Shown piece by piece: positions 1-64,000 of a DNA stretch of 64,000 bases. Position numbers and translations under genes: made by a program. Each line of letters begins with the position of its first letter. Position 1 is the stretch's first letter. Origin of the DNA: Prevotella sp. (lineage in GTDB: Bacteria; Bacteroidota; Bacteroidia; Bacteroidales; Bacteroidaceae); NCBI GenBank assembly GCA_017548275.1, contig JAFZAH010000040.1, forward strand, positions 124,001-188,000, written 5' to 3'. The notes under the pieces were generated by a model. It was not told the DNA's origin. It was given only the letters and a program-made list of their open reading frames with translations, and did no database searches.

Positions 1-788
1 TCATGAGCAGGACAGTTCTTCTTCCATGAGGCATAACGGTATATGTTCATGCTGTTATTCATACCCTCATATCTCAGCATCTTTCCCTGTAAAGTCTGGA
101 AGGGAGTCTCCATCGATTCGTCGAGATGTATGATTTTCATGGCTTCCTGCACTTGTATGGCACCTACTATGGAAGCGCTTACTGGCGTGGTAGCCACCCT
201 ACCCGATGACGATTGCAACCTGACGACATCGGCACATCCCGTACGTAGCATAATGTGATTGAACTCCTCGCGAGAAAGCCCACACTCATAACAACTCATC
301 CCAGGCGTATAGACGCGGACCGTACCTGTGAGATTTTCAATGCTGCCATCTATCCACGACTTGCCCGCCCGCAAGGAAAGTCTGTTGAGTTGATATCTCG
401 CCAATCTGCTGTCCAGACAACCGATGACCACATCGACTGACCTGTAAAGCCCCAAACCGACCTCGGAAAAAAGGTTTCCAACAATCGGCGTGACTTCTAT
501 CTGGGGATTGATTTCTCGTGCTCTTTGGGCAACGACCTCGGCTTTGTATCGATGTTGAAAGGCGTCTTCTTCACGAAAAAGAACACTTCGTGTGAGATTG
601 GATATCTCTATTTGGTCAAAATCGACCACATAAATATGTCCTACCCCAAAGAGGGCAAGGTCTTTGACGACCTCATTGCCCAATGCTCCAGCCCCGGCAA
701 CAAGCACCCGGGCATTTTTCACTTTTTCTTTCTTAAACCATGATAGGAGCGTATAGACTCCATCGCCCCATTCGTAAGTATTCTCCAT
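1..788 (-). CDS. E1-like ThiF/MoeB-family activating enzyme (partial, runs off left edge)
   Basis: Reading the minus strand from the ATG at 788 gives an open frame of about 262 codons that does not stop before base 1. The N-terminus carries the ATP-binding glycine loop GAGALG (residues 32-37), followed by VVDFDQIEISNLTRS, the E1/ThiF nucleotide-binding signature, and CLDSRLARYQLN with the adenylation Asp. A SCYECG pair and a later NCPAH may form the structural zinc site. This family adenylates the C-terminal glycine of a ubiquitin-like protein. Placed 37 bases downstream of the RING-like gene, and with a Ubl, E2 and JAMM gene upstream in the same operon, it is best read as the E1 of that cassette. 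The C-terminal part, where a catalytic Cys or extra domain could lie, is outside the window. Confidence 0.9.
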   Translation of the reverse strand, partial: MENTYEWGDGVYTLLSWFKKEKVKNARVLVAGAGALGNEVVKDLALFGVGHIYVVDFDQIEISNLTRSVLFREEDAFQHRYKAEVVAQRAREINPQIEVTPIVGNLFSEVGLGLYRSVDVVIGCLDSRLARYQLNRLSLRAGKSWIDGSIENLTGTVRVYTPGMSCYECGLSREEFNHIMLRTGCADVVRLQSSSGRVATTPVSASIVGAIQVQEAMKIIHLDESMETPFQTLQGKMLRYEGMNNSMNIYRYASWKKNCPAH

Positions 789-825
789 GATTATCTATAT
801 GAAAAAGAAACATCAATTCGGGATG

Positions 826-3204
826 TCAATTCTCTTCGTACTTGAAGATGGTGTCGCCTACTGTGAAGGTGTCACCATTAGACAGAACGGCTGCTTTACC
901 CACGACGAGTTCGAAACGGCTGTTGTAGAATACGCCGGGAGCCAGCGCTTTAATCATGGGCAATTGTTTGGCTGTATCCACATAGAGTTGTACGTGTTCT
1001 TTCGCCACTTTATTGCTTTTCTCCCAGTTCATTTGTATCTCACACTCTCCCGTCATACCAATGGACACCTTATTACCTACTTTCATCCATTTATGTATAG
1101 GTATGCGCTGATTGGCCTTGATGCCGTTCTGTATCGCCAAGAAGAATTTCTCAGCAAGCATACGCACCGTGACAAGCGAAGCCCCAAGACCGCCACCATA
1201 GATAATGAAATCGAGCAGCATGCTCATCCAACCGTATTTGCTCCCTGATATACTGGAGAAGTAAAGCACGACGAATCCGATAACTGCCGAACATAGACCA
1301 CCGAGCAATGCGCTCTTCATAGGAATGGAAGATTTGATGGTGAGACTGAGCGACAGACAGATGGAGAACAAGAGATACGCAGGCAGCGAGCAATACCATG
1401 GAATATACGTTGTATTAACCGCAGACAACAACACGCAAAAAATGTATGCTCCCAAACCGAAGGCAAGCATGCCAATCAAAGCGGAGAGAAGAGACAATCC
1501 GAAAATCTTCAGGTAAATCTTCCAGTTCTTGTTGCGATATTCGTCAAAATAGCGGAAAATGAGAGAGAGGAAAAATCCGAGCAACAGGCCGATGGAAAGG
1601 AATGCGGCAGTCTTGTTGACGCAGTCGCCATAGAGATTGCTGCGCTGCTCATCGTTGGTGAATCCCACATTGACAATAATTTCTGCCAATCCGCGGAAGA
1701 GTCCCCTGCCAGTGAGTTCAAAGATGACCCAACTGAATAATCCGGCCAAGATACCAGCAAAGGTCTGATAACAATCTCTCAATGATGCTGCCGAAAAGAG
1801 CGACTTCCATTCAATATGGTCTTGAATACCTTCTTTGCAATTCTGTCCGTATTCTGCACATTTGTAACCATTGGCCTTCCAACAAGGAACGTGCATGATA
1901 TGGCGGCATTTTACGACGACCAATTGTCCTGGTTGAATGTCTTGTTTACAGAAATGGCAAATCCTTCTGTTGACATTCGCCTCGGGCACATATTTTTTGT
2001 AGTATTTTGCATTAAACGATTTCGACTTCACCCATGGAATCAACACTTTCATGATGAGGAAGAAGAAAGCCATGGTGAGCAGGGCCACCAGCACGGCAAT
2101 GATGTATTTCATGGCAGTGTCGCCGCCTGTTTCCTCATGAGAGGGCCACGGATTTTCAGCTGTACCGATGGAATACTCACCTTCGCCAATGTTTGTCCCT
2201 TTCCACTCCGCCTGATAAGCCACGTGCCCATGGTAGATTTTTCCGGGTGTGGCCTTGTATGTAAAGGCATAATCGTACATGGCATCTTTCACGGCCTGCT
2301 CAAATTCGGCCATGACGGTGTTCATGTTATCAGAAGGTTTATAAGCACCTGAGCGGTCGGCCACCACGGTGCCCGTGGAGTCGCGCACCTGAGATATTCC
2401 TTGCAGGATGGCCTTGACATTCTCGTCTTCTCCATTGCCAGTGTAATAGAGTGCATAAACCTTCGGCATCAGATGATTCTTGTCGTTTTGGAAATCAGTC
2501 ACCTCGATAAAACCGATACTCTCATCTTGTGGTCTTACACGACTGTCTGTGAAAACAAAAAGTATATTTTTGTCCTTGTTGAGTTGTGCCCGTTTTGCAA
2601 TGTCACTGTTCTTTTTATAACCCGTCTGTTGTTTTACGAGATTCTCCATTTCTGCCGACGCTGTATTAAACTCGGCCAGTTTGGCATAGATGGCACCATA
2701 GAAGAATTTGTTCGCGGCGGGTTTCATCATTTCCTCCTTCATCGTCTTAAAGGACTCAGCGTTAACAGGGACGCTATTGGTCACTTCGTCTCCGAAGAAA
2801 GAGAGATATACACATCCGTTGGGCGCACTCTCCACAAGATGCCCCACGGCCTCGAAAATGCGTTCCTTCCCTTCTTGAGAGATACTTTTATCGACCAGAA
2901 CCGAGAATGTATAGTCTTCGGGGATTCTCTGTCCGGATTTCAGGGCTTCAATCTTACAATCTGAGAGAGGAATGATATTGCCGTCCTCTTTGATGACTAG
3001 ATAGTTTTGCAGTTCCTCGGCCGTCATCTCCTGATTACGTTTTCTATCACCGTCAATGACCCTGAAGAAAAGTGTAATCTGGTCGTTGCCTACGCCATAG
3101 TCGTATTTTTTGTCACAAAACTCTATACGTTGCACATTCTGCGCAACAGCCGAGAGGGCCGCCATCATCAAGAAAGCAGCCATCCATCTGATTTTTGCAC
3201 TCAT
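826..3204 (-). CDS. VWA - transmembrane - RING-H2-like - polytopic membrane - FHA-like protein (candidate membrane E3)
   Basis: The protein has 792 aa if started at 3204, where ATG overlaps the upstream stop as ATGA; an in-frame ATG at 3222 would add six residues. Order of parts: a signal peptide; a von Willebrand A domain with MIDAS-like DxSxS (D105, S107, S109) and a second Asp in VFTDSR (D220); a membrane span at about 365-388; and a cysteine cluster C416-x2-C419-x13-C433-x-H435-x2-H438-x2-C441-x7-C449-x6-C456. Then come about five hydrophobic spans (470-690) and a C-terminal stretch (705-792) with SIG...H.QL...LSNGDTFTVGD that looks FHA-like. The cysteine cluster matches the RING-H2 order except that the last pair is six rather than two apart. 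VWA would be periplasmic and the RING-like knuckle cytoplasmic. Function as an E3 is inference from fold and operon. Confidence 0.8.
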   Translation of the reverse strand: MSAKIRWMAAFLMMAALSAVAQNVQRIEFCDKKYDYGVGNDQITLFFRVIDGDRKRNQEMTAEELQNYLVIKEDGNIIPLSDCKIEALKSGQRIPEDYTFSVLVDKSISQEGKERIFEAVGHLVESAPNGCVYLSFFGDEVTNSVPVNAESFKTMKEEMMKPAANKFFYGAIYAKLAEFNTASAEMENLVKQQTGYKKNSDIAKRAQLNKDKNILFVFTDSRVRPQDESIGFIEVTDFQNDKNHLMPKVYALYYTGNGEDENVKAILQGISQVRDSTGTVVADRSGAYKPSDNMNTVMAEFEQAVKDAMYDYAFTYKATPGKIYHGHVAYQAEWKGTNIGEGEYSIGTAENPWPSHEETGGDTAMKYIIAVLVALLTMAFFFLIMKVLIPWVKSKSFNAKYYKKYVPEANVNRRICHFCKQDIQPGQLVVVKCRHIMHVPCWKANGYKCAEYGQNCKEGIQDHIEWKSLFSAASLRDCYQTFAGILAGLFSWVIFELTGRGLFRGLAEIIVNVGFTNDEQRSNLYGDCVNKTAAFLSIGLLLGFFLSLIFRYFDEYRNKNWKIYLKIFGLSLLSALIGMLAFGLGAYIFCVLLSAVNTTYIPWYCSLPAYLLFSICLSLSLTIKSSIPMKSALLGGLCSAVIGFVVLYFSSISGSKYGWMSMLLDFIIYGGGLGASLVTVRMLAEKFFLAIQNGIKANQRIPIHKWMKVGNKVSIGMTGECEIQMNWEKSNKVAKEHVQLYVDTAKQLPMIKALAPGVFYNSRFELVVGKAAVLSNGDTFTVGDTIFKYEEN

Positions 3205-5516
3205 AGTCTGTTTTTTGCCCATGATATCAAGTCATCTAATTTTTGTTCTCCATAGAAATGTTCGTCAATGCACAGTTCTTGTCTCAGCACTGGGATGGTG
3301 GTGAGCATTCCATCGGTCGAGGTATAGACCATTACGAACCTAAGCAGTCCGATATAAGGTGCCACGGCCTTTCTGACGGAAGGCAAACTGAGGTGAGCAG
3401 CAGCCACCACACACCCTAACGGTTGCATATTTGGTTCAAAAGGTTGTGAGGACACTTTCTCCACCGTACACGCCATCTGTTGTTCTAGTCCATTGATAGT
3501 GCCATGTATGAATCCCAATACTCCATTGTCGGCTGTGGCCGTCATCAGTTGCAGTTGTTCCACCGCTTGGTCTTTTACCATGATGCTATGGCAATCGGCC
3601 AATTTGGCTGCCGTCGGGCTAAGAATATCTATATATTCCACCATCGCCTCCGTGCGCCGCATCATCGGCTGCTGTGGCACTGCTGCCTGCGGTGAAGATG
3701 TTGGACGGAAGGCCGATGCTGGTTGAGATGGTGTTCCCTGCCGTGGAGGCATTGACGGTTGAGATGGAGTTGTCGTTGTAGGTCGAGATGGGATAATGGT
3801 TTGAGGTTGAGATTGAGATGTAGTTGTCGGTTGAGGATTTGATTGAACATTTCTCTCGCTATTGACTGCCCATTGATACAATTTCGTCAAAGAGTACATC
3901 TTCTTCAGGTCATTCTTGGAACTGATAGACCCATCTCGCTTAAAAACGAATATACCCAACTGCTGTCCTTTTGTAAGGATATCCACCACTATGGCAGTAA
4001 GGAAATGCGGATGGGTGTGGTGTTTGAGTTGATGATGAACCGATGTGTCTGCATTGCTGAAGAAGACGCCCAATCCGGGATGCGAGTGCACCCAACAAGT
4101 GAGGTCATATTGAAGACCGGTCTGCTCCCTCAGTTTCTTTAATCGCCCATTAGCCCTCAGTTTAATCTTTCCGCCGAAATTGAGTTCATACTCTTGGAAC
4201 ACTGCATCATCGCCGGGCATGACTACCTCTTCAAGCGACACGCAATACTCTTGGCGCTGGGTATCATAGACCCATCTGCCAAGTACCATGCACCCGTTTT
4301 CGTTAGGATTGGGCGAGTTGCGCAAGTCTTTTGCATACATCTCGTAGATTTCTTTGATGCATGTGTTCTTGAGATAAATGCGTTTGACAGCCGACATGTC
4401 GCAAAATTCTTCCACCTCTATTGGAAAGTATTGAGGATTGCCTATAACATCATCCAGATTCTGGCGTTTGAGTATGGTGGTAGTGGTACGCCGTACTACA
4501 ATGGCAGGTTCTGCCGTAGCATTACCCCTTCCCTTGCTGCCATAAGTGGTTGTCTGATTTCTTGGTGGTGTTGATGCTACAGATGCGGGAGTATTGGTCT
4601 TTTTCCTTGACTTCACCAACCATGTCAGCAATATGATGAGCAGCAATGCCCCCACGCCACAGATAGCAATGGGAATCCATTTCACGGGTTTGTTTTTAGC
4701 CGTCGGCGGCGTAATGCCCAGTTCATTTTCCAGTTTACTGAGCGCTTCCTCGCGACGGTCGAGTTTTTTCTCGGCTATCTCTGTCAATTGCTGCTCGCAT
4801 TTGTCGCGATCGACTAATCCGCTTTTTTTATAGCGTCTGAGGAACGAACTGACAAGTGAGGAAAGTTCTTCACGTTTTTTTATCAAGACGTCTCTTTCTC
4901 CTCTGGCGTATGAGTCTAATTCATTCTCAGCGATATAGGCGTCTTTGTCAGTCCAGTTTCTCAAGTTGGAAATGTGTTCATCAATATTGTTTTGAAAACC
5001 ATTGATGGCATCTTCGGCAAAATACGAATCATTGCCCATGTACTCATCAAACTCCCTGATAACAGTCTCAGTGCCTACGGGAGTTCTTGTTTCCACAGGA
5101 GGAGCAACAGTTTTAGTTGCCATGGAGGCATCATTTCTGGTTTTATTGTCAGAAACGTCGTTTTTCTCTTTTTTAGCCGCTTTATCCTTTTTATCGGCAT
5201 TGGCACTGGTATCATCCATTTTGTGATATTGCCGCCATACTCGCTCGCTGTCGCTCTTGTCCCATGTGAGGATGACCGCCCCGTCTCTTACTATTTCTAT
5301 CTTCCCTGGTTGATTGGTGCCTAAACGTGCTTTATCGTCGGCCGACTTTTGCAAATCGACATACATTGCCGTTGTTGGAGAGGTGACTTCCACCCTGAGC
5401 GTGACAGATGCGTCTTTCGATGTCTTCTTGCCGTCATGAGGCTGGGCAAAGAGCATCGCATGTGAGAAAAGGAGACATACGATGACACTTGCATATTTGA
5501 CCCATCGTTTCATCAT
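3201..5516 (-). CDS. Membrane-anchored JAMM/JAB deubiquitinase-like metalloprotease with a second degenerate JAB-like domain
   Basis: This is a 771-aa protein. A signal peptide (1-24, ending FAQ) precedes an extracytoplasmic region with a charged coiled-coil-like stretch (about 165-260). One membrane span (280-301) follows, flanked by KSRKK, so the rest should be cytoplasmic. The JAMM signature is complete: E406, then HSHPGLGVFFSNAD with H477, H479, S487 and D490. A Pro/Thr/Gln-rich linker (about 555-640) leads to a second block (about 645-765) in which GVLGFIHG, AAAHLSLPS and LRFVMVYTSTDG echo the JAB fold but lack the metal-binding His pair and Asp. JAMM peptidases cleave isopeptide or peptide bonds after the C-terminal Gly of ubiquitin-like proteins; the substrate here is probably the Ubl at 9157-9480. 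ATGA overlaps on both sides imply translational coupling. Confidence 0.88.
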   Translation of the reverse strand: MMKRWVKYASVIVCLLFSHAMLFAQPHDGKKTSKDASVTLRVEVTSPTTAMYVDLQKSADDKARLGTNQPGKIEIVRDGAVILTWDKSDSERVWRQYHKMDDTSANADKKDKAAKKEKNDVSDNKTRNDASMATKTVAPPVETRTPVGTETVIREFDEYMGNDSYFAEDAINGFQNNIDEHISNLRNWTDKDAYIAENELDSYARGERDVLIKKREELSSLVSSFLRRYKKSGLVDRDKCEQQLTEIAEKKLDRREEALSKLENELGITPPTAKNKPVKWIPIAICGVGALLLIILLTWLVKSRKKTNTPASVASTPPRNQTTTYGSKGRGNATAEPAIVVRRTTTTILKRQNLDDVIGNPQYFPIEVEEFCDMSAVKRIYLKNTCIKEIYEMYAKDLRNSPNPNENGCMVLGRWVYDTQRQEYCVSLEEVVMPGDDAVFQEYELNFGGKIKLRANGRLKKLREQTGLQYDLTCWVHSHPGLGVFFSNADTSVHHQLKHHTHPHFLTAIVVDILTKGQQLGIFVFKRDGSISSKNDLKKMYSLTKLYQWAVNSERNVQSNPQPTTTSQSQPQTIIPSRPTTTTPSQPSMPPRQGTPSQPASAFRPTSSPQAAVPQQPMMRRTEAMVEYIDILSPTAAKLADCHSIMVKDQAVEQLQLMTATADNGVLGFIHGTINGLEQQMACTVEKVSSQPFEPNMQPLGCVVAAAHLSLPSVRKAVAPYIGLLRFVMVYTSTDGMLTTIPVLRQELCIDEHFYGEQKLDDLISWAKNRL

Positions 5517-6958
5517 ATCTTAATATCTTTGTTATTCTTATCTCTGTTACCCATATTGGGTTGGTCGCCACGATTGGATTTCTGCTTCACCTGATAGGTC
5601 TTTCCCCCAATGGTAATGGTTTTAGGCTGATTGGAGGCTGTTGACGAACTGGGCCTGTTTGGACTATTGGGATTATTCGGTCTATTGGGTGAATTGGGAT
5701 TATTGGGCTGATTTGCGTTATTGTTATTTTTTACCGCTCTTGCTGCAGCCACGGCGGCTGCATTTTTCCCTAATGGTGCAGCAGAGCCTTTCACCTTTTG
5801 TTCTACTGCCTCCGTGGCCTTTTGTGTCTGTTTCTTAATGGCCTCTTCCGTCCGTTTTTTTGCCTCGTCTTCCGCTTTTTTCATGGCGTTGGCCTGCATG
5901 GCCTCCATGTTTTTGAGGTTTTTCAAACTGCGGAAATGCTGCATGACCTGATTGCCTACAAACCCGAGGATGGCAAGCGCTATACCGCCGATAATCATCC
6001 ACAGATTTCGGCTTTGTGCCTTGTCGGCTTCTGCTTTCTGCTCTGCGGCAATGGAGTCGTTTTTAGCCTTTTCCTTATCCTGTGCAGCCTGTTCCAATTG
6101 CGCCTTTTTGCCATATCCGTCGCTGAGAGTCTGGTTGGCTTTCGCCCTTAATTCCGGATCGGAAATTTTAGAACTGAGTGCATTGAGTTGATTGATGGAA
6201 CCCATAATATTCTCGGAGAGGGTGTTGCCTGTCTCCAAAGGCATGAGTTGCTCGATGCGCTCCATAAGGATTTTTGCCTCTTCGTCGGGCGACATGCCAC
6301 CTCCTGCGCCACCGCCCATCTCGTCAGACAGCGCACCGCCTCCTTCGACATAACTCTGCCCTCCTCCATCATCGACAATTTCCTCTTCATAACCCACTTC
6401 TTCGCGATAGCCTACAATCTTCTTGCCATTCTGGGATGTGCCCTGCCCTCCCCCGGCACTGGTTGCCGGAGCCTTGAGCGGAATTTGCAGGTCATTGCAT
6501 TTTGCGAAGACATTGTATTTCTTTCTCTTCTCATAATGAGCGAGATAAACAGGGATGGAGAGTACGGCATCCGTCTTTTTCCCGACATCGAAAGTGAGTG
6601 ACGGCATGGCTTCCTCATGGATCAAAAAGAATCCGTCGGCTGAGCGTTTGTAAGTGACTCCCGCAGGCACTTGGAACTTTGACGTCGGTTTGCCATGAAA
6701 CTCCACGCCATTGCCGCCATTGCCGTCGAAGAACACGGGAACAACCTCTTTCAGTTCGGAGTATTTTTTACGGTTGTTCTTGTTCAGCAGTTTTCTGGCA
6801 TTGACAAAATCAATCTTCACCGTGGAGCCGTTGACCGCCACATTATAGGTGACGATGAGTTGGTCGCCCGCCGTGGTCTGAAGGGTATCAACAACTGCGA
6901 GAGCCCGCTGAGACAAGAACAACAGGAGCAGAATGGCAGTAAACTTCATCCGCATCAT
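5513..6958 (-). CDS. Exported single-span membrane protein of unknown function in the Ubl cassette
   Basis: 481 aa. I do not recognise the family. A signal peptide (1-21) is followed by a beta-rich N-terminal domain (about 25-170), a Gly/Glu-rich linker and a Lys/Glu/Ala-rich coiled coil. One membrane span lies at about 317-340 (MIIGGIALAILGFVGNQV), followed by a second charged helical stretch, an Asn/Pro repeat (units of PNNPNSPNR) and a basic tail. The N-terminal domain resembles that of the next upstream gene product in size and style (signal peptide, then a section ending in IPVYLAHY or LPVYVGKF), so the two may be distant relatives. Topology puts the beta domain in the periplasm and the coiled coil and tail in the cytoplasm. 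Its start overlaps the preceding stop by one base (TAATG). Confidence 0.75.
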   Translation of the reverse strand: MMRMKFTAILLLLFLSQRALAVVDTLQTTAGDQLIVTYNVAVNGSTVKIDFVNARKLLNKNNRKKYSELKEVVPVFFDGNGGNGVEFHGKPTSKFQVPAGVTYKRSADGFFLIHEEAMPSLTFDVGKKTDAVLSIPVYLAHYEKRKKYNVFAKCNDLQIPLKAPATSAGGGQGTSQNGKKIVGYREEVGYEEEIVDDGGGQSYVEGGGALSDEMGGGAGGGMSPDEEAKILMERIEQLMPLETGNTLSENIMGSINQLNALSSKISDPELRAKANQTLSDGYGKKAQLEQAAQDKEKAKNDSIAAEQKAEADKAQSRNLWMIIGGIALAILGFVGNQVMQHFRSLKNLKNMEAMQANAMKKAEDEAKKRTEEAIKKQTQKATEAVEQKVKGSAAPLGKNAAAVAAARAVKNNNNANQPNNPNSPNRPNNPNSPNRPSSSTASNQPKTITIGGKTYQVKQKSNRGDQPNMGNRDKNNKDIKI

Positions 6959-8022
6959 TATTTGACGCTGTTGATTTTATTATATATTTTATTGATGTCG
7001 GAAGCGTTGGTCTTTTTCCTTCCGTGGTTATGGTTGTTATAACAATTGTACAACGCTTTGACAGCACCGATTACTTTTGTCTTTGTGGCAGAGCGGTTGG
7101 CACTGTTGTAAATCTGCACATAATAATTGTCGAGTTGCTGTTTGATTTGTTGAGCCGAAAGGTTGCGATAGGCGCAGTTGGCATTGGGATCTGGAGGTGG
7201 TGGCGGTTTAATACCATCATCGTCACCGCTGCCGCGACCGCTATGTTTGCTGCATAATCCTTCTTTGAACTCCACCGCCTGCAATTGGTCTATCAAGTCC
7301 TGATAGTTTTGGTGTGTCTGCAGGCTGCCAGCCCATTTGTCGCGTTGTTTTTGAAGACTTGCCACCAATTTGTCTATCTCTTTCTGTAATTTCTGCTTAT
7401 CCTTTGCCGCCTGTTTTTTATGACTGGAATGGGTGCAGAACGTGGTGCTGTTCACTTTCTGAATGAGTTTTTGGGTCTGCTCCTTCAGTTTTGAGTATTC
7501 AGACGTGCCACCCTTACCGGCTTGGATACGAAGCGTAAAGAGTTCCTCGTTCATGAGGATGACCTGCTTGTGTTTCTTGTCTTTGAATTTACCCACATAC
7601 ACTGGCAATGCCACGGGCATCTCCTCGCCATTGGGTATGCTGACGACAGGCAGTCGCATTTTGCTCTGCGGTTCAACACGAAGTATTTTTTTCAGTCCCT
7701 CATACGGTTCTATGGCATCGTGGAAGAACTTGTCAAGGATGATATCGTCTTTTTTGAGTTCTTTCTTCAGTTTCTTTCCGTCGGCGCTGTATTCTTTTGC
7801 GAAGAAAAGCAACACCTGTTCATCGTCGAGATTCTCCACCTCGATGATGACATTCGAATAGCCCTCAACATTGGGCGCATCGAGCGAAAGAAACACGTTC
7901 ATCATGCCGTTGAACTGTGCAGTGGCAGTGGGATTCTGCTCGCTGAGAGCGACGCTTTGCTGCTGAGCAAACATCGCCAATGATGGCAGTATCAGAGCCA
8001 TCAACATCCAGATACGTTTCAT
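6958..8022 (-). CDS. Secreted/periplasmic protein of unknown function in the Ubl cassette
   Basis: 354 aa with a signal peptide (1-19, ending MFAQ) and no later membrane span. The N-terminal half (about 25-165) looks beta-rich and ends in ALPVYVGKF, paralleling the neighbouring 481-aa protein. It is followed by a Lys-rich coiled coil (about 175-250), a Pro-rich linker (PPPPPDPN) and a small helical C-terminal domain with NCAYRNL and YNCYNNHNHG. Cysteines occur in pairs, compatible with disulphides in the periplasm. No family is recognised. Its ATG overlaps the E2 stop as ATGA, so it should be made together with the E2 even though it is exported. Confidence 0.75.
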   Translation of the reverse strand: MKRIWMLMALILPSLAMFAQQQSVALSEQNPTATAQFNGMMNVFLSLDAPNVEGYSNVIIEVENLDDEQVLLFFAKEYSADGKKLKKELKKDDIILDKFFHDAIEPYEGLKKILRVEPQSKMRLPVVSIPNGEEMPVALPVYVGKFKDKKHKQVILMNEELFTLRIQAGKGGTSEYSKLKEQTQKLIQKVNSTTFCTHSSHKKQAAKDKQKLQKEIDKLVASLQKQRDKWAGSLQTHQNYQDLIDQLQAVEFKEGLCSKHSGRGSGDDDGIKPPPPPDPNANCAYRNLSAQQIKQQLDNYYVQIYNSANRSATKTKVIGAVKALYNCYNNHNHGRKKTNASDINKIYNKINSVK

Positions 8023-8702
8023 ATCGTTAGTTTCTTTTTTATAGGTTTGCTTGGTGGTTGGTTAACAGGGGGCACCGGGGGCACGTTTTGAGGTGCTGGC
8101 GGTGCGGCTGGCTGCTCTGGTTCGGGTTCAGCCTGCGTGAACTTCGTCCATCCGTTGGGTTCACCCTCCTCACGCACCCATTCCGCCACATTTTGGTCTT
8201 CGGGATAAGGATAGGTGTTTTGTGCGTGATAGAGTTGGTATTTAAGGTAACGCTCCACTCTGAGCACGAGATCTTTGAGCGAGGCGAGCACTCCCATCTC
8301 TTTGATGGTTAGGCAGACATGTCCCTTGAAACTGCCTGAGTATCTGATATTTGGGTGCCATATGTCTGTCCGGAAGGTAAAGATGGGGTTTCCGTCGGCC
8401 GATGGATAGTTGTTGGGCAGAACAATGCTCATCTTATGGAGTGTGCCGAAAATGGGCTTTCTGGGCGGTTCGGTTTCCTCCACTCCGATGATCGATTTCA
8501 CACGGTACCATATCTCATATTCCGTGGGCAATCCCATGACATTTTTCCTGCGTATGATATATGAGATAGACGGCTGGTGAGAGTTCCGGCTCGATGCCCG
8601 ACGTTTCATGCAAAGCGCATCGAGTTCTTTCCACTCCTGCCAGAGACGCGCGTCGCGGCCCGTCAGTTCCTTCCGGCTGAAATTACTGATTGCTTCGTTC
8701 AT
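8019..8702 (-). CDS. E2-like ubiquitin-conjugating enzyme
   Basis: 227 aa. The core closely follows eukaryotic E2/UBC proteins: NNYPSADGNPIFTFRTDIWHPNI (strands plus the HPN motif, H116-P117-N118), then SGSFKGHVCLTIKEMG with the catalytic Cys at 130, then a helical segment. About 20 residues lie between HPN and the Cys-containing strand start, as in UBC folds. The last 45 residues are Pro/Glu-rich and end in a basic KKKLTI tail, probably disordered. There is no signal peptide, so it should act in the cytoplasm. In this family the Cys receives the Ubl from the E1 as a thioester. It lies between the TonB-like gene (22-base gap) and an exported protein gene (ATGA overlap). Confidence 0.92.
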   Translation of the reverse strand: MNEAISNFSRKELTGRDARLWQEWKELDALCMKRRASSRNSHQPSISYIIRRKNVMGLPTEYEIWYRVKSIIGVEETEPPRKPIFGTLHKMSIVLPNNYPSADGNPIFTFRTDIWHPNIRYSGSFKGHVCLTIKEMGVLASLKDLVLRVERYLKYQLYHAQNTYPYPEDQNVAEWVREEGEPNGWTKFTQAEPEPEQPAAPPAPQNVPPVPPVNQPPSKPIKKKLTI

Positions 8703-8723
8703 TATGATTTACGAATATTGAAT

Positions 8724-9119
8724 TTACTTTTTGAAATTGATGGGCAAAATGAATCGTGACCTGACCGCAATTCCGTTGAATTGGGCTGGTGTCCAATGTG
8801 GCATGGCTTTTACCACACGTACCGCCTCAAGGTCAAGGGCGGGGTCAATGCTGCGTACCACCTTGACTTCACTGATGCGACCATTCTTCTCGACAATAAA
8901 CCGCACGATGACGCGACCTTCGATATTGTTTTTTCTTGCCGATGCCGGATATTTGATGTTCTGAGAGAGCCAGTTGACCAAGGCAGCATTCCCACCGGGG
9001 AAAGAGGCCGTCACTTCAGGGTTTTCATATATTTGGTTACTTTTGGAGTCGCTATCGGACTGCGCTGCGACACCCAGTGGAATGAGCATCAAAATGGCGA
9101 TATAGATAAACTTTTTCAT
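8724..9119 (-). CDS. Exported TonB C-terminal domain protein
   Basis: 131 aa from ATG at 9119. The frame stays open to 9149, but those ten codons are made of a degenerate AATTGTTAATTGTCAATTGTGAATT repeat and are unlikely to be coding. A signal peptide (MKKFIYIAILMLIPLGVAAQ) is followed directly by a TonB_C domain: FPGGNAALVNWLSQNIKYPASARKNNIEGRVIVRF, then VEKNGRISEVKVVRSIDPALDLEAVRVVKAMPHWTPAQ. It lacks the ExbB/ExbD-contacting N-terminal helix and the Pro-rich spacer of true TonB, so it is unlikely to energise transport by itself. TonB_C modules in Bacteroidota also act as envelope binding domains. Its presence between Ubl and E2 is odd and suggests that the cassette works at the envelope. 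Confidence 0.85.
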   Translation of the reverse strand: MKKFIYIAILMLIPLGVAAQSDSDSKSNQIYENPEVTASFPGGNAALVNWLSQNIKYPASARKNNIEGRVIVRFIVEKNGRISEVKVVRSIDPALDLEAVRVVKAMPHWTPAQFNGIAVRSRFILPINFKK

Positions 9120-9123
9120 AATG

Positions 9124-9160
9124 GATGCTTGTGAATTGTTAATTGTCAATTGTGAATTAC
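9124..9160. repeat. AT-rich degenerate repeat between Ubl and TonB-like genes
   Basis: GTGAATTGTTAATTGTCAATTGTGAATTAC: units of TGAATTGT / TTAATTGT / TCAATTGT. A different unit from the heptads but the same style and location (intergenic, between co-transcribed genes). Confidence 0.7.
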
Positions 9161-9480
9161 CCAGCTATAGGGATAGAGATGAGGTGAAGATGATCGCCGG
9201 GTTGTATGTTGTAGTCGATAAGTGCCATCTCGCGTCCTTCATCGTCTTCGAACTCGAGGATGACATCTTCGTCGTCGATGACCTGGCCCATGACATATTG
9301 CACGGGGTTGCCGCCGCCGTCCATCTTCGGCAGTTCAAAGACCTGCACTATGCTGTTAATCTGGTCACGAATGGTTTTGTTGGGGTCTGTCACTTTGACT
9401 TCCACCTCTTCATAAGAGGTTCCATCGATGGTGAGGTTGATGATAAACTCATCGTCCATGTAATAATCTTGATTGTCCAT
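9157..9480 (-). CDS. Ubiquitin-like beta-grasp protein (Ubl modifier)
   Basis: 107 aa, acidic, no signal peptide. From about residue 12 it reads as a beta-grasp: FIINLTIDG / YEEVEVKVTD hairpin, a helix (TIRDQINSIVQVFEL), VILEF and MALIDYNIQPGDHLHLISI strands, then a short tail ending IPIAG at the stop codon. The C-terminal residue is a single glycine with a flexible tail, as needed for adenylation by an E1, and no propeptide needs removing. It has a length similar to YukD/EsaB-type Ubls, but the neighbours (E2, JAMM, RING-like, E1) make a conjugated modifier more likely. It is the first gene of the cassette as transcribed; the next gene upstream, DUF2931, ends 86 bases away. Confidence 0.8.
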   Translation of the reverse strand: MDNQDYYMDDEFIINLTIDGTSYEEVEVKVTDPNKTIRDQINSIVQVFELPKMDGGGNPVQYVMGQVIDDEDVILEFEDDEGREMALIDYNIQPGDHLHLISIPIAG

Positions 9481-9566
9481 TGTATGATTGTTTAATTGGT
9501 TTTATGTGGGGCGAAATTGGGAACGTCGCGTACGAGAAAGAATCGGATACACTGTTAATAACTTGG

Positions 9567-10613
9567 CTATCGCCATGCTCCTTGGGGTTGGGTGTAGTTG
9601 GGACTTCGATAGCATTCAAACTTATTGCGGAAGACGAGCACCTGGCAAGCATCGGGGCCGATAGCAAGAGGTTCTTTCATGCCGTAGCGGAAAAGGGCGG
9701 GCTCATATTTGTTGCTTTCAGGGTCTATCTGCAAGAGGAAATCGACTTTGGTGTCAGGATGAGCGCCATAGCAGGCACGGAACACCTGTGCCAATTCGTC
9801 GTGCGAGAAGAAGAAATAGGCAGAATATTCGCGCTTACCTACATGCCAGCCCACGCACACGCGACTGGGCTTGCCCGCCTGATGATAACTGAGTAGTGAA
9901 CCGTCGCGCAAGCGGTCAAACGTGCCATCATGACATTTGACCTCGACGAAATCGAGTTCGGGCAGTTTCTCATCTTCGGCATAGTTTGTCCATGTGCTAC
10001 TGTCTTCATCCCACTTTTTCAACACAGGTAGGAAACGGTATATAAACTGCTGCATCATGCGATCGAAGAGGTGGGGATCGGGAAGACCGTGCTGTTGCAT
10101 TTCATCTTTAAAATCATCTCCCATATTATTTAATGAGAGTTGATATATCTCTTCAACGGGAAGCCTCATGGGTGTATCTGTATCTGAAGAAAGAGACGCT
10201 TTTATCCATTTCACAAGTATCTGCTTCTGTCTTCCAAAATACCAAAGAGCCACACCACCATAAGGAGCCACACTGAATGAAATATGCGAATACAACGGTT
10301 CCTCATCTTGAGATTTATTATCCCATAAAGCCTCTAAGGTTGAAACATCAAGTGGCATAGATAACTTATACCTTTTATTTTCTGCAATAGAAAGCCAATC
10401 TATGTCAACCCCATTAGGCATTTGATAAGTAGAACCGTCTATTACAACAAACGGCTGTATATCTCCCCATTCTCCTTTCAATGATTGGCCAAATCGCAAA
10501 TTCTGTTGTGAGCCATCAGCATACCTTAGATTGTAAATCAAAAATACCGCTGGGTACAACAAAGGGGCAGAAAGAGAGGTGTAATATGTATATTTTTTTT
10601 TCTGATTATCCAT
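9567..10613 (-). CDS. DUF2931 family protein (T6SS accessory or candidate immunity protein)
   Basis: 348 aa, no signal peptide seen. Hallmarks of DUF2931 are visible: YTYYTSLSAPLLYP near the start, DWLSIAENKRYKLSMPLDVSTLEALW in the middle of the N-terminal half, and VAPYGGVALWYFGRQKQILVKW. The C-terminal half (WHVGKREYSAYFFFSHDELAQVF, DFLLQIDPE) is less familiar. Genes of this family are common inside Bacteroidetes T6SS clusters near VgrG, effectors and immunity genes. Here it follows the candidate effector in transcription order (58-base gap), which fits an effector-partner or immunity role, though neither is shown by the sequence. Confidence 0.75.
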   Translation of the reverse strand: MDNQKKKYTYYTSLSAPLLYPAVFLIYNLRYADGSQQNLRFGQSLKGEWGDIQPFVVIDGSTYQMPNGVDIDWLSIAENKRYKLSMPLDVSTLEALWDNKSQDEEPLYSHISFSVAPYGGVALWYFGRQKQILVKWIKASLSSDTDTPMRLPVEEIYQLSLNNMGDDFKDEMQQHGLPDPHLFDRMMQQFIYRFLPVLKKWDEDSSTWTNYAEDEKLPELDFVEVKCHDGTFDRLRDGSLLSYHQAGKPSRVCVGWHVGKREYSAYFFFSHDELAQVFRACYGAHPDTKVDFLLQIDPESNKYEPALFRYGMKEPLAIGPDACQVLVFRNKFECYRSPNYTQPQGAWR

Positions 10614-10671
10614 AATGTGTTATTACAAATGAATCTTAAATCATGACCTATCGCATTTGACAACATACAGG

Positions 10672-12879
10672 TTAATTTTCTGGTACATAAATCATACCAA
10701 AATTATCTTGGATATATTGTCGCATCTCATTCTCATCATAAATAGGTTTGGGACTCTCTATAGAAGCAAAAAAAGCAGCAATTTCGACTGGGAGAAAAAC
10801 TAAATCTACTACAGACTCAAATAACGCTTCTAAAACAATATTAGTCCAATCCCATTCATCACTATTATTAGTATTTGTAGGCAACGCTTCTTTATTAACG
10901 CAAATGGCATAATCATAAACATCTTCTGCGAGCCCTTCAAAAGTAAATACGTTAGCGTATATGGATGCCGCCTTATGAACATAATACCCTCTACGTTTAG
11001 TGGCTATGTTTAGAAAATATGAAGAAGCCTTCTCGTTATTTCTTTCCAATAAGTCTTTGTAATAAATGTATTCCTTTGTAAGCACAATTTGCGCATTCTT
11101 TCCTATCTGATTCCAATTCTGAGTCAAAGCATCGTGACTAAGATATTGTCGATACTTTGAATTCTCGGCAATAAGAGCTGATCTACCATAAGCTGCCTCA
11201 CTTCTTAAAATACGTGCATCAACACTTCCTATTGGTTCTAATTTTGCGGCATGTTCATTAGCATTTATATATAGTTCTTGTTCTTTCTGCAACTTAAAGC
11301 TATTTACGACTTCTTCAGAAGCCCCACTTTCGATGAGTTTTGCTTGTTCTCTATACGCATGAGCTTCTGAGAATTTCTGTTCAGATTGGAATCTAAAATC
11401 GTGCCACTCCTTGCTGTTGATATCCGCATTATGAGCCTTTCTCTCCAATTCACGGGCTTCATTCTCAGCCTTTGCTGCTTTTTCTTCCAACTGCTTTATC
11501 TTTGCTGTTTTTTCAGTTTCTTCAATCCCTCTAATTAATCTGGTAAGTTTACGAGCTTTCAACTCAACAAGTGCAGGAATAATCATAAGTGCATCCAAGA
11601 AACACTCTTTTAAATGATTGATTACCCCTCTTCTATCCTTATTTTGATAACATTCGCAAATTTCATATACATGCAAAAAAATGTCTGCTACAGGCGCACC
11701 AATCATAAATGCAGGATGTGGAACAAATGATAGAGACGTAAATACGAAATGACCCAAATTTTCCAGTGTCAGACTCTTATTCTCCATTCTTATTGCAATA
11801 GCGTAGAATGGAGCCATAATGGCTGATGATCCAACTACAGCCCAATCAAGCAAGGTAGGATCATCTTTAGTATCATAATATCTTTTTTCATAAGCAACAA
11901 TTCCAATTATTGGAAAAAACTCCAAAACATCAAGAGTATCTTCATCTGTCCAATTCTCTGTAAGATGATTGATAAATGCCTTTAAGCCATGCTCTTTTTG
12001 TATTTTAGGCATGACAAACACTTTCGAGCACTCATTTAGACAGACATAAATCAATTTAAAAGACCACCCTTTATTTTTTAATTCGTCAAACAATGGTTTC
12101 CATTTTTTTTCTACATAATCTAATATGTCTTTTCGTGTCTCTGATTTAAATCGTATCTTACCATTCTTATATTTTTTTTTGTTTCTTGTTCTGTTTCCAA
12201 TGCTTTCCCCAAATAAACTACACGCTGCAAAGACAAAATCTTTTAGTTGATGATGTCCACCGACATGAATATATATTTCACACTTATTATGCTTAATCGT
12301 TTGATATAAATAATTGAGTCCCTCATCAAGTCTTTTTTTTGCTTTGTCACCAAAAGACAATGATAAGTTATCTACATTCGTTTTCAAATCAGAACATTTA
12401 ACGAAAGCCTTATCGCAAATATCAACATTCATTTCTACTAAAGAACCCGCCTCTTCATCAATTCTTGGCATAAGCAGATTTAACATGATTTTCGCTAAGT
12501 CTGTTTTGATATTTAACGGATTACTACTCAGGGACTTGAAAAAAGATAAAACATCTAATAAATATCTATTTATGCTATTGAATTGATTCTCAAACGTTAA
12601 ATCTTTTTCATCTGTTATTGAATAATAAAGACTAAATTGTAATTTAGTCGATTCGTTTTGATTCTCTTGAGGCTGACTAATATTTATATCATTAGCATTT
12701 ACGACACTTACTCTCGGTGTGGAAGACGAGGCACAAGACGACAAGTCATTGCTACAATTATTCTTAGAAGAAGTATTTGTAGATACTGTTGAGACATTAC
12801 TTGAAGATGACGTTGTGGTTGCAGATTCAAGTGTACATGAGGATGTGGAACTGTCACATTGCTTTTTGTTATCGCCCAT
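10672..12879 (-). CDS. Large T6SS-associated protein, candidate effector
   Basis: 735 aa with no recognised domain. It is clearly more AT-rich than the tss genes around it. The N-terminal 60 residues are almost wholly Ser/Thr/Asn/Cys. A globular region follows (about 75-335). A long hydrophobic stretch (about 335-440), including WAVVGSSAIMAPFYAIAI, ADIFLHVYEICECYQ and CFLDALMIIPAL, resembles the pre-toxin segments of polymorphic toxins. A Lys/Glu/Ala coiled coil (about 445-515) and a C-terminal part with another hydrophobic patch (VLEALFESVVDLVFLPVEIAAFFASI) complete it. It sits immediately behind the PAAR-like tip gene and before DUF2931, the usual site for cargo. A pore-forming or membrane-acting toxin is possible, but no catalytic motif is visible. 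Confidence 0.65.
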   Translation of the reverse strand: MGDNKKQCDSSTSSCTLESATTTSSSSNVSTVSTNTSSKNNCSNDLSSCASSSTPRVSVVNANDINISQPQENQNESTKLQFSLYYSITDEKDLTFENQFNSINRYLLDVLSFFKSLSSNPLNIKTDLAKIMLNLLMPRIDEEAGSLVEMNVDICDKAFVKCSDLKTNVDNLSLSFGDKAKKRLDEGLNYLYQTIKHNKCEIYIHVGGHHQLKDFVFAACSLFGESIGNRTRNKKKYKNGKIRFKSETRKDILDYVEKKWKPLFDELKNKGWSFKLIYVCLNECSKVFVMPKIQKEHGLKAFINHLTENWTDEDTLDVLEFFPIIGIVAYEKRYYDTKDDPTLLDWAVVGSSAIMAPFYAIAIRMENKSLTLENLGHFVFTSLSFVPHPAFMIGAPVADIFLHVYEICECYQNKDRRGVINHLKECFLDALMIIPALVELKARKLTRLIRGIEETEKTAKIKQLEEKAAKAENEARELERKAHNADINSKEWHDFRFQSEQKFSEAHAYREQAKLIESGASEEVVNSFKLQKEQELYINANEHAAKLEPIGSVDARILRSEAAYGRSALIAENSKYRQYLSHDALTQNWNQIGKNAQIVLTKEYIYYKDLLERNNEKASSYFLNIATKRRGYYVHKAASIYANVFTFEGLAEDVYDYAICVNKEALPTNTNNSDEWDWTNIVLEALFESVVDLVFLPVEIAAFFASIESPKPIYDENEMRQYIQDNFGMIYVPEN

Positions 12880-12907
12880 AAAAAATAAAAAGAAGTCAAA
12901 AGAATGT

Positions 12908-13288
12908 TTACACCAACTGTCCGTCGGTTAGGATGGAAATGGAGCCTGCCCATGCGCATTGGCATTTGCAGGATTTGAGGAGTGCGGGCTGGTTGGCGAT
13001 GAGGTAATCGGGTTTGCCGGGAGCCCATGGTGCTACGATGCTGGGGATACAGGGCATGGGTGTGAGCACACCCATGGCAGCGGAGGTGGCGGATGCCACA
13101 GTGGGGTTGGCCAAAGAGGAGCACATGCCGAAAGAGGGAATGTTGACCATCGGTTTGAAGTCCATGATATTTGCCATGGGCTTGTTGGCTAACATGACAC
13201 GCTTTTCAGGCGTGACGATGAGTTTGCAGGGTGTCATGCCAAACGAGCACTGAAGGGTGGCGGTGGAGGTAACGTAGGAGTCGGACAC
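12908..13288 (-). CDS. DUF4280 PAAR-like T6SS spike-tip protein
   Basis: 126 aa. The full DUF4280 pattern is present: TATLQCSFGMTPCKLIV, ANKPMANIMDFKPMVNI, PSFGMCSSLANPTVASAT, MGVLTPMPCIPSIVAPWAPGKPD, LLKSCKCQCAWAG. These proteins replace canonical PAAR in Bacteroidetes T6SS and cap the VgrG spike, often carrying or recruiting effectors. The cysteines are conserved across the family. It follows vgrG, separated by a heptad-repeat spacer, and precedes the candidate effector by 28 bases, the expected VgrG-tip-cargo order. Confidence 0.92.
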   Translation of the reverse strand: MSDSYVTSTATLQCSFGMTPCKLIVTPEKRVMLANKPMANIMDFKPMVNIPSFGMCSSLANPTVASATSAAMGVLTPMPCIPSIVAPWAPGKPDYLIANQPALLKSCKCQCAWAGSISILTDGQLV

Positions 13289-13294
13289 AGTAAT

Positions 13295-13327
13295 GGTTTG
13301 AGATTTGAGGTTTGAGGTTTGAGATTT
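13295..13327. repeat. Heptad repeat TTTGAGR, copy 1 (DUF4280-vgrG spacer)
   Basis: About 4.5 units alternating TTTGAGA and TTTGAGG on the plus strand between the PAAR-like gene and vgrG. Confidence 0.85.
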
Positions 13328-13335
13328 TGGATATA

Positions 13336-15402
13336 CTAATTGACTTTGACCACGCCGCCTTTGATGTCGATGGAAGCATTGGCGTTGAGAGCCATGGTGG
13401 AAGATGCTTTTTGGTTGATTTGGGCGGCTTGCTCCTCGATTTTACTCTGAGCCTCGACACGGATGTCGGCGGCTTGTACTTGGAGTTTGTTCTGAACTTT
13501 AACATTCATGCTGTCACCCGCCTCGGTATGTTGGTTCTCACTTACGTGGAGGAAATCGTTTCTATCAATGGATGCAGAGCGGTCATTACCGGCATGCTCG
13601 CGGATGTCATTGTCTGCTGAACGCGACTGGTCATGTGCGGCATGGAGGGTCATATCATTACCGGCATCGGCTTTCATATCGTTGTCGGCATGGTGGTTGG
13701 AGTCATTGCCTGCGGTGGTCTTGATGTCGTGTCCCGCCTCAATGATAATGTCGTTTTTGGCATACAGTTCGATGTTGCCAGTAGATTCGAGTTTGATGAG
13801 TTGCTCATCGGTCGAGAACGTGAGGATGTAATTCTCTTTCTCGTTGTCGTAGATGCGGATATATCCGCCTTCACCCTTATCCCAGATTTCAATGGTGTGC
13901 CCGTTGCGTGTACGGATGGCCTTCACCTGGTTGTCGCCGGGCAGCCACGCGCTGTCTGGGTCGGCTACTCCGTTGTATAGTGTTCCTTTGACATAAGGTC
14001 TTTCGGCATTTCCGCCCTCGAAATCGATCATCACCTCTTCGTCAATCTCCGGGATGAACGAGAAGCCTTTTCCTCCTCCGGCATAGGGTTGCGTCATTCG
14101 GAGCCACGGAGTCATCATGCCTTCGTCGAGTTGTGCCTGCCAGTCGAACTGCACACGTATGCGCCCCAAGTGCTGCGGGTCTTCATTGTCTTTAACCTTG
14201 GCGCGGCACGAGGGTGCTGCGGGATAGACATCGCTGTTCTGATATGGGGGATAATCACACTCCGCGGGAATTCCGACGAAATGGTTGCTATAAGTCTCAT
14301 CGGCTGTGAAGTGATGGGTCAGTCCTGTAATGAGTATCTCGTCCTGGTCAACGGGACTTTTGGTGTTAGACGACGCATTGCTGATGAAATTGTCTTCTAT
14401 GACAAGCGTACCACCGATTTTGAGTTTCGAACAATAGGTATTACCCGAATAAGTGAGCATACCGGCCTTGAGGCCTCGTCCTTCTGTTTTGGTCGAGATG
14501 TTGAGGATGGTCTCGCGTCCGTCCTCATCAGCGAAACCGCCCGAGTGAAGGTTCTGTAAAGTGGCTTTAGTGAACAACTCCTGCGATATGTTGAACACCT
14601 CATCGCACAGTTTATTGTATGACCGCTGCATCTCTCCGAGGGCATCCTTCTGGTTGGCATCATAGGCATTGTACGACGATGCCACATGATTGAAAGCGAG
14701 GTGGTCTATTTTGAGGTCCACGCTGTAAGAAGGAATATCCTGACTGGGATATGCGAGACGCACATTGTCCTGTGACACAAGTTGTCCGAACACCATTTTC
14801 ACACCGTCGTTGTAGAACCATTCGCCATAACGGATAGCGAGTCGGCTAACAAACTGCAGGTTCGATTCGTTGTATTGCACGCAATAGGGTATGCTGTCTG
14901 CAAAACGAGCGTTGATCTCGGCATCGATATGGTCAGAGTAGTCGCCTATGACGTCATTGACAATATCGTTGAGTGACATCTGCTCATACGATTTACATGT
15001 AGGATGGTCTTCGAGCAGGACCTCCCATCCACATGCTTCGACACGTATCTCGTATTCACTGCCGCTTCTGCTTCCTGACGCTGAGACAATGACACCTTTG
15101 AACTCGATGTCGGCCGTTTTTCCGTCATCACCGTGCAACGAGAGGTTCTCGATATTGTCGGTCATCACCGACAAGTTTATTTCCTTGCCGATGATATGCC
15201 CGCAGACCGCGAACTCCGCGTCGCTGACATCCTCCTCGGGGTCTGCTTTATGCATGGAGAACGAGAGGGTATTGTATGACATGAGCCGCTGTGCGAACGT
15301 GAAATTGTCAAGCCGGTATTTAGCACCGCCCAAGTCGATATCAAACTTGGTAGATACGGAACCACCGATTGAGATGGAAATGTCGCGGATGGAGATTGAC
15401 AT
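13336..15402 (-). CDS. tssI: VgrG, T6SS spike protein (TssI)
   Basis: 688 aa from the ATG at 15402 (MSISIRDISISIGG). An upstream open extension to 15558 runs through the heptad repeat and is rejected. The gp27-like part includes ARYGEWFYNDGVKMVFGQL. The OB-fold gp5-like segment reads CRAKVKDNEDPQHLGRIRVQFDWQ with WLRMTQPYAGGGKGFSFIPEIDEEVMIDF. The C-terminal needle is a repeat of short units rich in HADNDMKADAGNDMTLHA (about 560-640), typical of the VgrG beta-prism. No C-terminal toxin extension is present, so cargo should be carried by the separate DUF4280 protein and its partners. Confidence 0.95.
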   Translation of the reverse strand: MSISIRDISISIGGSVSTKFDIDLGGAKYRLDNFTFAQRLMSYNTLSFSMHKADPEEDVSDAEFAVCGHIIGKEINLSVMTDNIENLSLHGDDGKTADIEFKGVIVSASGSRSGSEYEIRVEACGWEVLLEDHPTCKSYEQMSLNDIVNDVIGDYSDHIDAEINARFADSIPYCVQYNESNLQFVSRLAIRYGEWFYNDGVKMVFGQLVSQDNVRLAYPSQDIPSYSVDLKIDHLAFNHVASSYNAYDANQKDALGEMQRSYNKLCDEVFNISQELFTKATLQNLHSGGFADEDGRETILNISTKTEGRGLKAGMLTYSGNTYCSKLKIGGTLVIEDNFISNASSNTKSPVDQDEILITGLTHHFTADETYSNHFVGIPAECDYPPYQNSDVYPAAPSCRAKVKDNEDPQHLGRIRVQFDWQAQLDEGMMTPWLRMTQPYAGGGKGFSFIPEIDEEVMIDFEGGNAERPYVKGTLYNGVADPDSAWLPGDNQVKAIRTRNGHTIEIWDKGEGGYIRIYDNEKENYILTFSTDEQLIKLESTGNIELYAKNDIIIEAGHDIKTTAGNDSNHHADNDMKADAGNDMTLHAAHDQSRSADNDIREHAGNDRSASIDRNDFLHVSENQHTEAGDSMNVKVQNKLQVQAADIRVEAQSKIEEQAAQINQKASSTMALNANASIDIKGGVVKVN

Positions 15403-15407
15403 GCTTG

Positions 15408-15437
15408 TTTGAGGTTTGAGATTTGAGGTTTGAGGTT
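15408..15437. repeat. Heptad repeat TTTGAGR, copy 2 (vgrG-tssD spacer)
   Basis: About four units immediately upstream of the vgrG start codon. It keeps the frame open upstream and so gives a false long vgrG ORF. Confidence 0.85.
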
Positions 15438-15487
15438 TTACTGCTGTTAGACAGCAACATACACAACGGATGAAGAAGAGGGTAAGA

Positions 15488-15904
15488 CTACGAATCTGTG
15501 GACCACTCGTTGTTGAAGATGGCACTGTCGAGAGAACCCATACGAATGATTTGAGCACTGATGGTGACTGTGGTGTACATCAATCGGCTATCATTGTCGT
15601 TGAAATAATCTCTCAGTCCGACGCAATAGGCATTTATGAAGTCCACCGTTTTGTAACTACGTTTATTCTCATTGGAGAAGACGACGAATTGGAATTTTCC
15701 TGCCTGAATCTCCGTTTTGCTGAACATCCACCTATAGAAGAAGAGGTCGTCATCGCTTGATGAAGGCATAGTAAATGTGATGGTTCCTCCTTTGGGGCGT
15801 GATGTCGGTTTTCCCGTATCATCGATGGCTTGGCTGAACTCATAAGAACATTCCACCACACTATATGTGCGACCACCGATTTTCAGTTTTCCTTGTATGG
15901 CCAT
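15488..15904 (-). CDS. tssD: Hcp-like tube protein, T6SS TssD (first copy)
   Basis: 138 aa, Bacteroidetes-type TssD. It begins MAIQGKLKIGGRTYSVVECSYEFSQAIDDTGKPTSRPKGGTITFTM and has the family's LLFYRWMF-like and VTISAQIIRMG strands before a short Asn/Trp tail (NNEWSTD) shared with the second copy. Hcp hexamers stack into the inner tube and can carry small effectors in the lumen. It is separated from the second tssD by about 190 bases that include a 91-base heptad repeat. It lies directly upstream of vgrG, so it may be the copy dedicated to this spike. Confidence 0.92.
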   Translation of the reverse strand: MAIQGKLKIGGRTYSVVECSYEFSQAIDDTGKPTSRPKGGTITFTMPSSSDDDLFFYRWMFSKTEIQAGKFQFVVFSNENKRSYKTVDFINAYCVGLRDYFNDNDSRLMYTTVTISAQIIRMGSLDSAIFNNEWSTDS

Positions 15905-15906
15905 TT

Positions 15907-15997
15907 AGGTTTGAGATTTGAGGTTTGAGATTTGAGGTTTGAGATTTGAGGTTTGAGATTTGAGGTTTGAGATTTGAGGTTTGAGATTTGAGGTTTG
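15907..15997. repeat. Heptad repeat, copy 3, 13 units (between the two tssD genes)
   Basis: A near-perfect tandem array of the 14-mer TTTGAGATTTGAGG, about 6.5 copies, ending 3 bases from the first tssD start. Confidence 0.92.
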
Positions 15998-16094
15998 GTT
16001 GCTGTTACCATGCAACCTACACAACAGGTGTAGTTTGAGAGTATGCGAGTTGGGGAGCGTTGTAGAATTCCCCAACCCGCATAGTAATAAATGA

Positions 16095-16499
16095 TTAGTT
16101 GTCAACGGTCCAACGGTTGTTGTGGCGTGCGTTTCCTACCTGGATTTCCTTTGCGGAAATGGTGAACTCCTCAAACTGAAGCAGTGCGTTGGTAGAGTCA
16201 TAAGTCTCTGAATATTCCACGACATAACCCTCTTTGAACTGGAGGTTTTTCATTTCACCACCCTGACGGTTGGGGAACGATATCGTGCCGCTCTTGCTCA
16301 TGTATGTGTCAATCATCCATTCGAGAATATCAGTGTTTCCGTCGTCGGTCGACTTCACTTTTACCGTGATTTTACCGCCACGAGTAGTACCTGTGGGCTG
16401 TCCCTCCACATCGGTCTGCTGGTTGAGTTCATACTTTACGTATAAAACCTCGCGCTCTTTAATGCCATCTGCATTGATGGTTGCTGTTCTTGTTGCCAT
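16095..16499 (-). CDS. tssD: Hcp-like tube protein, T6SS TssD (second copy)
   Basis: 134 aa. It begins MATRTATINADGIKEREVLYVKYELNQQTDVEGQPTGTTRGGKITVKV and ends FTISAKEIQVGNARHNNRWTVDN. It has the same layout as the copy at 15488-15904 but is strongly diverged, with matches mainly at the TISA and NNxW positions. Directly downstream of tssC (53 bases), it is probably the main structural tube subunit. Two unlike tssD genes in a row are common in subtype-iii clusters. Confidence 0.92.
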   Translation of the reverse strand: MATRTATINADGIKEREVLYVKYELNQQTDVEGQPTGTTRGGKITVKVKSTDDGNTDILEWMIDTYMSKSGTISFPNRQGGEMKNLQFKEGYVVEYSETYDSTNALLQFEEFTISAKEIQVGNARHNNRWTVDN

Positions 16500-16552
16500 A
16501 ATTAGTTGGGTTAATTAAGATGAATAATATAAATAAGGTATTAATGTGATTG

Positions 16553-17929
16553 TTATTTGACGCTTTGGTCCCAATCAACGCCTGCCGTGCCGTTATGTCC
16601 TGTCAGTTCGATAAGGAAGTTCTTGGCGGCAAAGAACGGTTTGAGTTCAACTTGGATATTGATGTCTTTGGTTTTGGGATCCTGGTTGATGCCTTTGAGA
16701 CTGTAGTTCTCAATGAGTTTGCCAGGTCCTTTGTAGTCGCTGAGGAAGTCGTGCACAGCCTGTTGCAACTCAGCCTTAACCTGTGAATTCCAGTTGACGA
16801 AGGCCTCGTCGTTGAAGAAGTTCTGGAACACCTTTCCAATCCAGTCGAACACACGGACGATAGGATACTCTTGCAGACCGAGAGTAGCGCCATTATAGAG
16901 CGAACGGTTTGAGAACGCCATGGTGCGCCCATCCTCTTCTACCATAGGAATGACGCCTTGGTCGATAAGTGCGGCAATCTCTGATTTTCTCAGGTCCAGT
17001 CTTGCGCCTTTCACATTGCTGAGCGTGCCGTATTTCTTACCCGCAGCGCCTTGAGCAATGACGATCTCGTCGGTATTAGTCATTCTGCCAGCCAAAGCAG
17101 CCGAACCAGGTATATAGAGGTCATCGTCTTCGTCAGCAAGTTCTGACTTTTTGCGCCCGAGAAGGTAATTACATGTCATAACAACATTGGCCAGATGAGC
17201 ATCCTGTCCCTGAAGTTCGGCGTCATCGAGTTCATCTTTAAGCATGCTGAAGTTCTGGCTGTCCTTAAAGTCAGTAACCATGAGCACTTTGTTGCGGTAA
17301 GCGGTGTCAGACCACATTCTCACTGTTACGGCATCGCCAAGATAACCAGGAACGACGAGCAGGCTATAGTTGTTTTTGAGGTTGAGGCGGTCATAGTAGC
17401 GTTCAAGTTCCTCACGTATAGCGATGGTGTCCTCGGAATCGTGCTCTGTGAGTTCCTCTTTGTTGACATTCATCAGAGTGATGCAGTCGATTTTGCCCTG
17501 TCCGGCGTTGGCGAAGAAAGAATCGAGCGAGCGGTAGGTCACCTCGAGTTTTTTCACCTCTTCATGAATATTAAAGAGATTGTTTTTAAGATTTTCCTCG
17601 GCCTTATCTCTTTTTGCTGCGCATGACTCGATAATCTGCATGGGGTCTTTCTCCTCGCCTTCGAGCAGTGCCACCCACTGTTCAAGTTCTTTTTTCAGTT
17701 TTTTCCTGCTGTCAGCATAAGCAGAGTCGGAAAGGAAAATGTTCTTAACCGCTTTTCTTCTCGGATCCATGTTCTCGACGCCTTTTATAAGACCTTTCAC
17801 GAGTTGGAATCCGCCATACTTATTGAGTCCTCCAAGACTGTCTTGCAACAATTTGGCAGGATCCTCTATTTTCTGTCTCTCTTGCAGTTGCATACCTTCT
17901 GCAAGTTCTTCTTTTTTCATTTCTTCCAC
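16553..17929 (-). CDS. tssC: T6SS contractile sheath large subunit TssC
   Basis: 458 aa, the usual size for Bacteroidetes TssC. Recognisable segments are VVPGYLGDAVTVRMWSD, ANVVMTCNYLLGRKKSELADEDDDLYIPGSAALAGRM, and a C-terminal domain from about 390 onwards (FNDEAFVNWNSQVKAELQQAVHDFL, VELKPFFAAKNFLIELTGH). TssC and TssB form the sheath that contracts around the Hcp tube; ClpV later disassembles it. The gene follows tssB by 95 bases. Confidence 0.94.
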   Translation of the reverse strand: MEEMKKEELAEGMQLQERQKIEDPAKLLQDSLGGLNKYGGFQLVKGLIKGVENMDPRRKAVKNIFLSDSAYADSRKKLKKELEQWVALLEGEEKDPMQIIESCAAKRDKAEENLKNNLFNIHEEVKKLEVTYRSLDSFFANAGQGKIDCITLMNVNKEELTEHDSEDTIAIREELERYYDRLNLKNNYSLLVVPGYLGDAVTVRMWSDTAYRNKVLMVTDFKDSQNFSMLKDELDDAELQGQDAHLANVVMTCNYLLGRKKSELADEDDDLYIPGSAALAGRMTNTDEIVIAQGAAGKKYGTLSNVKGARLDLRKSEIAALIDQGVIPMVEEDGRTMAFSNRSLYNGATLGLQEYPIVRVFDWIGKVFQNFFNDEAFVNWNSQVKAELQQAVHDFLSDYKGPGKLIENYSLKGINQDPKTKDINIQVELKPFFAAKNFLIELTGHNGTAGVDWDQSVK

Positions 17930-18024
17930 GATGATGAAATATTTAAAAGTTTGATAATTTAGATGATAAATTAAAACGATGCTTCGGTATTTAACCTCTT
18001 CCTATGACGGGCATTGGAAGATTC

Positions 18025-18480
18025 CTACTCGGCATCCTCTAGTTCTGCGAGCAGTGCTTTGAGCGCATCTTTAAGGTTACCTCTTGCGGCCTCGTCTTTC
18101 AGTGTATTACGGAGAGTCTTGTTTTTCTCCAATTGTCTGATGACGGAATTGAACGCATCAATCTTCGCTTTTTCTTCGCTCAGCAGTTCGCTTTGGGCGA
18201 TAAGTTGATCATCTTCGAAGTCTTTGATTGACTTGAAGTCGAAATCTTCAAACGCGGCACCACCCTCTTCTGTCTCAAGAGCCACGCCTTTCTTACCAGG
18301 CTGATAATGCTCGAACACTTCTTTCATGTTTTTGGGTTTGAACCCTTCTCTTTCCTCGTCGGTGTTGGGAGCCTCGTCAGTGAATTGGTCAGCATAGAGT
18401 GTTCTGTTTTGCGGGAACTCAATGATACCGTCCTGTGCCTCTGCATCCAGCACTTTTGAGATAACTGTTTTTTTTGCCAT
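18025..18480 (-). CDS. tssB: T6SS contractile sheath small subunit TssB
   Basis: 151 aa, Bacteroidetes-type TssB. It starts MAKKTVISKVLDAEAQDGIIEFP and contains FKPKNMKEVFEHYQPGKKGV and FEDFDFKSIKDFEDDQLIAQSELL, followed by a helical C-terminus (LSEEKAKIDAFNSVIRQLEKNKTLRNTL). It partners TssC in the sheath. It sits between tssH (60-base gap) and tssC, the expected order. Confidence 0.93.
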   Translation of the reverse strand: MAKKTVISKVLDAEAQDGIIEFPQNRTLYADQFTDEAPNTDEEREGFKPKNMKEVFEHYQPGKKGVALETEEGGAAFEDFDFKSIKDFEDDQLIAQSELLSEEKAKIDAFNSVIRQLEKNKTLRNTLKDEAARGNLKDALKALLAELEDAE

Positions 18481-18540
18481 GATTATTGTTATTTAAGTGA
18501 TTAGGTATTATTTCTATAGAATGATAAACATATAAGGAAA

Positions 18541-20829
18541 TTAACCCTCCACTGGAACATCAGGAGATTCGGGAGCATCCGGTGTGTCGATTTCCCATAC
18601 TATTTCTTTTTTCTCCTCATCGTATTTCATAGTGACGGTGTCACCGGGAGCAATGTCGCCTGAAATGATGAGTTTAGAAAGCGGCCGGCGTATTTCCTTT
18701 CTAATGATACCGAGGATGGGGCGCGCACCGTAATGAGCATTGAATCCCACTCTTGTGACATATTTGCGTGCCGTTTCATCGATGACAAGTTCGATGTTCT
18801 GCTCTTTAAGCGTCTTGAGCAGGTTTTTGATATGGATGTCAAAGATACGGTCAATCATTTCAGTGGTAATGGGCGAGAACGGCACAATCTCTGTGAGACG
18901 GGCAAGGAATTCCGGACGGAACTGCCCTTGCATCACCTCAAGCAACTGATCATGTGTGGGCACCTTACCTTCGCCAAATGATTTGAAGATGTATTCGCTA
19001 CCTATATTGGATGTGAAGATGATGAGCGAGTTAGAGAAGTCGCCTACCCTACCGAGACGGTCATGCAGTTTTCCTTCGTCAAGAATTTGCAGGAATAGGT
19101 CGAACACCGACTTGTGGGCTTTTTCAATTTCGTCGAAGAGTACGACAGAATAAGGATGCTGGCGAATCTGATTGACAAGCAATCCACCCTCCTCATATCC
19201 GACATATCCCGGAGGTGCGCCATAAAGCAATGCCACGGAGTGCTCCTCTTTGTATTCTGACATATCGAAACGCAACATAGCCGTCTCATCGTTGAAAAGG
19301 AAGTCAGCAAGTGACTTAGCCAATTCAGTCTTACCTGTACCTGTCGGTCCGAGGAAGAAGAACGAGCCCATGGGCTGTCCTTTCTTGTTCAGTCCAGATC
19401 TCGACTCGTAGATTGCATCGAGAATGCTCTTTACGGCATGGTTCTGACCAACTACCCTTTTATGTAGTATATCAGCGGCATTGGAGAGTTTCTCGCGCTC
19501 CTCTGACTGTATGTTACCCATGGGAATACCCGTCATCTTCGAGACCACGTCACGTACCGCTTCTTTTTGCAGCCGCTCTTTCTTATCAGTTTCGTTGTTC
19601 TCAAGCACCGCCATCTCGTTGGCTATTTTAAGTGAAGCCATGGCTCTGTCGAGCAAGTCGAGGGCCGATGATGGCAGATGCCTGTCGGGCATATAACGTT
19701 TGGCAAGTCTGACGATTTCCGCAGGCACGTCTTCCGCTATGGGCAGCCCATGAAATTCCTCATATGCGTCTTTTCTGTTCTCGAGGATAATCACAGCCTG
19801 CTCCTCAGACGGCTCTTCTACTGTCATTTTCTCAAAGAAGGATGTCAGTTCCTTATCTTTCTCAATGTCTTTAGTAAATCCGTCGATGGTAGAGGTCAGC
19901 ATCACTTGCAACATATTTTTCGACAACAGTTTCTTCAGTCCAGGCAGTATGCCATTAAGTACAGACTGTTTGTCCTCCACGCGGTGGAAATTCTCCACAA
20001 CGAGCAGCGGTTGTGTCAGTGACGCCAAAGCTTCGGTGACTTGTTTGAAACGGTCCTCAATCTCACCTTTATAACTGACACCCTGACTCAACGCAATGAG
20101 GTCAAGTTCGTAAGGTTGCAATGCCTTGAGCGAGGCGGGTACTTCCTGCCGGGAGAGTCTTTGCAAAATGGCATGTATAAGACTGGTCTTACCCACACCG
20201 GTTTCACCTACTATAAGCACATTCGCCCTGTCTTTTCGCGCCAACACCTCGACGATGGATCTAATTTCGCTGTCAAATCCCGTGATATCAGTCTGAGGTA
20301 TGGCATCAAGCATTGACACACAATAATCAGAGTCTGCCGCCATGGAAGCCACACCCGCTTTCTGTTCTGCCGAAACTGTCTTCACTGGTGCTGCACTTCC
20401 GAGTGTACTCATTACTTTGTCTGCTTGTAGCGGGAGGGTTTTCAACTGTTCGTATGAGAATCCGATGCCAGGTGTGACAAGAGCGGCCAACAGACAAACG
20501 GCGTTGATTTCGGGCAATCCGTATTTCTCGCTGATTTCTACAGCCTGGGCCACGACGGCTTCAGACTCTCGTGAGAGGTCGAACCCCTTCATGGCGTATG
20601 GCGACTTGTCGCACTGTCGCATCCTCACATCAGCCCAATCGACCATATAATAATAGTCGGAGTCGAGCGTGTCCTCGATGAAATTGACCAGTCCGGCCTT
20701 TTTATGGAGCAGTGCCCTCAAGAGGTGCGCGGGTTCTACCTTTGGCGACTTGTTGTCGGTCGCAAACGACTGTGCAATATGCATCAGGTCGAAAGGCAGA
20801 TTCTCTAAATGCTTCGTGTACTTACTCAT
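18541..20829 (-). CDS. tssH: T6SS sheath-recycling AAA+ ATPase ClpV (TssH)
   Basis: 762 aa, Clp/Hsp100 class with two AAA modules. The N-domain is MSKYTKHLENLPFDLMHIAQ onwards. The first Walker A is GETGVGKT (208-215). The first Walker B position reads LLVVEN (275-280) rather than the usual hhhhDE, so D1 may bind but hydrolyse ATP poorly. The linker has HLPSSALDLLDRA. The second module is intact: GPTGTGKT (494-501), VVLFDEIEKAH and TSNIGSE. It lacks the long ClpB middle coiled coil. Its role is to pull apart contracted TssBC sheath for reuse. It is second in the operon after the NusG-like gene. Confidence 0.93.
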   Translation of the reverse strand: MSKYTKHLENLPFDLMHIAQSFATDNKSPKVEPAHLLRALLHKKAGLVNFIEDTLDSDYYYMVDWADVRMRQCDKSPYAMKGFDLSRESEAVVAQAVEISEKYGLPEINAVCLLAALVTPGIGFSYEQLKTLPLQADKVMSTLGSAAPVKTVSAEQKAGVASMAADSDYCVSMLDAIPQTDITGFDSEIRSIVEVLARKDRANVLIVGETGVGKTSLIHAILQRLSRQEVPASLKALQPYELDLIALSQGVSYKGEIEDRFKQVTEALASLTQPLLVVENFHRVEDKQSVLNGILPGLKKLLSKNMLQVMLTSTIDGFTKDIEKDKELTSFFEKMTVEEPSEEQAVIILENRKDAYEEFHGLPIAEDVPAEIVRLAKRYMPDRHLPSSALDLLDRAMASLKIANEMAVLENNETDKKERLQKEAVRDVVSKMTGIPMGNIQSEEREKLSNAADILHKRVVGQNHAVKSILDAIYESRSGLNKKGQPMGSFFFLGPTGTGKTELAKSLADFLFNDETAMLRFDMSEYKEEHSVALLYGAPPGYVGYEEGGLLVNQIRQHPYSVVLFDEIEKAHKSVFDLFLQILDEGKLHDRLGRVGDFSNSLIIFTSNIGSEYIFKSFGEGKVPTHDQLLEVMQGQFRPEFLARLTEIVPFSPITTEMIDRIFDIHIKNLLKTLKEQNIELVIDETARKYVTRVGFNAHYGARPILGIIRKEIRRPLSKLIISGDIAPGDTVTMKYDEEKKEIVWEIDTPDAPESPDVPVEG

Positions 20830-20885
20830 TTTGTTATGTTATTAGATTGTTTGATGTCAGGGGTAAAGAATATAAAGTAATGATG

Positions 20886-21440
20886 TTAGTTCTTAGGTGT
20901 ATCGTCGACGAATTGGAGAAATGCAGGTGGAATAAAAGTAATAGCCACCGCAGCCAACCCTTCTAACTGTACGACAACATGTTTGTTGTTTTTTATTCTC
21001 TTGACAATACCTTCCACTCCTGCAAAAGTTCCCTCGATGACACGAACTCTTTTCCCTTCTTTACGTATGAAGTCGCTATATGTGAGAAACATTACGCTGT
21101 CATCTTGAACGGATGCCACCCGCATGAAATTCTCCATCTGGCGGTCGGGTACGGTCAGTATCTCTTTCTCGCCGTTTTGTTTGGGTTGCATGATATAACG
21201 CATGGGCAAGAGTTCCTGCCGCGTCATTTTGAGTTCGGTAAGTTGCTGTTGTGTGGAATGTACGAAAATGAGATTATGAATGGCAGGCTGGAGAACCCTC
21301 TTCTTTCCCTCCATGTCACCGCTCCACTGATATTGCATAGGCACGAAACATTCGACATTGCATGTTTCGAGATAGTCTTTCACCTTCAACTCACGGCGAT
21401 AGGTGACTCTCATAGGAAACCAATGCATCTCGTTGTTCAT
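20886..21440 (-). CDS. UpxY/NusG-like transcription antiterminator at the head of the T6SS operon
   Basis: 184 aa. NusG N-terminal domain: HWFPMRVTYRRELKVKDYLETCNVECFVPMQYQW, then an RNAP-contact region with HNLIFVHSTQQQL. The C-terminal KOW-like motif is KEGKRVRVIEGTFAGVEGIVKRIKNNKHVVVQLEGLAAVAITFIPPAFLQ. Bacteroidota use such NusG paralogues (UpxY) to read through long operons from their own leader. It is the first gene after the promoter at 21627-21658, with a leader of roughly 180 bases. This suggests it is needed for full-length transcription of the 21-kb T6SS plus Ubl run. An alternative start at the internal Met5 is possible. Confidence 0.85.
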   Translation of the reverse strand: MNNEMHWFPMRVTYRRELKVKDYLETCNVECFVPMQYQWSGDMEGKKRVLQPAIHNLIFVHSTQQQLTELKMTRQELLPMRYIMQPKQNGEKEILTVPDRQMENFMRVASVQDDSVMFLTYSDFIRKEGKRVRVIEGTFAGVEGIVKRIKNNKHVVVQLEGLAAVAITFIPPAFLQFVDDTPKN

Positions 21441-21626
21441 GGTATATCACTGACAATGGTCGTAGAAAACGGTGGAAACAAAAGAAGAGGGTCATCGCAT
21501 CATGGTATGCGAAGACAAATTTTATCGGGTTTTATTTAGTTTTAAGCATTCCATTTGCACTGATTTCCAGTTACAGAGATGATATGCTGATGTTTCCCTC
21601 CCTTCAATAGATAAGGTTTAACGATG

Positions 21627-21658
21627 CAAATATAAGAAATTATTAACAATTCAGCAAA
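21627..21658 (-). promoter_or_regulatory. Bacteroidota-type promoter for the T6SS/Ubl operon
   Basis: On the minus strand TTTG (21658-21655) is followed after exactly 20 bases by TATATTTG (21634-21627), a full match to the Bacteroidota consensus TTTG-N19-21-TAnnTTTG. Transcription would start near 21620, giving a leader of about 180 bases before the UpxY-like gene. Confidence 0.8.
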
Positions 21659-21666
21659 TAAAAAAG

Positions 21667-21709
21667 ACAAAAAAAACAGCAAAATGATTAAGTAGTTATC
21701 ACTTTGCTG
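21667..21709 (-). terminator. Intrinsic terminator of the tyrosine phosphatase gene
   Basis: Arms CAGCAAAATGATTAA (21677-21691) and TTATCACTTTGCTG (21696-21709) form a stem of about 13 pairs with minor mismatches and a GTAG loop. On the minus strand it is followed by eight T. It ends the phosphatase transcript just before the T6SS promoter. Confidence 0.7.
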
Positions 21710-21773
21710 CGTTGTTTTGCAAATACCTTACAAATTAACAAATAAAAGAGGTATTCTGTCCAAGAATAATTGG

Positions 21774-22265
21774 TTAATGAGCCAAAAACTCCAACAGTTG
21801 TTGGCAACCGTCCTCAATCAGATCAAGGGCAATATCAAAATCACGGTCGGTACCATAATATGGATCAGGTACGGACTGACGACCTTTGAATGTTTTGAAA
21901 TAATCTCTCATGCGGAGAACCTTATTTCGCTCTTCGTCATTACGCGCCATAGACGTGACAATACGGTAATTTTCTTCGTCCATGACAACGATATAGTCGA
22001 AACGGTCAAAATATGTAGCATTGAACTGTTGCCCGCGGCTATTGAGTTGATAGCCTCGACGAGCGGCGTGACGGCGCATACGACTGTCGGGTAACTCACC
22101 CACATGCCATGGACCGATGGCTGCAGAAGACACAGTGAAACGATGACTAAATCCATGCAATTCAATCAAATGACGCATGATTGCCTCTGCAGCAGGTGAA
22201 CGGCAAATATTACCGAGACAGATGAAAAGAATGTTCGTGGTCTTATAATTCTCTGACTTAGCCAT
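21774..22265 (-). CDS. Low-molecular-weight protein tyrosine phosphatase
   Basis: 163 aa from ATG at 22265. The catalytic P-loop CLGNICRSP (Cys16, Arg22) fits C-x5-R, and the general-acid Asp lies in VPDPYYG. The order P-loop first, DPY late is that of the arsenate reductase-like LMW-PTP fold. Substrates are unknown; in Bacteroidota such genes often regulate capsule tyrosine kinases or act on low-molecular substrates. It is divergent from the CobW-type gene and ends at its own terminator, so it is not part of the T6SS operon. Confidence 0.92.
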   Translation of the reverse strand: MAKSENYKTTNILFICLGNICRSPAAEAIMRHLIELHGFSHRFTVSSAAIGPWHVGELPDSRMRRHAARRGYQLNSRGQQFNATYFDRFDYIVVMDEENYRIVTSMARNDEERNKVLRMRDYFKTFKGRQSVPDPYYGTDRDFDIALDLIEDGCQQLLEFLAH

Positions 22266-22342
22266 GATAGTTATAATGATCAATTATTTGACAAAAGTAA
22301 TGGTTTTATACGAGATAAAGTGTGTTTTTGAGAAAAAAGTCC

Positions 22343-22350
22343 TACCTTTG
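22343..22350 (+). promoter_or_regulatory. Putative -7 element for the CobW-type gene
   Basis: TACCTTTG on the plus strand lies 31 bases before the ATG at 22381. The -33 TTTG is not clear at the expected spacing. On the opposite strand TACTTTTG (22299-22292 region) may serve the phosphatase. Confidence 0.5.
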
Positions 22351-22380
22351 CGCATCAAAAACGGAATAAAAGGAAACAAA

Positions 22381-23643
22381 ATGGAATTACAAGAAATACC
22401 TGTATTGCTGCTCACGGGGTATTTGGGCAGTGGAAAGACGACATTGGTCAACCGCATTCTCAACAATGAGCGCGGCATCAAATTCGCAGTGATTGTCAAC
22501 GATATCGGCGAGGTGAACATCGACGCCACATTGATTGAACAAGGCGGTGTCGTGGGCAAGAAAGACGAATCGTTAGTGGCACTGCAAAACGGCTGCATCT
22601 GCTGCACACTGAAGATGGACCTCATAGAGCAGTTGCGCGACATCATGCGTATGCGCCGATTCGACTATATCGTTATTGAGGCGAGCGGCATCTGCGAACC
22701 CGCCCCAATCGCCCAGACCATCTGCTCCATCCCGACGATGGGACCTAAATATCTGCGTGACGGCGTGGCACGCCTCGATTGTATCGTCACCGTGGTTGAC
22801 GCGCTCCGTATGAGGGATGAATTCGGCAATGGTCTCAATCTGCTCAAACAAAACATCGAAGAAGACGATATCGAAAATCTCGTCATCCAACAGATTGAAT
22901 TCTGCAACATCATCCTCCTGAACAAAGCATCTGAGGTGAGTGCACAAGAATTGGAACGTCTGCACCAAATTATACGTGCCTTACAGCCGAAAGCGGAAAT
23001 CATCAATTGTGACTACGGTGATGTGGACCTTGACCGAATACTCGGCACCGGGGCATTTGATTTCAATGATGTGGCGACCTCGGCCGCATGGATACAAGAG
23101 GTGGAAAAGCATCATGATGACGACGATGATGAAGAAGAGGAACACGACCATGTAGAGGAACACCATCACGGCCATGAGGATGACGACGATGATGAAGAGC
23201 ATGAGGAACACCATCACAGCGAGGGGCATCATCACCATCATCACCACCACCACGAACATGATGGCGGCGAGGTAGAGGAATATGGCATCGGTACATACGT
23301 GTATTACCGTCGCCAAGGATTTGATTTGGGATGGTTCGACGAATTTGTTGCGCGCAAATGGCCAAAGGGAGTGATTCGGTGCAAAGGCATCTGCTGGTTC
23401 CGTGATGAGCCCAATACTTGTTATGTATTTGAACAGGCAGGCCGTCAAGTGTCACTCCGCAATGCCGGCCAATGGTATGCCACAATGCCCGAAGATGAAT
23501 TGGCCGAACTGATGATGCGTGAACCAGGCTTACGTCGTGATTGGGACCAACAATACGGCGACCGTATGCAAAAACTGGTGTTTATCGGTCAACACCTTGA
23601 CCGTGAAAGTATCGAGAAAGAACTGGACCGCTGTCTGGATTAA
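22381..23643 (+). CDS. CobW/P47K G3E-family GTPase, putative zinc metallochaperone
   Basis: 420 aa from ATG at 22381 (RBS-like AAAGGAAAC upstream); a longer frame from 22264 has no support. Walker A is GYLGSGKTT (13-21), the metal-binding CxCC is NGCICCTLK, and Walker B/SAG and NKxD-like motifs (ILLNKAS) are present. Between about residues 242 and 297 is an extreme Asp/Glu/His tract, including nine consecutive His, a typical metal store in zinc-handling COG0523 members. The C-terminal CobW_C domain follows (YYRRQGFDLGWFDEFVARKWPKGVIRCKGICWF). No Zur site is evident. Zinc is the likeliest metal. Confidence 0.9.
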   Translation: MELQEIPVLLLTGYLGSGKTTLVNRILNNERGIKFAVIVNDIGEVNIDATLIEQGGVVGKKDESLVALQNGCICCTLKMDLIEQLRDIMRMRRFDYIVIEASGICEPAPIAQTICSIPTMGPKYLRDGVARLDCIVTVVDALRMRDEFGNGLNLLKQNIEEDDIENLVIQQIEFCNIILLNKASEVSAQELERLHQIIRALQPKAEIINCDYGDVDLDRILGTGAFDFNDVATSAAWIQEVEKHHDDDDDEEEEHDHVEEHHHGHEDDDDDEEHEEHHHSEGHHHHHHHHHEHDGGEVEEYGIGTYVYYRRQGFDLGWFDEFVARKWPKGVIRCKGICWFRDEPNTCYVFEQAGRQVSLRNAGQWYATMPEDELAELMMREPGLRRDWDQQYGDRMQKLVFIGQHLDRESIEKELDRCLD

Positions 23644-23670
23644 ACGACTTTCCGACCACAATACACCAAA

Positions 23671-23709
23671 TTAAAACAGAGACGTCAAATATTGACGTCT
23701 CTGTTTTAA
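23671..23709. terminator. Bidirectional intrinsic terminator
   Basis: A perfect 18-bp inverted repeat (23671-23688 and 23692-23709) with a 3-base loop, TTAAAACAGAGACGTCAA on one arm. T-rich on both ends, so it can end both the CobW gene (plus) and the aminotransferase operon (minus), whose stop is at 23710. Confidence 0.9.
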
Positions 23710-25023
23710 TTATAGCGGATTGTTTTCCGCAAAAATAGCCATCCGCTCTTCAAGTAGTTCGTACTGATTGTCGCGAATGAACGAAGTGCAGACCCTCAGA
23801 CCTTCCTGATGACTGCCTGTGGTAATGAGACAGATGGCACTGACACCATAATACATCAGTTCGTGTGCCAATTGCCCGCTTGTCATGCCTGGATAACCGA
23901 TAGTGAAATAGAACCCGTCGGCAATGGGTTCGCCGAGGTCAGTGTCATAGACCACACGGAATCCATGGCGGCAGAAGATCTCTTTCAGGCGATGGGCACG
24001 CCGTCCGTATTCAGCCACCTCAGAACGGAAATCATACTCCCCGTCGGCAGCGGCTTTGAGCATGGCAGCCATGGCGTATTGTGCACTGTGGCTGGTGCCA
24101 GACGACAATGCATAGAGCATACGAGTTGAGAAGACCAATCCGAAAGGCAATCCCTCATAACGCGCCGCCAAATCATCATAATGACGATGGAACAGGCTAT
24201 TACTAAGACAAGTGACGCCGATACGTTCACCCGCATAACTGAAGGCCTTTGACCCGCTGATAAGCAAGATGTAATTGTCAGTGTAACGAGCCACAGTGGG
24301 CTGATAGGGAGGTTGGAATGGTGTGCTCAAGTCCTTACGGAAATCCATGGCAAAATATGCCAAATCTTCCATGACTATTGCATCATAGCGTGTGGCGAGT
24401 GAGCCGATGGTCTGCAACTCCTGTTCACTCAGACAAATCCATGCCGGGTTATTGGGATTGCTATAGACAATAGCGCAGATATTCCCTTTTTTGAGATATG
24501 ACTCGAGTTTGGAGCCCAATTTCTCACCACGGAACTCGTAGACATCAAATGTCTCATACTTCACTCCCTGCACTTGCAATTGCATCTTCTGCACGGGAAA
24601 TCCCGGGTCGATAAAGAGTACGGTATCCTTCTTCTTGTCAGCTTGCGAACAAGTAAGGAACGAAGCGAATGTACCCTGCATGGAACCACAAACCGGCACA
24701 CACCCCTCTGGAGCGATATCAACGCCGATAAAAGCCTTGACAAAGCGAGATGCTTGCTTTTTCAGTTCGGGATAGCCCTGTATGTCAGGATAACTGTTGG
24801 CTATGCCATTGCTCAACGCATGGATTTGTGCCTCGACGCCCACCTTGGCTGCAGGTAGTCCGGGGATGCCCATCTCCATCTTGATGAACTCCACGCCAGA
24901 CTCCTTCTCTGCGAACGCGGCGATAGATTTCACCTCGCGGATTGTGGCTTTGGCAAAATCCTGAATGCCATAATCGCGTATGGCATCGTCAATGAGTTGT
25001 TTGCTGATAGGTGTCGGTTTCAT
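23710..25023 (-). CDS. PLP-dependent aminotransferase, class I/II
   Basis: 437 aa. Fold type I landmarks: YSNPNNPAWICLS, MEDLAYFAMDF with the PLP-ring Asp, and LISGSKAFSYAGERIG with the Schiff-base Lys and a phosphate-binding Arg. The ATGA overlap with iorB ties it to the indolepyruvate oxidoreductase. It most likely makes the aryl or branched 2-keto acid used by IorAB (aromatic amino acid to keto acid), or works in reverse for amino acid synthesis from aryl acetates. Substrate choice is inference from the operon. Confidence 0.87.
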   Translation of the reverse strand: MKPTPISKQLIDDAIRDYGIQDFAKATIREVKSIAAFAEKESGVEFIKMEMGIPGLPAAKVGVEAQIHALSNGIANSYPDIQGYPELKKQASRFVKAFIGVDIAPEGCVPVCGSMQGTFASFLTCSQADKKKDTVLFIDPGFPVQKMQLQVQGVKYETFDVYEFRGEKLGSKLESYLKKGNICAIVYSNPNNPAWICLSEQELQTIGSLATRYDAIVMEDLAYFAMDFRKDLSTPFQPPYQPTVARYTDNYILLISGSKAFSYAGERIGVTCLSNSLFHRHYDDLAARYEGLPFGLVFSTRMLYALSSGTSHSAQYAMAAMLKAAADGEYDFRSEVAEYGRRAHRLKEIFCRHGFRVVYDTDLGEPIADGFYFTIGYPGMTSGQLAHELMYYGVSAICLITTGSHQEGLRVCTSFIRDNQYELLEERMAIFAENNPL

Positions 25024-25592
25024 TTTTGTGCTTCCTTTCCTATGGCCAACGCTTTGATGTTCGCCTCGACGATTGCATCGCCTTTACGGGCAAACACCCG
25101 GCGAATGGCTGCCTCGAGTTTGTCGTATTCAATGCCTAATGCCTTTTGCGCCGCTCCGAGGAGGATGACATTTGCCGAGCGGGGCACACCGTTGTCCTTC
25201 GCCAACTTGTCGATATCAAAAGCGATGACATTGTTGATTTTGTTCAAATCTCGGCTGATGACCTCCATATCGGGATAATTAGGTATGTTAACGAACGGAT
25301 TGCTCGAAGTAATAATCCACCCGTCTTTCTTCAAATAGGGAAGATACCTGAGGGCCTCCATGGGTTCCATGGAAATAATCACGTCAGCCTGTCCTGTGGC
25401 AATCAAGTCGCTGGCAATGGGTTCTGACGAAATACGCAAATTGCTTTGCACGTCGCCTCCACGCTGTGACATTCCGTGAACTTCAGCCTGTTTGATATAA
25501 AGATTCTCGTTCATGGCGGCCTCACCTATAATAGCAGCGATGGAAAGGATGCCTTGTCCTCCCACTCCGCATAAGATAATATCAGTTTTCAT
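25020..25592 (-). CDS. iorB: Indolepyruvate ferredoxin oxidoreductase, beta subunit
   Basis: 190 aa. GVGGQGILSIAAIIGEAAMNENLYIKQAEVHGMSQRGGDVQSNLRI is the classical gamma/beta-domain signature of 2-keto acid ferredoxin oxidoreductases. It pairs with IorA to convert aryl pyruvates plus CoA to aryl acetyl-CoA, or the reverse carboxylation in anaerobes. It overlaps both neighbours by ATGA. Confidence 0.93.
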   Translation of the reverse strand: MKTDIILCGVGGQGILSIAAIIGEAAMNENLYIKQAEVHGMSQRGGDVQSNLRISSEPIASDLIATGQADVIISMEPMEALRYLPYLKKDGWIITSSNPFVNIPNYPDMEVISRDLNKINNVIAFDIDKLAKDNGVPRSANVILLGAAQKALGIEYDKLEAAIRRVFARKGDAIVEANIKALAIGKEAQK

Positions 25593-27199
25593 GCTTTAAC
25601 CTCCTTCGCTTTTTTCTGTTTCAAATGACGTTGCAATGTCTGCATACACTCTCTTCTAGGAATGATGACACTAGTACCTTTATACTCGATTTCCTCGCGG
25701 ATAATGCGTGTGATTTCAGGCATATTTTTAGGAAGTGGCACCACCACTTTGAGGTGATTTTCGTCAAGACCCAATCCGCGGCAAATAGCCTCAAACTTAT
25801 TGGTACCGGCTGAGTCTTGGCCTCCAGTCATAGCCGTGGTAAGGTTATCACTGATAATAACAGTGATGTTGGCATTTTCATTGATGGCATCGAGCAGTCC
25901 TGTCATACCGGAATGGGTGAACGTTGAATCACCGATGATTGCCACAGCGGGCCATTGCCCCGCATCTGCAGCACCTTTGGCCATGGTGATACTGGCACCC
26001 ATATCGACACAAGAATGGATAGCCTTATATGGCGGCAGGAATCCGAGAGTGTAACAGCCGATGTCGCCAAAGACTCGCGCGTTTGGATACTCTTTAAGCA
26101 CCTCGTTGAGCGCAGCATATACATCGCGGTGACCGCATCCCTGACACAATGCAGGAGGACGTGGCGCCACATCCTCACAGGGAGCATAGTTCTCGCCCAC
26201 CTCCATGCCAAGTGCTTTTTTCACACAGTCGGGATTTAACTCGCCCGTACGGGGCAGTTCGCCACTAAGTCGTCCTTTCACAGAGAATTTGCCGGGTACG
26301 ACACCACGAAGCATATCCTCGATGAATGGTTGTCCCTCTTCAATGACCAATATATCATCGCACATATCTGTCAATTTCACCACCATGTCTTTTGGCAAGG
26401 GGTATTGACTCAATTTCAATACAGGATAAGGACAACCATCGGGGAAACATTCTGACAAATAATTAAATGCTATGCCTGAAGCGATGATGCCAAGCGAATG
26501 GTCGTTGCCCTCATACAAGCGATTAAAAGGTGAATTGAGCGCATCCTGCTCCAATTCTTTCTGCTGAGCGGTCACCACCAAATTTCTTCTGCGCGCATTG
26601 GCAGGAAGAAGCACCCAATTGGCAGCCACAGCATCATAATTCAACTCATTCTGAGGTCTGGGTTCCTCTTTTACCTCAACTACTGCACGCGAATGTGCCA
26701 TACGCGTGGTGACACGCATGAGGACAGGGAGTTTGATACGCTCAGAATAGTCGTATGCCACCTCCATCATGTCGTATGCCTCTTGTTGAGAACTTGGTTC
26801 GAAGGTAGGAATCATTGCGAACTTGCCATAAAAGCGGCTGTCTTGCTCATCTTGTGAGGAGTGCATGGAGGGGTCATCCGCCACAAGCACGATGATACCG
26901 CCGTTAGTTCCAGTCATGGCTGAGTTGACAAAGGGGTCAGCACATACGTTCAATCCCACGTGTTTCATACATACGAGTGCACGTTTACCCATGTACGACA
27001 TGCCCAACGCTGCCTCCATGGCCGTTTTCTCATTGGTACACCATCTGCGGTGCACATTCCGCTCTGCGGCGAGTTTCGACAACTGTATATACTCCGTGAT
27101 TTCTGTGGAAGGTGTACCTGGATAGGCATAAACACCACTTAAACCAGCATCAAGAGCACCCTGGGCTATCGCCTCGTCGCCTAATAAGAGTTTTTTCAT
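25589..27199 (-). CDS. iorA: Indolepyruvate ferredoxin oxidoreductase, alpha subunit
   Basis: 536 aa. Pyrimidine-binding and central domains (YAYPGTPSTEITEYIQ, GGIIVLVADDPSMHSSQDEQDSR), CQGCGHRDVYAAL, and a TPP-binding motif in GDSTFTHSGMTGLLDAINENANITVIISDN. It ends RRECMQTLQRHLKQKKAKEVKA, without the C-terminal two-cluster ferredoxin domain found in many IorA proteins, so an external ferredoxin is needed. It follows DUF4861 by 27 bases with no visible promoter of its own. Confidence 0.93.
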   Translation of the reverse strand: MKKLLLGDEAIAQGALDAGLSGVYAYPGTPSTEITEYIQLSKLAAERNVHRRWCTNEKTAMEAALGMSYMGKRALVCMKHVGLNVCADPFVNSAMTGTNGGIIVLVADDPSMHSSQDEQDSRFYGKFAMIPTFEPSSQQEAYDMMEVAYDYSERIKLPVLMRVTTRMAHSRAVVEVKEEPRPQNELNYDAVAANWVLLPANARRRNLVVTAQQKELEQDALNSPFNRLYEGNDHSLGIIASGIAFNYLSECFPDGCPYPVLKLSQYPLPKDMVVKLTDMCDDILVIEEGQPFIEDMLRGVVPGKFSVKGRLSGELPRTGELNPDCVKKALGMEVGENYAPCEDVAPRPPALCQGCGHRDVYAALNEVLKEYPNARVFGDIGCYTLGFLPPYKAIHSCVDMGASITMAKGAADAGQWPAVAIIGDSTFTHSGMTGLLDAINENANITVIISDNLTTAMTGGQDSAGTNKFEAICRGLGLDENHLKVVVPLPKNMPEITRIIREEIEYKGTSVIIPRRECMQTLQRHLKQKKAKEVKA

Positions 27200-27226
27200 A
27201 ATGACAGATTAAAGTTTGTTGTTATA

Positions 27227-28444
27227 TTATTGAATTTTTACTTCCATTTTGCTATGCAATGCGGTGAGTAAATGCTCTATTCGCAGTTTCCATTCATCGA
27301 ACGTCCTGACATCGCCTTTGCTCCAAGCCGAACCGAAATAATAGATGAACCGGTCGCCCGACTGATAATTCTTCTTGATGCCAACAGCATGTCCGGCTAT
27401 ACCATTGACCGGCTCACTCATCAGTGTTTTTGTTTCCGTTATGTCATGAGGAAAGAGCGCGGCGACATATATCTGGAAATTCTGTGCAGCGGGATTGTCA
27501 GTGGGGTCGGCATAAGCCACATAATCACGTCCGACAATGATGTTCTGCGTGTCTTCCTCATGAACTACGATACCGGCAGCCACATCCACAGGTTGTGACA
27601 GCCCCTCGTACCATACAGTCATTTTATTGAAGTTGGAACCTTTATCGAGACTGATTATGCGGTGCTCTACCACATTTTCGTCACTATTCATTTCGACAGG
27701 GTTATAGGTCAATTCTACAGTGAAGCGCAATGGTCCATTGTCAAGAATCTGATAATCTTTGTAACAATACGGTAAAATCAGTTGACCGTCTTTCATTAAC
27801 GCCGGCGCACCACACCCGAGTGAGGGACCCACCTTATAACAATCCAGTCCATAGCCATGGTCGAAATGGTAGGTTGTGGCTATCTCCATTGCTCTGGCCT
27901 CGTCGGTCTTGCCATCTTGAAGTAATTGTTTTATTTTGGCATGATTAGACAATTCGGTCTGATAACGTTTCTCTACTTCCAAATCAGGTGTGTTCTTCAC
28001 CCATACATCAATGCCAAAAGCACGCTCACCAGAACGTTGGAGAGCAGGACCATAGAGTCGGTATGCGGTACGGTCATTTTCCCATGCGATATCATCGACG
28101 CGCTCAGGGTATTGTTTACCTGTCACGTAGGTCTTAAACAATTCAGGTCGTCCGGTTGTGACTGTATAAACAGCCTCTCCGCATGGACGCACAGAAGCAT
28201 CGATGAGCATCAGACCATTGTATGTAAACTGATAGGGCACTTGCTGACCGAGGCTGTTTGTCACGATGACTGGAGAACCATAGCTCACACCCAACTGCTC
28301 ATAAATGGCCGCCGCGTCCACTTCAACCAACTCTTGTCGTTGCTGCCGTTCGGAATTGGTGACAACAATTTTCACGTCAGCGGCTTTTATAGCAGACAAT
28401 GAGCAAAGGGTCAACAGACCAATCAGGAGATTTGTTTTTATCAT
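27227..28444 (-). CDS. Exported DUF4861 family protein
   Basis: 405 aa with a signal peptide (1-21, ending IKAA). The DUF4861 pattern is visible: TNSERQQRQELVEVD, DDIAWENDRTAYRLYGPAL, FGIDVWVKNTPDLEVEKRY, HFDHGYGLDCYKVGPSLGCG, and the C-terminal DRFIYYFGSAWSKGDVRTFDEWKLRI. Members are exported Bacteroidota proteins often near sugar-degradation genes; the exact activity is not known to me. It lies 5 bases after the DPP IV stop, so the two are co-transcribed. Confidence 0.85.
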   Translation of the reverse strand: MIKTNLLIGLLTLCSLSAIKAADVKIVVTNSERQQRQELVEVDAAAIYEQLGVSYGSPVIVTNSLGQQVPYQFTYNGLMLIDASVRPCGEAVYTVTTGRPELFKTYVTGKQYPERVDDIAWENDRTAYRLYGPALQRSGERAFGIDVWVKNTPDLEVEKRYQTELSNHAKIKQLLQDGKTDEARAMEIATTYHFDHGYGLDCYKVGPSLGCGAPALMKDGQLILPYCYKDYQILDNGPLRFTVELTYNPVEMNSDENVVEHRIISLDKGSNFNKMTVWYEGLSQPVDVAAGIVVHEEDTQNIIVGRDYVAYADPTDNPAAQNFQIYVAALFPHDITETKTLMSEPVNGIAGHAVGIKKNYQSGDRFIYYFGSAWSKGDVRTFDEWKLRIEHLLTALHSKMEVKIQ

Positions 28445-28449
28445 AGTTC

Positions 28450-30633
28450 TTAATTCGTTTGTTTTAATTGTTCAAAGAAGAAATTGGCTATTTGCCGCAA
28501 CAGATGATTTCGTGTGTTACCACCATAAATGGAATGATTCTTGTTAGTATAGATGAGTTCTTTGAAATCTTTGTCAGCCTGAATCAGGGCGTCAGAATAC
28601 TCGAAGGTGTTTTGTGGGTGTACATTGTCATCAGCCAATCCGTGACAAATGAGCAAAGCGCCATGGAGGTTGTCTACACGTTGTATGGGATTAGTGTCAT
28701 ACCCTTCAGGATTTTCCTGAGGCGTACGCATATAACGCTCGGTATAGATGCTGTCGTAGAAACGCCAATCGGTGGGAGGTGCGACTGCCACGCCGGCACG
28801 GAACACGGGTCTCCCCTCGCTCATACTCATCAGCGTATTGAAACCGCCATAACTCCATCCCCATATACCGATACGGTCAGCATCAATATAGGGAAGAGAA
28901 GCAAGGTACAATGCCGCCTCCACTTGGTCAACAGCCTCCAATTCTCCGATTTTCATATAGGTGCATTTTTCAAAATCAGCACCTCTGCCACCCGTTCCTC
29001 TTCCATCAACACAAACGACAATAAATCCGTGTTGTGACAGATACTGGTCGAACAAACCGCCACGTCCCATCGAACCAATACTCCATGAGTTGACCACCTG
29101 CTGGCTGCCAGGACCACTGTATTGGAACATGATGACCGGATACTTTTTGCTTGCGTCAAAATCTGCAGGCTTGAGCATCCATCCGTTGAGTGACACGTTC
29201 TGTGATGTATTGAAAGAGAAAAACTCTTTTGCCGGCAATTGCGCTTTATTTAATTTCTCCCGCAAATCACTGTTATCGAGAAGTGTTGTGAGCGCTTTTC
29301 CTTTCTGGTCGCATACATCATAAACATAAGGAGTATTACGGTCACTCCATGTATGGATGAAATATAGGTAATTCTTGCTGAATTGTGCCTCGTTGGTGCC
29401 GTCTTTAGGCGTAAGACAAACGGTTTTTTTCGTGTCCGACGCATACACCTCTCGGTTCATCGGATCTTTGCCGGCAGCCTGATAATAAACGACGGACGAT
29501 TTCTCCGAGAACCCATATACTTCGGTCACGCCATATTTGGCATCGGTCAACTGCTGTATGAGTTGTCCTTCACGGTCATACAAATAAAGTTGCATGAACC
29601 CGCTGCGCTCACTGGGAACGATGAGATATTTATTCGTAATGAGGATACCGTCAAGCACCTCTTCACGGACATATTTTTTGTCAGTCTCCTCCATTATCTG
29701 CCTGCACTCCATGGTATTGGGGTCAGCGGCGACAATGGTAAGGATATCCTGATGGCGATTCATCGTATAGAACAGCACCTGTCGGGGTTGGTCAGTAGCC
29801 ACAACACGGGGAATATATCCGTCGGGCAGCACAGGCACATGAATTTGTGTTGTTTTCTTCGTGTTAATGTCATAACACCAGGCCGTCACAGTGGCATTTG
29901 TTTCACCAGCCTTAGGATATTTATAAGTATATTCTGAAGGATAAAGGTCTTGACGTTTGTCATAGAACTGTAGTGAGAAAGTTCTCACCTTCGACTCGTC
30001 ATAGCGAATCCAGCACAATTTTGACGCATCAGCATTGAAAACGAAGGCACGGTCGAAACCGAATTCTTCCTCATTCACCCAATCGGGAATGCCGTTAATC
30101 ACTTGGTTTTTCACCCCGTCGGATGTGACTTGCACCATGGCAAAGTCATGGTCAATATCCACAAGAAATAAATTGTTATCCCTAACAAACGCCACATACT
30201 TACCATCAGGTGACCATGTGGGCACCTGCTCCCTACCCTCTTTTGACAACCTCTTTAGATTCTTCGATTTCAAGTCATATACATAGAAGTCGGCAGTAAA
30301 GGAATGGCGGTAGATTCTCGCTGTATTTGTCTGGATGAGCATCTTGTCGCCTTTGGGGCTCATCTTGTAATCATCGAAATCGTCGATAGAAACATCAGCC
30401 ACATCAAACAATGTGCCGACAGGCTTGCCTGTTTTTAATGAATACTTGACAATCTTGTCATATTCTTTACTGAACGTGGCATAATTATCACCATCGTCGA
30501 GCATGGTCAGTGATGACAGGTATTCCGGCATATATGCCCGACCTGTCACATCTTTCACGGTCAACGAATCACTCGCCTGACAAAGACAAGCGACAACCCA
30601 AAACAGACAAAATATCAACAGATTTTTTTTCAT
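28450..30633 (-). CDS. Dipeptidyl peptidase IV-type S9 prolyl peptidase, exported
   Basis: 727 aa from ATG at 30633; an upstream TTG extension covers the promoter and is rejected. A signal peptide (MKKNLLIFCLFWVVACLCQA) is followed by an eight-blade beta-propeller DPPIV_N region, including GREQVPTWSPDGKYVAFVRDNNLFL and WVNEEEFGFDRAF (the double-Glu that grips the substrate N-terminus). The C-terminal alpha/beta-hydrolase has the serine in GWSYGG, the Asp in HGLADDNVH and the His in TNKNHSIYGG. It removes X-Pro dipeptides from peptides in the periplasm. The -7 box TAAGTTTG (30668-30661) lies just upstream. Confidence 0.93.
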   Translation of the reverse strand: MKKNLLIFCLFWVVACLCQASDSLTVKDVTGRAYMPEYLSSLTMLDDGDNYATFSKEYDKIVKYSLKTGKPVGTLFDVADVSIDDFDDYKMSPKGDKMLIQTNTARIYRHSFTADFYVYDLKSKNLKRLSKEGREQVPTWSPDGKYVAFVRDNNLFLVDIDHDFAMVQVTSDGVKNQVINGIPDWVNEEEFGFDRAFVFNADASKLCWIRYDESKVRTFSLQFYDKRQDLYPSEYTYKYPKAGETNATVTAWCYDINTKKTTQIHVPVLPDGYIPRVVATDQPRQVLFYTMNRHQDILTIVAADPNTMECRQIMEETDKKYVREEVLDGILITNKYLIVPSERSGFMQLYLYDREGQLIQQLTDAKYGVTEVYGFSEKSSVVYYQAAGKDPMNREVYASDTKKTVCLTPKDGTNEAQFSKNYLYFIHTWSDRNTPYVYDVCDQKGKALTTLLDNSDLREKLNKAQLPAKEFFSFNTSQNVSLNGWMLKPADFDASKKYPVIMFQYSGPGSQQVVNSWSIGSMGRGGLFDQYLSQHGFIVVCVDGRGTGGRGADFEKCTYMKIGELEAVDQVEAALYLASLPYIDADRIGIWGWSYGGFNTLMSMSEGRPVFRAGVAVAPPTDWRFYDSIYTERYMRTPQENPEGYDTNPIQRVDNLHGALLICHGLADDNVHPQNTFEYSDALIQADKDFKELIYTNKNHSIYGGNTRNHLLRQIANFFFEQLKQTN

Positions 30634-30660
30634 GAATACAATTCGTGTGTTTATCAGGTG

Positions 30661-30668
30661 CAAACTTA
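30661..30668 (-). promoter_or_regulatory. Putative -7 element for the DPP IV operon
   Basis: TAAGTTTG on the minus strand, about 28 bases before the ATG. No good -33 TTTG at 19-21 bases. It would allow DPP IV, DUF4861, iorAB and the aminotransferase to be transcribed apart from trp. Confidence 0.45.
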
Positions 30669-30716
30669 CACAAAAAATCTGATATAATGTCCGATATGTC
30701 TGAAAAAAGACAGTTT

Positions 30717-31274
30717 TTATAGAAAATTGCAAATGATGGCTTTTCCGTCAGGTGTCAATACGCTTTCGGGATGGAACTGTATGCCCTGGATGTCATATTT
30801 ACGATGACGGAGAGCCATGATTTGACCTTCATCGCTGACGGCTGTGACTTCCAACTCTTCAGGGAAGTTTTGTTTTGATACTACCCAACTATGGTATCTG
30901 CCTACAGTAATCCGCTCAGGCATATCGCGAAAAACGCCGTCACGAATTAACAAGGAACAGGGAGTAGCGACGCCATGATACACCTCTGAGAGATTCTCAA
31001 GGGATGCGCCAAACACCTCGCCGATGGCCTGATGTCCTAAGCAGACGCCCAAAATAGGTTTACGGCCTGCGTATGCACGTATGACATCCATCAACAGCCC
31101 AGCCTCACTGGGTATGCCCGGACCAGGTGACAAAATGATTTTATCAAACGCTTCGAGTTGAGGCAACGAGAACTGGTCGTTACGATAGACTGTGACCTGA
31201 GCACCCATCTCACGCACGAGATGAGCAAGATTATATGTAAAAGAATCGTAATTATCGATGATAACGATGTTCAT
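30717..31274 (-). CDS. trpG: Anthranilate synthase component II (glutamine amidotransferase)
   Basis: 185 aa. Class I glutamine amidotransferase: LSPGPGIPSEAG, nucleophile in ILGVCLGHQAIGE, and C-terminal FHPESVLTPDG with the His-Glu dyad. It supplies ammonia to TrpE. It is the last gene of the trp operon as transcribed, separated from trpE by a 75-base spacer with heptad repeats. Confidence 0.95.
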   Translation of the reverse strand: MNIVIIDNYDSFTYNLAHLVREMGAQVTVYRNDQFSLPQLEAFDKIILSPGPGIPSEAGLLMDVIRAYAGRKPILGVCLGHQAIGEVFGASLENLSEVYHGVATPCSLLIRDGVFRDMPERITVGRYHSWVVSKQNFPEELEVTAVSDEGQIMALRHRKYDIQGIQFHPESVLTPDGKAIICNFL

Positions 31275-31276
31275 TG

Positions 31277-31323
31277 ATTTGAGGTTTAAGGTTTGAGGTT
31301 TAAGGTTTGAGATTTAAGATTTG
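31277..31323. repeat. Heptad repeat, copy 4 (trpE-trpG spacer)
   Basis: Units TTTGAGG and TTTAAGG alternate for about six heptads; same family as in the T6SS operon. Confidence 0.82.
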
Positions 31324-31349
31324 ATGCATACTCGTTAGAGACCTTGATG

Positions 31350-32795
31350 TTACATGGTTTCAGCGAGATGTATGGCTTTAACGAGTGCACCTAGTTTGCT
31401 GTTGCACTCTTCCAGTTCATATTGGTCATTGCTCTTGGCCACGACACCACTACCCGCCTGGAACCATAATTCACCGTTGCGGGCCACAAAGGTGCGTATG
31501 ACGATGGCCTGATTGAGTTGGCCGTCAAGTCCTATGAAACCGATACACCCGCCATATACGCCACGGCTATGGGGTTCCAACTCACTGATAATCTGCATGG
31601 CTCTAACTTTAGGGGCACCACTCAACGTACCAGCGGGGAACGTATCGACAAAAGTATTGATTTGCGAATGGTCGTCATCGAGCGTACCTCTGACACGACT
31701 TACCAAATGGATCACATGACTATAGAATTGCATATCTTTGTAGAACTCCACTTTCACACTGTGACAGTTGCGTGACAGGTCATTACGTGCCAAATCGACC
31801 AGCATGACATGCTCGGCGTTTTCCTTCGGGTCATTGCGCAGAAATTCCGCATTCATCTTGTCCTGTTCAGGATTACCCGTGCGTTTCGTTGTTCCCGCTA
31901 TCGGGTCAATATATGCAGTATTCCCTTCGATGCGGCAATGTGTCTCAGGAGAGGAGCCAAAGATTCGGAAACCACCGAAATCGAAATAGAAGAGATATGG
32001 TGACGGATTGATGCTTCGCAAAGCACGATAGAGTTTGAAATCATCGCCCTCATATCGTTGGATAAACCGACGTGAGATGACAATCTGGAACACGTCGCCC
32101 CGCATACAATGTTGGACACAGCGACGAATGTTGGCCTTATGTTGTTCATCGGTGAGCGTGGACGATGTTTCGCCTACAGGACGGAAACCGTATGGGTGGA
32201 TATTCGCCCTGTTCATAAGGCTTTCTATATCTGCCAATTGCTTTTCGCCCTGTTCTTTCTGTCCCTTCGATGTTAGCGTGACTATGGTCATCTGGTTGTT
32301 GAAATGGTCAAATACAATGATGTCACGATAGAGCACATAAAGTACGTCGGGCGCATCATTCTCTGCCATTGTCTCGTCTTCCACAGGGATATCCTCAAAA
32401 TATCTCACGGCATTGAAAGATGTGTACCCATAGAGGCCGCAAAAAGCACTTCCCTCTCCTGTCACGTCAAACTGCCGTATGAAAGAATTCACTGCATCTA
32501 TGATTGTGTCTTTAGCACGCCCTTTAACAGAACTGTCGATATTTTGACGTTTCTCTGTTCCATCAGGAAACGATGCTGTGATCACACCATGACCGACAGC
32601 AACACAGGCCAACGGATTGATAGCGATAAATGAACGCGCATTGTCATTGCCGTGATAATCCGAACTCTCCATCAATACACTCTGCGGACAAACATCGCGC
32701 AATCGCATATAAATGCCTACAGGTGTATGCAAGTCGCCCAACAACCGTTTTGAACTGGCTTGGAACTCATATCTATTGTTATTAGAAATTTCCAT
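31350..32795 (-). CDS. trpE: Anthranilate synthase component I
   Basis: 481 aa. The chorismate-binding domain is clear: HCMRGDVFQIVISRRF, RIFGSSPETHCRIEGNTAYIDPIAGTTKRTGNPEQD, VDLARNDLSRNCHSVKVEFY, FPAGTLSGAPKVRAMQIISELEP and YGGCIGFIGLDG. The Ser of the tryptophan feedback site (LMESS near residue 40) is present, so end-product inhibition is expected. It overlaps trpB by 14 bases. Confidence 0.95.
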   Translation of the reverse strand: MEISNNNRYEFQASSKRLLGDLHTPVGIYMRLRDVCPQSVLMESSDYHGNDNARSFIAINPLACVAVGHGVITASFPDGTEKRQNIDSSVKGRAKDTIIDAVNSFIRQFDVTGEGSAFCGLYGYTSFNAVRYFEDIPVEDETMAENDAPDVLYVLYRDIIVFDHFNNQMTIVTLTSKGQKEQGEKQLADIESLMNRANIHPYGFRPVGETSSTLTDEQHKANIRRCVQHCMRGDVFQIVISRRFIQRYEGDDFKLYRALRSINPSPYLFYFDFGGFRIFGSSPETHCRIEGNTAYIDPIAGTTKRTGNPEQDKMNAEFLRNDPKENAEHVMLVDLARNDLSRNCHSVKVEFYKDMQFYSHVIHLVSRVRGTLDDDHSQINTFVDTFPAGTLSGAPKVRAMQIISELEPHSRGVYGGCIGFIGLDGQLNQAIVIRTFVARNGELWFQAGSGVVAKSNDQYELEECNSKLGALVKAIHLAETM

Positions 32796-33987
32796 ATTCT
32801 TTTGCCAATGATTTGTTATTCAAATAGGTTTGCACATCTTTGTCTCCTCGTCCACTGACCGTGAGAACGACCACATCATCAGGATTGAACGACAGTTTTT
32901 TAAGTGCGGCAAGAGCATGCGCGCTCTCTATGGCTGGGATGATACCCTCTAGCCGTGTCAGTTCATAACCGGCGTAAATCGCCTCATCATCATTAACTGC
33001 CAAGACCTTTGAACGTTTTTTTACAGCCATATTCGCGTGCATGGGACCAATACCGGGATAATCGAGACCTGCAGAAATGGTAAAAGCCTCGTTGATTTGT
33101 CCTTCGTCTGTCTGCATCACGAGTGTCCGTGCACCATGTAAGATGCCCTCCGTGCCGCAGTGAATGGTAGCGGCAGTATAATCCGTATCGATGCCATGAC
33201 CGCCTGCTTCCGCCAACACTATACGCACACGACGGTCGTCGATGTAATGATAGATGGTACCTGCAGCATTGCTCCCTCCGCCTATACACGCAATGAGATA
33301 ATCAGGATAATTGCGCCCGATTTTCTCATCGAGTTGCCATTTGATTTCCTCAGAGATGACACTTTGCATCCGAGCCACGATATCAGGATAAGGATGCGGT
33401 CCCATGGTGGAGCCAACGAGATAATATGTGTCCTGAGGATGGCAGCACCAGTCGCGTATCGCCTCTGAACATGCGTCGCTCAAAGTCATATTGCCCGTAG
33501 TAACGGGATGAACTTTTGCCCCGAGCATACGCATTCTCTCCACATTGGTATGTTGTCGTTCCACATCGGTCTTTCCCATGAACACCTCGCATTGCATCCC
33601 CATCAACGCACAGACGGTGGCTGTAGCCACGCCATGCTGTCCGGCCCCTGTCTCGGCAATGATACGGGTTTTTCCCATTTTTCTCGCCAACAGGATTTGC
33701 CCGATGGTATTATTGATTTTATGGGCGCCCGTATGGTTGAGGTCTTCGCGTTTAAGGTATATTTTACATCCGTATTGGCCGCTCAATCGTTTTGCCTCAT
33801 ACAATGGTGAGGGACGTCCGACATAATCTTTCAACAAGGCATGATATTCGCGTTTGAACTCATCACTTTCAATGATTGGCAGATACGCCTCTTGTAAATC
33901 ATGTACACATTTATATAGTATCTCTGGTACATACGCACCTCCAAAGTTTCCATAGAAGCCTTGGTCGTCAACAAAAAAATCAGACAT
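32782..33987 (-). CDS. trpB: Tryptophan synthase beta subunit
   Basis: 401 aa. PLP enzyme: LKREDLNHTGAHKINNTIGQ (Schiff-base Lys after HTGAH), AETGAGQHGVATAT, and the phosphate loop CIGGGSNAAGT. It converts indole and serine to tryptophan. In this operon it is separated from trpA by the thioesterase-like gene rather than next to it. Confidence 0.96.
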   Translation of the reverse strand: MSDFFVDDQGFYGNFGGAYVPEILYKCVHDLQEAYLPIIESDEFKREYHALLKDYVGRPSPLYEAKRLSGQYGCKIYLKREDLNHTGAHKINNTIGQILLARKMGKTRIIAETGAGQHGVATATVCALMGMQCEVFMGKTDVERQHTNVERMRMLGAKVHPVTTGNMTLSDACSEAIRDWCCHPQDTYYLVGSTMGPHPYPDIVARMQSVISEEIKWQLDEKIGRNYPDYLIACIGGGSNAAGTIYHYIDDRRVRIVLAEAGGHGIDTDYTAATIHCGTEGILHGARTLVMQTDEGQINEAFTISAGLDYPGIGPMHANMAVKKRSKVLAVNDDEAIYAGYELTRLEGIIPAIESAHALAALKKLSFNPDDVVVLTVSGRGDKDVQTYLNNKSLAKEYGNF

Positions 33988-33999
33988 ATAGTTAAATAA

Positions 34000-34416
34000 T
34001 TAAATTTGGGAATCAGACACCGGTAGTTGTTCTTTTTTCCTGTATGAAGTGCCTGTAAGAATACTGATTAGTGCCCCTAACTGATTGGTGACTTTGACCT
34101 CGCAGAAAGGCACACGATGATGATTGAATGTCTCGACAGCCTCAGCAATGAGATGGTCGCCAGGTAATGCTGATTGCAAGAACGTGATATTGCTGGTGAT
34201 GCTGAACGAAAGTTGTCCGTGGCTATTCATCACTGCAGCAAATGCCAAATCGGCTAATGTAAATATCGCACCCCCTTGACACACACTGCCACCATTGAGA
34301 TGATGCTCTGTGACAGTCATCTCAGCACGGGCATAGCCCGGACGCACCTCGGTCAGTTGTACCCCGGCCTCCGCTGCGAACCTGTCATTCTTGTTCAAAT
34401 AATCAATTAACTTCAT
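34000..34416 (-). CDS. PaaI-like hotdog-fold acyl-CoA thioesterase
   Basis: 138 aa. The PaaI/4HBT pattern is clear: EVRPGYARAEMTVTEHHLNGGSVCQGGAIFTLADLAFAAVMNSHG (with HLNGGxxCQGG), then ITFLQSALPGDHLIAEA. The family hydrolyses aryl-CoA or other acyl-CoA thioesters. Its place between trpA and trpB, 12 bases upstream of trpB, has no known role in tryptophan synthesis; phenylacetyl-type CoA esters made by IorAB in the downstream operon are a possible substrate, which is speculation. Confidence 0.88.
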   Translation of the reverse strand: MKLIDYLNKNDRFAAEAGVQLTEVRPGYARAEMTVTEHHLNGGSVCQGGAIFTLADLAFAAVMNSHGQLSFSITSNITFLQSALPGDHLIAEAVETFNHHRVPFCEVKVTNQLGALISILTGTSYRKKEQLPVSDSQI

Positions 34417-34444
34417 AAGAAGGTATTATTTCTTGAAAACACAT

Positions 34445-35242
34445 CTATTGTTCTAATGCTTCATATAATCGACTCATCGCCTCATCGGGATCATTGGTCT
34501 CATTCAGCAGTGTGACAAACTTAGAGCCTATAATTGCACCAGCGGCATTTTGCTGCGCACTTTCAAGTGTTTGTCGGTTTGACACGCCAAAGCCAATCAT
34601 CCTGGGATTTTTCAACCGCATGGCATTGATGCGTCTGAAATATTCCAACTTCTGGTCATTGAAACTGGATTGTGCCCCTGTGATACTGGCAGATGAAACC
34701 ATATAGACGAAACCGCTGGTGTGCTCATCAATCATCCGTATTCGCTCCTCCGAAGTTTCCGGCGTAATCATCATGATGACACGGATATCATAACGGTCGG
34801 CAATGGGCTTCACCTCGTCGAGATAATCCTTGAAGGGCAAATCGGGTATAATAACGCCCGAAACGCCACAATCGACGCACGACTGGAAGAAACACTCATA
34901 GCCCTGATGCATAACGACATTGAGATAGCCCATCAGAACTAAAGGAATATTCACTTGGTCTTTGATGCTCTTCAACTGTTGAAAAAGGATGGAGAGCGAC
35001 ATGCCATTTTTTAATGCGCGAGAACCCGCACTCTGAATGACCGGACCGTCAGCAAGAGGGTCACTAAACGGAATGCCCACTTCTATCATATCTATTCCAC
35101 GCCGTTCTAGGGTCTTTATCACCTCAGCCGTCCCTTCGAGTGTTGGACACCCGGCACAAAAATAGATTGAGAGTAGTTTGCGGTCATCAATCTTGGAAAA
35201 TAATCGGTTAATCTTATTCACAATCGTATAGTTTGAAATCAT
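34445..35242 (-). CDS. trpA: Tryptophan synthase alpha subunit
   Basis: 265 aa from ATG at 35242; a TTG 9 bases upstream is less likely. IDMIEVGIPFSDPLADGPVIQSAG contains the catalytic Glu, and GVSGVIIPDLPFKDY the catalytic Asp. GFVYMVSSASITGAQ and GFGVSNRQTLE form the phosphate site. It cleaves indole-3-glycerol phosphate and passes indole to TrpB. Confidence 0.95.
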   Translation of the reverse strand: MISNYTIVNKINRLFSKIDDRKLLSIYFCAGCPTLEGTAEVIKTLERRGIDMIEVGIPFSDPLADGPVIQSAGSRALKNGMSLSILFQQLKSIKDQVNIPLVLMGYLNVVMHQGYECFFQSCVDCGVSGVIIPDLPFKDYLDEVKPIADRYDIRVIMMITPETSEERIRMIDEHTSGFVYMVSSASITGAQSSFNDQKLEYFRRINAMRLKNPRMIGFGVSNRQTLESAQQNAAGAIIGSKFVTLLNETNDPDEAMSRLYEALEQ

Positions 35243-35273
35243 TATTATCAAAATGTATGCGGCATGACGACAC

Positions 35274-35969
35274 CTATTCTATGGCTCTTAACGCCTGCAC
35301 AAAATCACGTATGGAATCTACATCTTTGACAGCGGGAGCCATCTCGAAGCGTGAATTGATGTCGATGCCAACGAACTTGGGGTGACGGAAAGCCAAAATG
35401 CGCTCCACATCGTCAGGTCCGATGCCACCGCTTAAGAGGAAAGGAGTATCACCATCGTAAGCCTCCAGCACAGACCAGTCAAAATGCTTGCCGCTGGCAC
35501 CTACTGTGGGACATTTCGTGTCGAAAAGGAAATAATCGATAGCCCCCTCATAATCACGGCATTTAGCGATATCGTTTGCCTGATTAACACTGATGGCCTT
35601 GATAATTTTCACATCGGGTGCGATGTCCGGCACCAACGTACGTCGCAGATTCTCTATCATCACCCGATTCTCACTACCATGCAACTGCACGAAGTCGAGT
35701 TTGAAATTGTAAACCCTCGTCACAATATTCTGGGGCATGTCGTCAACAAAGACACCCACCCGCTTGGGCAACTCCGGTGCACGTTTTACATTCTCAAACT
35801 GTTCACCCGGGAATGATGAGTAATCTGGGATGATGCCTGCCCGTGAATGAATCATCTGCACAAAACGAGGGCTTTCAGGCCAGAAAACAAAGCCCATCCA
35901 GTCAATACCGATTTGTTCTACAGCGCGAATGTTGTCAGGCTCGCGCATACCACATACTTTGATAATCAT
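35274..35969 (-). CDS. trpF: Phosphoribosylanthranilate isomerase
   Basis: 231 aa from ATG at 35969, giving the canonical N-terminus MIIKVCGMREPDNI with the catalytic Cys; a longer frame to 36017 crosses the trpC stop region. DFVQLHGSE and FLLSGGIGPDDV (phosphate site) confirm the TIM barrel. A free enzyme, not fused to TrpC as in enterobacteria. Confidence 0.95.
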   Translation of the reverse strand: MIIKVCGMREPDNIRAVEQIGIDWMGFVFWPESPRFVQMIHSRAGIIPDYSSFPGEQFENVKRAPELPKRVGVFVDDMPQNIVTRVYNFKLDFVQLHGSENRVMIENLRRTLVPDIAPDVKIIKAISVNQANDIAKCRDYEGAIDYFLFDTKCPTVGASGKHFDWSVLEAYDGDTPFLLSGGIGPDDVERILAFRHPKFVGIDINSRFEMAPAVKDVDSIRDFVQALRAIE

Positions 35970-36017
35970 GATTTTCTTGAATAAGATGTTAACTTTATAA
36001 CGTAGAACAATAATCAT

Positions 36018-36809
36018 TTATTTTAGACGAGCGATGAAATCTTGCAATGCCAAACCCGGTTCAGGCGTTTTCATGAAATGCTCACCCATGAGAAACCCTT
36101 GATAACCGGCACTTCGCAGCAATATGACCATATCGGGTTCTGACAACCCGCTCTCACTGACCTTACAACCATCTGCCGGCAAACGCGATGCCAGCATGAA
36201 AGATGACTGCACATCGGTGATAAACGACCCTAAATGACGGTTGTTGACACCGTACATGTCAGGCTCAATGTCTGCATAGTCCAGTTCTTCCTCGCTATGC
36301 ATCTCAAGCAACACTTCCAACCCCAACTCTTTAGTCATTCTTCTGAGTGACCGGCATTCGGTAAAAGTAAGAGCAGCCGCTATCAACAAGACAGCCGATG
36401 CACCACATTTACGAGCCTGAAACAACTGATACTCATCAATGATGAAATTTTTGTACAAAATCGGGATTTTCACACCATTCTGTCGAGCGATGTGTATATA
36501 ATCGTCGCTTCCACCAAAATATTTCTCATCAGTGAGAATGCTAATCGCTGCAGCACCATGATGTTCATAAGACAAAGGTATCTCGTCAGGGCGTCCTTCG
36601 GATTTTATCCACCCTTTAGAAGGTGAACGTCTTTTGAACTCAGCGATGATACCAGTATCAGAGGAGAGTAAAGCCTTACGCATGGAGACGATTGGAGTGT
36701 CATCCATCATTTGTTCCACCTGTGAATATAAAGAGTGTGGTGGCAATTGTTGCTTGAATTGCTCTACCTCAATGCGTTTATGAGCGATTATTTCTTGTAA
36801 AATATCCAT
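36018..36809 (-). CDS. trpC: Indole-3-glycerol phosphate synthase
   Basis: 263 aa. IIAEFKRRSPSKGWI carries the catalytic Lys. ISILTDEKYFGGS, ILYKNFIIDEYQLFQARKCGASAVLLI, YGVNNRHLGSF and SESGL follow in the normal order for the family. Confidence 0.95.
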   Translation of the reverse strand: MDILQEIIAHKRIEVEQFKQQLPPHSLYSQVEQMMDDTPIVSMRKALLSSDTGIIAEFKRRSPSKGWIKSEGRPDEIPLSYEHHGAAAISILTDEKYFGGSDDYIHIARQNGVKIPILYKNFIIDEYQLFQARKCGASAVLLIAAALTFTECRSLRRMTKELGLEVLLEMHSEEELDYADIEPDMYGVNNRHLGSFITDVQSSFMLASRLPADGCKVSESGLSEPDMVILLRSAGYQGFLMGEHFMKTPEPGLALQDFIARLK

Positions 36810-36870
36810 GTTGCTTAGAAGTTATGGGAGTGGATGGGAACTATAGAATTATGAGAGGTAATTAGGGATG

Positions 36871-37875
36871 TTAGTTGTTGAGTTCCACGAATTTACGGAA
36901 AGTCGCTAAAGCGCTGCCCGAATCGATGGATTCGCGAGCAATTGACACACATTCCTCAATGGACTTCTTACCGGCCTCCATCACTTGTATGCCAAAAGCG
37001 GCATTGGCCAGAACCACATCTTTCTGAGCAGGCAGGGCACGGTTTTCGAGCACACTGTCAAAAATCTCTGCAGCCTCTGTTTCCGACGCTCCAGCCACCA
37101 ATTCCTCAGCCGTAGCGACACGCAGGCCCAGGTCTGATGGTTTGAACACTCGCTCGTAATGTTTGGTTTTCACTTTGAAATCACCTGTCAGGGAAATCTC
37201 ATCATATCCATCCATACTGTTGACAATGCCGTAATCGATACCCATTTTCTCATAAACGTTACCATAGAGCCGCATCTGATCGAGATTGGCTACGCCGAGT
37301 AATTGACACTTTGGACGTGAAGGGTTGACAATCGGTCCCAATAGATTGAAGAAAGTGGGGAACTGCAATGCTTTGCGTATATGTCCGACAAACTTCATGG
37401 CACTGGCAAACAGTTGTGCATGCAGATATACGATACCACACTCGTTAATAGAGCGGTTGAGCCTGTCGATATCATCCGTAAAAGTCACGCCATGTTGACG
37501 GATAACATTCGAAGCACCGCTGATGGATGTGGCAGCATAGTTGCCATGTTTAGCCACCTTGTAACCTGCACCGGCAATAACGAAGCATGCCGTAGTGGAG
37601 ATATTGAACGTGTTTTTCCGGTCACCACCAGTTCCCACCACATCGATGTATCTGTCAGCATTGAGGATGGCAGGCACACCTGTCTCCAGGATACCATCGC
37701 GGAAACCCAACAGTTCATCGACCGTGATGCCACGCATTTGAATGCCGGTCAACAACGCCGAAATTTGTTCATCGGGGTACTCCTCGCGTGCTATACCATG
37801 CAGTATTTGCCGGGTTTCCTCACGCGTCAACTCCTCGTGGTTGAGGATTCGCTCTAATACTTCTTTCATTTCCAT
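36871..37875 (-). CDS. trpD: Anthranilate phosphoribosyltransferase
   Basis: 334 aa. DVVGTGGDRKNTFNISTT is the PRPP-binding loop, KHGNYAATSISGASNVI the glycine-rich/anthranilate region, and FPTFFNLLGPIVNPSRP the family signature. It is the first structural gene of the operon, about 70 bases after the attenuator hairpin. Confidence 0.95.
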   Translation of the reverse strand: MEMKEVLERILNHEELTREETRQILHGIAREEYPDEQISALLTGIQMRGITVDELLGFRDGILETGVPAILNADRYIDVVGTGGDRKNTFNISTTACFVIAGAGYKVAKHGNYAATSISGASNVIRQHGVTFTDDIDRLNRSINECGIVYLHAQLFASAMKFVGHIRKALQFPTFFNLLGPIVNPSRPKCQLLGVANLDQMRLYGNVYEKMGIDYGIVNSMDGYDEISLTGDFKVKTKHYERVFKPSDLGLRVATAEELVAGASETEAAEIFDSVLENRALPAQKDVVLANAAFGIQVMEAGKKSIEECVSIARESIDSGSALATFRKFVELNN

Positions 37876-37944
37876 GTTGATTCTCCTTATTATTTTATGA
37901 TTGATATTGTTGATCTTAAATTCTATGTGCTAATCCCCTTGAAA

Positions 37945-37979
37945 GGAAAAAGGCCTGTCGCAAGTACGACAGGCCTTTA
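37945..37979 (-). terminator. trp attenuator hairpin (intrinsic terminator between leader peptide and trpD)
   Basis: Perfect 12-bp stem AAAGGCCTGTCG (37949-37960 / 37967-37978) with a 6-base loop, followed on the minus strand by five T. It stands between the leader peptide and trpD, so it must be bypassed for trp expression. Its loop and adjoining arm (37957-37966) can instead pair over ten bases (two G-U) with 38009-38018 next to the leader stop codon, a competing antiterminator. Confidence 0.9.
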
Positions 37980-38011
37980 TATTATATAATGTTTCCACAC
38001 GGCTGCTCTAC

Positions 38012-38068
38012 TCACGACTTTTTGAATCTTGAGCAGCGCCACCAACGAAGAGATACAAACTGTGTCAT
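38012..38068 (-). CDS. trpL: trp operon leader peptide with tandem Trp codons
   Basis: 18 codons plus TGA: MTQFVSLRWWRCSRFKKS, with TGG TGG as codons 9-10. It starts about 25 bases after the predicted transcription start and ends just before the attenuator elements. Segments 38031-38037 (Trp codon side) and 38002-38008 form a 7-bp 1:2 hairpin, 38009-38018 pairs with 37957-37966 as the antiterminator, and 37949-37978 is the terminator. Ribosome stalling at the Trp codons would free the antiterminator strand; a ribosome reaching the stop codon would cover it. This is the classical enterobacterial-style logic, visible here from sequence alone. Confidence 0.85.
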   Translation of the reverse strand: MTQFVSLRWWRCSRFKKS

Positions 38069-38096
38069 TTTATAACTATTTTCTTGTTTTCGATTG

Positions 38097-38127
38097 CAAA
38101 ATTACACATTTTCCCGATACTGACAAA
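38097..38127 (-). promoter_or_regulatory. trp promoter: Promoter of the trp operon
   Basis: Minus strand TTTG (38127-38124), 19 bases, TAATTTTG (38104-38097). Full Bacteroidota consensus, about 30 bases before the leader peptide ATG. Confidence 0.85.
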
Positions 38128-38315
38128 TTTTTCGAAAGTTTTTTTGAATATTTTTTTACGAATGAAGTAATTATTTATCGCGAAATATGATAATGAACCT
38201 CAAAAAAGGCTCCGAACGGTATTTTTTAATTATCGAAAAAAATATTGCATAGTTTATAATAAATAGCGGTATATGAACGTTATCAAAATAAAGCGTAACA
38301 CAATATCAATTGCCT

Positions 38316-38441
38316 ATGAATTATTCTACACACGAAGAACTAAGTCCATCAGAAAAAACACTTCAACTAATCAGACAATTTGCTTATACTTATCGTTCGC
38401 TCCACACTGGCGATATCCATGAGTATTATTGTTTGAACTGA
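38316..38441 (+). CDS. Small ORF of 41 aa upstream of rpe, function unknown
   Basis: The frame reads MNYSTHEELSPSEKTLQLIR through FAYTYRSLHTGDIHEYYCLN. It ends 10 bases before the rpe ATG, on the same strand, with a composition like a real protein: helix-prone SPSEKTLQLIRQFAYTYR. I have no family name for it. Tiny proteins with an E(T)LxxIRQFAxxY-like core seem common in Prevotella and Bacteroides relatives, from memory only. It could also act as a leader for rpe. Confidence 0.5.
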   Translation: MNYSTHEELSPSEKTLQLIRQFAYTYRSLHTGDIHEYYCLN

Positions 38442-38451
38442 ACCGACAAAC

Positions 38452-39111
38452 ATGGACAAAAGAAAGATTTTTGTGTCGCCTTCATTATTGGCGGCAGATT
38501 TCACCAACCTGAAAAAAGACATCGAGATGATCAACCACAGCAATGCTGACTGGTTGCATCTCGACGTCATGGATGGTGTGTTTGTACCGAACATCTCCTT
38601 TGGCTTTCCGGTATTAGAGGCTGTTGCACGTATTTGCAAAAAACCGTTGGATGTACATTATATGATTGTGAATCCGGAGAAATTCATCGCCAGGACCGCC
38701 AAACTCGGAGCAATGATGATGAACGTCCACTATGAGGCATGCACCCATCTTCACCGTACCGTGCAAGAGATACATGACGCAGGTATGAAAGCCGGAGTAA
38801 CGCTCAACCCCTCTACCCCAGTGTCAGTATTGGAAGATATCATCGGCGATGTTGACATGGTCTTGCTGATGAGTGTGAACCCTGGTTTCGGGGGTCAGAA
38901 ATTCATCGAAAACACTATCGGAAAAGTCAAACGGTTACGGCAGATGATTACTTCTTCGGGAAGCAAGGCGCTTATCGAAGTAGATGGAGGTGTTCAAGAA
39001 GAGACAGCCCCACGATTGGTGGCGGCAGGCGTAGATGTGCTGGTCAGCGGCAGTTACGTGTTCAAGGCCGACAAACCGGAAGACATCATCGACCAACTGA
39101 AAAATTGCTGA
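38452..39111 (+). CDS. rpe: Ribulose-phosphate 3-epimerase
   Basis: 219 aa. SPSLLAADFTNLKKDIEMI, LHLDVMDGVFVPNISFG (catalytic Asp), DVHYMIVNPEKF, VLLMSVNPGFGGQKFIE and LIEVDGGVQEETAPRLVAAGVDVLVSGSYVF are all present in family order. It interconverts ribulose 5-phosphate and xylulose 5-phosphate in the pentose phosphate pathway, and so links to the xylose genes at the right of the window. Confidence 0.96.
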   Translation: MDKRKIFVSPSLLAADFTNLKKDIEMINHSNADWLHLDVMDGVFVPNISFGFPVLEAVARICKKPLDVHYMIVNPEKFIARTAKLGAMMMNVHYEACTHLHRTVQEIHDAGMKAGVTLNPSTPVSVLEDIIGDVDMVLLMSVNPGFGGQKFIENTIGKVKRLRQMITSSGSKALIEVDGGVQEETAPRLVAAGVDVLVSGSYVFKADKPEDIIDQLKNC

Positions 39112-39138
39112 GCAGACACATATAAGTCTGCTCTTTTT
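39110..39138 (+). terminator. Intrinsic terminator after rpe
   Basis: GAGCAGAC (39110-39117) pairs with GTCTGCTC (39126-39133), followed by TTTTTCG. The left arm starts inside the rpe stop codon. Confidence 0.8.
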
Positions 39139-39222
39139 CGTTTTGAACAAGAAGGAATAACCTTAAAACCTCGAACGAAAACGGCAACAACGATATATTG
39201 GCATTTGTCCACAGGAAAACGT

Positions 39223-42200
39223 ATGAGCGCAGCCCTCATTTTACTGTGGGTTATGAACGTTCATGCGCTGACGGTATCTCACTTGCGGGTGGATGCCGTC
39301 AGTAATCCTATGGGCGTGGATGAAAGTCCCCGGTTCAGTTGGATGATAGAGTCTGATGAGCGGGGATGCGTTCAAGTACAATACCGTATATGTATTTATC
39401 AAGGAGATTCTGACGGAGCATTGGTCTATGACTCAGGCGAAACCAGTTCCTCGCGTTCCACCCATGTGACTGCCGACGGGTTCTCTTTGCAACCTCAAAA
39501 ACGCTATTACTGGCGTGTATGGGTGAAGGACAACAAAGGAAACGAAGCGACATCAACCGAACAGGCTTATTTTGAATCCGGGCTTGTGGGGTCGGGTTGG
39601 AACGGCGCCCAATGGATTAAGAGCAACAGCACGGAGGGTGTACCACGGTTCAGAAAAAAGATAGTGCTAACTAAGGACGTGAAGTCGGCATGGTTATATA
39701 CCACAGCCTTGGGCATCTATGACCTGGAAATCAACGGGCAACGGGTGGGTCATATTGCTCCAGATGGCGAAATGACCTTCGAGGAACTGAAGCCCGGTTG
39801 GACTGACTACCGCAAAACCGTCAATTATTCCACCCACAATGTCACATCATACATGATGCAGGGTAACAATGTCATAGGTGCCACAGTCACTGGCGGCTGG
39901 TGGAGCGGGAATATATCGGTTGGATACTATGGGAACAAGCCTGTCGCGTTTCTGGCGAAATTGGTGATAACATACGAAGACAACAGCCAAGACATCATCG
40001 TGACAGACCAGTCGTGGAGCGTAAACAATGACGGTTCCCTACGGCTCGGCGACATCTGGAACGGCGAAGACTACGACGCGACCAAAGAAGACGGATGGAC
40101 TATAAGCGACGTCAACTCGAACCTATGGACACCCTGCGACCTGTCAACAGATTTCTCAGGCGAAATTGTTTCTGTCATCGGGTCTGAGGTATGGACCCTG
40201 CCAGAGTTCAAACTGCAGATGAAGTCCGTCAACATTTACGAGGGAAGCGAATCCACCAGAACAAACTACGGCATGGTGAACAGTGTGGCGCAATATAGCG
40301 GACAGGCGGCATTCACACTAAAAAGAGGCCAGACAGCCGTGGTTGATTTCGGTCAGAATATGGTGGGTTGGACACCATTTACCATCAAGGGAAAACGCGG
40401 GTCACGAATGCGTTTGCGCTATGCGGAGATGTTGAACGATAACGGTTCAAAAGGCAGGGGCAATGACGGACCCGGCGGCAGTATCTATTTGGAAAACCTC
40501 CGGGCAGCCCAAGCAACACTTTATTATACGTTCCGTGGCGACAGTGAAGGAGAAAGTTATTGTCCTTTCTCCACATACTTTGGATTCCGTTACTGTGAAA
40601 TCACTGCGGATGATGACATTGAGGTCGGGGAAATTTATGGCCTTCCTGTCAGTTCACAGACAGAAGACACAGGCGACATACGCACTGACAACAGTTTGGT
40701 CAACCAACTAATCTCCAATATACAATGGGGGCAACGAGGCAATCTGGTCAGCATCCCTACCGATTGTCCGCAACGCAGTGAGCGGTACGGATGGACCGGC
40801 GACACACAAGCCTTCTCACGCACGGGCATGTATAATGCCTCGACAGAGGCTTTCTACCGCAACTATATGTCAGAACTTAGGCTTGGACAAAATGAAGATG
40901 GGGCTTATCCGCACATTTGTCCTGTTGTTTACGATTGGTATGGCAGTGCCGGCTGGAGTGATGCAGGCATCATCATCCCCTATAACCACTACTTGATGTT
41001 TGCCGACAAAGATTTGCTCAGACAACAGTTCCCATCCATGGAAAAATATATGGATTGGCTCGCATCCAGGAAAGAAGGCGGATGGAAATATCCCGGTGGA
41101 GATGTCAGTTACGGCGACTGGTTGGCTTTCGACAAATGTAACAACCGGTACGCGAGCGTCGCCTATTATGCCAACAACGCATTGCTTATGTCAAAGATGG
41201 CACAGTTTCTCAGCGAGAATGACAACGATGAATACGCACATAAGGCAAAAGGATACCAACGTCTCTACGATAACATCAAAGACGAGTTTAACCTCCGTTT
41301 TTGGAATTTCCAACCCAAAGAAAGAAAACAAGCAAATTATGTGCTTCCACTGGCATTCGACCTGCTTGAAGGAGAAAAGAAAGATTTGGCGAGGGTCTCG
41401 TTGCAAAAAGCCATTAAGAACAATAAAGGTCTATTGTCTACCGGTTTTTTAGGCACATCGTTGTTCCTTCCTACTTTGTCTAGGTGTGAATTGGCCAATG
41501 AGGCCTACAACCTTCTGTTGCAGCGCGGGAACCCGTCATGGTTGTACAGCATAGACCAAGGCGCAACGACTATATGGGAAAGGTGGGACTCATACACGAA
41601 GGAAAAAGGGTTCGGTCCGGCAGACATGAATTCATTTAACCACTATGCCTACGGTGCTGTGGGTGAATGGATGTATCGCTATATGGCCGGCATAGACACC
41701 GACGACGAAAATCCGGGATTCTGCCATATCCTGCTGAAACCCGAACTCGATTTGCGTCGCAAATTCCCGAAGGGACAAGAAAGAATTTGCGAAGTAAGCG
41801 CGTCTTATCTCTCTTGTCAAGGTATGATTATCTCTGAATGGAAAATGAGTGAAGAAGGGGAAACGGAGTATAAATGTTCGGTTCCTGCCAACAGCCAAGC
41901 GACGTTATATCTTCCGATATCGGCTTTTGGCGATGACATTTTAGAAGGGAACGTCAAAGCCGAAGATGCCGAAGGAGTTGAATATATAGGGCTTATTGAC
42001 GGAAAACACATCTATCAACTCACTTCAGGAAACTATCATTTCTATGGAGCCTTGTCTGATAAAAGCATACTTCATTACGAAAGCCCACAAAAACCAATTA
42101 CCATAAACAAAGAAAACGGTCAGATAAGAGTTGAAAGTGAATTTGTTGAATCCATCAGCATATTTGATGTGAAAGGGAGATTACTATCGTATTCTATCGG

Positions 42201-42297
42201 AAAAGACACAATGAACATATCTCAATTACGCCATGGGGTATATATTGTGTATGTGCTTTCGGACGAGGGCAGCAATTCAGTCAAGTTTGTCAAATAG
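39223..42297 (+). CDS. Exported alpha-L-rhamnosidase, GH78, with a type IX secretion C-terminal domain
   Basis: 1024 aa from ATG at 39223 (AGGAAAAC upstream); a TTG at 39205 is in frame but less likely. The signal peptide is MSAALILLWVMNVHA. It has a Fn3-like N-terminal domain, carbohydrate-binding N-domains, and the GH78 (alpha/alpha)6 barrel with DCPQRSERYGWTGDTQAFSRT, which contains the general-acid region, and TTIWERWDSYTKEKG. The last about 70 residues (SISIFDVKGRLLSYSIGKD, INISQLRHGVYIVYVLS, SVKFVK) are a Por/T9SS sorting domain, so the enzyme is probably surface-bound or released. It removes terminal rhamnose from plant rhamnogalacturonans or glycosides. Confidence 0.92.
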   Translation: MSAALILLWVMNVHALTVSHLRVDAVSNPMGVDESPRFSWMIESDERGCVQVQYRICIYQGDSDGALVYDSGETSSSRSTHVTADGFSLQPQKRYYWRVWVKDNKGNEATSTEQAYFESGLVGSGWNGAQWIKSNSTEGVPRFRKKIVLTKDVKSAWLYTTALGIYDLEINGQRVGHIAPDGEMTFEELKPGWTDYRKTVNYSTHNVTSYMMQGNNVIGATVTGGWWSGNISVGYYGNKPVAFLAKLVITYEDNSQDIIVTDQSWSVNNDGSLRLGDIWNGEDYDATKEDGWTISDVNSNLWTPCDLSTDFSGEIVSVIGSEVWTLPEFKLQMKSVNIYEGSESTRTNYGMVNSVAQYSGQAAFTLKRGQTAVVDFGQNMVGWTPFTIKGKRGSRMRLRYAEMLNDNGSKGRGNDGPGGSIYLENLRAAQATLYYTFRGDSEGESYCPFSTYFGFRYCEITADDDIEVGEIYGLPVSSQTEDTGDIRTDNSLVNQLISNIQWGQRGNLVSIPTDCPQRSERYGWTGDTQAFSRTGMYNASTEAFYRNYMSELRLGQNEDGAYPHICPVVYDWYGSAGWSDAGIIIPYNHYLMFADKDLLRQQFPSMEKYMDWLASRKEGGWKYPGGDVSYGDWLAFDKCNNRYASVAYYANNALLMSKMAQFLSENDNDEYAHKAKGYQRLYDNIKDEFNLRFWNFQPKERKQANYVLPLAFDLLEGEKKDLARVSLQKAIKNNKGLLSTGFLGTSLFLPTLSRCELANEAYNLLLQRGNPSWLYSIDQGATTIWERWDSYTKEKGFGPADMNSFNHYAYGAVGEWMYRYMAGIDTDDENPGFCHILLKPELDLRRKFPKGQERICEVSASYLSCQGMIISEWKMSEEGETEYKCSVPANSQATLYLPISAFGDDILEGNVKAEDAEGVEYIGLIDGKHIYQLTSGNYHFYGALSDKSILHYESPQKPITINKENGQIRVESEFVESISIFDVKGRLLSYSIGKDTMNISQLRHGVYIVYVLSDEGSNSVKFVK

Positions 42298-42319
42298 TCT
42301 CTCCTTCAATATATAATAA

Positions 42320-42358
42320 AAACGTGAGTTCGACTTATGACAAATCGAACTCACGTTT
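42320..42358. terminator. Bidirectional terminator between the GH78 gene and the sigma factor gene
   Basis: 14-bp perfect stem AAACGTGAGTTCGA (42320-42333) / TCGAACTCACGTTT (42345-42358), 11-base loop. It lies between convergent genes. Confidence 0.85.
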
Positions 42359-42382
42359 CAAAGTATTCTTGGCGGAAATTAC

Positions 42383-42991
42383 TCAAGCATAAACGTTGTT
42401 GAATTGGAGCATGACATCATGCTGTTTTGCCATACGCCGGAGATTGAGGATGGCGTAACGCATACGACCGAGAGCAGTATTGATGCTCACATTGGTCATC
42501 TCTGCAATTTCCTTGAATGACATGTTCTGATAGAAACGCATGAATACGACCTCTCTTTGAGTGGGAGGCAGCATGTTCATCATCTTTTTGACATCAGCGA
42601 GAACCTGCTCCGTCACAAACTGACTCTCAATACTCCCTTCAATCAGGTCGCGTGAAGAGATGTTGGATAAATCGTTGTCTTCTGTCGGCTCAACAATCTT
42701 TTCGGATTTCTGCTCGCGATACCAGTCCATGATAACATTGTGTGCGATACGCATAATCCATGCGCCAAACTTTCCAGACGTGGTGTATTTGCGTTGATGC
42801 AACTTAGTGATAACCTTGAAGAATGTCTCTTGGAAGACATCATCAGCGGTATCGCGGTCATGCACCACGAATAGGATATATGAATATAACTTGGACTGAT
42901 TTCGTGACAATAACAAATCAAATGCCCGATTGTTCCCATCAATATATGCCAAAGCCAACTGTTCGTCGGTCATTGTAATGAGATTTTCCAT
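42383..42991 (-). CDS. ECF sigma-70 family RNA polymerase sigma factor
   Basis: 202 aa. Region 2: FDLLLSRNQSKLYSYILFVVHDRDTADDVFQETFFKVI and FGAWIMRIAHNVIMDWYRE. Region 4: LPPTQREVVFMRFYQNMSFKEIAEMTNVSINTALGRMRYAILNLRR. The regions are joined by an acidic linker (about 95-130). There is no anti-sigma factor gene next to it. This type is close to the RpoE-like sigma found as a standalone gene across Bacteroidales. The promoter at 43085-43116 has the housekeeping consensus. Confidence 0.93.
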   Translation of the reverse strand: MENLITMTDEQLALAYIDGNNRAFDLLLSRNQSKLYSYILFVVHDRDTADDVFQETFFKVITKLHQRKYTTSGKFGAWIMRIAHNVIMDWYREQKSEKIVEPTEDNDLSNISSRDLIEGSIESQFVTEQVLADVKKMMNMLPPTQREVVFMRFYQNMSFKEIAEMTNVSINTALGRMRYAILNLRRMAKQHDVMLQFNNVYA

Positions 42992-43084
42992 TCCTTAAAA
43001 TATTAAAATTTAAGTAATGTTTTTTCTATAGGCGTATTGGTTTGATATTGTTAATAAATGAAAAATAATTGCATGATTGCGGGG

Positions 43085-43116
43085 CAAAATTACACGTTTT
43101 TATTTATTTGTGCAAA
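43085..43116 (-). promoter_or_regulatory. Promoter of the ECF sigma factor gene
   Basis: Minus strand TTTG (43116-43113), 20 bases, TAATTTTG (43092-43085): full Bacteroidota consensus, leading into a leader of about 90 bases. Confidence 0.8.
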
Positions 43117-43229
43117 TTTTTAGTTGAAAAATCGCAAGTTTTTGCGCTTATTAGTCATAAAAACGTGAAAAAAATGATGATTTTATCGTTTTTCTATGAA
43201 AAAAATAGAGATTATTCTAAAAAAAGGAG

Positions 43230-43237
43230 TACCTTTG
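43230..43237 (+). promoter_or_regulatory. Putative -7 element for the cobalamin riboswitch transcript
   Basis: TACCTTTG on the plus strand directly upstream of the riboswitch; no clear -33. Confidence 0.5.
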
Positions 43238-43244
43238 CAATGTT

Positions 43245-43402
43245 CAAGGTTCGCTTAACGCGATGAAAAAGGGAACGGAGTGAAAATCTCCGACTGTCTC
43301 GCAGCTGTGAGTTTCCTTATACCCTGCAAGTAACAACGCCACTGGTGATAACCGGGAAGGCACTTGCAGGTGGAACAAAGTCAGAAGACCTGCCTGAATA
43401 TA
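43245..43402 (+). ncRNA. Cobalamin (B12) riboswitch
   Basis: The core elements are all present in order: AAGGTTCGC at the 5' end, GGGAACGGAGTGAAAATCTCCGACTGTCTCGCAGCTGTGA (matching the GGGAA...GGTGAAAATCC..GACTG..CCGCAGCTGTGA consensus), then CCCTGCAAG, the GCCACTG box, ACCGGGAAGGC, and the 3' closing GTCAGAAGACCTGCC. In this family it shuts off B12 uptake or B12-independent isozyme genes when cobalamin is bound. No such gene follows: only short frames, then a hairpin at 43557-43584, then unrelated ribE. Confidence 0.93.
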
Positions 43403-43556
43403 TTGCCGTCATTTCTCGATGTAAGGAGTGCCGGTGTCAACTAAAATCAAGACAAGAACAAGAACAGGAATGTACTTTGGTGCATTCTGTTTGGCAGTAT
43501 ATCGTATCCATAGCGATGGACCGTATGTGTATTATTATATAAGTTAAGTGAAAATT

Positions 43557-43584
43557 GGCGAGACCGGGAGGCCTCGCTTTTTTC
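43557..43584 (+). terminator. Intrinsic terminator downstream of the cobalamin riboswitch
   Basis: GGCGAG and CTCGC arms around ACCGGGAGGC, followed by TTTTTT on the plus strand. It ends the riboswitch transcript about 155 bases after the aptamer. Confidence 0.65.
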
Positions 43585-43641
43585 GTGTAAACTATCGGAC
43601 TCCAGGGATATACATTTACTACAAGCAAGTGACGCTGGAAC

Positions 43642-43704
43642 AAAAAAGAGAGGTTGGTGCAGGATGCTACCAACCTCAAAAAACGATTTCGTAACCGCGA
43701 AATC
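43642..43704 (-). terminator. Tandem minus-strand terminator-like hairpins right after a strong promoter
   Basis: Reading minus, GATTTCG (43704-43698) / CGAAATC (43691-43685) then G and six T. A second hairpin, GAGGTTGGT / ACCAACCTC (43677-43669 / 43658-43650), is followed by TC and six T. Both lie within 75 bases of the promoter at 43720-43751. A very short RNA or an attenuated leader would result. Confidence 0.5.
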
Positions 43705-43719
43705 AATAATAAGATATCG

Positions 43720-43751
43720 CAAAAGTAATGTTTCTGAACGAAACGACCAAA
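43720..43751 (-). promoter_or_regulatory. Minus-strand consensus promoter without an obvious gene
   Basis: TTTG (43751-43748), 20 bases, TACTTTTG (43727-43720): full consensus. No credible coding region follows on this strand before the sigma factor gene 700 bases away. Confidence 0.6.
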
Positions 43752-43933
43752 TAAAATTCTAAAAAAAATAAAAAATTAACATTTCAGTCGGGTATTGCAG
43801 TTCAAAATAAACTAAATAACATGGCCGAGATTCCATCAGATTACCATATAATTACTATCATTATACATGTTTTTTATCCTTTTTTTAGAAGAAAAAGGCA
43901 TGTATTAGTTTTTTTTCTTTATCTTTGCAGCGA

Positions 43934-44146
43934 AAAGTCAATTGACACGAATTAAGAAATAGGGTCGTATCGGTTAGATCGGGATACTCATCAAATAAAT
44001 ACATCCAACCGAGTCCTTTCTTTTGTCAATGGCGGGCCATACCCTCTTCGGAGGTGCTGCAAAGCCGATGGATTACAAAGACGGAGAAAACTCACTCCAT
44101 AATGTTTAGGAGTTTTCATCACAATCACGATACGACCCATTTTTTC
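43934..44146 (+). ncRNA. Structured RNA upstream of ribE: 6S-like RNA or unidentified cis-regulatory leader
   Basis: A -7 element TATCTTTG (43920-43927) precedes a region closed by an 11-bp perfect long-range stem, GGGTCGTATCG (43962-43972) with CGATACGACCC (44128-44138), followed at once by ATTTTTTC. Inside are CGGTT/AACCG (43971-43975 / 44006-44011 region), a CTTTTGTC...ACAAAG helix capped by a CCTC-TTCG-GAGG tetraloop (44043-44054), and GAAAACTC / GAGTTTTC (44086-44093 / 44109-44116). About 210 bases, rod-like, with the closing stem serving as terminator. That fits 6S RNA; equally it could be a regulatory leader, since ribE starts 28 bases later. It does not match the FMN riboswitch consensus that I know. 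Confidence 0.5.
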
Positions 44147-44173
44147 TTCTATAAACGCAAACAATCATTCATC

Positions 44174-44779
44174 ATGTTCTCAGGTATAGTAGAAGAGATG
44201 GCGCAAGTGACGTCCATCCGTCAAGACAAAGAAAACATCGACATCACGTTGACCTGTTCATTCACCCATGAATTGAAAATAGACCAAAGCGTGTCCCACA
44301 ACGGGGTATGCCTGACGGTTGTCCATATTGAAGGTGACGAGTACACCGTCACCGCCATGAAAGAGACCTTGGACAGAACCAATCTCGGTCTGTTGCAAGT
44401 GGGAAATCACGTCAACGTGGAACGTTCGATGCTGATGAACGGTCGCTTAGACGGACATATTGTTCAAGGCCATGTGGACGAGACTGCCCGTTGTATCGCC
44501 ATGAAAGACGCTGACGGCAGCACCTATTTCACTTTTGAGTACAAGAATGACCCTGAGATGGTTCGTCGTGGCTATTTTACTGTGGATAAAGGCAGCGTGA
44601 CCGTCAACGGTGTGTCACTGACCGTTTGCAATCCTACAGAGAACACGTTTGAAGTGGCCATTATCCCCTATACAATGGCCAACACCAATTTCTGTGAAAT
44701 TGGTGTTGGCAGTGTGGTGAATATCGAATTTGATATTCTTGGCAAATACATCGCAAGGCTTCAAGACCTTGCCAGATAA
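44174..44779 (+). CDS. ribE: Riboflavin synthase alpha chain
   Basis: 201 aa from ATG at 44174 (MFSGIVEEMAQVTSI), the canonical N-terminus; the frame is open to 44054 but that part belongs to the structured RNA. The two lumazine-binding halves are visible: SVSHNGVCLTVV and GRLDGHIVQGHVDETARC in the first half, GSVTVNGVSLTVCNPTENTFEVAIIPYTMANTNF in the second. It dismutates two 6,7-dimethyl-8-ribityllumazine molecules to riboflavin. Its stop abuts the stop of the convergent alanine dehydrogenase gene. Confidence 0.95.
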   Translation: MFSGIVEEMAQVTSIRQDKENIDITLTCSFTHELKIDQSVSHNGVCLTVVHIEGDEYTVTAMKETLDRTNLGLLQVGNHVNVERSMLMNGRLDGHIVQGHVDETARCIAMKDADGSTYFTFEYKNDPEMVRRGYFTVDKGSVTVNGVSLTVCNPTENTFEVAIIPYTMANTNFCEIGVGSVVNIEFDILGKYIARLQDLAR

Positions 44780-45886
44780 TCATAGAGTCACAGGCTCGTA
44801 AGGCAGGCCGAACACATCGGCAACGGCCTTATAAGTAACCTTTCCCTCGACCACATTGAGTCCGAGGTAAAGGGCATGATCGTCTTTACATGCTTGTTTC
44901 CAACCTTTGTCGGCGAGTGCGAGGGCATATCTCAGCGTAGCATTGGTGAGGGCTATTGTAGAAGTGTTAGGCACAGCACCGGGTATATTAGCCACCGCAT
45001 AGTGCAATACGCCATCCACCTCGTAAACGGGTTCGCTATGGGTAGTGGGGCGTGATGTTTCGAAACATCCGCCTTGGTCGATAGCCACATCAACGAGCAC
45101 TGTACCCGGTTCCATCATCATCAGCATGTCACGTGTGATGAGGTGCGGTGCCTTATCGCCTGGCACTAAAACAGAGCCTATAATGACATCCACATCGTGG
45201 AGTTCCTGCTCAATATTGTGTCTGCTTGAATACAACGGCGTGACATTCGCCGGCATCTCGGCAGAGAGTTGTTTGAGCAATGGCAACGAGATATCTGTGA
45301 TGATGACATTCGCACCCATACCGGCAGCCACTCTTGCCGCAGCCTGTCCTACCGTACCGCCACCAAGGACCAATACTTTTGCGGGTTTGACACCGGGCAC
45401 TCCACAAACGAGTTTACCCTTACCGCCTTTTGTCTTCTGCAAATAGAATGCGCCGTTAAGTGCAGCCATTCTACCCGCCACCTCGCTCATAGGAATGAGA
45501 AGTGGAAGAGCACGATTGGGCAGTTGCACTGTCTCGTAAGCCAGGCATACACCACCGCTCTTGATCATAGCCTCGGTGAGTGGTTTATCACAGGCGAAAT
45601 GGAAATAAGTGAAAAGCAATTGTCCTTTTTTCACCAAATCATACTCCGGTTCAATGGGCTCTTTCACTTTCACAATCATGTCAGCCACCGCGTAAGTTTC
45701 TTCAATGGTAGGCAAAATTTCCGCACCTGCTTTAACGTAGGCTTCGTCTGGGAATCCGCTGTTTACGCCAGCCGTATGCTGCACATACACTTGGTGCCCG
45801 TGGCGAACCAATTCAGCCACCCCGGCAGGAGTCATACCCACACGATTCTCATTGTTTTTTAACTCTTTTGGAATACCGATTTTCAT
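44780..45886 (-). CDS. ald: Alanine dehydrogenase
   Basis: 368 aa. MKIGIPKELKNNENRVGMTPAGVAELVRHGHQV, then KVKEPIEPEYDLVKKGQLLFTYFHFA with active-site residues, LVLGGGTVGQAAARVAAGMGANVIITD (NAD-binding Rossmann loop) and DVAIDQGGCFETSRPTTH. It reversibly deaminates alanine to pyruvate and ammonia with NAD. A -7 element TACCTTTG (45933-45926) lies 40 bases before the ATG. Confidence 0.95.
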   Translation of the reverse strand: MKIGIPKELKNNENRVGMTPAGVAELVRHGHQVYVQHTAGVNSGFPDEAYVKAGAEILPTIEETYAVADMIVKVKEPIEPEYDLVKKGQLLFTYFHFACDKPLTEAMIKSGGVCLAYETVQLPNRALPLLIPMSEVAGRMAALNGAFYLQKTKGGKGKLVCGVPGVKPAKVLVLGGGTVGQAAARVAAGMGANVIITDISLPLLKQLSAEMPANVTPLYSSRHNIEQELHDVDVIIGSVLVPGDKAPHLITRDMLMMMEPGTVLVDVAIDQGGCFETSRPTTHSEPVYEVDGVLHYAVANIPGAVPNTSTIALTNATLRYALALADKGWKQACKDDHALYLGLNVVEGKVTYKAVADVFGLPYEPVTL

Positions 45887-46044
45887 AGCATTTAGGATAT
45901 TAGTTAGACTTTAGTAATGATATGGCAAAGGTATAGAAAAAAAATGATACGGAAAATTTTTCATCATTTTTTTTCACATTTTTCATGCTTGTAGTTTCTA
46001 ATATGACTTTTTATGGAAAAAACAACGCATTTCGTTGATTTTAT

Positions 46045-46075
46045 TTTGTCATATTTGTAAAAAGCAGTATTTTTG
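46045..46075 (+). promoter_or_regulatory. Promoter of the TolC-MacAB-type efflux and two-component operon
   Basis: TTTG (46045-46048), 19 bases, TATTTTTG (46068-46075): full Bacteroidota consensus, about 20 bases before the tolC-like ATG. Confidence 0.85.
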
Positions 46076-46097
46076 CGAAAAATATCAGAAATTCCCG

Positions 46098-47441
46098 ATG
46101 AATAAGCAAAATTATCTTATCAATTGGTTGTTTTTATTGACGATATCCATTCTTCCCCTAAGCGGATATGCAGAACGCAAGTCATGGACTCTGCAAGAAT
46201 GTGTGGAATATGCCCTTGCCCACAATATCCAATTGAAGAAGACCTCCATCAACCGTCAAAGCGCAAAGGAAGACGTGTTGCAGTCACGCGCCGCTCTCCT
46301 TCCCTCGCTGAACGCCTCAACATCGCAGAACGTCTATTACCGGCCATTTGTCGAGTCGGGGCAAAGCACTGTAGCCAACGGATATGTGCAGAGCAGCATC
46401 GACAAAGTGTATTACAACGGCACTTACAGCATCAATGCCAACTGGACAGTATGGAACGGCAACCGCAACAAGAACACCATCAAACTGAATGAACTGACTG
46501 AGCAGATTGCCGAATTGGACTCCGCCACTACCGCACGTAGCATTGAGGAGCAGATTACGCAGTTGTATGTACAGATATTATATAATAAGGAGACCATCGC
46601 CATCAATGAACAAAGCCTTGCCACCAGCCGAATGAATGAAGAGCGCGGTAAGACAATGGTGGAGGTCGGTCAGATGAGTAAAGCCGACTTAGCCCAACTG
46701 ACAGCACAGCGTGCCCTTGACGAATACAACATTGTAGCAGCGGAAAGCAATGTGAAGAACTATCTCTTCCAGTTGAAACAACTATTAGAGTTGACTGGTG
46801 AGGAAGACTTTGACATCGTGACACCTTCTGCCACCGACGCACAGGCATTAGAAGCAATACCCTCATTAAGCGAGGTGTATTCTCAGGCGTTAGAGCATCG
46901 CCCTGAAATACAAAGCGCGCGTCTAGCCATCCAAAGCAGTGACATCAACATGGATATAGCACGTGCAGGTAACAAGCCCACGGTGGGCTTGTCTGCCGGT
47001 GTCGGTACCAACACCACCTCGATGAGCGACCGTGCCTGGGGCACTCAGTTGAAGTCAAACCTCGATGCCAGCGTCGGTGCAACGGTCAGTTTCCCCCTGC
47101 TTGACAACCGTCAGACGAAGACAGCCATCAACAAAGCCCGTCTGCAACAAGAAAGCAGCATACTTGACTTGCAAGAGAAAGAGAAACAACTGTATGCGAC
47201 ACTTGAAGGTTACTGGATAGACGCCGTAACGAATCAGAGTAAGTTCAAAGCGGCTCAAGTTGCCACCGCAAGCGAAGCCACCAGTTATGAGTTGCTCAGC
47301 GAGCAATTCAGATTGGGTCTGAAAAATATCATCGAACTGATGACGGGCAAGAACAACCTTGTGACCGCCCAACAAAATGAACTCCAAAGCAAATACATGA
47401 CCATACTCAACATCTATATGCTGAAGTTCTATTGCAATTAG
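46098..47441 (+). CDS. TolC-family outer membrane efflux protein
   Basis: 447 aa from ATG at 46098; the upstream frame to 46035 overlaps the promoter. A signal peptide (to about GYA) is followed by two TolC repeats beginning WTLQECVEYALAHNIQLK. The long coiled-coil helices carry HRPEIQSARLAIQSSDINMDIARAGNKPTVGLSAG. It forms the outer membrane exit duct for the adaptor and ABC genes that follow. Confidence 0.92.
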   Translation: MNKQNYLINWLFLLTISILPLSGYAERKSWTLQECVEYALAHNIQLKKTSINRQSAKEDVLQSRAALLPSLNASTSQNVYYRPFVESGQSTVANGYVQSSIDKVYYNGTYSINANWTVWNGNRNKNTIKLNELTEQIAELDSATTARSIEEQITQLYVQILYNKETIAINEQSLATSRMNEERGKTMVEVGQMSKADLAQLTAQRALDEYNIVAAESNVKNYLFQLKQLLELTGEEDFDIVTPSATDAQALEAIPSLSEVYSQALEHRPEIQSARLAIQSSDINMDIARAGNKPTVGLSAGVGTNTTSMSDRAWGTQLKSNLDASVGATVSFPLLDNRQTKTAINKARLQQESSILDLQEKEKQLYATLEGYWIDAVTNQSKFKAAQVATASEATSYELLSEQFRLGLKNIIELMTGKNNLVTAQQNELQSKYMTILNIYMLKFYCN

Positions 47442-47475
47442 GTTTGAGATTTGAGGTTTAAGATTTGAGATTTGA
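47441..47475. repeat. Heptad repeat, copy 5 (tolC-macA spacer)
   Basis: TTTGAGA, TTTGAGG, TTTAAGA, TTTGAGA, TTTGAC directly after the tolC-like stop. Confidence 0.82.
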
Positions 47476-47500
47476 CAATTGAAATGAAACCCATAACAAA

Positions 47501-48676
47501 ATGAAAAAATTGAGTAAAATTTGGATACCCGTATTGATTCTCGCCATTATCGCTTTGGCATGGTGGTTGATGAGCGGAGGCAAAGAAGAGAAGAAGGTTG
47601 AGTTTTTGACAGCGAAAGTTGAAGAAGCCAATCTTCAAAACAGTGTCACTGCGACAGGTACGATTGAACCCGTGACATCGGTCACCGTCGGTACGCAGGT
47701 GTCGGGTATTGTCAGTAAACTGTATGTAGATTACAACAGCGAGGTAAAGAAAGGACAAGTTATCGCCGAACTGGACAAGACGAACCTGATGAGCGAACTG
47801 AACACCGCAAAGGCCAATCTTGCCAGCGTACAAAGCGCATACAATTACCAGCAATCCAATTATAACCGCTATCAGACACTTTTCAATAAAGGGTTGATCA
47901 GTGCCAATGATTTCGAGAACGCCAGGCTCAATTTCCAACAGGCCAAAGAACAGGTGGCTACCGCACAAGAACAAGTGAAACGTGCACAAACCAACTTAGG
48001 TTACGCCACCATCACCTCACCCATCGACGGCATCGTGCTGTCGAAATCAGTTGAAGAAGGTCAGACGGTGGCAGCGAGTTTCAGTACGCCCGAACTGTTT
48101 AAGATAGCCAAAGACCTGACCAATATGCAAGTTGTGGCCAATGTGGATGAGGCCGACATAGGTAATGTGAAGGCAGGCGAACGTGTATCGTTTACCGTTG
48201 ACGCCTATCCAGACGATACATTTGAAGGAAGTGTGACCCAAGTACGCCAGGAGGCTACCACGACCAATAATGTGGTAACATACGAAGTGGTGATTAATGC
48301 TCCTAATAGCAGCATGAAACTGAAACCAGGTTTGACCGCCAATGTCACCATTTACACCGCCGAGCGTCAGGGCGTGCTATGTGTGCCGAGCAAAGCCTTG
48401 CGGTTTACCCCGGTAAAAGAGGCTGTAGGTGACAAGAAGATTGAGGACTGTCAAGGGAAGAATAAGGTATGGGTTTTGGAAGGCAACACATTGAAAGCAC
48501 GTTCGGTACAAATAGGCATGAGCGACGGTTCACACACAGAAGTCATCAGCGGCATCTCCAAGGGTGTTGATGTCATTACCGAATTGAAGATAACTGATGG
48601 CGACATTCCTGAAATGGGGGATGGAGAACGTAGCCCGTTCGCCCCGGGTCCCCCTGACAGAAACAAGAAGAAATAA
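47501..48676 (+). CDS. MacA-like periplasmic adaptor (HlyD/RND-MFP family)
   Basis: 391 aa. N-terminal anchor (IWIPVLILAIIALAWWLM), lipoyl halves (VTVGTQVSGIVSKLYVDYNSEVKKGQVIAELD ... TITSPIDGIVLSKSVEEGQTV), an alpha-hairpin (about 100-160), and beta-barrel/membrane-proximal domains. It bridges the MacB-type transporter and the TolC-type duct. Confidence 0.92.
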   Translation: MKKLSKIWIPVLILAIIALAWWLMSGGKEEKKVEFLTAKVEEANLQNSVTATGTIEPVTSVTVGTQVSGIVSKLYVDYNSEVKKGQVIAELDKTNLMSELNTAKANLASVQSAYNYQQSNYNRYQTLFNKGLISANDFENARLNFQQAKEQVATAQEQVKRAQTNLGYATITSPIDGIVLSKSVEEGQTVAASFSTPELFKIAKDLTNMQVVANVDEADIGNVKAGERVSFTVDAYPDDTFEGSVTQVRQEATTTNNVVTYEVVINAPNSSMKLKPGLTANVTIYTAERQGVLCVPSKALRFTPVKEAVGDKKIEDCQGKNKVWVLEGNTLKARSVQIGMSDGSHTEVISGISKGVDVITELKITDGDIPEMGDGERSPFAPGPPDRNKKK

Positions 48677-48738
48677 ACACCTACAATAATACTCCCCGAC
48701 CCTCCCGGGGCTATTTTAGAGAAGTGAATTATTCAAAA

Positions 48739-49497
48739 ATGGAGAATCAAGACAAAAAAATAGTCATTGAACTGCGAGACGTACGACGTAACTTTCTAGT
48801 TGGAGATGAAGTGGTTCATGCACTCCGCGGTGTGAGTTTCACAATCCATGAGGGTGAATTTGTCACCATTATGGGTAAATCCGGTTCGGGCAAATCGACA
48901 TTGCTCAACCAGTTGGGCTGTCTTGACACCCCCACGAGCGGCGAGTATTTCCTTGACGGGGTTTCTGTCAAGTCGATGTCAAAATCGCAACGTGCCGTGC
49001 TCCGCAACAGAAAAATCGGTTTTATCTTCCAAAACTACAATCTCCTTCCCAAGACAACCAGTGTTGAGAATGTGGAACTTCCCCTGATGTACAACAGCGG
49101 TGTATCTGCCAGAGAACGGCATGAGCGCGCAGTGTCAGCCTTGCAAGCGGTAGGATTAGGCGACCGCCTCAACCATAAATCGAACCAGATGTCGGGTGGT
49201 CAGATGCAACGAGTGGCTATCGCCCGGGCATTGGTCAACAATCCCGCCGTGATATTGGCTGATGAGGCCACCGGAAACTTGGACACCCGTACCAGTTATG
49301 AGATATTAGTATTGTTTCAGAAACTACACGCAGAAGGACGCACCATCATTTTCGTGACACACAATCCCGACATAGCAAAATATTCGAGCCGCAATATTAT
49401 GTTGCGTGACGGACGTGTCATCAGCGACGAGCAGAACACAAACATATTGAGTGCTGCAGAGGGTTTAGCGGCCCTGCCTGTAAATGATGATGAGTGA
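48739..49497 (+). CDS. ABC transporter ATPase, MacB/LolD type
   Basis: 252 aa from ATG at 48739; a GTG at 48724 would add five residues. Walker A GKSGSGKSTLL, Q-loop FIFQNYNLLP, signature MSGGQMQRVAIARAL, Walker B VILADEATGNLD, H-loop FVTHNPD. It is the separate ATPase half of a MacB-like mechanotransmission transporter; the permease is the next gene. Confidence 0.94.
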   Translation: MENQDKKIVIELRDVRRNFLVGDEVVHALRGVSFTIHEGEFVTIMGKSGSGKSTLLNQLGCLDTPTSGEYFLDGVSVKSMSKSQRAVLRNRKIGFIFQNYNLLPKTTSVENVELPLMYNSGVSARERHERAVSALQAVGLGDRLNHKSNQMSGGQMQRVAIARALVNNPAVILADEATGNLDTRTSYEILVLFQKLHAEGRTIIFVTHNPDIAKYSSRNIMLRDGRVISDEQNTNILSAAEGLAALPVNDDE

Positions 49498-49537
49498 TGC
49501 TAATGACGAAATACGAAACACGAAATAGGAAATACAA

Positions 49538-50776
49538 ATGAATTATACAAATCTGTTTAAGATAGCCTTACGGGCCATATTTGCCAACAAGATGCGGTCG
49601 TTTCTGACCGCCTTGGGTATCATCATCGGCATCGCGTCGGTTATCACGATGCTGGCAATCGGTCAAGGCACGAAACAGAGCATCAAGTCGAGCATCTCGG
49701 AGATGGGTTCGAACATGATTATGATCAGCCCCGGAGCCGATATGCGTGGCGGTGTCCGCCAAGACGCCTCATCGATGGAGACACTGAAGATGGAGGACTA
49801 CGAGGCCATCAAGGCCGAATGTGACTACGTGAATGCAGTAAGTCCTGTTGTGACCAGTGGCGGACAATTTATCTTTGGTAACAACAACACCCCGTCGTCT
49901 CTGTATGGTGTCAGTCAAGACTATTTAGAGATACGTCAGTTGACCGTAAGCGAAGGTGAGATGTTCTCCGATGGCGACATCAAGACGAGTGCCAAGGTGT
50001 GTGTGTTAGGACAGACCGTAGTAGATAATCTTTTCCCTGACGGCAGCGAACCGATAGGCAAAGTAATCCGTTTCAATTCTATTCCTTTCCGTGTGGTGGG
50101 CGTATTGAAGAAAAAAGGATACAACTCGATGGGTATGGACCAAGACGATTTGGTGTTGGCACCCTACACGTCAGTCATGAAGCGTATCCTGGCCCAAAAC
50201 TATCTTGGCGGCATCCAATGTTCTGCCCTCACTGAAGGCGTAACCAATCAGGCTATTGAAGAGATTACGGACATTTTGCGCAGGAATCATAAATTGAAAG
50301 ACGCGACAGATGACACTGAGGCTGATGAAGACGATTTCAACATCCGTTCACAAGAAGAGTTGTCGAGCATGATGGACTCCACCATGACGATGCTGACCGT
50401 ACTTTTGGCATGTGTGGCCGGCATATCTCTAATAGTAGGCGGTATTGGAATTATGAACATCATGTATGTCAGCGTGACTGAACGAACCCGTGAGATTGGT
50501 TTGCGCATGAGTGTCGGTGCACGTGGAATAGACATATTGAACCAGTTCCTCATCGAGGCCATCCTGTTGAGTGTCACCGGTGGTGTCATAGGCGTGTTAT
50601 TCGGTATCGGAGCCTCGTACGCAATTAAGACATTTGCTCACTGGCCCATATCTATACAGCCTTGGAGCATCGTATTGAGTTTTGCGGTCTGTACTTTCAC
50701 CGGCATCTTCTTTGGTTGGTATCCTGCCAAGAAAGCCGCACGCTTAGACCCGATAGAAGCCATCCGCTACGAATAG
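49538..50776 (+). CDS. ABC transporter permease, MacB/FtsX type
   Basis: 412 aa. N-terminal span LTALGIIIGIASVITMLAIGQG, a large periplasmic domain (MacB_PCD, about 45-285), and three C-terminal spans including CVAGISLIVGGIGIMNIMYVSVTERTREIGLRMSVGARGIDIL. The end LDPIEAIRYE is typical. With the adaptor and TolC protein it forms a tripartite exporter of peptides, siderophores, lipids or antibiotics; the substrate is unknown. The spacer before it (49503-49534) has a small direct repeat of ACGAAATAC-like units. Confidence 0.93.
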   Translation: MNYTNLFKIALRAIFANKMRSFLTALGIIIGIASVITMLAIGQGTKQSIKSSISEMGSNMIMISPGADMRGGVRQDASSMETLKMEDYEAIKAECDYVNAVSPVVTSGGQFIFGNNNTPSSLYGVSQDYLEIRQLTVSEGEMFSDGDIKTSAKVCVLGQTVVDNLFPDGSEPIGKVIRFNSIPFRVVGVLKKKGYNSMGMDQDDLVLAPYTSVMKRILAQNYLGGIQCSALTEGVTNQAIEEITDILRRNHKLKDATDDTEADEDDFNIRSQEELSSMMDSTMTMLTVLLACVAGISLIVGGIGIMNIMYVSVTERTREIGLRMSVGARGIDILNQFLIEAILLSVTGGVIGVLFGIGASYAIKTFAHWPISIQPWSIVLSFAVCTFTGIFFGWYPAKKAARLDPIEAIRYE

Positions 50777-50788
50777 GAAGTTATCGCA

Positions 50789-51862
50789 ATGAGGATCAAA
50801 CGCGTCAACATCATTATACAAGTAATTGTCTGGTTTGCCATCTTTCTGTCACCCATTCTCTATCTGGACTGGGGCGAAACGATTAAGGTATCTACCATCT
50901 TACGTTGTGTGGCCATTCCTTTCTGCCTGTTGATTACTTTTTATGCGAATTATTTATGGATTGTGCCTCGTTATTTCTTCAATGGCAACCGCCACAAGTT
51001 CTACCTGCTCAACATCGTGATAGTGCTTGGACTGACAATATTTATCAGCCTAATGATGAAATGGACGGGCAGTTCGTTTATGCATACTCACTTTATGCCA
51101 GAGGCACAAGACTACCCTGACCAAGCCTTAGGTATATACATATTACACTCTTTGCACCCTATCTTCAAACTCAGTGTATGCGTCATCGTGGCCACACTGG
51201 TCCGCATGTCGCTAAGATGGGTAGAGGTAGAAGATGCTCGTGCCCTGGCCACCATGGAACAACGTGAGGCAGAAATCAAAAGTTTGCGTTATCAGTTTCA
51301 TCCCCATTTTCTCTTGAATACACTGAACAACATCTATGCACTGACAGAGTTTGACGTGCCCAAAGCCCAGACTGCCATTATTGAATTGAGTAAGATGTTG
51401 CGCCACATACTTTACTACAATGACCGCGCCTATCTGAATTTGTCGGAAGAAGTATCGTTCCTTAACAATTATGTCAACCTGATGCGGCTTCGTCTGCCAG
51501 AATCCGTTGAGATTAAAGAAGAAGTTGAAATCGTTCCCGGCTGCGAAATTAACATTGCCCCCATGTTGCTCATCTCGTTGATAGAAAATGCCTTCAAACA
51601 CGGTATCAGTCCCACACTAAAGAGTTTCATCCACTTGAAATTGTATGCTGACAGAGAGAAAATCGAATGCGAGATTATAAATACAAACCATCCTAAGCCG
51701 CCAAGCGACGAGAGCGGCAGCGGCATCGGTCTGCAACTAATCCAACGTCGTTTGGACTTACTCTATCCTGGTCGCTATATCTGGGAAAAAGGCACGAATG
51801 CCGACAATACCATATATTCATCAAAAATCACACTTTATGACACTCAATTGCATCATCATTGA
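50789..51862 (+). CDS. LytS/YehU-type sensor histidine kinase
   Basis: 357 aa. Four membrane spans in the first 145 residues, then YQFHPHFLLNTLNNIYALTEF with the phospho-accepting His at about 173, and an HATPase_c-like end (LISLIENAFKHGISP, GSGIGLQLIQRRLDLLYPG). It senses a membrane or envelope signal and phosphorylates the LytTR regulator encoded next, whose start lies inside this gene. It follows the permease by 12 bases, so it probably controls the exporter. Confidence 0.92.
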   Translation: MRIKRVNIIIQVIVWFAIFLSPILYLDWGETIKVSTILRCVAIPFCLLITFYANYLWIVPRYFFNGNRHKFYLLNIVIVLGLTIFISLMMKWTGSSFMHTHFMPEAQDYPDQALGIYILHSLHPIFKLSVCVIVATLVRMSLRWVEVEDARALATMEQREAEIKSLRYQFHPHFLLNTLNNIYALTEFDVPKAQTAIIELSKMLRHILYYNDRAYLNLSEEVSFLNNYVNLMRLRLPESVEIKEEVEIVPGCEINIAPMLLISLIENAFKHGISPTLKSFIHLKLYADREKIECEIINTNHPKPPSDESGSGIGLQLIQRRLDLLYPGRYIWEKGTNADNTIYSSKITLYDTQLHHH

Positions 51863-52550
51863 CGACGAACCATTGGCAGCAGAGTTGTTGTCGAGTTATG
51901 TCAATCGCACCCCGTTTCTTCATCTCGTAGGAGCCTATACCAGTGCGGTGTCTGCCATTAAAGACATCCGCAACAGTCAAATTGACCTGATATTTTTAGA
52001 TATTCAGATGCCCGAATTGAGCGGTATCGAGTTTGCCAGCATCCTGCCTAAAGACACAAAGATTATTTTCACCACCGCTTTCAGCCAATATGCGATAGAA
52101 GGTTATAAAGTCAATGCGCTGGATTATCTGCTAAAGCCCATCAGTTATGATGTGTTTTTCAAATCAGCCAACAAGGCTCTCTCATGGCATACAGAACAAT
52201 CAAAACAAAATATATTCACGAGAGACCGGTTTGTATTCATTAAAAGCGACTACAAACTGGTGAAAGTCTGTTTTGATGATATTTTATTCATCGAAGGGGA
52301 GAAAGACTATGTGAAAATATATTTAGAGAATAACCCGAAGCCGGTGATGAGTCTGCTGAACTTAAAGAAACTTGAGGAATGTCTTCCCCAGCCAGAGTTT
52401 ATCCGTACCCATCGGTCCTACATAGTTCATATGCCGAAGGTCAACCTGATAGACCGATTCAAGATAGTATTCGGCGACTATCTCATCCCTATCTCTGACA
52501 GTTATAAAGAAGAAGTACAACGGTATCTTGACTATCACACACTGGCATGA
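51837..52550 (+). CDS. LytTR-family response regulator
   Basis: 237 aa from ATG at 51837 (MTLNCIIIDDEPLAAELL), overlapping the kinase gene by 26 bases. Receiver domain with the phospho-acceptor in LIFLDIQMPELSG (Asp55) and TTAFSQYAIEGYKVNALDYLLKP. The LytTR DNA-binding domain (about 135-237) has DDILFIEGEKDYVKIYL and FIRTHRSYIVHMPKV. Confidence 0.94.
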   Translation: MTLNCIIIDDEPLAAELLSSYVNRTPFLHLVGAYTSAVSAIKDIRNSQIDLIFLDIQMPELSGIEFASILPKDTKIIFTTAFSQYAIEGYKVNALDYLLKPISYDVFFKSANKALSWHTEQSKQNIFTRDRFVFIKSDYKLVKVCFDDILFIEGEKDYVKIYLENNPKPVMSLLNLKKLEECLPQPEFIRTHRSYIVHMPKVNLIDRFKIVFGDYLIPISDSYKEEVQRYLDYHTLA

Positions 52551-52577
52551 CAAGTAAGTGGCAAGAGATGGCAGGTG

Positions 52578-55295
52578 TCATCTCTTGCTTCGGCGTACCA
52601 TTGTTGTGACTTTCTGATTGAAGATTGACGCCTCCATCAACCGTTCAATATTTATCGGCATACGGTATTCCCATTGGTTATATGCGTCGTATGGTGCATT
52701 GATGCGCTCTGACCATACATCCTTTTCCCGTAAGTCGGCATCCATGGCCAACCAATCCTGAATAGGAAGCACACATAGCATCGAAGGAGAATAGAGATGT
52801 CGCGCGACTATCTCCTCGGCAAGATGGGCGGGCAGATGCTGAGGCGCCCTACCCTGCTTTTGCATCATCGTGACATAATAGCGTTGAGTGCGCCCCACAT
52901 TCTCTTCCCACCATTGTCTCAATGTGGGCATATCATGCGTGGATGTTGTGCATACGCTTTGAGGGGGATATGCCTCGAGGTGTGCGAACTCCTCACCAAA
53001 TCGTTTGGGCATTGACTGTACTTCAAGGGGCAGAATACGCATTTCACGCAACACCTCGCCCACGCAATCGGGCAACATGCCTAAATCTTCCGCACAAACA
53101 AGCATGCGTGTCTCAGAGAGGATGTCAGCCAATCTTCTCATGGCCACATTATACCAGAAGAAATTATGACGCTCATAAAAATAATTGTTATAAAGCCTCA
53201 TAAACGAATCTTTCTCGTCTGCTCCCAACACCTCGTAAACAGGTTCGTTATAGACCATATACCGAGGATGATACATGCCTTCCATGTCCTCGTCTTCAAT
53301 CATCAGCACGTTGGCAATGAGCCGGTACAATCCGTCGCGTATCCAAAGACTATTCTCATCGATTTTTCCAGCCATGTAGTCACGCACCTTTGCTTGCGTG
53401 TCAAACTCTTGTCGCAACGCATATAAACCGTATGGCTTACTGATAAGGAAATGCTCTTTGACATAAGCGGCATGAATACCGAAGAAACGCTCTATCACCC
53501 TGTCGTTGATGAAAGGACTTGTCATCAATTCCTTTCGGAACGGAAGGCCAAAACGCCCTATCTCTTCCTCACTCAACGGCAACGAGGGCGAGAAATGCCC
53601 CAGTGTGGCATGGACCGCATGTGACGGTAATTGCCAAACACGGAAGAAACCAATTATATGGTCGATGCGTACCGCACCGAAAAAATGTTCCATTACACGC
53701 AGACGCCTCTTCAGCCATTCTATGAGTGTGAGTTCACCATCATGGCGCTCATCCGTATCGTCCTGCCATCTGTATGTGGGAAAGCCCCAATTCTGCCCCC
53801 ATGGCGACATCATATCTGGCGGTGTGGCGGTTTGCGTATCCATGTTGAACAATTGCGGATGTACCCATGTCTCAACACTGTCGCGATATACCCCGATGGG
53901 CAGGTCGCCCTTGATAGTGACGCCCAAGTGCCGCGCATTATCACAAGCCGATCTCAACTGCCGGTAAAGATGATATTGGGTGAAAATAATCTTCTGGTAT
54001 GCCTTTTGCTCTTCTTCCAACAACGCCTGTACCTGTTTGCGGTCATACACTGCCCACTCCTGCCAGTCAGTAAAACGTGAGGTGTGATACTTGTCGCGAA
54101 GGATACTAAAAGCGGCATGAGAAGTTAACCACCATTCGTTATCGGCTACGAAAACCTTACATTCATCGCTATCCAGACATTCCTTTCCCTGCTCATTGAA
54201 GATATCTTCTATATAGTTGGATTTCACTCTATCCACTGCCATATAATCCATCTCTTTGAGCGTGTTGAGTTCTCGTTGTTGCCGATAATATGTAGTCATT
54301 TTCTCCTCATCACTCAATGTACCCAATTGGCTTATATCAATATAATGAGGATGCAGAGCAAATGCCGAAATAATGTTATAGGGATGGGAATCGGTCCATG
54401 AATGAGTACTTGTGGTGTCCCATACAGGGAGAATCTGTATCAATTTAATCCCCACTTTAGCCGCCCATTGTGCCATGCGTTCCAAATCGCCGAAATCTCC
54501 GACGCCAAAGGACTTCTCGGACCTCAAAGCAAAAACGGGTACAGCCACACCTGACAAACGCCATGATTTCTCACCCAAACGTAATGGTTCGCCATATAAC
54601 ACCAGAACCTGCCCATCCGGGAAGTTCAAATCACCAGATTGGCGGTTATCCCCCTCTTCCCACGATTTGATTTGATGGTTTTCGTCATCAATGACCACAT
54701 ACTTATACTCTATCGGATGACGCATGGCATCGACATTAACAGAGAGAATCCAATCACCGTCGCCCATAGGATTCATTTTCAGATAGCGCGACGGATTCCA
54801 ATCGCCGATAGCGGGGTGACTTCCACAAATACCGACAGATTGCCCCGTTTCCAATTGAGGTGCGGACACGCGGAAAATGACGGTTTTACGGAACATGGGA
54901 AGTTTCTCCGTATTAATGTTTCGGCCCATGGACCATCCCGTAATCGACCTGTAAGCATTCGTATATAGATGATAAGGCAACGGGGCGTCACGCCATGAGT
55001 CAGGAAAAACGTAATTAAGCGCACTGTCAACAGCAAAACGTCTCGGCACCTTGCTCCATTCACGTCGGATGACCTTGCCTTGGCTATCCTCTACCTGATA
55101 AACATATTCAACAGTCACTACGGGATTGGTACACGACTCCATCAGCGAGGTCTCCACCGCCCAAAGTGACCCGTCATCGGTCTGCATCATGATATTCTGA
55201 AAGCGTTCCTTACCGTCGAGATGCCAACTGGTAAGACATACGTGCAGGCTTTCCCCCCAAACTGTATTATAATGAATAGAGAATTTCAGTTTCAT
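52578..55295 (-). CDS. malQ: 4-alpha-glucanotransferase (GH77) with two N-terminal starch-binding domains
   Basis: 905 aa, long for MalQ because of two CBM20-like modules (about 1-110 and 130-235; the second with FRVSAPQLETGQSVGICGSHPAIGDWNPSRYLKM). GH77 starts near GVAVPVFALRSEKSFGVGDFGDL. The nucleophile is in VRIDHIIGFFR, the acid/base in CAEDLGMLP, and the third carboxylate in TSTHDMPTLRQWW. It transfers maltosyl units between glucans, an intracellular step in glycogen or starch use. The same two-CBM20 layout is found in plant DPE2. On the minus strand a -7 TAATTTTG (55325-55318) lies 23 bases upstream. Confidence 0.93.
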   Translation of the reverse strand: MKLKFSIHYNTVWGESLHVCLTSWHLDGKERFQNIMMQTDDGSLWAVETSLMESCTNPVVTVEYVYQVEDSQGKVIRREWSKVPRRFAVDSALNYVFPDSWRDAPLPYHLYTNAYRSITGWSMGRNINTEKLPMFRKTVIFRVSAPQLETGQSVGICGSHPAIGDWNPSRYLKMNPMGDGDWILSVNVDAMRHPIEYKYVVIDDENHQIKSWEEGDNRQSGDLNFPDGQVLVLYGEPLRLGEKSWRLSGVAVPVFALRSEKSFGVGDFGDLERMAQWAAKVGIKLIQILPVWDTTSTHSWTDSHPYNIISAFALHPHYIDISQLGTLSDEEKMTTYYRQQRELNTLKEMDYMAVDRVKSNYIEDIFNEQGKECLDSDECKVFVADNEWWLTSHAAFSILRDKYHTSRFTDWQEWAVYDRKQVQALLEEEQKAYQKIIFTQYHLYRQLRSACDNARHLGVTIKGDLPIGVYRDSVETWVHPQLFNMDTQTATPPDMMSPWGQNWGFPTYRWQDDTDERHDGELTLIEWLKRRLRVMEHFFGAVRIDHIIGFFRVWQLPSHAVHATLGHFSPSLPLSEEEIGRFGLPFRKELMTSPFINDRVIERFFGIHAAYVKEHFLISKPYGLYALRQEFDTQAKVRDYMAGKIDENSLWIRDGLYRLIANVLMIEDEDMEGMYHPRYMVYNEPVYEVLGADEKDSFMRLYNNYFYERHNFFWYNVAMRRLADILSETRMLVCAEDLGMLPDCVGEVLREMRILPLEVQSMPKRFGEEFAHLEAYPPQSVCTTSTHDMPTLRQWWEENVGRTQRYYVTMMQKQGRAPQHLPAHLAEEIVARHLYSPSMLCVLPIQDWLAMDADLREKDVWSERINAPYDAYNQWEYRMPINIERLMEASIFNQKVTTMVRRSKR

Positions 55296-55400
55296 GGTTT
55301 TACATAGAGACTTTTTGCAAAATTACAACTTTTTTTCTTAAATCCGACAAATTAGAACGATAAACCACACGAAACAAACACATCATTGAAAAAAAATTAG

Positions 55401-55408
55401 TAATTTTG
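55401..55408 (+). promoter_or_regulatory. Putative -7 element for mltG
   Basis: TAATTTTG on the plus strand, 41 bases before the mltG ATG; -33 not clear. A minus-strand TAATTTTG at 55325-55318, with TTTG 22 bases upstream (55351-55348), probably serves malQ. Confidence 0.5.
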
Positions 55409-55448
55409 CCGCGAAATAAAAGATATATTGTAACCGATATAGGCACCA

Positions 55449-56516
55449 ATGAAGAAAAAGACGCAAAAACGTAAAAAGAGCACGTCGAAACGCAAGAAAC
55501 AATTGAAACGAATCGGCCTGACAGTAGGATTGCTGGCGCTTTTGGCAGTAGCAGTAGGATGGTATTTCCTATGGTCACCAATGAACGCCACCGGCAAAAC
55601 CCAATATGTGTATATAGACCAAGATGACAACATCGACTCAGTTTATGCAAAAGTGGGAGCCGTGTCGAAAGGGCGCAGTATGACTGGTTTCAAGTTGCTT
55701 GCGGGCAGCGGTAAATATGCCGACAACATCCATAAGGGCCGCTACGCCATTGATGAGAGCATCAGCGCATATCGCCTGTACCAGAAATTGAAAGTTGGTG
55801 AGCAGACCCCTCTTAATGTGACCGTCCCTTCAGTCCGTACACTGGATGTGCTGGCAGCGCGTGTGAGCAAGAAATTGGAGATGGACAGCGTGACACTTTA
55901 CCGTGCCCTCTCCGACCCCGCTATGTGCAAGAAATTTGACACTGACACCGCCAACGTTATAGGTTTGTTCCTTCCCGAGACATATAGCATGAATTGGGAT
56001 GTGACACCTGAGGAGTTGATTGGTCGTATGAAAAAAGAAAGCGACAAATATTGGACCGATGAGCGCAAAGCACAAGCGAAAGCACAAGGACTGACTCCTG
56101 CGGAGGCCGTGACTTTGGCCAGCATCGTGGCAGAAGAGACCAACAACAAGGAAGAGAAACCAAGTGTGGCAGGCTTATATCTGAACCGACTGAAAATCAA
56201 CATGTTACTTCAAGCCGACCCGACAGTAAAATTCGCATTGAAGAATTTCGGTGCAAAAAGGGTGCTGAACAGCATGCTGACAGTAGATAACCCCTACAAC
56301 ACCTACAAATACGCAGGTTTGCCACCAGGACCTATACGTAATCCTGAGCGAGTAAACATCGATGCCGTGCTGCAACCTGCACAACACGATTATCTGTATA
56401 TGTGCGCCAAAGAGACTTTCGACGGAACTCATAATTTCGCCAAGACCATGGCAGAACATCAGGTAAACGCCCGCAGATATGCCCAGGCTCTGAACGAAAG
56501 AGGGATTAAGAAATAA
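55449..56516 (+). CDS. mltG: Endolytic murein transglycosylase MltG (YceG-like)
   Basis: 355 aa. A very basic cytoplasmic N-terminus (KKKTQKRKKSTSKRKKQLKR), one membrane span (about 24-43), a LysM-like domain, then the YceG core with the catalytic Glu in ASIVAEETNNKEEKPSVAGLYLNRLKINMLLQADPTVKFAL and the end YKYAGLPPGPIRNPE. It cuts nascent glycan strands and sets strand length during peptidoglycan synthesis. Confidence 0.94.
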   Translation: MKKKTQKRKKSTSKRKKQLKRIGLTVGLLALLAVAVGWYFLWSPMNATGKTQYVYIDQDDNIDSVYAKVGAVSKGRSMTGFKLLAGSGKYADNIHKGRYAIDESISAYRLYQKLKVGEQTPLNVTVPSVRTLDVLAARVSKKLEMDSVTLYRALSDPAMCKKFDTDTANVIGLFLPETYSMNWDVTPEELIGRMKKESDKYWTDERKAQAKAQGLTPAEAVTLASIVAEETNNKEEKPSVAGLYLNRLKINMLLQADPTVKFALKNFGAKRVLNSMLTVDNPYNTYKYAGLPPGPIRNPERVNIDAVLQPAQHDYLYMCAKETFDGTHNFAKTMAEHQVNARRYAQALNERGIKK

Positions 56517-56622
56517 GATAGAATATCTCTCCGTACACCATCCCTATGAGGGGAACACCAATCGAGGAAAACATGATATATTCATAAACATTTTATCTTT
56601 TGAGTAATAATACAAAACAAAT

Positions 56623-58323
56623 ATGACTGAGACAGTAAACACCAATGAGGAGAAACGGAGTTTGAGTTTCGTTGAACAATTAGTGGAAAAAGACCTGGAA
56701 GAAGGTAAAAACGGTGGACGCATCCAGACGCGTTTCCCGCCTGAGCCTAACGGTTATTTGCACATCGGTCATGCAAAGGCCATCTGCATGGACTTCGGCA
56801 TCGCTGAAAAATATAACGGTGTGTGCAACCTGCGTTTCGACGACACCAATCCATCGAAAGAGAACAACGAATATGTGGAGAATATCCTCAATGACATCAA
56901 GTGGCTTGGTTTTCATTGGGGCAATGTGTATTACGCCTCCGACTATTTCGAGCAATTATGGGATTTTGCCGTTTGGATGATTAAGAAAGGTTTTGCATAT
57001 ATCGACGAACAGACCTCAGAACAGATAGCCGAACAGAAAGGTACTCCCACAGAACCGGGTAAACCCTCGCCCTATCGTGACCGTCCTATCGAAGAGAATT
57101 TGAAATTGTTCACGGCTATGAACACTCCTGAAGCCGTGGAAGGTTCGATGGTGCTGCGTGCAAAATTGGACATGGCCAATCCCAACATGCACTTCCGCGA
57201 CCCCATCATGTATCGCATTATCCACACACCACATCATCGTACAGGCACGAAGTGGAATGCCTATCCCATGTATGACTTTGCTCATGGACAGAGCGACTAT
57301 TTCGAGGGAGTGACCCACTCTATCTGCACATTGGAGTTTGTGCCTCACCGTCCGCTCTATGACAAGTTTATCGACTTCCTCCAAGAGAAAGAGGGTCAGA
57401 CAGACTACCGTCCACGGCAGATAGAGTTCAATCGCTTGAACCTGACCTACACCATGATGAGCAAACGCAAACTGCTGGCTTTGGTGACAGAAAATAAAGT
57501 GAATGGTTGGGATGATCCCCGTATGCCGACCATAAGTGGTATGCGCCGCCGTGGCTATTCTCCCGAAAGTGTTCGCAAGTTCATTGATTCTATCGGCTAT
57601 ACCAAATTCGACGCATTGAATGATGTGGCACTGTTAGAAGCCGCCGTGCGTGAAGACTTGAATGCACGCAGTCTCCGCGTGAGCGCCGTATTGAACCCTG
57701 TGAAACTGATTATCACCAACTATCCCGATAACGAGACGGAAGAGATGACCGCTGTGAACAACCCGGAAAATGAGGCTGACGGCACCCACAGCATCACCTT
57801 CTCAAAGAACCTCTGGATAGAACGTGATGATTTTATGGAAGACGCCCCGAAGAAATTCTTCCGAATGACTCCGGGCAAAGAAGTGCGTCTGAAGAACGCA
57901 TATATCGTCATGTGTACCGGTTGCAAGAAAGACGCTGACGGCAACATTGAAGAGATATATGCGGAATATGACCCTGAGAGCAAGAGCGGTAAAGAAGGAG
58001 CCAACCGCAAAGTGAAAGGTACCCTTCACTGGGTGTCTGCAGACCATTGTCATGAGGCAGAGGTCCGTGTGTACGACAGACTGTTCAATGTTGAGAATCC
58101 GTCTGCCGACGAGTGCGACTTCCGTGAGTTGCTCAACCCCGACTCTCTGCAAGTGCTCAATCACTGCTATGTGGAGAATTATGCGGCAGAACGTAAGGCA
58201 GGCGAGTATTTGCAGTTCCAGCGCATCGGCTATTTCATGGCAGACATTGATTCCACTCCGGAGCATCTGGTGTTTAACAAGACAGTTGGTCTGAAAGACA
58301 CTTGGGCTAAGATGAACAAATAA
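56623..58323 (+). CDS. glnS: Glutaminyl-tRNA synthetase
   Basis: 566 aa. Class I signature TRFPPEPNGYLHIGHAKAI (HIGH) and TMMSKRKLLALV (KMSKS equivalent), with LRFDDTNPSKENNEY. It also has the two anticodon-binding beta-barrels. Glu/Gln choice: the C-terminal barrel and RFDDTNP are of the GlnRS type. Gln-tRNA is thus made directly here. Confidence 0.95.
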   Translation: MTETVNTNEEKRSLSFVEQLVEKDLEEGKNGGRIQTRFPPEPNGYLHIGHAKAICMDFGIAEKYNGVCNLRFDDTNPSKENNEYVENILNDIKWLGFHWGNVYYASDYFEQLWDFAVWMIKKGFAYIDEQTSEQIAEQKGTPTEPGKPSPYRDRPIEENLKLFTAMNTPEAVEGSMVLRAKLDMANPNMHFRDPIMYRIIHTPHHRTGTKWNAYPMYDFAHGQSDYFEGVTHSICTLEFVPHRPLYDKFIDFLQEKEGQTDYRPRQIEFNRLNLTYTMMSKRKLLALVTENKVNGWDDPRMPTISGMRRRGYSPESVRKFIDSIGYTKFDALNDVALLEAAVREDLNARSLRVSAVLNPVKLIITNYPDNETEEMTAVNNPENEADGTHSITFSKNLWIERDDFMEDAPKKFFRMTPGKEVRLKNAYIVMCTGCKKDADGNIEEIYAEYDPESKSGKEGANRKVKGTLHWVSADHCHEAEVRVYDRLFNVENPSADECDFRELLNPDSLQVLNHCYVENYAAERKAGEYLQFQRIGYFMADIDSTPEHLVFNKTVGLKDTWAKMNK

Positions 58324-58343
58324 GCCGATTGCCGATACAGCCA

Positions 58344-59765
58344 GTGGACAACTCATATTTCGACAGCAAAGAATTTAAGGAAGACCTGAGAAGGTACGAA
58401 GAGATGATACATGGAGGAGAAACCACGTATCTCGATTCAGAACAACTGACTGACATCGCCGAATATTACCACAGCCGTGGCAAAATCGACGATGCGGTTT
58501 CAGTTGCAACTTATGCTATCGACCTGTTCAATGGTGCCACTGCCCCGCTCGTTTTCATGGCTCGTATGATGCTTGTGCGCGACAATAACCCGGAAAGCGC
58601 CGAAGAGTATGCCCGCCAGATAGAGGACAAATCGGATTTGGACTATTATTACATCGAGGCGGAAATCATGATTGCCAAAGGTCAATACACCGAGGCCAAT
58701 GAATACCTTCATTCCTGCTTCGACACATTGGAAGACCCATTGGACCGCAGCGACTTCATCTTAGACGCCGCCACCCTTATGGCTGACTATGAGCAGATGG
58801 AAATGGCACATGAATGGTTGAAGCAATCGAATGAGACTGAATGCAATGATTACCAAGAGGCATTGGGGCGTATCTTGTTCAGCAAAGGAGACTATGCCGA
58901 AAGCGAACGCATCTTCACCCGTTTGATAGACGAAAATCCGTTTTCCGCTTATTATTGGAACCAGTTGTCCGCTTCACAACTGATGCAAGACAATATTCAT
59001 GAAGCCATCACCAGCAGCGAGTATGCCCTTGCCATCGACCCGAATGATGAAGAGGCGATATTGAATAAGGCCAACGGCCTGCTGATGCTCTACAATTACG
59101 AGGAGGCCCTGAGGTATTATCATCAGTACAGCGAGTTGCATCCGCTGGAAGCGGTGGGCGACTTGTATCAAGGTATCTGTCTGTTCAATTTGAACCGTTT
59201 GGAGGAAGCCATCGAACACCTCAAAAAGGCGGAAGTCAATTATCGCGGTGAGAACAAACAATATCAACAGGAAATTTACCAAGAACTGGCATTTGCATTA
59301 AGCAGGTCCGGTCGTTTGGATGAGGCGTTGTATTATGTGAACAAAACCGACGATATCGACTGTAACCATGAGGAGATGATGGTATTGAAAGGACATCTTT
59401 ATTTGGAACATCAGCGTATTGACGAGGCTCAGATGTGCTTTCAGAAGGCCGTTGACGCGTCAAAGATGTCGCCCGACATCTTGTTACGTATCGCCATATC
59501 GGTATATGACAACAACTACATCAACCTGGCATACAATATGTTTTACTCCTTGTTGGAGGCTTCTGACGGCAATATACACGACGGATATTCGTACTTGGCA
59601 GTTTGCGCATACGAATTAGGGAATTATGACGATTATTTGCAATATCTGCGAAAAGCCATTATAGAGAATCCCCGTGAAGCCCGTAATGTGTTGAATGGGC
59701 TGTTCCCTGAAGACATGGAACCTGAGAGGTATTATGAAGAGGCTAAACGACAATTGAAGAAATAA
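58344..59765 (+). CDS. Tetratricopeptide repeat protein
   Basis: 473 aa from GTG at 58344 (MDNSYFDSKEFKEDLRRYE); a TTG at 58329 is also in frame. It is a run of about ten TPR-like helical pairs, e.g. TDIAEYYHSRGKIDDAVSVATYAIDL, EALGRILFSKGDYAESERIFTRLIDENP and AILNKANGLLMLYNYEEALRYYHQYSELHP. No signal peptide or enzymatic domain. TPR proteins of this kind scaffold complexes; the partner is unknown. It follows glnS by 20 bases. Confidence 0.88.
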   Translation: MDNSYFDSKEFKEDLRRYEEMIHGGETTYLDSEQLTDIAEYYHSRGKIDDAVSVATYAIDLFNGATAPLVFMARMMLVRDNNPESAEEYARQIEDKSDLDYYYIEAEIMIAKGQYTEANEYLHSCFDTLEDPLDRSDFILDAATLMADYEQMEMAHEWLKQSNETECNDYQEALGRILFSKGDYAESERIFTRLIDENPFSAYYWNQLSASQLMQDNIHEAITSSEYALAIDPNDEEAILNKANGLLMLYNYEEALRYYHQYSELHPLEAVGDLYQGICLFNLNRLEEAIEHLKKAEVNYRGENKQYQQEIYQELAFALSRSGRLDEALYYVNKTDDIDCNHEEMMVLKGHLYLEHQRIDEAQMCFQKAVDASKMSPDILLRIAISVYDNNYINLAYNMFYSLLEASDGNIHDGYSYLAVCAYELGNYDDYLQYLRKAIIENPREARNVLNGLFPEDMEPERYYEEAKRQLKK

Positions 59766-59817
59766 GATTTGTGAAGGAGGAATAACATTTAAACAAAAAG
59801 AATAGTTTTTTCAAGCA

Positions 59818-60486
59818 ATGAGTTGGATAACATCCTTAATAGGACATTTGAATTACGGAACGGTGCTTCTACTGATGTTGCTGGAGAGCACTGTCATACC
59901 TGTACCCTCTGAACTGGTGGTGTCGCCGGCAGCCTATCATGCCGCAGGCGGTCACCTCAATGTGTTTTTAGTGATATTATTTGCCACAGTAGGCGCCGAC
60001 CTCGGCGCGTCTATCAACTATGTGGCGGGGTATTATCTGGGACGCCCCATCATTTATAAGTTTGCCAACAGCAAATGGGGAAAAATGTGTCTGCTGAATC
60101 AGGAGAAAGTAGAGAAGAGCGAAAAGTATTTTAATGACCACGGTATGGTGGCCACCATCTCAGGACGTCTCATTCCCGGTATCCGACATCTTATCTCCAT
60201 CCCTGCAGGTCTGGCTAAGATGAGTTACTGGAAATTCTTGCTCTACACAACCATCGGTGCCGGTGTATGGAACTGCATCCTCGCAGCATTGGGTTGGTAT
60301 CTGCATTCCGTAGTGCCCGAGGATCAGTTGACTGAGAAACTCGAAGAATATGGCGACTACATCAAGTGGGGTATTTTAGCACTTGTCGGATTGGTTGTGT
60401 TATATTTCGCCGTGAGATGGTTTGTGAAGAAAAGGAAAAAGGCAAATATCGATATCGATGAGACAGAAGAGGAGCAAGGAGAATAA
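59818..60486 (+). CDS. DedA/SNARE-associated family membrane protein
   Basis: 222 aa. Hydrophobic N-terminus, LESTVIPVPSELVVSPAAYHAAGG, the GADLGASINYVAGYYLGRP re-entrant loop, and SGRLIPGIRHLISIPAGLAKMSYWKFLLYTTIGAGVWNCIL with the conserved G-R-x-x-P-x-x-R. A C-terminal span and a basic/acidic tail follow. DedA members act as lipid-carrier flippases (undecaprenyl phosphate or phosphatidylethanolamine). Confidence 0.93.
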   Translation: MSWITSLIGHLNYGTVLLLMLLESTVIPVPSELVVSPAAYHAAGGHLNVFLVILFATVGADLGASINYVAGYYLGRPIIYKFANSKWGKMCLLNQEKVEKSEKYFNDHGMVATISGRLIPGIRHLISIPAGLAKMSYWKFLLYTTIGAGVWNCILAALGWYLHSVVPEDQLTEKLEEYGDYIKWGILALVGLVVLYFAVRWFVKKRKKANIDIDETEEEQGE

Positions 60487-60527
60487 TAGGAATTGCCTTA
60501 ATACATAACGGAATATAATACATAAAA

Positions 60528-60556
60528 AACAGGAGTCACAAAGAGTGACTCCTGTT
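60528..60556. terminator. Bidirectional terminator between dedA-like gene and xylA
   Basis: AACAGGAGTCAC (60528-60539) / GTGACTCCTGTT (60545-60556) form a 12-bp perfect stem with a 5-base loop. A T tract on the minus side makes it strong for xylA. Confidence 0.88.
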
Positions 60557-60589
60557 CATTTTTACCGTTTCCCGGATAAGCCGAATGGC

Positions 60590-61909
60590 TTATTTTGAAT
60601 AGAGAGCGACGATGGTCTCGTACTTCTCTTGCTTGCCGGAAGTCTGCTTGGGCTCACCGACCTTCTTGCCATACTCATAAACCTGCTCGAGTGTGAGTTT
60701 GCCATCTTCGAAGTCCTTACCAACACCTTCGTCAAATGAAGCGTAGCGGGCTTTCTTCATAGCGGGCAGTTCACTCTCCTCAAGGATAGCGGCAGCGTTC
60801 ATCAGAGCGCGAGCCATGGCATCCATACCGCTGATGTGAGCGATGAAGAGGTCCTCAAGATCGGTAGAGTTACGACGAATCTTAGCGTCGAAGTTGGTAC
60901 CGCCGTTGCCGAGACCGCCATTACGGATGATTTCCAGCATAGCCTGAGTCAGTTCGAAGTTGTCGATGGGGAACTGGTCGGTATCCCAGCCGTTCTGAGC
61001 GTCACCACGGTTAGCGTCGATAGAGCCGAGCATACCAGCGTCAACTGCGCAAGCCAGTTCGTGTTCGAATGTGTGACCAGCGAGTGTAGCGTGGTTCACC
61101 TCGATGTTCACCTTGAAGTCCTTGTCCAAGTTGTGTGCTTTGAGGAAACCAATCACGGTCTCTGTATCAACGTCATACTGGTGCTTTGAGGGTTCCATGG
61201 GTTTGGGCTCGATAAGGAATGTGCCTTTGAAACCTTTTGCGCGGGCATAGTCGCGAGCCATGGTCAGCATGGTAGCCATGTGCTCTTTCTCACGTTTCTG
61301 GTCAGTATTGAGCAGGCTCATGTAACCTTCGCGGCCACCCCAGAACACATAGTTAGTACCACCGAGTTTGATGGTAGCGTCTATAGCGTTCTTAATCTGA
61401 ACGATAGCGCGAGCCACAACGTCGAAGTCGGGATTGGTGCTGGCACCATTAGCATAACGTTTGTTGCCAAATACGTTGGCTGTACCCCAGAGCAGTTTGA
61501 TGTTGGGGAATTCCTTCATCTTCTCCTGAGCGTAGTCAGTGATGGCCTTCATGCGAGCCTCATACTCCTCGATGGTGTCACCCTCTTCAACGAGGTCAAC
61601 ATCGTGGAAGCAGAAATACTCGATGCCCAGTTTGTCCATGATTTCGAAACCGGCGTCCATTTTGTCCTTAGCACGCTGCACAGCATCGGCTGCTTTGTCC
61701 CACTCATAACTGCGGGTCTGACCACCGAACTGGTCTGCACTTGCTCCACCGAGGGTGTGCCACCATGCCATAGCGAACTTCAGCCAGTCTTTCATTTTCT
61801 TACCCATCACGACCTTCTCGGGCTCGTAATAATGGAAAGCCATTACATTTTTACTCTCTTTTCCTTCGAAAGGAATTTTACCGGTAAACGGAAAATACTC
61901 TTTAGCCAT
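60590..61909 (-). CDS. xylA: Xylose isomerase
   Basis: 439 aa. YFCFHDVDLVEEGDT holds the catalytic His-Asp pair, LWGTANVFGNKRYANGASTNPDFDVVARA, VFWGGREGYMSLLNTD, FLIEPKPMEPSKHQYDVD and IEVNHATLAGHTFEHEL hold the metal ligands, and GSIDANRGDAQNGWDTDQFP is typical of the class II enzyme. It converts D-xylose to D-xylulose. Encoded after xylB (47 bases). Confidence 0.96.
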   Translation of the reverse strand: MAKEYFPFTGKIPFEGKESKNVMAFHYYEPEKVVMGKKMKDWLKFAMAWWHTLGGASADQFGGQTRSYEWDKAADAVQRAKDKMDAGFEIMDKLGIEYFCFHDVDLVEEGDTIEEYEARMKAITDYAQEKMKEFPNIKLLWGTANVFGNKRYANGASTNPDFDVVARAIVQIKNAIDATIKLGGTNYVFWGGREGYMSLLNTDQKREKEHMATMLTMARDYARAKGFKGTFLIEPKPMEPSKHQYDVDTETVIGFLKAHNLDKDFKVNIEVNHATLAGHTFEHELACAVDAGMLGSIDANRGDAQNGWDTDQFPIDNFELTQAMLEIIRNGGLGNGGTNFDAKIRRNSTDLEDLFIAHISGMDAMARALMNAAAILEESELPAMKKARYASFDEGVGKDFEDGKLTLEQVYEYGKKVGEPKQTSGKQEKYETIVALYSK

Positions 61910-61956
61910 AGTTAAATTAAAATGATAATATTAAAGTTTTTAGTTACAATATAGAT

Positions 61957-63453
61957 TTATTTCAAAAGTTGCTCGAGTTTTTCCTTCCATGCTGCATATG
62001 CGGCAAGGTAAGCATCACGGTTCTTCTCGTCGGGTGTGATGACGGCAAGTTTCTTGAGTGTTGAGAACGCCTCATCATGGTCTTTGTAGATGCCACAGCC
62101 CATACCTGCGCCTTTTGCTGCACCCACACTGCCATCGGTCTCGTAGAGTTCGATGGTGGCACCGCTGACAGCAGCGAGCGTGTCACGGAACAACGGGCTG
62201 AGGAACATGTTAGCCTTTCCTGCGTGGATTTTCTTGATGTCCATACCCATCTGCTGCATCACTTCCATGCCATAGCAGAAACTGAAGACGATACCTTCCT
62301 GGGCAGCACGCATGAGGTGAGCCTTTCCGTGCTTGTTGAAGTTGACGCCATTGATAGAGCATCCAATCTCGCGGTTTTCAAGCACGCGCTCAGCACCATT
62401 ACCAAACGGAATAATGGTAACGCCCTCACTACCGATGGGCACACTGTCAGTCAACGTGTTCATATCAGCATAAGAGATACCTTCTGGTGCGATGGTACGT
62501 CTTACCCAAGCATTGAGGATACCTGTACCGTTAATGCACAGAAGTACGCCAAGACGGTTGAGATCTTGCGTGTAGTTGACGTGCGCAAATGTGTTGACAC
62601 GGCTCTTCGGGTCGTAATTGGTCTCGCCTAACACACCATAAACCACACCGGATGTGCCAGCGGTAGATGCGATTTCACCGGGATTGAACACATTCAGCGA
62701 CAAAGCGTTGTTGGGCTGGTCACCACCACGATAAGAGATAGGAGTACCTTCCTTCAAACCCAATTCTGCGGCAGCCTCAGCACACACTTCACTCTGAATG
62801 CTGAAAGTGGGCACGATATCAGGAATAACGGTCTCGTTGAATCCGTAGTAATCGAGGAGGAATTTTGCGACTTTCTTGTCTTTGAAATCCCACATCATAC
62901 CTTCACTCAGTCCGCTGATGGTGGTATTGGCCACTCCACTCAATCTCATGGCGATATAATCACCGGGTAGCATGATTTTATCGATGCGGTCGAAGAGTTC
63001 GGGTTCATTCTCTTTCACCCAAGCCAATTTAGCCGCAGTAAAGTTGCCTGGAGAGTTGAGCAGATGTCCTAAACATTGCTCCGCACCCAGTTCGTTGAAT
63101 GCTTTCTCGCCATAAGGAACGGCTCTTGAGTCACACCAGATGATGGAAGGACGGAGCACTTTCTGCTCTTTATCAACGCAAACGAGTCCATGCATCTGAT
63201 AGGAGATACCTATCGCCTTGATTTCATCAGCCGTGGCACCTGTCTCGGCCATGATTTTTTTCAAACTCAATTTGGCGTTATCCCACCACATCTGAGGATC
63301 TTGTTCTGCCCATCCTGCCTTGACGGCTGTAATGGGTGCCTCACGCTCAGGGAAGAAAGCCGATGCAGCGCATTCACCGCTGTCAGCGTTAACTAATGAT
63401 GCCTTAACGGAACTACTGCCGACATCAAATCCTAATAAATATCTTTTAGCCAT
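61957..63453 (-). CDS. xylB: Xylulokinase
   Basis: 498 aa. FGGY kinase: LGFDVGSSSVKASLV phosphate-1 motif, GMDYQMHG-like ISYQMHGLVCVD, WCDSRAVPYGE, and the C-terminal GATIELYETDGSVGAAKGAGMGCG adenosine site. It makes D-xylulose 5-phosphate, which enters the pentose pathway where Rpe (38.4 kb) also acts. It is the first gene of the xylBA operon. I found no strict promoter consensus in the 140 bases upstream. Confidence 0.96.
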   Translation of the reverse strand: MAKRYLLGFDVGSSSVKASLVNADSGECAASAFFPEREAPITAVKAGWAEQDPQMWWDNAKLSLKKIMAETGATADEIKAIGISYQMHGLVCVDKEQKVLRPSIIWCDSRAVPYGEKAFNELGAEQCLGHLLNSPGNFTAAKLAWVKENEPELFDRIDKIMLPGDYIAMRLSGVANTTISGLSEGMMWDFKDKKVAKFLLDYYGFNETVIPDIVPTFSIQSEVCAEAAAELGLKEGTPISYRGGDQPNNALSLNVFNPGEIASTAGTSGVVYGVLGETNYDPKSRVNTFAHVNYTQDLNRLGVLLCINGTGILNAWVRRTIAPEGISYADMNTLTDSVPIGSEGVTIIPFGNGAERVLENREIGCSINGVNFNKHGKAHLMRAAQEGIVFSFCYGMEVMQQMGMDIKKIHAGKANMFLSPLFRDTLAAVSGATIELYETDGSVGAAKGAGMGCGIYKDHDEAFSTLKKLAVITPDEKNRDAYLAAYAAWKEKLEQLLK

Positions 63454-63594
63454 AAATAATGTATGAGTAACAAAATTCTTTATATAATACGCATTAGAAA
63501 TGATTCCCCCCTCAGAAAAGTAGTTATTTTAGATTTTTTAAGAACTTGCTGTCATCACCCTTGACATGCAGACTATCCTCATTGAATGCAGGTA

Positions 63595-63924
63595 TCAAAA
63601 CAGGCTCAAAGTCTTGTCATCTTCCACCACCCTCGTTCTCTTTTCTTTTTCCTCGTTTTCGTCAGCAAATTGCATAAGCAACTGTCTTGCCTCCGCTGAG
63701 TTTTTATTAAGTTTATAGATGCCCCATTGTATTTTCTCAACCAGTCCGTCAGAGGTTCTGGAGTTATTTTGCAGGAACGTCGCGACACATTGGCGTATTT
63801 CTTTCAGACTGTGTGTCTCAAAGAAAGAGTTGCAGTTGTTGAAGACATGTCGTGCGATTTTATCCACTTTCAGTCCTTTATCTCCTGCGCTTGTCAATAT
63901 GTTCAATATCTCCTGTTCGTACAT
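63595..63924 (-). CDS. Small conserved-looking protein, possible winged helix, function unknown
   Basis: 109 aa. The first 75 residues (EILNILTSAGDKGLKVDKIARHVFNNCNSFFETHSLKEIRQCVATFLQNNS) have the helix spacing of a winged-helix domain, with a WGIYKLN end like the wing. The tail is charged (NEEKEKRTRVVEDDKTLSLF). No family is recognised. A -1-frame continuation after the stop (ending LIPAFNEDSLHVKGDDSKFLKNLK) is open for about 30 codons and might be a frameshifted remnant of a longer C-terminus. Confidence 0.65.
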   Translation of the reverse strand: MYEQEILNILTSAGDKGLKVDKIARHVFNNCNSFFETHSLKEIRQCVATFLQNNSRTSDGLVEKIQWGIYKLNKNSAEARQLLMQFADENEEKEKRTRVVEDDKTLSLF

Positions 63925-63942
63925 GAAGAAATTCCATGTTTA

Positions 63943-63981
63943 CAAAAAAGAGGGCTGGTACACTTTCATTACCAGCCCTCT
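63943..63981 (-). terminator. Intrinsic terminator of an upstream minus-strand gene beyond the window
   Basis: AGAGGGCTGGTA (63949-63960) / TACCAGCCCTCT (63970-63981), 12-bp perfect stem, followed by T6 on the minus strand. It stands just upstream of the 109-aa gene. Confidence 0.85.
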
Positions 63982-64000
63982 CCCATTTTATGATGCTTTA

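What the first reader, a model, noticed from the sequence alone, without database searches (positions are those of the whole stretch)
1..9480. Complete ubiquitin-like conjugation and deconjugation cassette in one bacterial operon
A Ubl with a C-terminal free Gly, an E2 with HPN and catalytic Cys, an E1/ThiF protein, a JAMM peptidase with all metal ligands and a RING-H2-like protein lie together, most joined by ATGA overlaps. Bacterial E1-E2-JAB-Ubl operons are known (for example the Bil/Bub antiphage systems), and prokaryotic RING and treble-clef domains have been predicted. This set adds a RING-like module, membrane anchors and exported proteins in the same operon, which I do not recognise as a described type.
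Basis: partly seen in the sequence, partly recalled or inferred. Interest (0 to 1): 0.93.

Follow-up and report, generated by a model that had tools for sequence, protein, structure and literature searches.

The report
Ubiquitin-like tagging inside a bacterial weapon
A gut bacterium's type VI secretion weapon carries, in the middle of its own gene cluster, what looks like a full ubiquitin-like tagging set (tag, activating enzyme, carrier enzyme, membrane ligase and removal enzyme) where the usual membrane-anchor genes are missing, which would give bacterial ubiquitin-like tagging a job outside phage defence.

Summary
In detail: a beta-grasp Ubl ending in Gly, an E2 (HPN, Cys130), an E1, a membrane JAMM peptidase and a membrane RING protein are encoded together. 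But the set lies inside a type VI secretion (T6SSiii) cluster, between the VgrG/PAAR/effector genes and tssG-K-E-F. In 249 genomes of the genus, E2 occurs in 34; 32 have TssC, and the other two loci run off contigs. TssN passes its cut-off in 4, none with E2. TssO and TssR: 0 of 8 tested E2 genomes, 4 of 4 TssN genomes. TssC splits into E2-type and TssN-type sets (100/98). The order recurs in other Bacteroidota, including three apparent isolates; a second arrangement lacks JAB. The RING protein is vWA-TM-RING-TMs-FHA. Best reading: a T6SS subclass in which Ubl conjugation at the inner membrane controls assembly or firing and cassette membrane proteins stand in for TssN-R. Conjugation, substrate and function are inferred. 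Against: one orphan cassette without TssC, and two genomes with the cassette near an extracellular contractile injection system. No description seen in the open-access listings searched; Burroughs et al. 2011, recalled as predicting bacterial RING/E1/E2/JAB systems, could not be read.

The parts
20886..21440 (-). NusG-like gene, first of the cluster
   Evidence: PF02357 E 5.6e-10
18541..20829 (-). TssH/ClpV AAA+ ATPase
   Evidence: AAA_2, ClpB_D2-small
18025..18480 (-). TssB sheath subunit
   Evidence: PF05591 16.2 bits, below cut-off; position beside TssC
16553..17929 (-). TssC sheath subunit of Bacteroidota type
   Evidence: PF17541 E 6.7e-134
16095..16499 (-). TssD/Hcp tube protein
   Evidence: PF17642
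15488..15904 (-). second TssD/Hcp
   Evidence: PF17642
13336..15558 (-). TssI/VgrG spike
   Evidence: PF04717, PF05954
12908..13288 (-). PAAR-like protein (DUF4280)
   Evidence: PF14107 E 1.8e-35; 'PAAR-like' is recalled
10672..12879 (-). putative effector, no Pfam match
   Evidence: position after the DUF4280 gene
9567..10613 (-). DUF2931 protein, where an immunity gene is expected
   Evidence: PF11153 E 6e-9
9157..9480 (-). ubiquitin-like modifier, 107 aa, C-terminal Gly107
   Evidence: AlphaFold2 pLDDT 83.1, beta-beta-alpha-beta-beta-alpha-beta; Foldseek FAT10, ubiquitin variants, archaeal ubiquitin; Gly in 31 of 31 loci
8724..9149 (-). TonB C-terminal protein, not conserved in relatives
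   Evidence: PF03544; 1 of 35 loci mapped
8019..8702 (-). E2-like conjugating enzyme, HPN 116-118, Cys130
   Evidence: PF00179 just over cut-off; PDB profile hit E2-25K E 4.7e-6
6958..8022 (-). Exp1, exported protein (signal-peptide-like N-terminus by eye)
5513..6958 (-). Exp2, exported protein with hydrophobic segment 316-339
3201..5516 (-). membrane JAMM/JAB peptidase: N-part, hydrophobic segment 276-304, JAB domain
   Evidence: JAMM motif; Prok-JAB E 4.6e-4, below cut-off
826..3222 (-). vWA-TM-RING-TMs-FHA membrane protein, putative E3
   Evidence: model m3f9e37283d92; vWA, FHA, RING ligands 30 of 30
3..788 (-). E1/ThiF adenylating enzyme, cut by the window; 394 aa in the contig (L004 13604-14788); tssG, tssK, tssE, tssF, peptidoglycan-binding, glucosaminidase-LysM, Ser/Thr kinase and WG-repeat genes follow outside the window
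   Evidence: PF00899 173.7 bits; full gene and following genes

Best explanation
This is the type VI secretion cluster of a distinct subclass of Bacteroidota T6SS (call it Ub-type) in which a Ubl conjugation cascade is a built-in part. Proposed working: the cytosolic E1 adenylates the Ubl C-terminal Gly and passes it to Cys130 of the E2; the membrane RING protein, which would sense the periplasm through its vWA domain and phosphothreonine through its FHA domain (a Ser/Thr kinase is encoded in the same cluster), acts as E3 and places Ubl on a T6SS component at the inner membrane, most likely a baseplate or membrane-complex protein; the membrane JAB protein removes it. The cassette's membrane and exported proteins (RING, JAB, Exp1, Exp2) would take over the anchoring role of the missing TssN-R. 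Shown here: gene content, embedding, co-occurrence, lack of TssN/O/R matches, folds, conserved catalytic residues. Inferred: topology, conjugation, E3 activity, substrate, effect on assembly or firing.
For: Embedding. Co-occurrence in 249 genus genomes: E2 34, TssC 40, both 32, Fisher p 1.8e-30, relatedness ignored. TssN over cut-off in 4 of 249, none with E2; in the phylum sample 20 of 22 TssC genomes have TssN and none of those 20 has E2. TssO and TssR: 0 of 8 Ub-type, 4 of 4 TssN-type. TssC tree: 35 Ub-type against 26 TssN-type rows, split 100/98. Baseplate TssE/F/G/K profiles match canonical ones at 99.2-99.9%, whereas no cassette profile matches TssN, O, P, Q or R above 34.6%. Same order in contigs of Barnesiella sp. 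An22, Xylanibacter muris and Palleniella intestinalis, whose genomes have TssC and no TssN match. A second arrangement keeps E1, Ubl, E2 and RING in the T6SS cluster in another order. Ubl, E1 and E2 are conserved more than the baseplate and close to the sheath (window genome v G059: Ubl 77, E2 76, E1 75, TssC 79, TssK 42, TssG 48%; v G229: Ubl 96, E2 83, E1 86, TssC 92, TssK 65, TssG 64%).
Against: No biochemistry. Of 14 arrangement-B loci that reach the RING gene none has a JAMM motif, so deconjugation by a cluster JAB is not universal. L164 (titled Muribaculaceae) has an intact cassette with no tss genes in its flanks and no TssC match in the genome held (2.0 Mb, completeness not told). G312 and G406 carry the cassette near an extracellular contractile injection system and have no TssC match, so the role may not be specific to the T6SS membrane stage; in G406 most RING ligands are lost. 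No kinase was matched in the arrangement-B loci by phmmer with the window's kinase. Between the two genus clades the Ubl is only 26-31% identical. TssP and TssQ were tested only by profile comparison, with labels I guessed from gene position.
Confidence: 0.6

Rival explanations
1. Effector-loading tag: Ubl is joined to effectors, adaptors or spike proteins to bring them to the tail, rather than to machinery parts. JAB would recycle the tag.
For: In arrangement A the cassette follows the variable effector/DUF2931 region. Extra Ubl-like copies joined to other sequence lie just before the true ubl gene: L139 8710-9633, L140 5050-5769, L158 8094-8477 (a short odd tail), L189 8668-9483 (TM-like and coiled-coil-like N-part; same contig as G049). 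The two eCIS-linked cassettes lie beside a PAAR gene (Pfam-confirmed in G406) and giant genes.
Against: In arrangement B Ubl-E2 follow tssF, away from the effector genes. The fused copies may be debris of module exchange. A vWA-RING-FHA membrane E3 is not obviously needed for cargo loading.
Confidence: 0.2
2. Structural scaffold: Ubl serves mainly as a fixed part of the membrane complex, as the beta-grasp domain of EccD in type VII secretion does and as proposed for TssN, with E1/E2 fixing it covalently once.
For: TssN is reported to have an EccD-like ubiquitin-like domain (PMC10781749, passages); EccD of ESX-5 is among the Foldseek matches of the Ubl (ranks 30 and 45, E 1.6e-3 and 2.0e-3); TssN was not found here.
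Against: Conserved E1, E2 and a JAMM peptidase point to a reversible cycle in arrangement A; profile comparison of Ubl with TssN is negative (0.2%).
Confidence: 0.1
3. An antiphage Ubl system (Bil/Bub-like) that merely sits in the T6SS island.
For: Bacterial E1-E2-JAB-Ubl operons are known in phage defence (recalled); the orphan cassette L164 shows that it can occur without tss genes.
Against: Two gene orders, both interleaved with tss genes; 77 of 80 named loci have a tss, vgrG or PAAR-like gene within the flank held (of the other three L161 is a 6.7-kb contig, L195 ends upstream at the contig end and shows none in the 10 kb downstream, L164 is the orphan); no TssN/O/R where tested. PADLOC gives no match at E 0.01 for Ubl, E2, JAB or RING, only E1 matches.
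Confidence: 0.05

Closest known systems
Bacteroidota T6SSiii with the TssN-Q-O-P-R membrane complex (PMC10781749 and PMC4714493, passages seen)
   Same: TssB, C, D, E, F, G, H, I, K and a PAAR-like tip; TssE/F/G/K homologous by profile.
   Different: TssN, TssO and TssR not found; Ubl/E1/E2/RING-FHA and (arrangement A) JAB genes in the cluster; separate TssC branch.
Bil (BilABCD) and Bub antiphage operons (recalled; no paper on them seen beyond listings)
   Same: Ubl, E1, E2 and JAB encoded together.
   Different: T6SS context, RING-FHA membrane protein, membrane-bound JAB, single Ubl domain (that BilA has two is recalled); no PADLOC match besides E1.
Prokaryotic E1/E2/JAB/Ubl operon types of Iyer et al. 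2006 (PMC1779556, passages seen)
   Same: Ubl + JAB + E1 + E2 neighbourhoods, type 6d including a Bacteroides.
   Different: The 6d E2 lacks the classical His; here HPN is conserved. No T6SS link in the passages shown.
Bacterial RING + E1 + E2 + JAB + YukD-like Ubl systems of Burroughs et al. 2011 (recalled from its abstract; PMC5938088 not held)
   Same: Possibly the same biochemical set.
   Different: Cannot tell; the paper could not be read. I recall no T6SS link.
PpkA-Fha threonine-phosphorylation control of proteobacterial T6SS (starts of abstracts in a listing)
   Same: Ser/Thr kinase and FHA domain in a T6SS cluster.
   Different: Here the FHA domain is at the end of a RING membrane protein.

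Membership tests
T6SSiii (Bacteroidota T6SS) | TssC of Bacteroidota type, TssD, TssH, VgrG | tested here: met
T6SSiii (Bacteroidota T6SS) | Baseplate TssE, F, G, K | tested here: met
   profile comparison 99.2-99.9%
T6SSiii (Bacteroidota T6SS) | Membrane complex TssN, TssO, TssR | tested here: not met
   TssN no match in the own genome and none over cut-off in the 34 E2 genomes of the genus (weak sub-cut-off matches in G020, G059, G156, G224, on other contigs than the cassette); TssO, TssR 0 of 8 Ub-type with 4 of 4 positive controls. PMC10781749 reports TssO and TssR as absent or unidentifiable in 27% and 31% of T6SSiii, TssN nearly ubiquitous (passage)
T6SSiii (Bacteroidota T6SS) | TssP, TssQ | tested here: inconclusive
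   no match of the compared cluster profiles above 13.3%, with TssP and TssQ labelled by me from position; no genome-wide search
Ubiquitin-like modifier | beta-grasp fold | tested here: met
Ubiquitin-like modifier | conserved C-terminal Gly | tested here: met
   Gly 31 of 31, last residue in 30; of 80 named loci 78 had a Ubl, 76 ending in G, L165 and L194 with short tails after it (L165 is the contig of G157)
E2 conjugating enzyme | UBC profile match, HPN and catalytic Cys | tested here: met
E2 conjugating enzyme | Ubl thioester on Cys130 | not testable with these tools
   needs protein
RING E3 | eight metal ligands | tested here: met
   30 of 30 genus loci; motif in 71 of 73 named loci, the other two with altered spacing; last pair is C-x6-C; Pfam RING models under cut-off; ligands mostly lost in the eCIS-linked G406
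RING E3 | binds E2 and speeds transfer | not testable with these tools
   needs protein
JAMM peptidase | E, HxHP, S-x2-D | tested here: met
   HxHP..S..D in 16 of 18 arrangement-A loci, the other two (G068, G172) cut before JAB; 74 of 75 named JAB genes, L161 being cut; the Glu was checked in the window protein only; 0 of 14 arrangement-B loci
Bil antiphage system | matches to defence-system profiles beyond E1 | tested here: inconclusive
   none in PADLOC-DB 2.0.0 of 2023, which may lack Bil models
Bil antiphage system | phage protection | not testable with these tools
   needs experiment
Burroughs 2011 RING/E1/E2/JAB systems | as defined in that paper | not tested
   paper not held

The most novel reading that the evidence does not exclude
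Bacteria have a class of contractile injection machines whose membrane stage is built around an integral, reversible ubiquitin-like cascade: a vWA-RING-FHA membrane ligase reads envelope and phosphothreonine signals and tags machine parts to license assembly or firing; this module replaced the whole TssN-R membrane complex and is also used by an extracellular contractile injection system lineage.
Probability: 0.45. Interest if true: 0.95.

Novelty: new variant of a known kind. Interest (0 to 1): 0.87.

Why it matters
The bacterial ubiquitin-like conjugation that I recall as characterised is tied to phage defence. A conserved E1-E2-RING-JAB-Ubl set inside a secretion machine would give it another kind of target, bring a eukaryote-like chain including a membrane E3 with an FHA domain into gut bacteria that appear to be cultured, and make two questions testable: what a bacterial E3 modifies, and how a T6SS without a recognisable membrane complex is anchored and fired.

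Tried and rejected
Stand-alone antiphage operon: not my first choice because of the T6SS embedding (see rivals). MAG assembly artefact: unlikely, since contigs of three genomes whose titles name a strain and no MAG show the same order. TonB_C protein as a member: rejected, 1 of 35 loci. Remote homology of cassette proteins to TssN-R: hhalign best was the RING transmembrane part against TssN, 34.6%, E 4e-4, which I take as shared helical make-up but cannot exclude as true. Of the canonical profiles used there, TssN, TssO and TssR rest on Pfam matches in G016, while TssP and TssQ were named by me from position and size; the 'TssQ' may be a second TssO (G026 and G132 show two TssO matches side by side). 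PDB profile search with the Ubl: poly-ubiquitin chains gave small whole-sequence E-values, but single repeats have i-Evalues of 90-110, so I do not use them; the fold search is the evidence. First TssC tree: loci on the - strand were misread, most were dropped as short and one misread row stayed in; discarded and rebuilt, 61 of 68 candidate rows kept after a length filter, removal of near-duplicates and leaving out L229. In one search I labelled as Ub-type G131 and G172, whose E2 lies beyond the contig end (G131 shows E1 in the cluster, G172 no cassette gene), and TssC rows on other contigs than the E2. L206 bore my label UbA but groups with arrangement-B sequences. The fold list covers mainly residues 94-317, so absence of other folds there means nothing. 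Literature: ten searches (one search found 0 papers) showed no listed paper joining T6SS genes with a Ubl/E1/E2 cassette; only the top rows of long lists were seen and only open-licence papers are held, so this is not proof of absence.


Full report
What is there. On the - strand of the window a run of genes encodes a Ubl (9157-9480), a TonB_C protein (8724-9149), an E2 (8019-8702), two exported proteins Exp1 and Exp2, a membrane JAB protein (3201-5516), a membrane RING protein (826-3222) and the start of an E1 (3-788). The window begins inside the E1; the contig (C40) shows it is 394 aa.

Its surroundings. Upstream on the same strand lie a NusG-like gene, ClpV/TssH, TssB, TssC (PF17541, E 6.7e-134), two TssD, VgrG, a DUF4280 protein (PAAR-like, recalled), a putative effector and a DUF2931 protein. 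Downstream of the E1, outside the window, lie tssG, tssK, tssE and tssF, a peptidoglycan-binding protein, a glucosaminidase-LysM protein, a Ser/Thr kinase and a WG-repeat protein. TssE and TssK had only sub-cut-off Pfam matches and TssF and TssG none, but profile-profile comparison with canonical Bacteroidota TssE, F, G and K gave 99.2, 99.9, 99.8 and 99.4%. So the cassette sits in the middle of a type VI secretion cluster.

Is that general? With the E2 as query, 34 of 249 genomes of the genus have a match: 17 carry close relatives (71-84% identity apart from the window itself) and 17 only distant ones (42-50%); G224 carries both kinds. TssC occurs in 40 of 249. Both occur in 32 (Fisher p 1.8e-30; related genomes are not independent, so the number overstates). 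The two E2 genomes without TssC (G047, G245) have the locus cut by a contig end, and G131 and G172, with TssC and no E2, are likewise cut. The other TssC genomes without E2 are G016, G026, G075 and G132, which have TssN, and G042 and G137 with partial TssC matches only. TssN over its cut-off occurs in exactly those four genomes. Twenty further genomes had weak matches below the cut-off, among them the E2 genomes G020, G059, G156 and G224, on other contigs than the cassette. In a sample of 345 genomes of the phylum TssC occurs in 22; 20 of these have TssN over cut-off, the others being the window's genome and G271 with a weak sheath match; TssN over cut-off occurs in 21 in all; E2 occurs in the window's genome, G312 and G406, none with TssN over cut-off. 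TssO and TssR were sought in eight Ub-type and four TssN-type genomes: 0 of 8 and 4 of 4 each.

Gene order. I read 31 of the 34 E2 genomes (not G051, G136 or G199; of G224 one of its two loci) plus G131, G172 and two TssN genomes. Arrangement A: NusG, ClpV, TssB, TssC, TssD, TssD, VgrG, PAAR-like, effector region, DUF2931, Ubl, E2, Exp1, Exp2, JAB, RING, E1, TssG, TssK, TssE, TssF, LysM, kinase, WG; single genes are missing, moved or beyond the stretch in some loci. Arrangement B: ClpV, TssB, TssC, TssD, VgrG/PAAR-like, an exported protein, E1, TssG, TssK, TssE, TssF, Ubl, E2, two exported proteins, RING; none of the 14 such loci that reach RING has a JAMM motif. In G016 and G075 (TssN-type) no E1, E2, Ubl or RING was matched in the stretches read. 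In named genomes 202 places encode a relative of the E2; the best 80 were returned, all with Bacteroidota titles, including Barnesiella sp. An22, Xylanibacter muris PMUR and Palleniella intestinalis PINT (titles without 'MAG', so apparently isolates), Muribaculaceae, Tannerella, Dysgonomonadaceae and a Sphingobacteriia bin. Within the flanks held, 77 of 80 show a tss, vgrG or PAAR-like gene. L161 is a 6.7-kb contig; L195 ends upstream at the contig end and shows none in the 10 kb downstream; L164 is a true orphan, an intact cassette followed by unrelated genes, in a 2.0-Mb genome without a TssC match. L202-L206 and L208, whose E2s are only 42-43% identical to the window's and one of which (L206) has a TssC that groups with arrangement B, keep the A order with JAB, so arrangement B looks like a rearranged form that lost JAB. 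A TssC tree of 61 rows places 35 Ub-type rows on one side of a branch against 26 TssN-type rows, support 100/98; several long branches meet, so the deep order is unsure.

Outside the T6SS. In G312 and G406 a STAND NTPase, E1, Ubl, E2, JAB and the vWA-(RING-like)-FHA protein lie beside a PAAR gene and giant genes and, about 20 and 43 kb away, an extracellular contractile injection system. The Pfam matches (sheath PF17482/PF04984, gp19 tubes, gp25, VgrG-like hub, PAAR, nSTAND1) were made in G406 only; G312 has the same run of genes by eye. So the module's common partner may be contractile injection machines at large rather than the T6SS membrane stage alone.

How it probably works. E1, E2 and Ubl without membrane segments, with E3 and peptidase on membrane proteins whose catalytic domains I place in the cytosol from signal peptide and segment counts (inference), would confine tagging to the inner membrane where the baseplate docks. 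A kinase and an FHA domain in one cluster recall the PpkA-Fha pathway of proteobacterial T6SSs (starts of abstracts). Since TssN, the proposed docking hub with its ubiquitin-like domain (PMC10781749, passages), is missing, the RING, JAB and Exp proteins are the candidates for the anchor; profile comparison gives no clear homology to TssN-R, so this is replacement by inference. Ubl, E1 and E2 are conserved more than the baseplate and close to the sheath, as expected of a core part.

What would be new. In the main text of PMC4714493 'ubiquitin' and 'ThiF' occur 0 times; in PMC10781749 'ubiquitin' occurs twice, about EccD and TssN, and 'ThiF' and 'JAB' 0 times (term counts and passages). PMC4714493 lists a putative T6SS in Prevotella stercorea found beside those of Bacteroides and Parabacteroides, which might be of this type (not checked). 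PMC3482391 (passages) treats JAB domains as toxins, a different matter. Ten literature searches listed no paper joining the two, but Burroughs et al. 2011 was not held, and the conjugation set itself may be predicted there. I therefore call it a new variant of known kinds, joined in a way I have not found described.

Noticed in passing
window 43230-43412 +; 43963-44143 +: Cobalamin riboswitch and a Bacteroidales-1 (6S-like) RNA, both over Rfam gathering scores.
   Followed up: no
L139 8710-9633; L140 5050-5769; L158 8094-8477; L189 8668-9483: Second Ubl-like copies joined to other sequence (in L189 a transmembrane-like, coiled-coil-like protein) just upstream of the true ubl gene, without a terminal Gly.
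   Followed up: partly
L238/L239 and L236/L237 (genomes G406, G312): The cassette with a STAND NTPase beside a PAAR gene and giant genes, in the region of an extracellular contractile injection system; the RING ligands are largely lost in G406.
   Followed up: partly
L164 9649-18317: Intact orphan Ub cassette without tss genes, preceded by two proteins that look like FHA domain proteins by eye.
   Followed up: partly
L202-L206, L208: Distant E2s (42-43%) in arrangement A with JAB; L206's TssC groups with arrangement B, which suggests that arrangement B lost JAB secondarily.
   Followed up: partly
G049 contig C6 (L090): Two TssC-like genes in one T6SS cluster, either side of the tssB gene.
   Followed up: no
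genome G224, contigs C81 and C79: One genome carries both a close (A-type) and a distant (B-type) E2 and two TssC genes.
   Followed up: no
window 8724-9149 -: TonB_C gene between ubl and E2 only in this genome among the loci mapped; a 69% DNA match to this stretch lies on contig C42.
   Followed up: no
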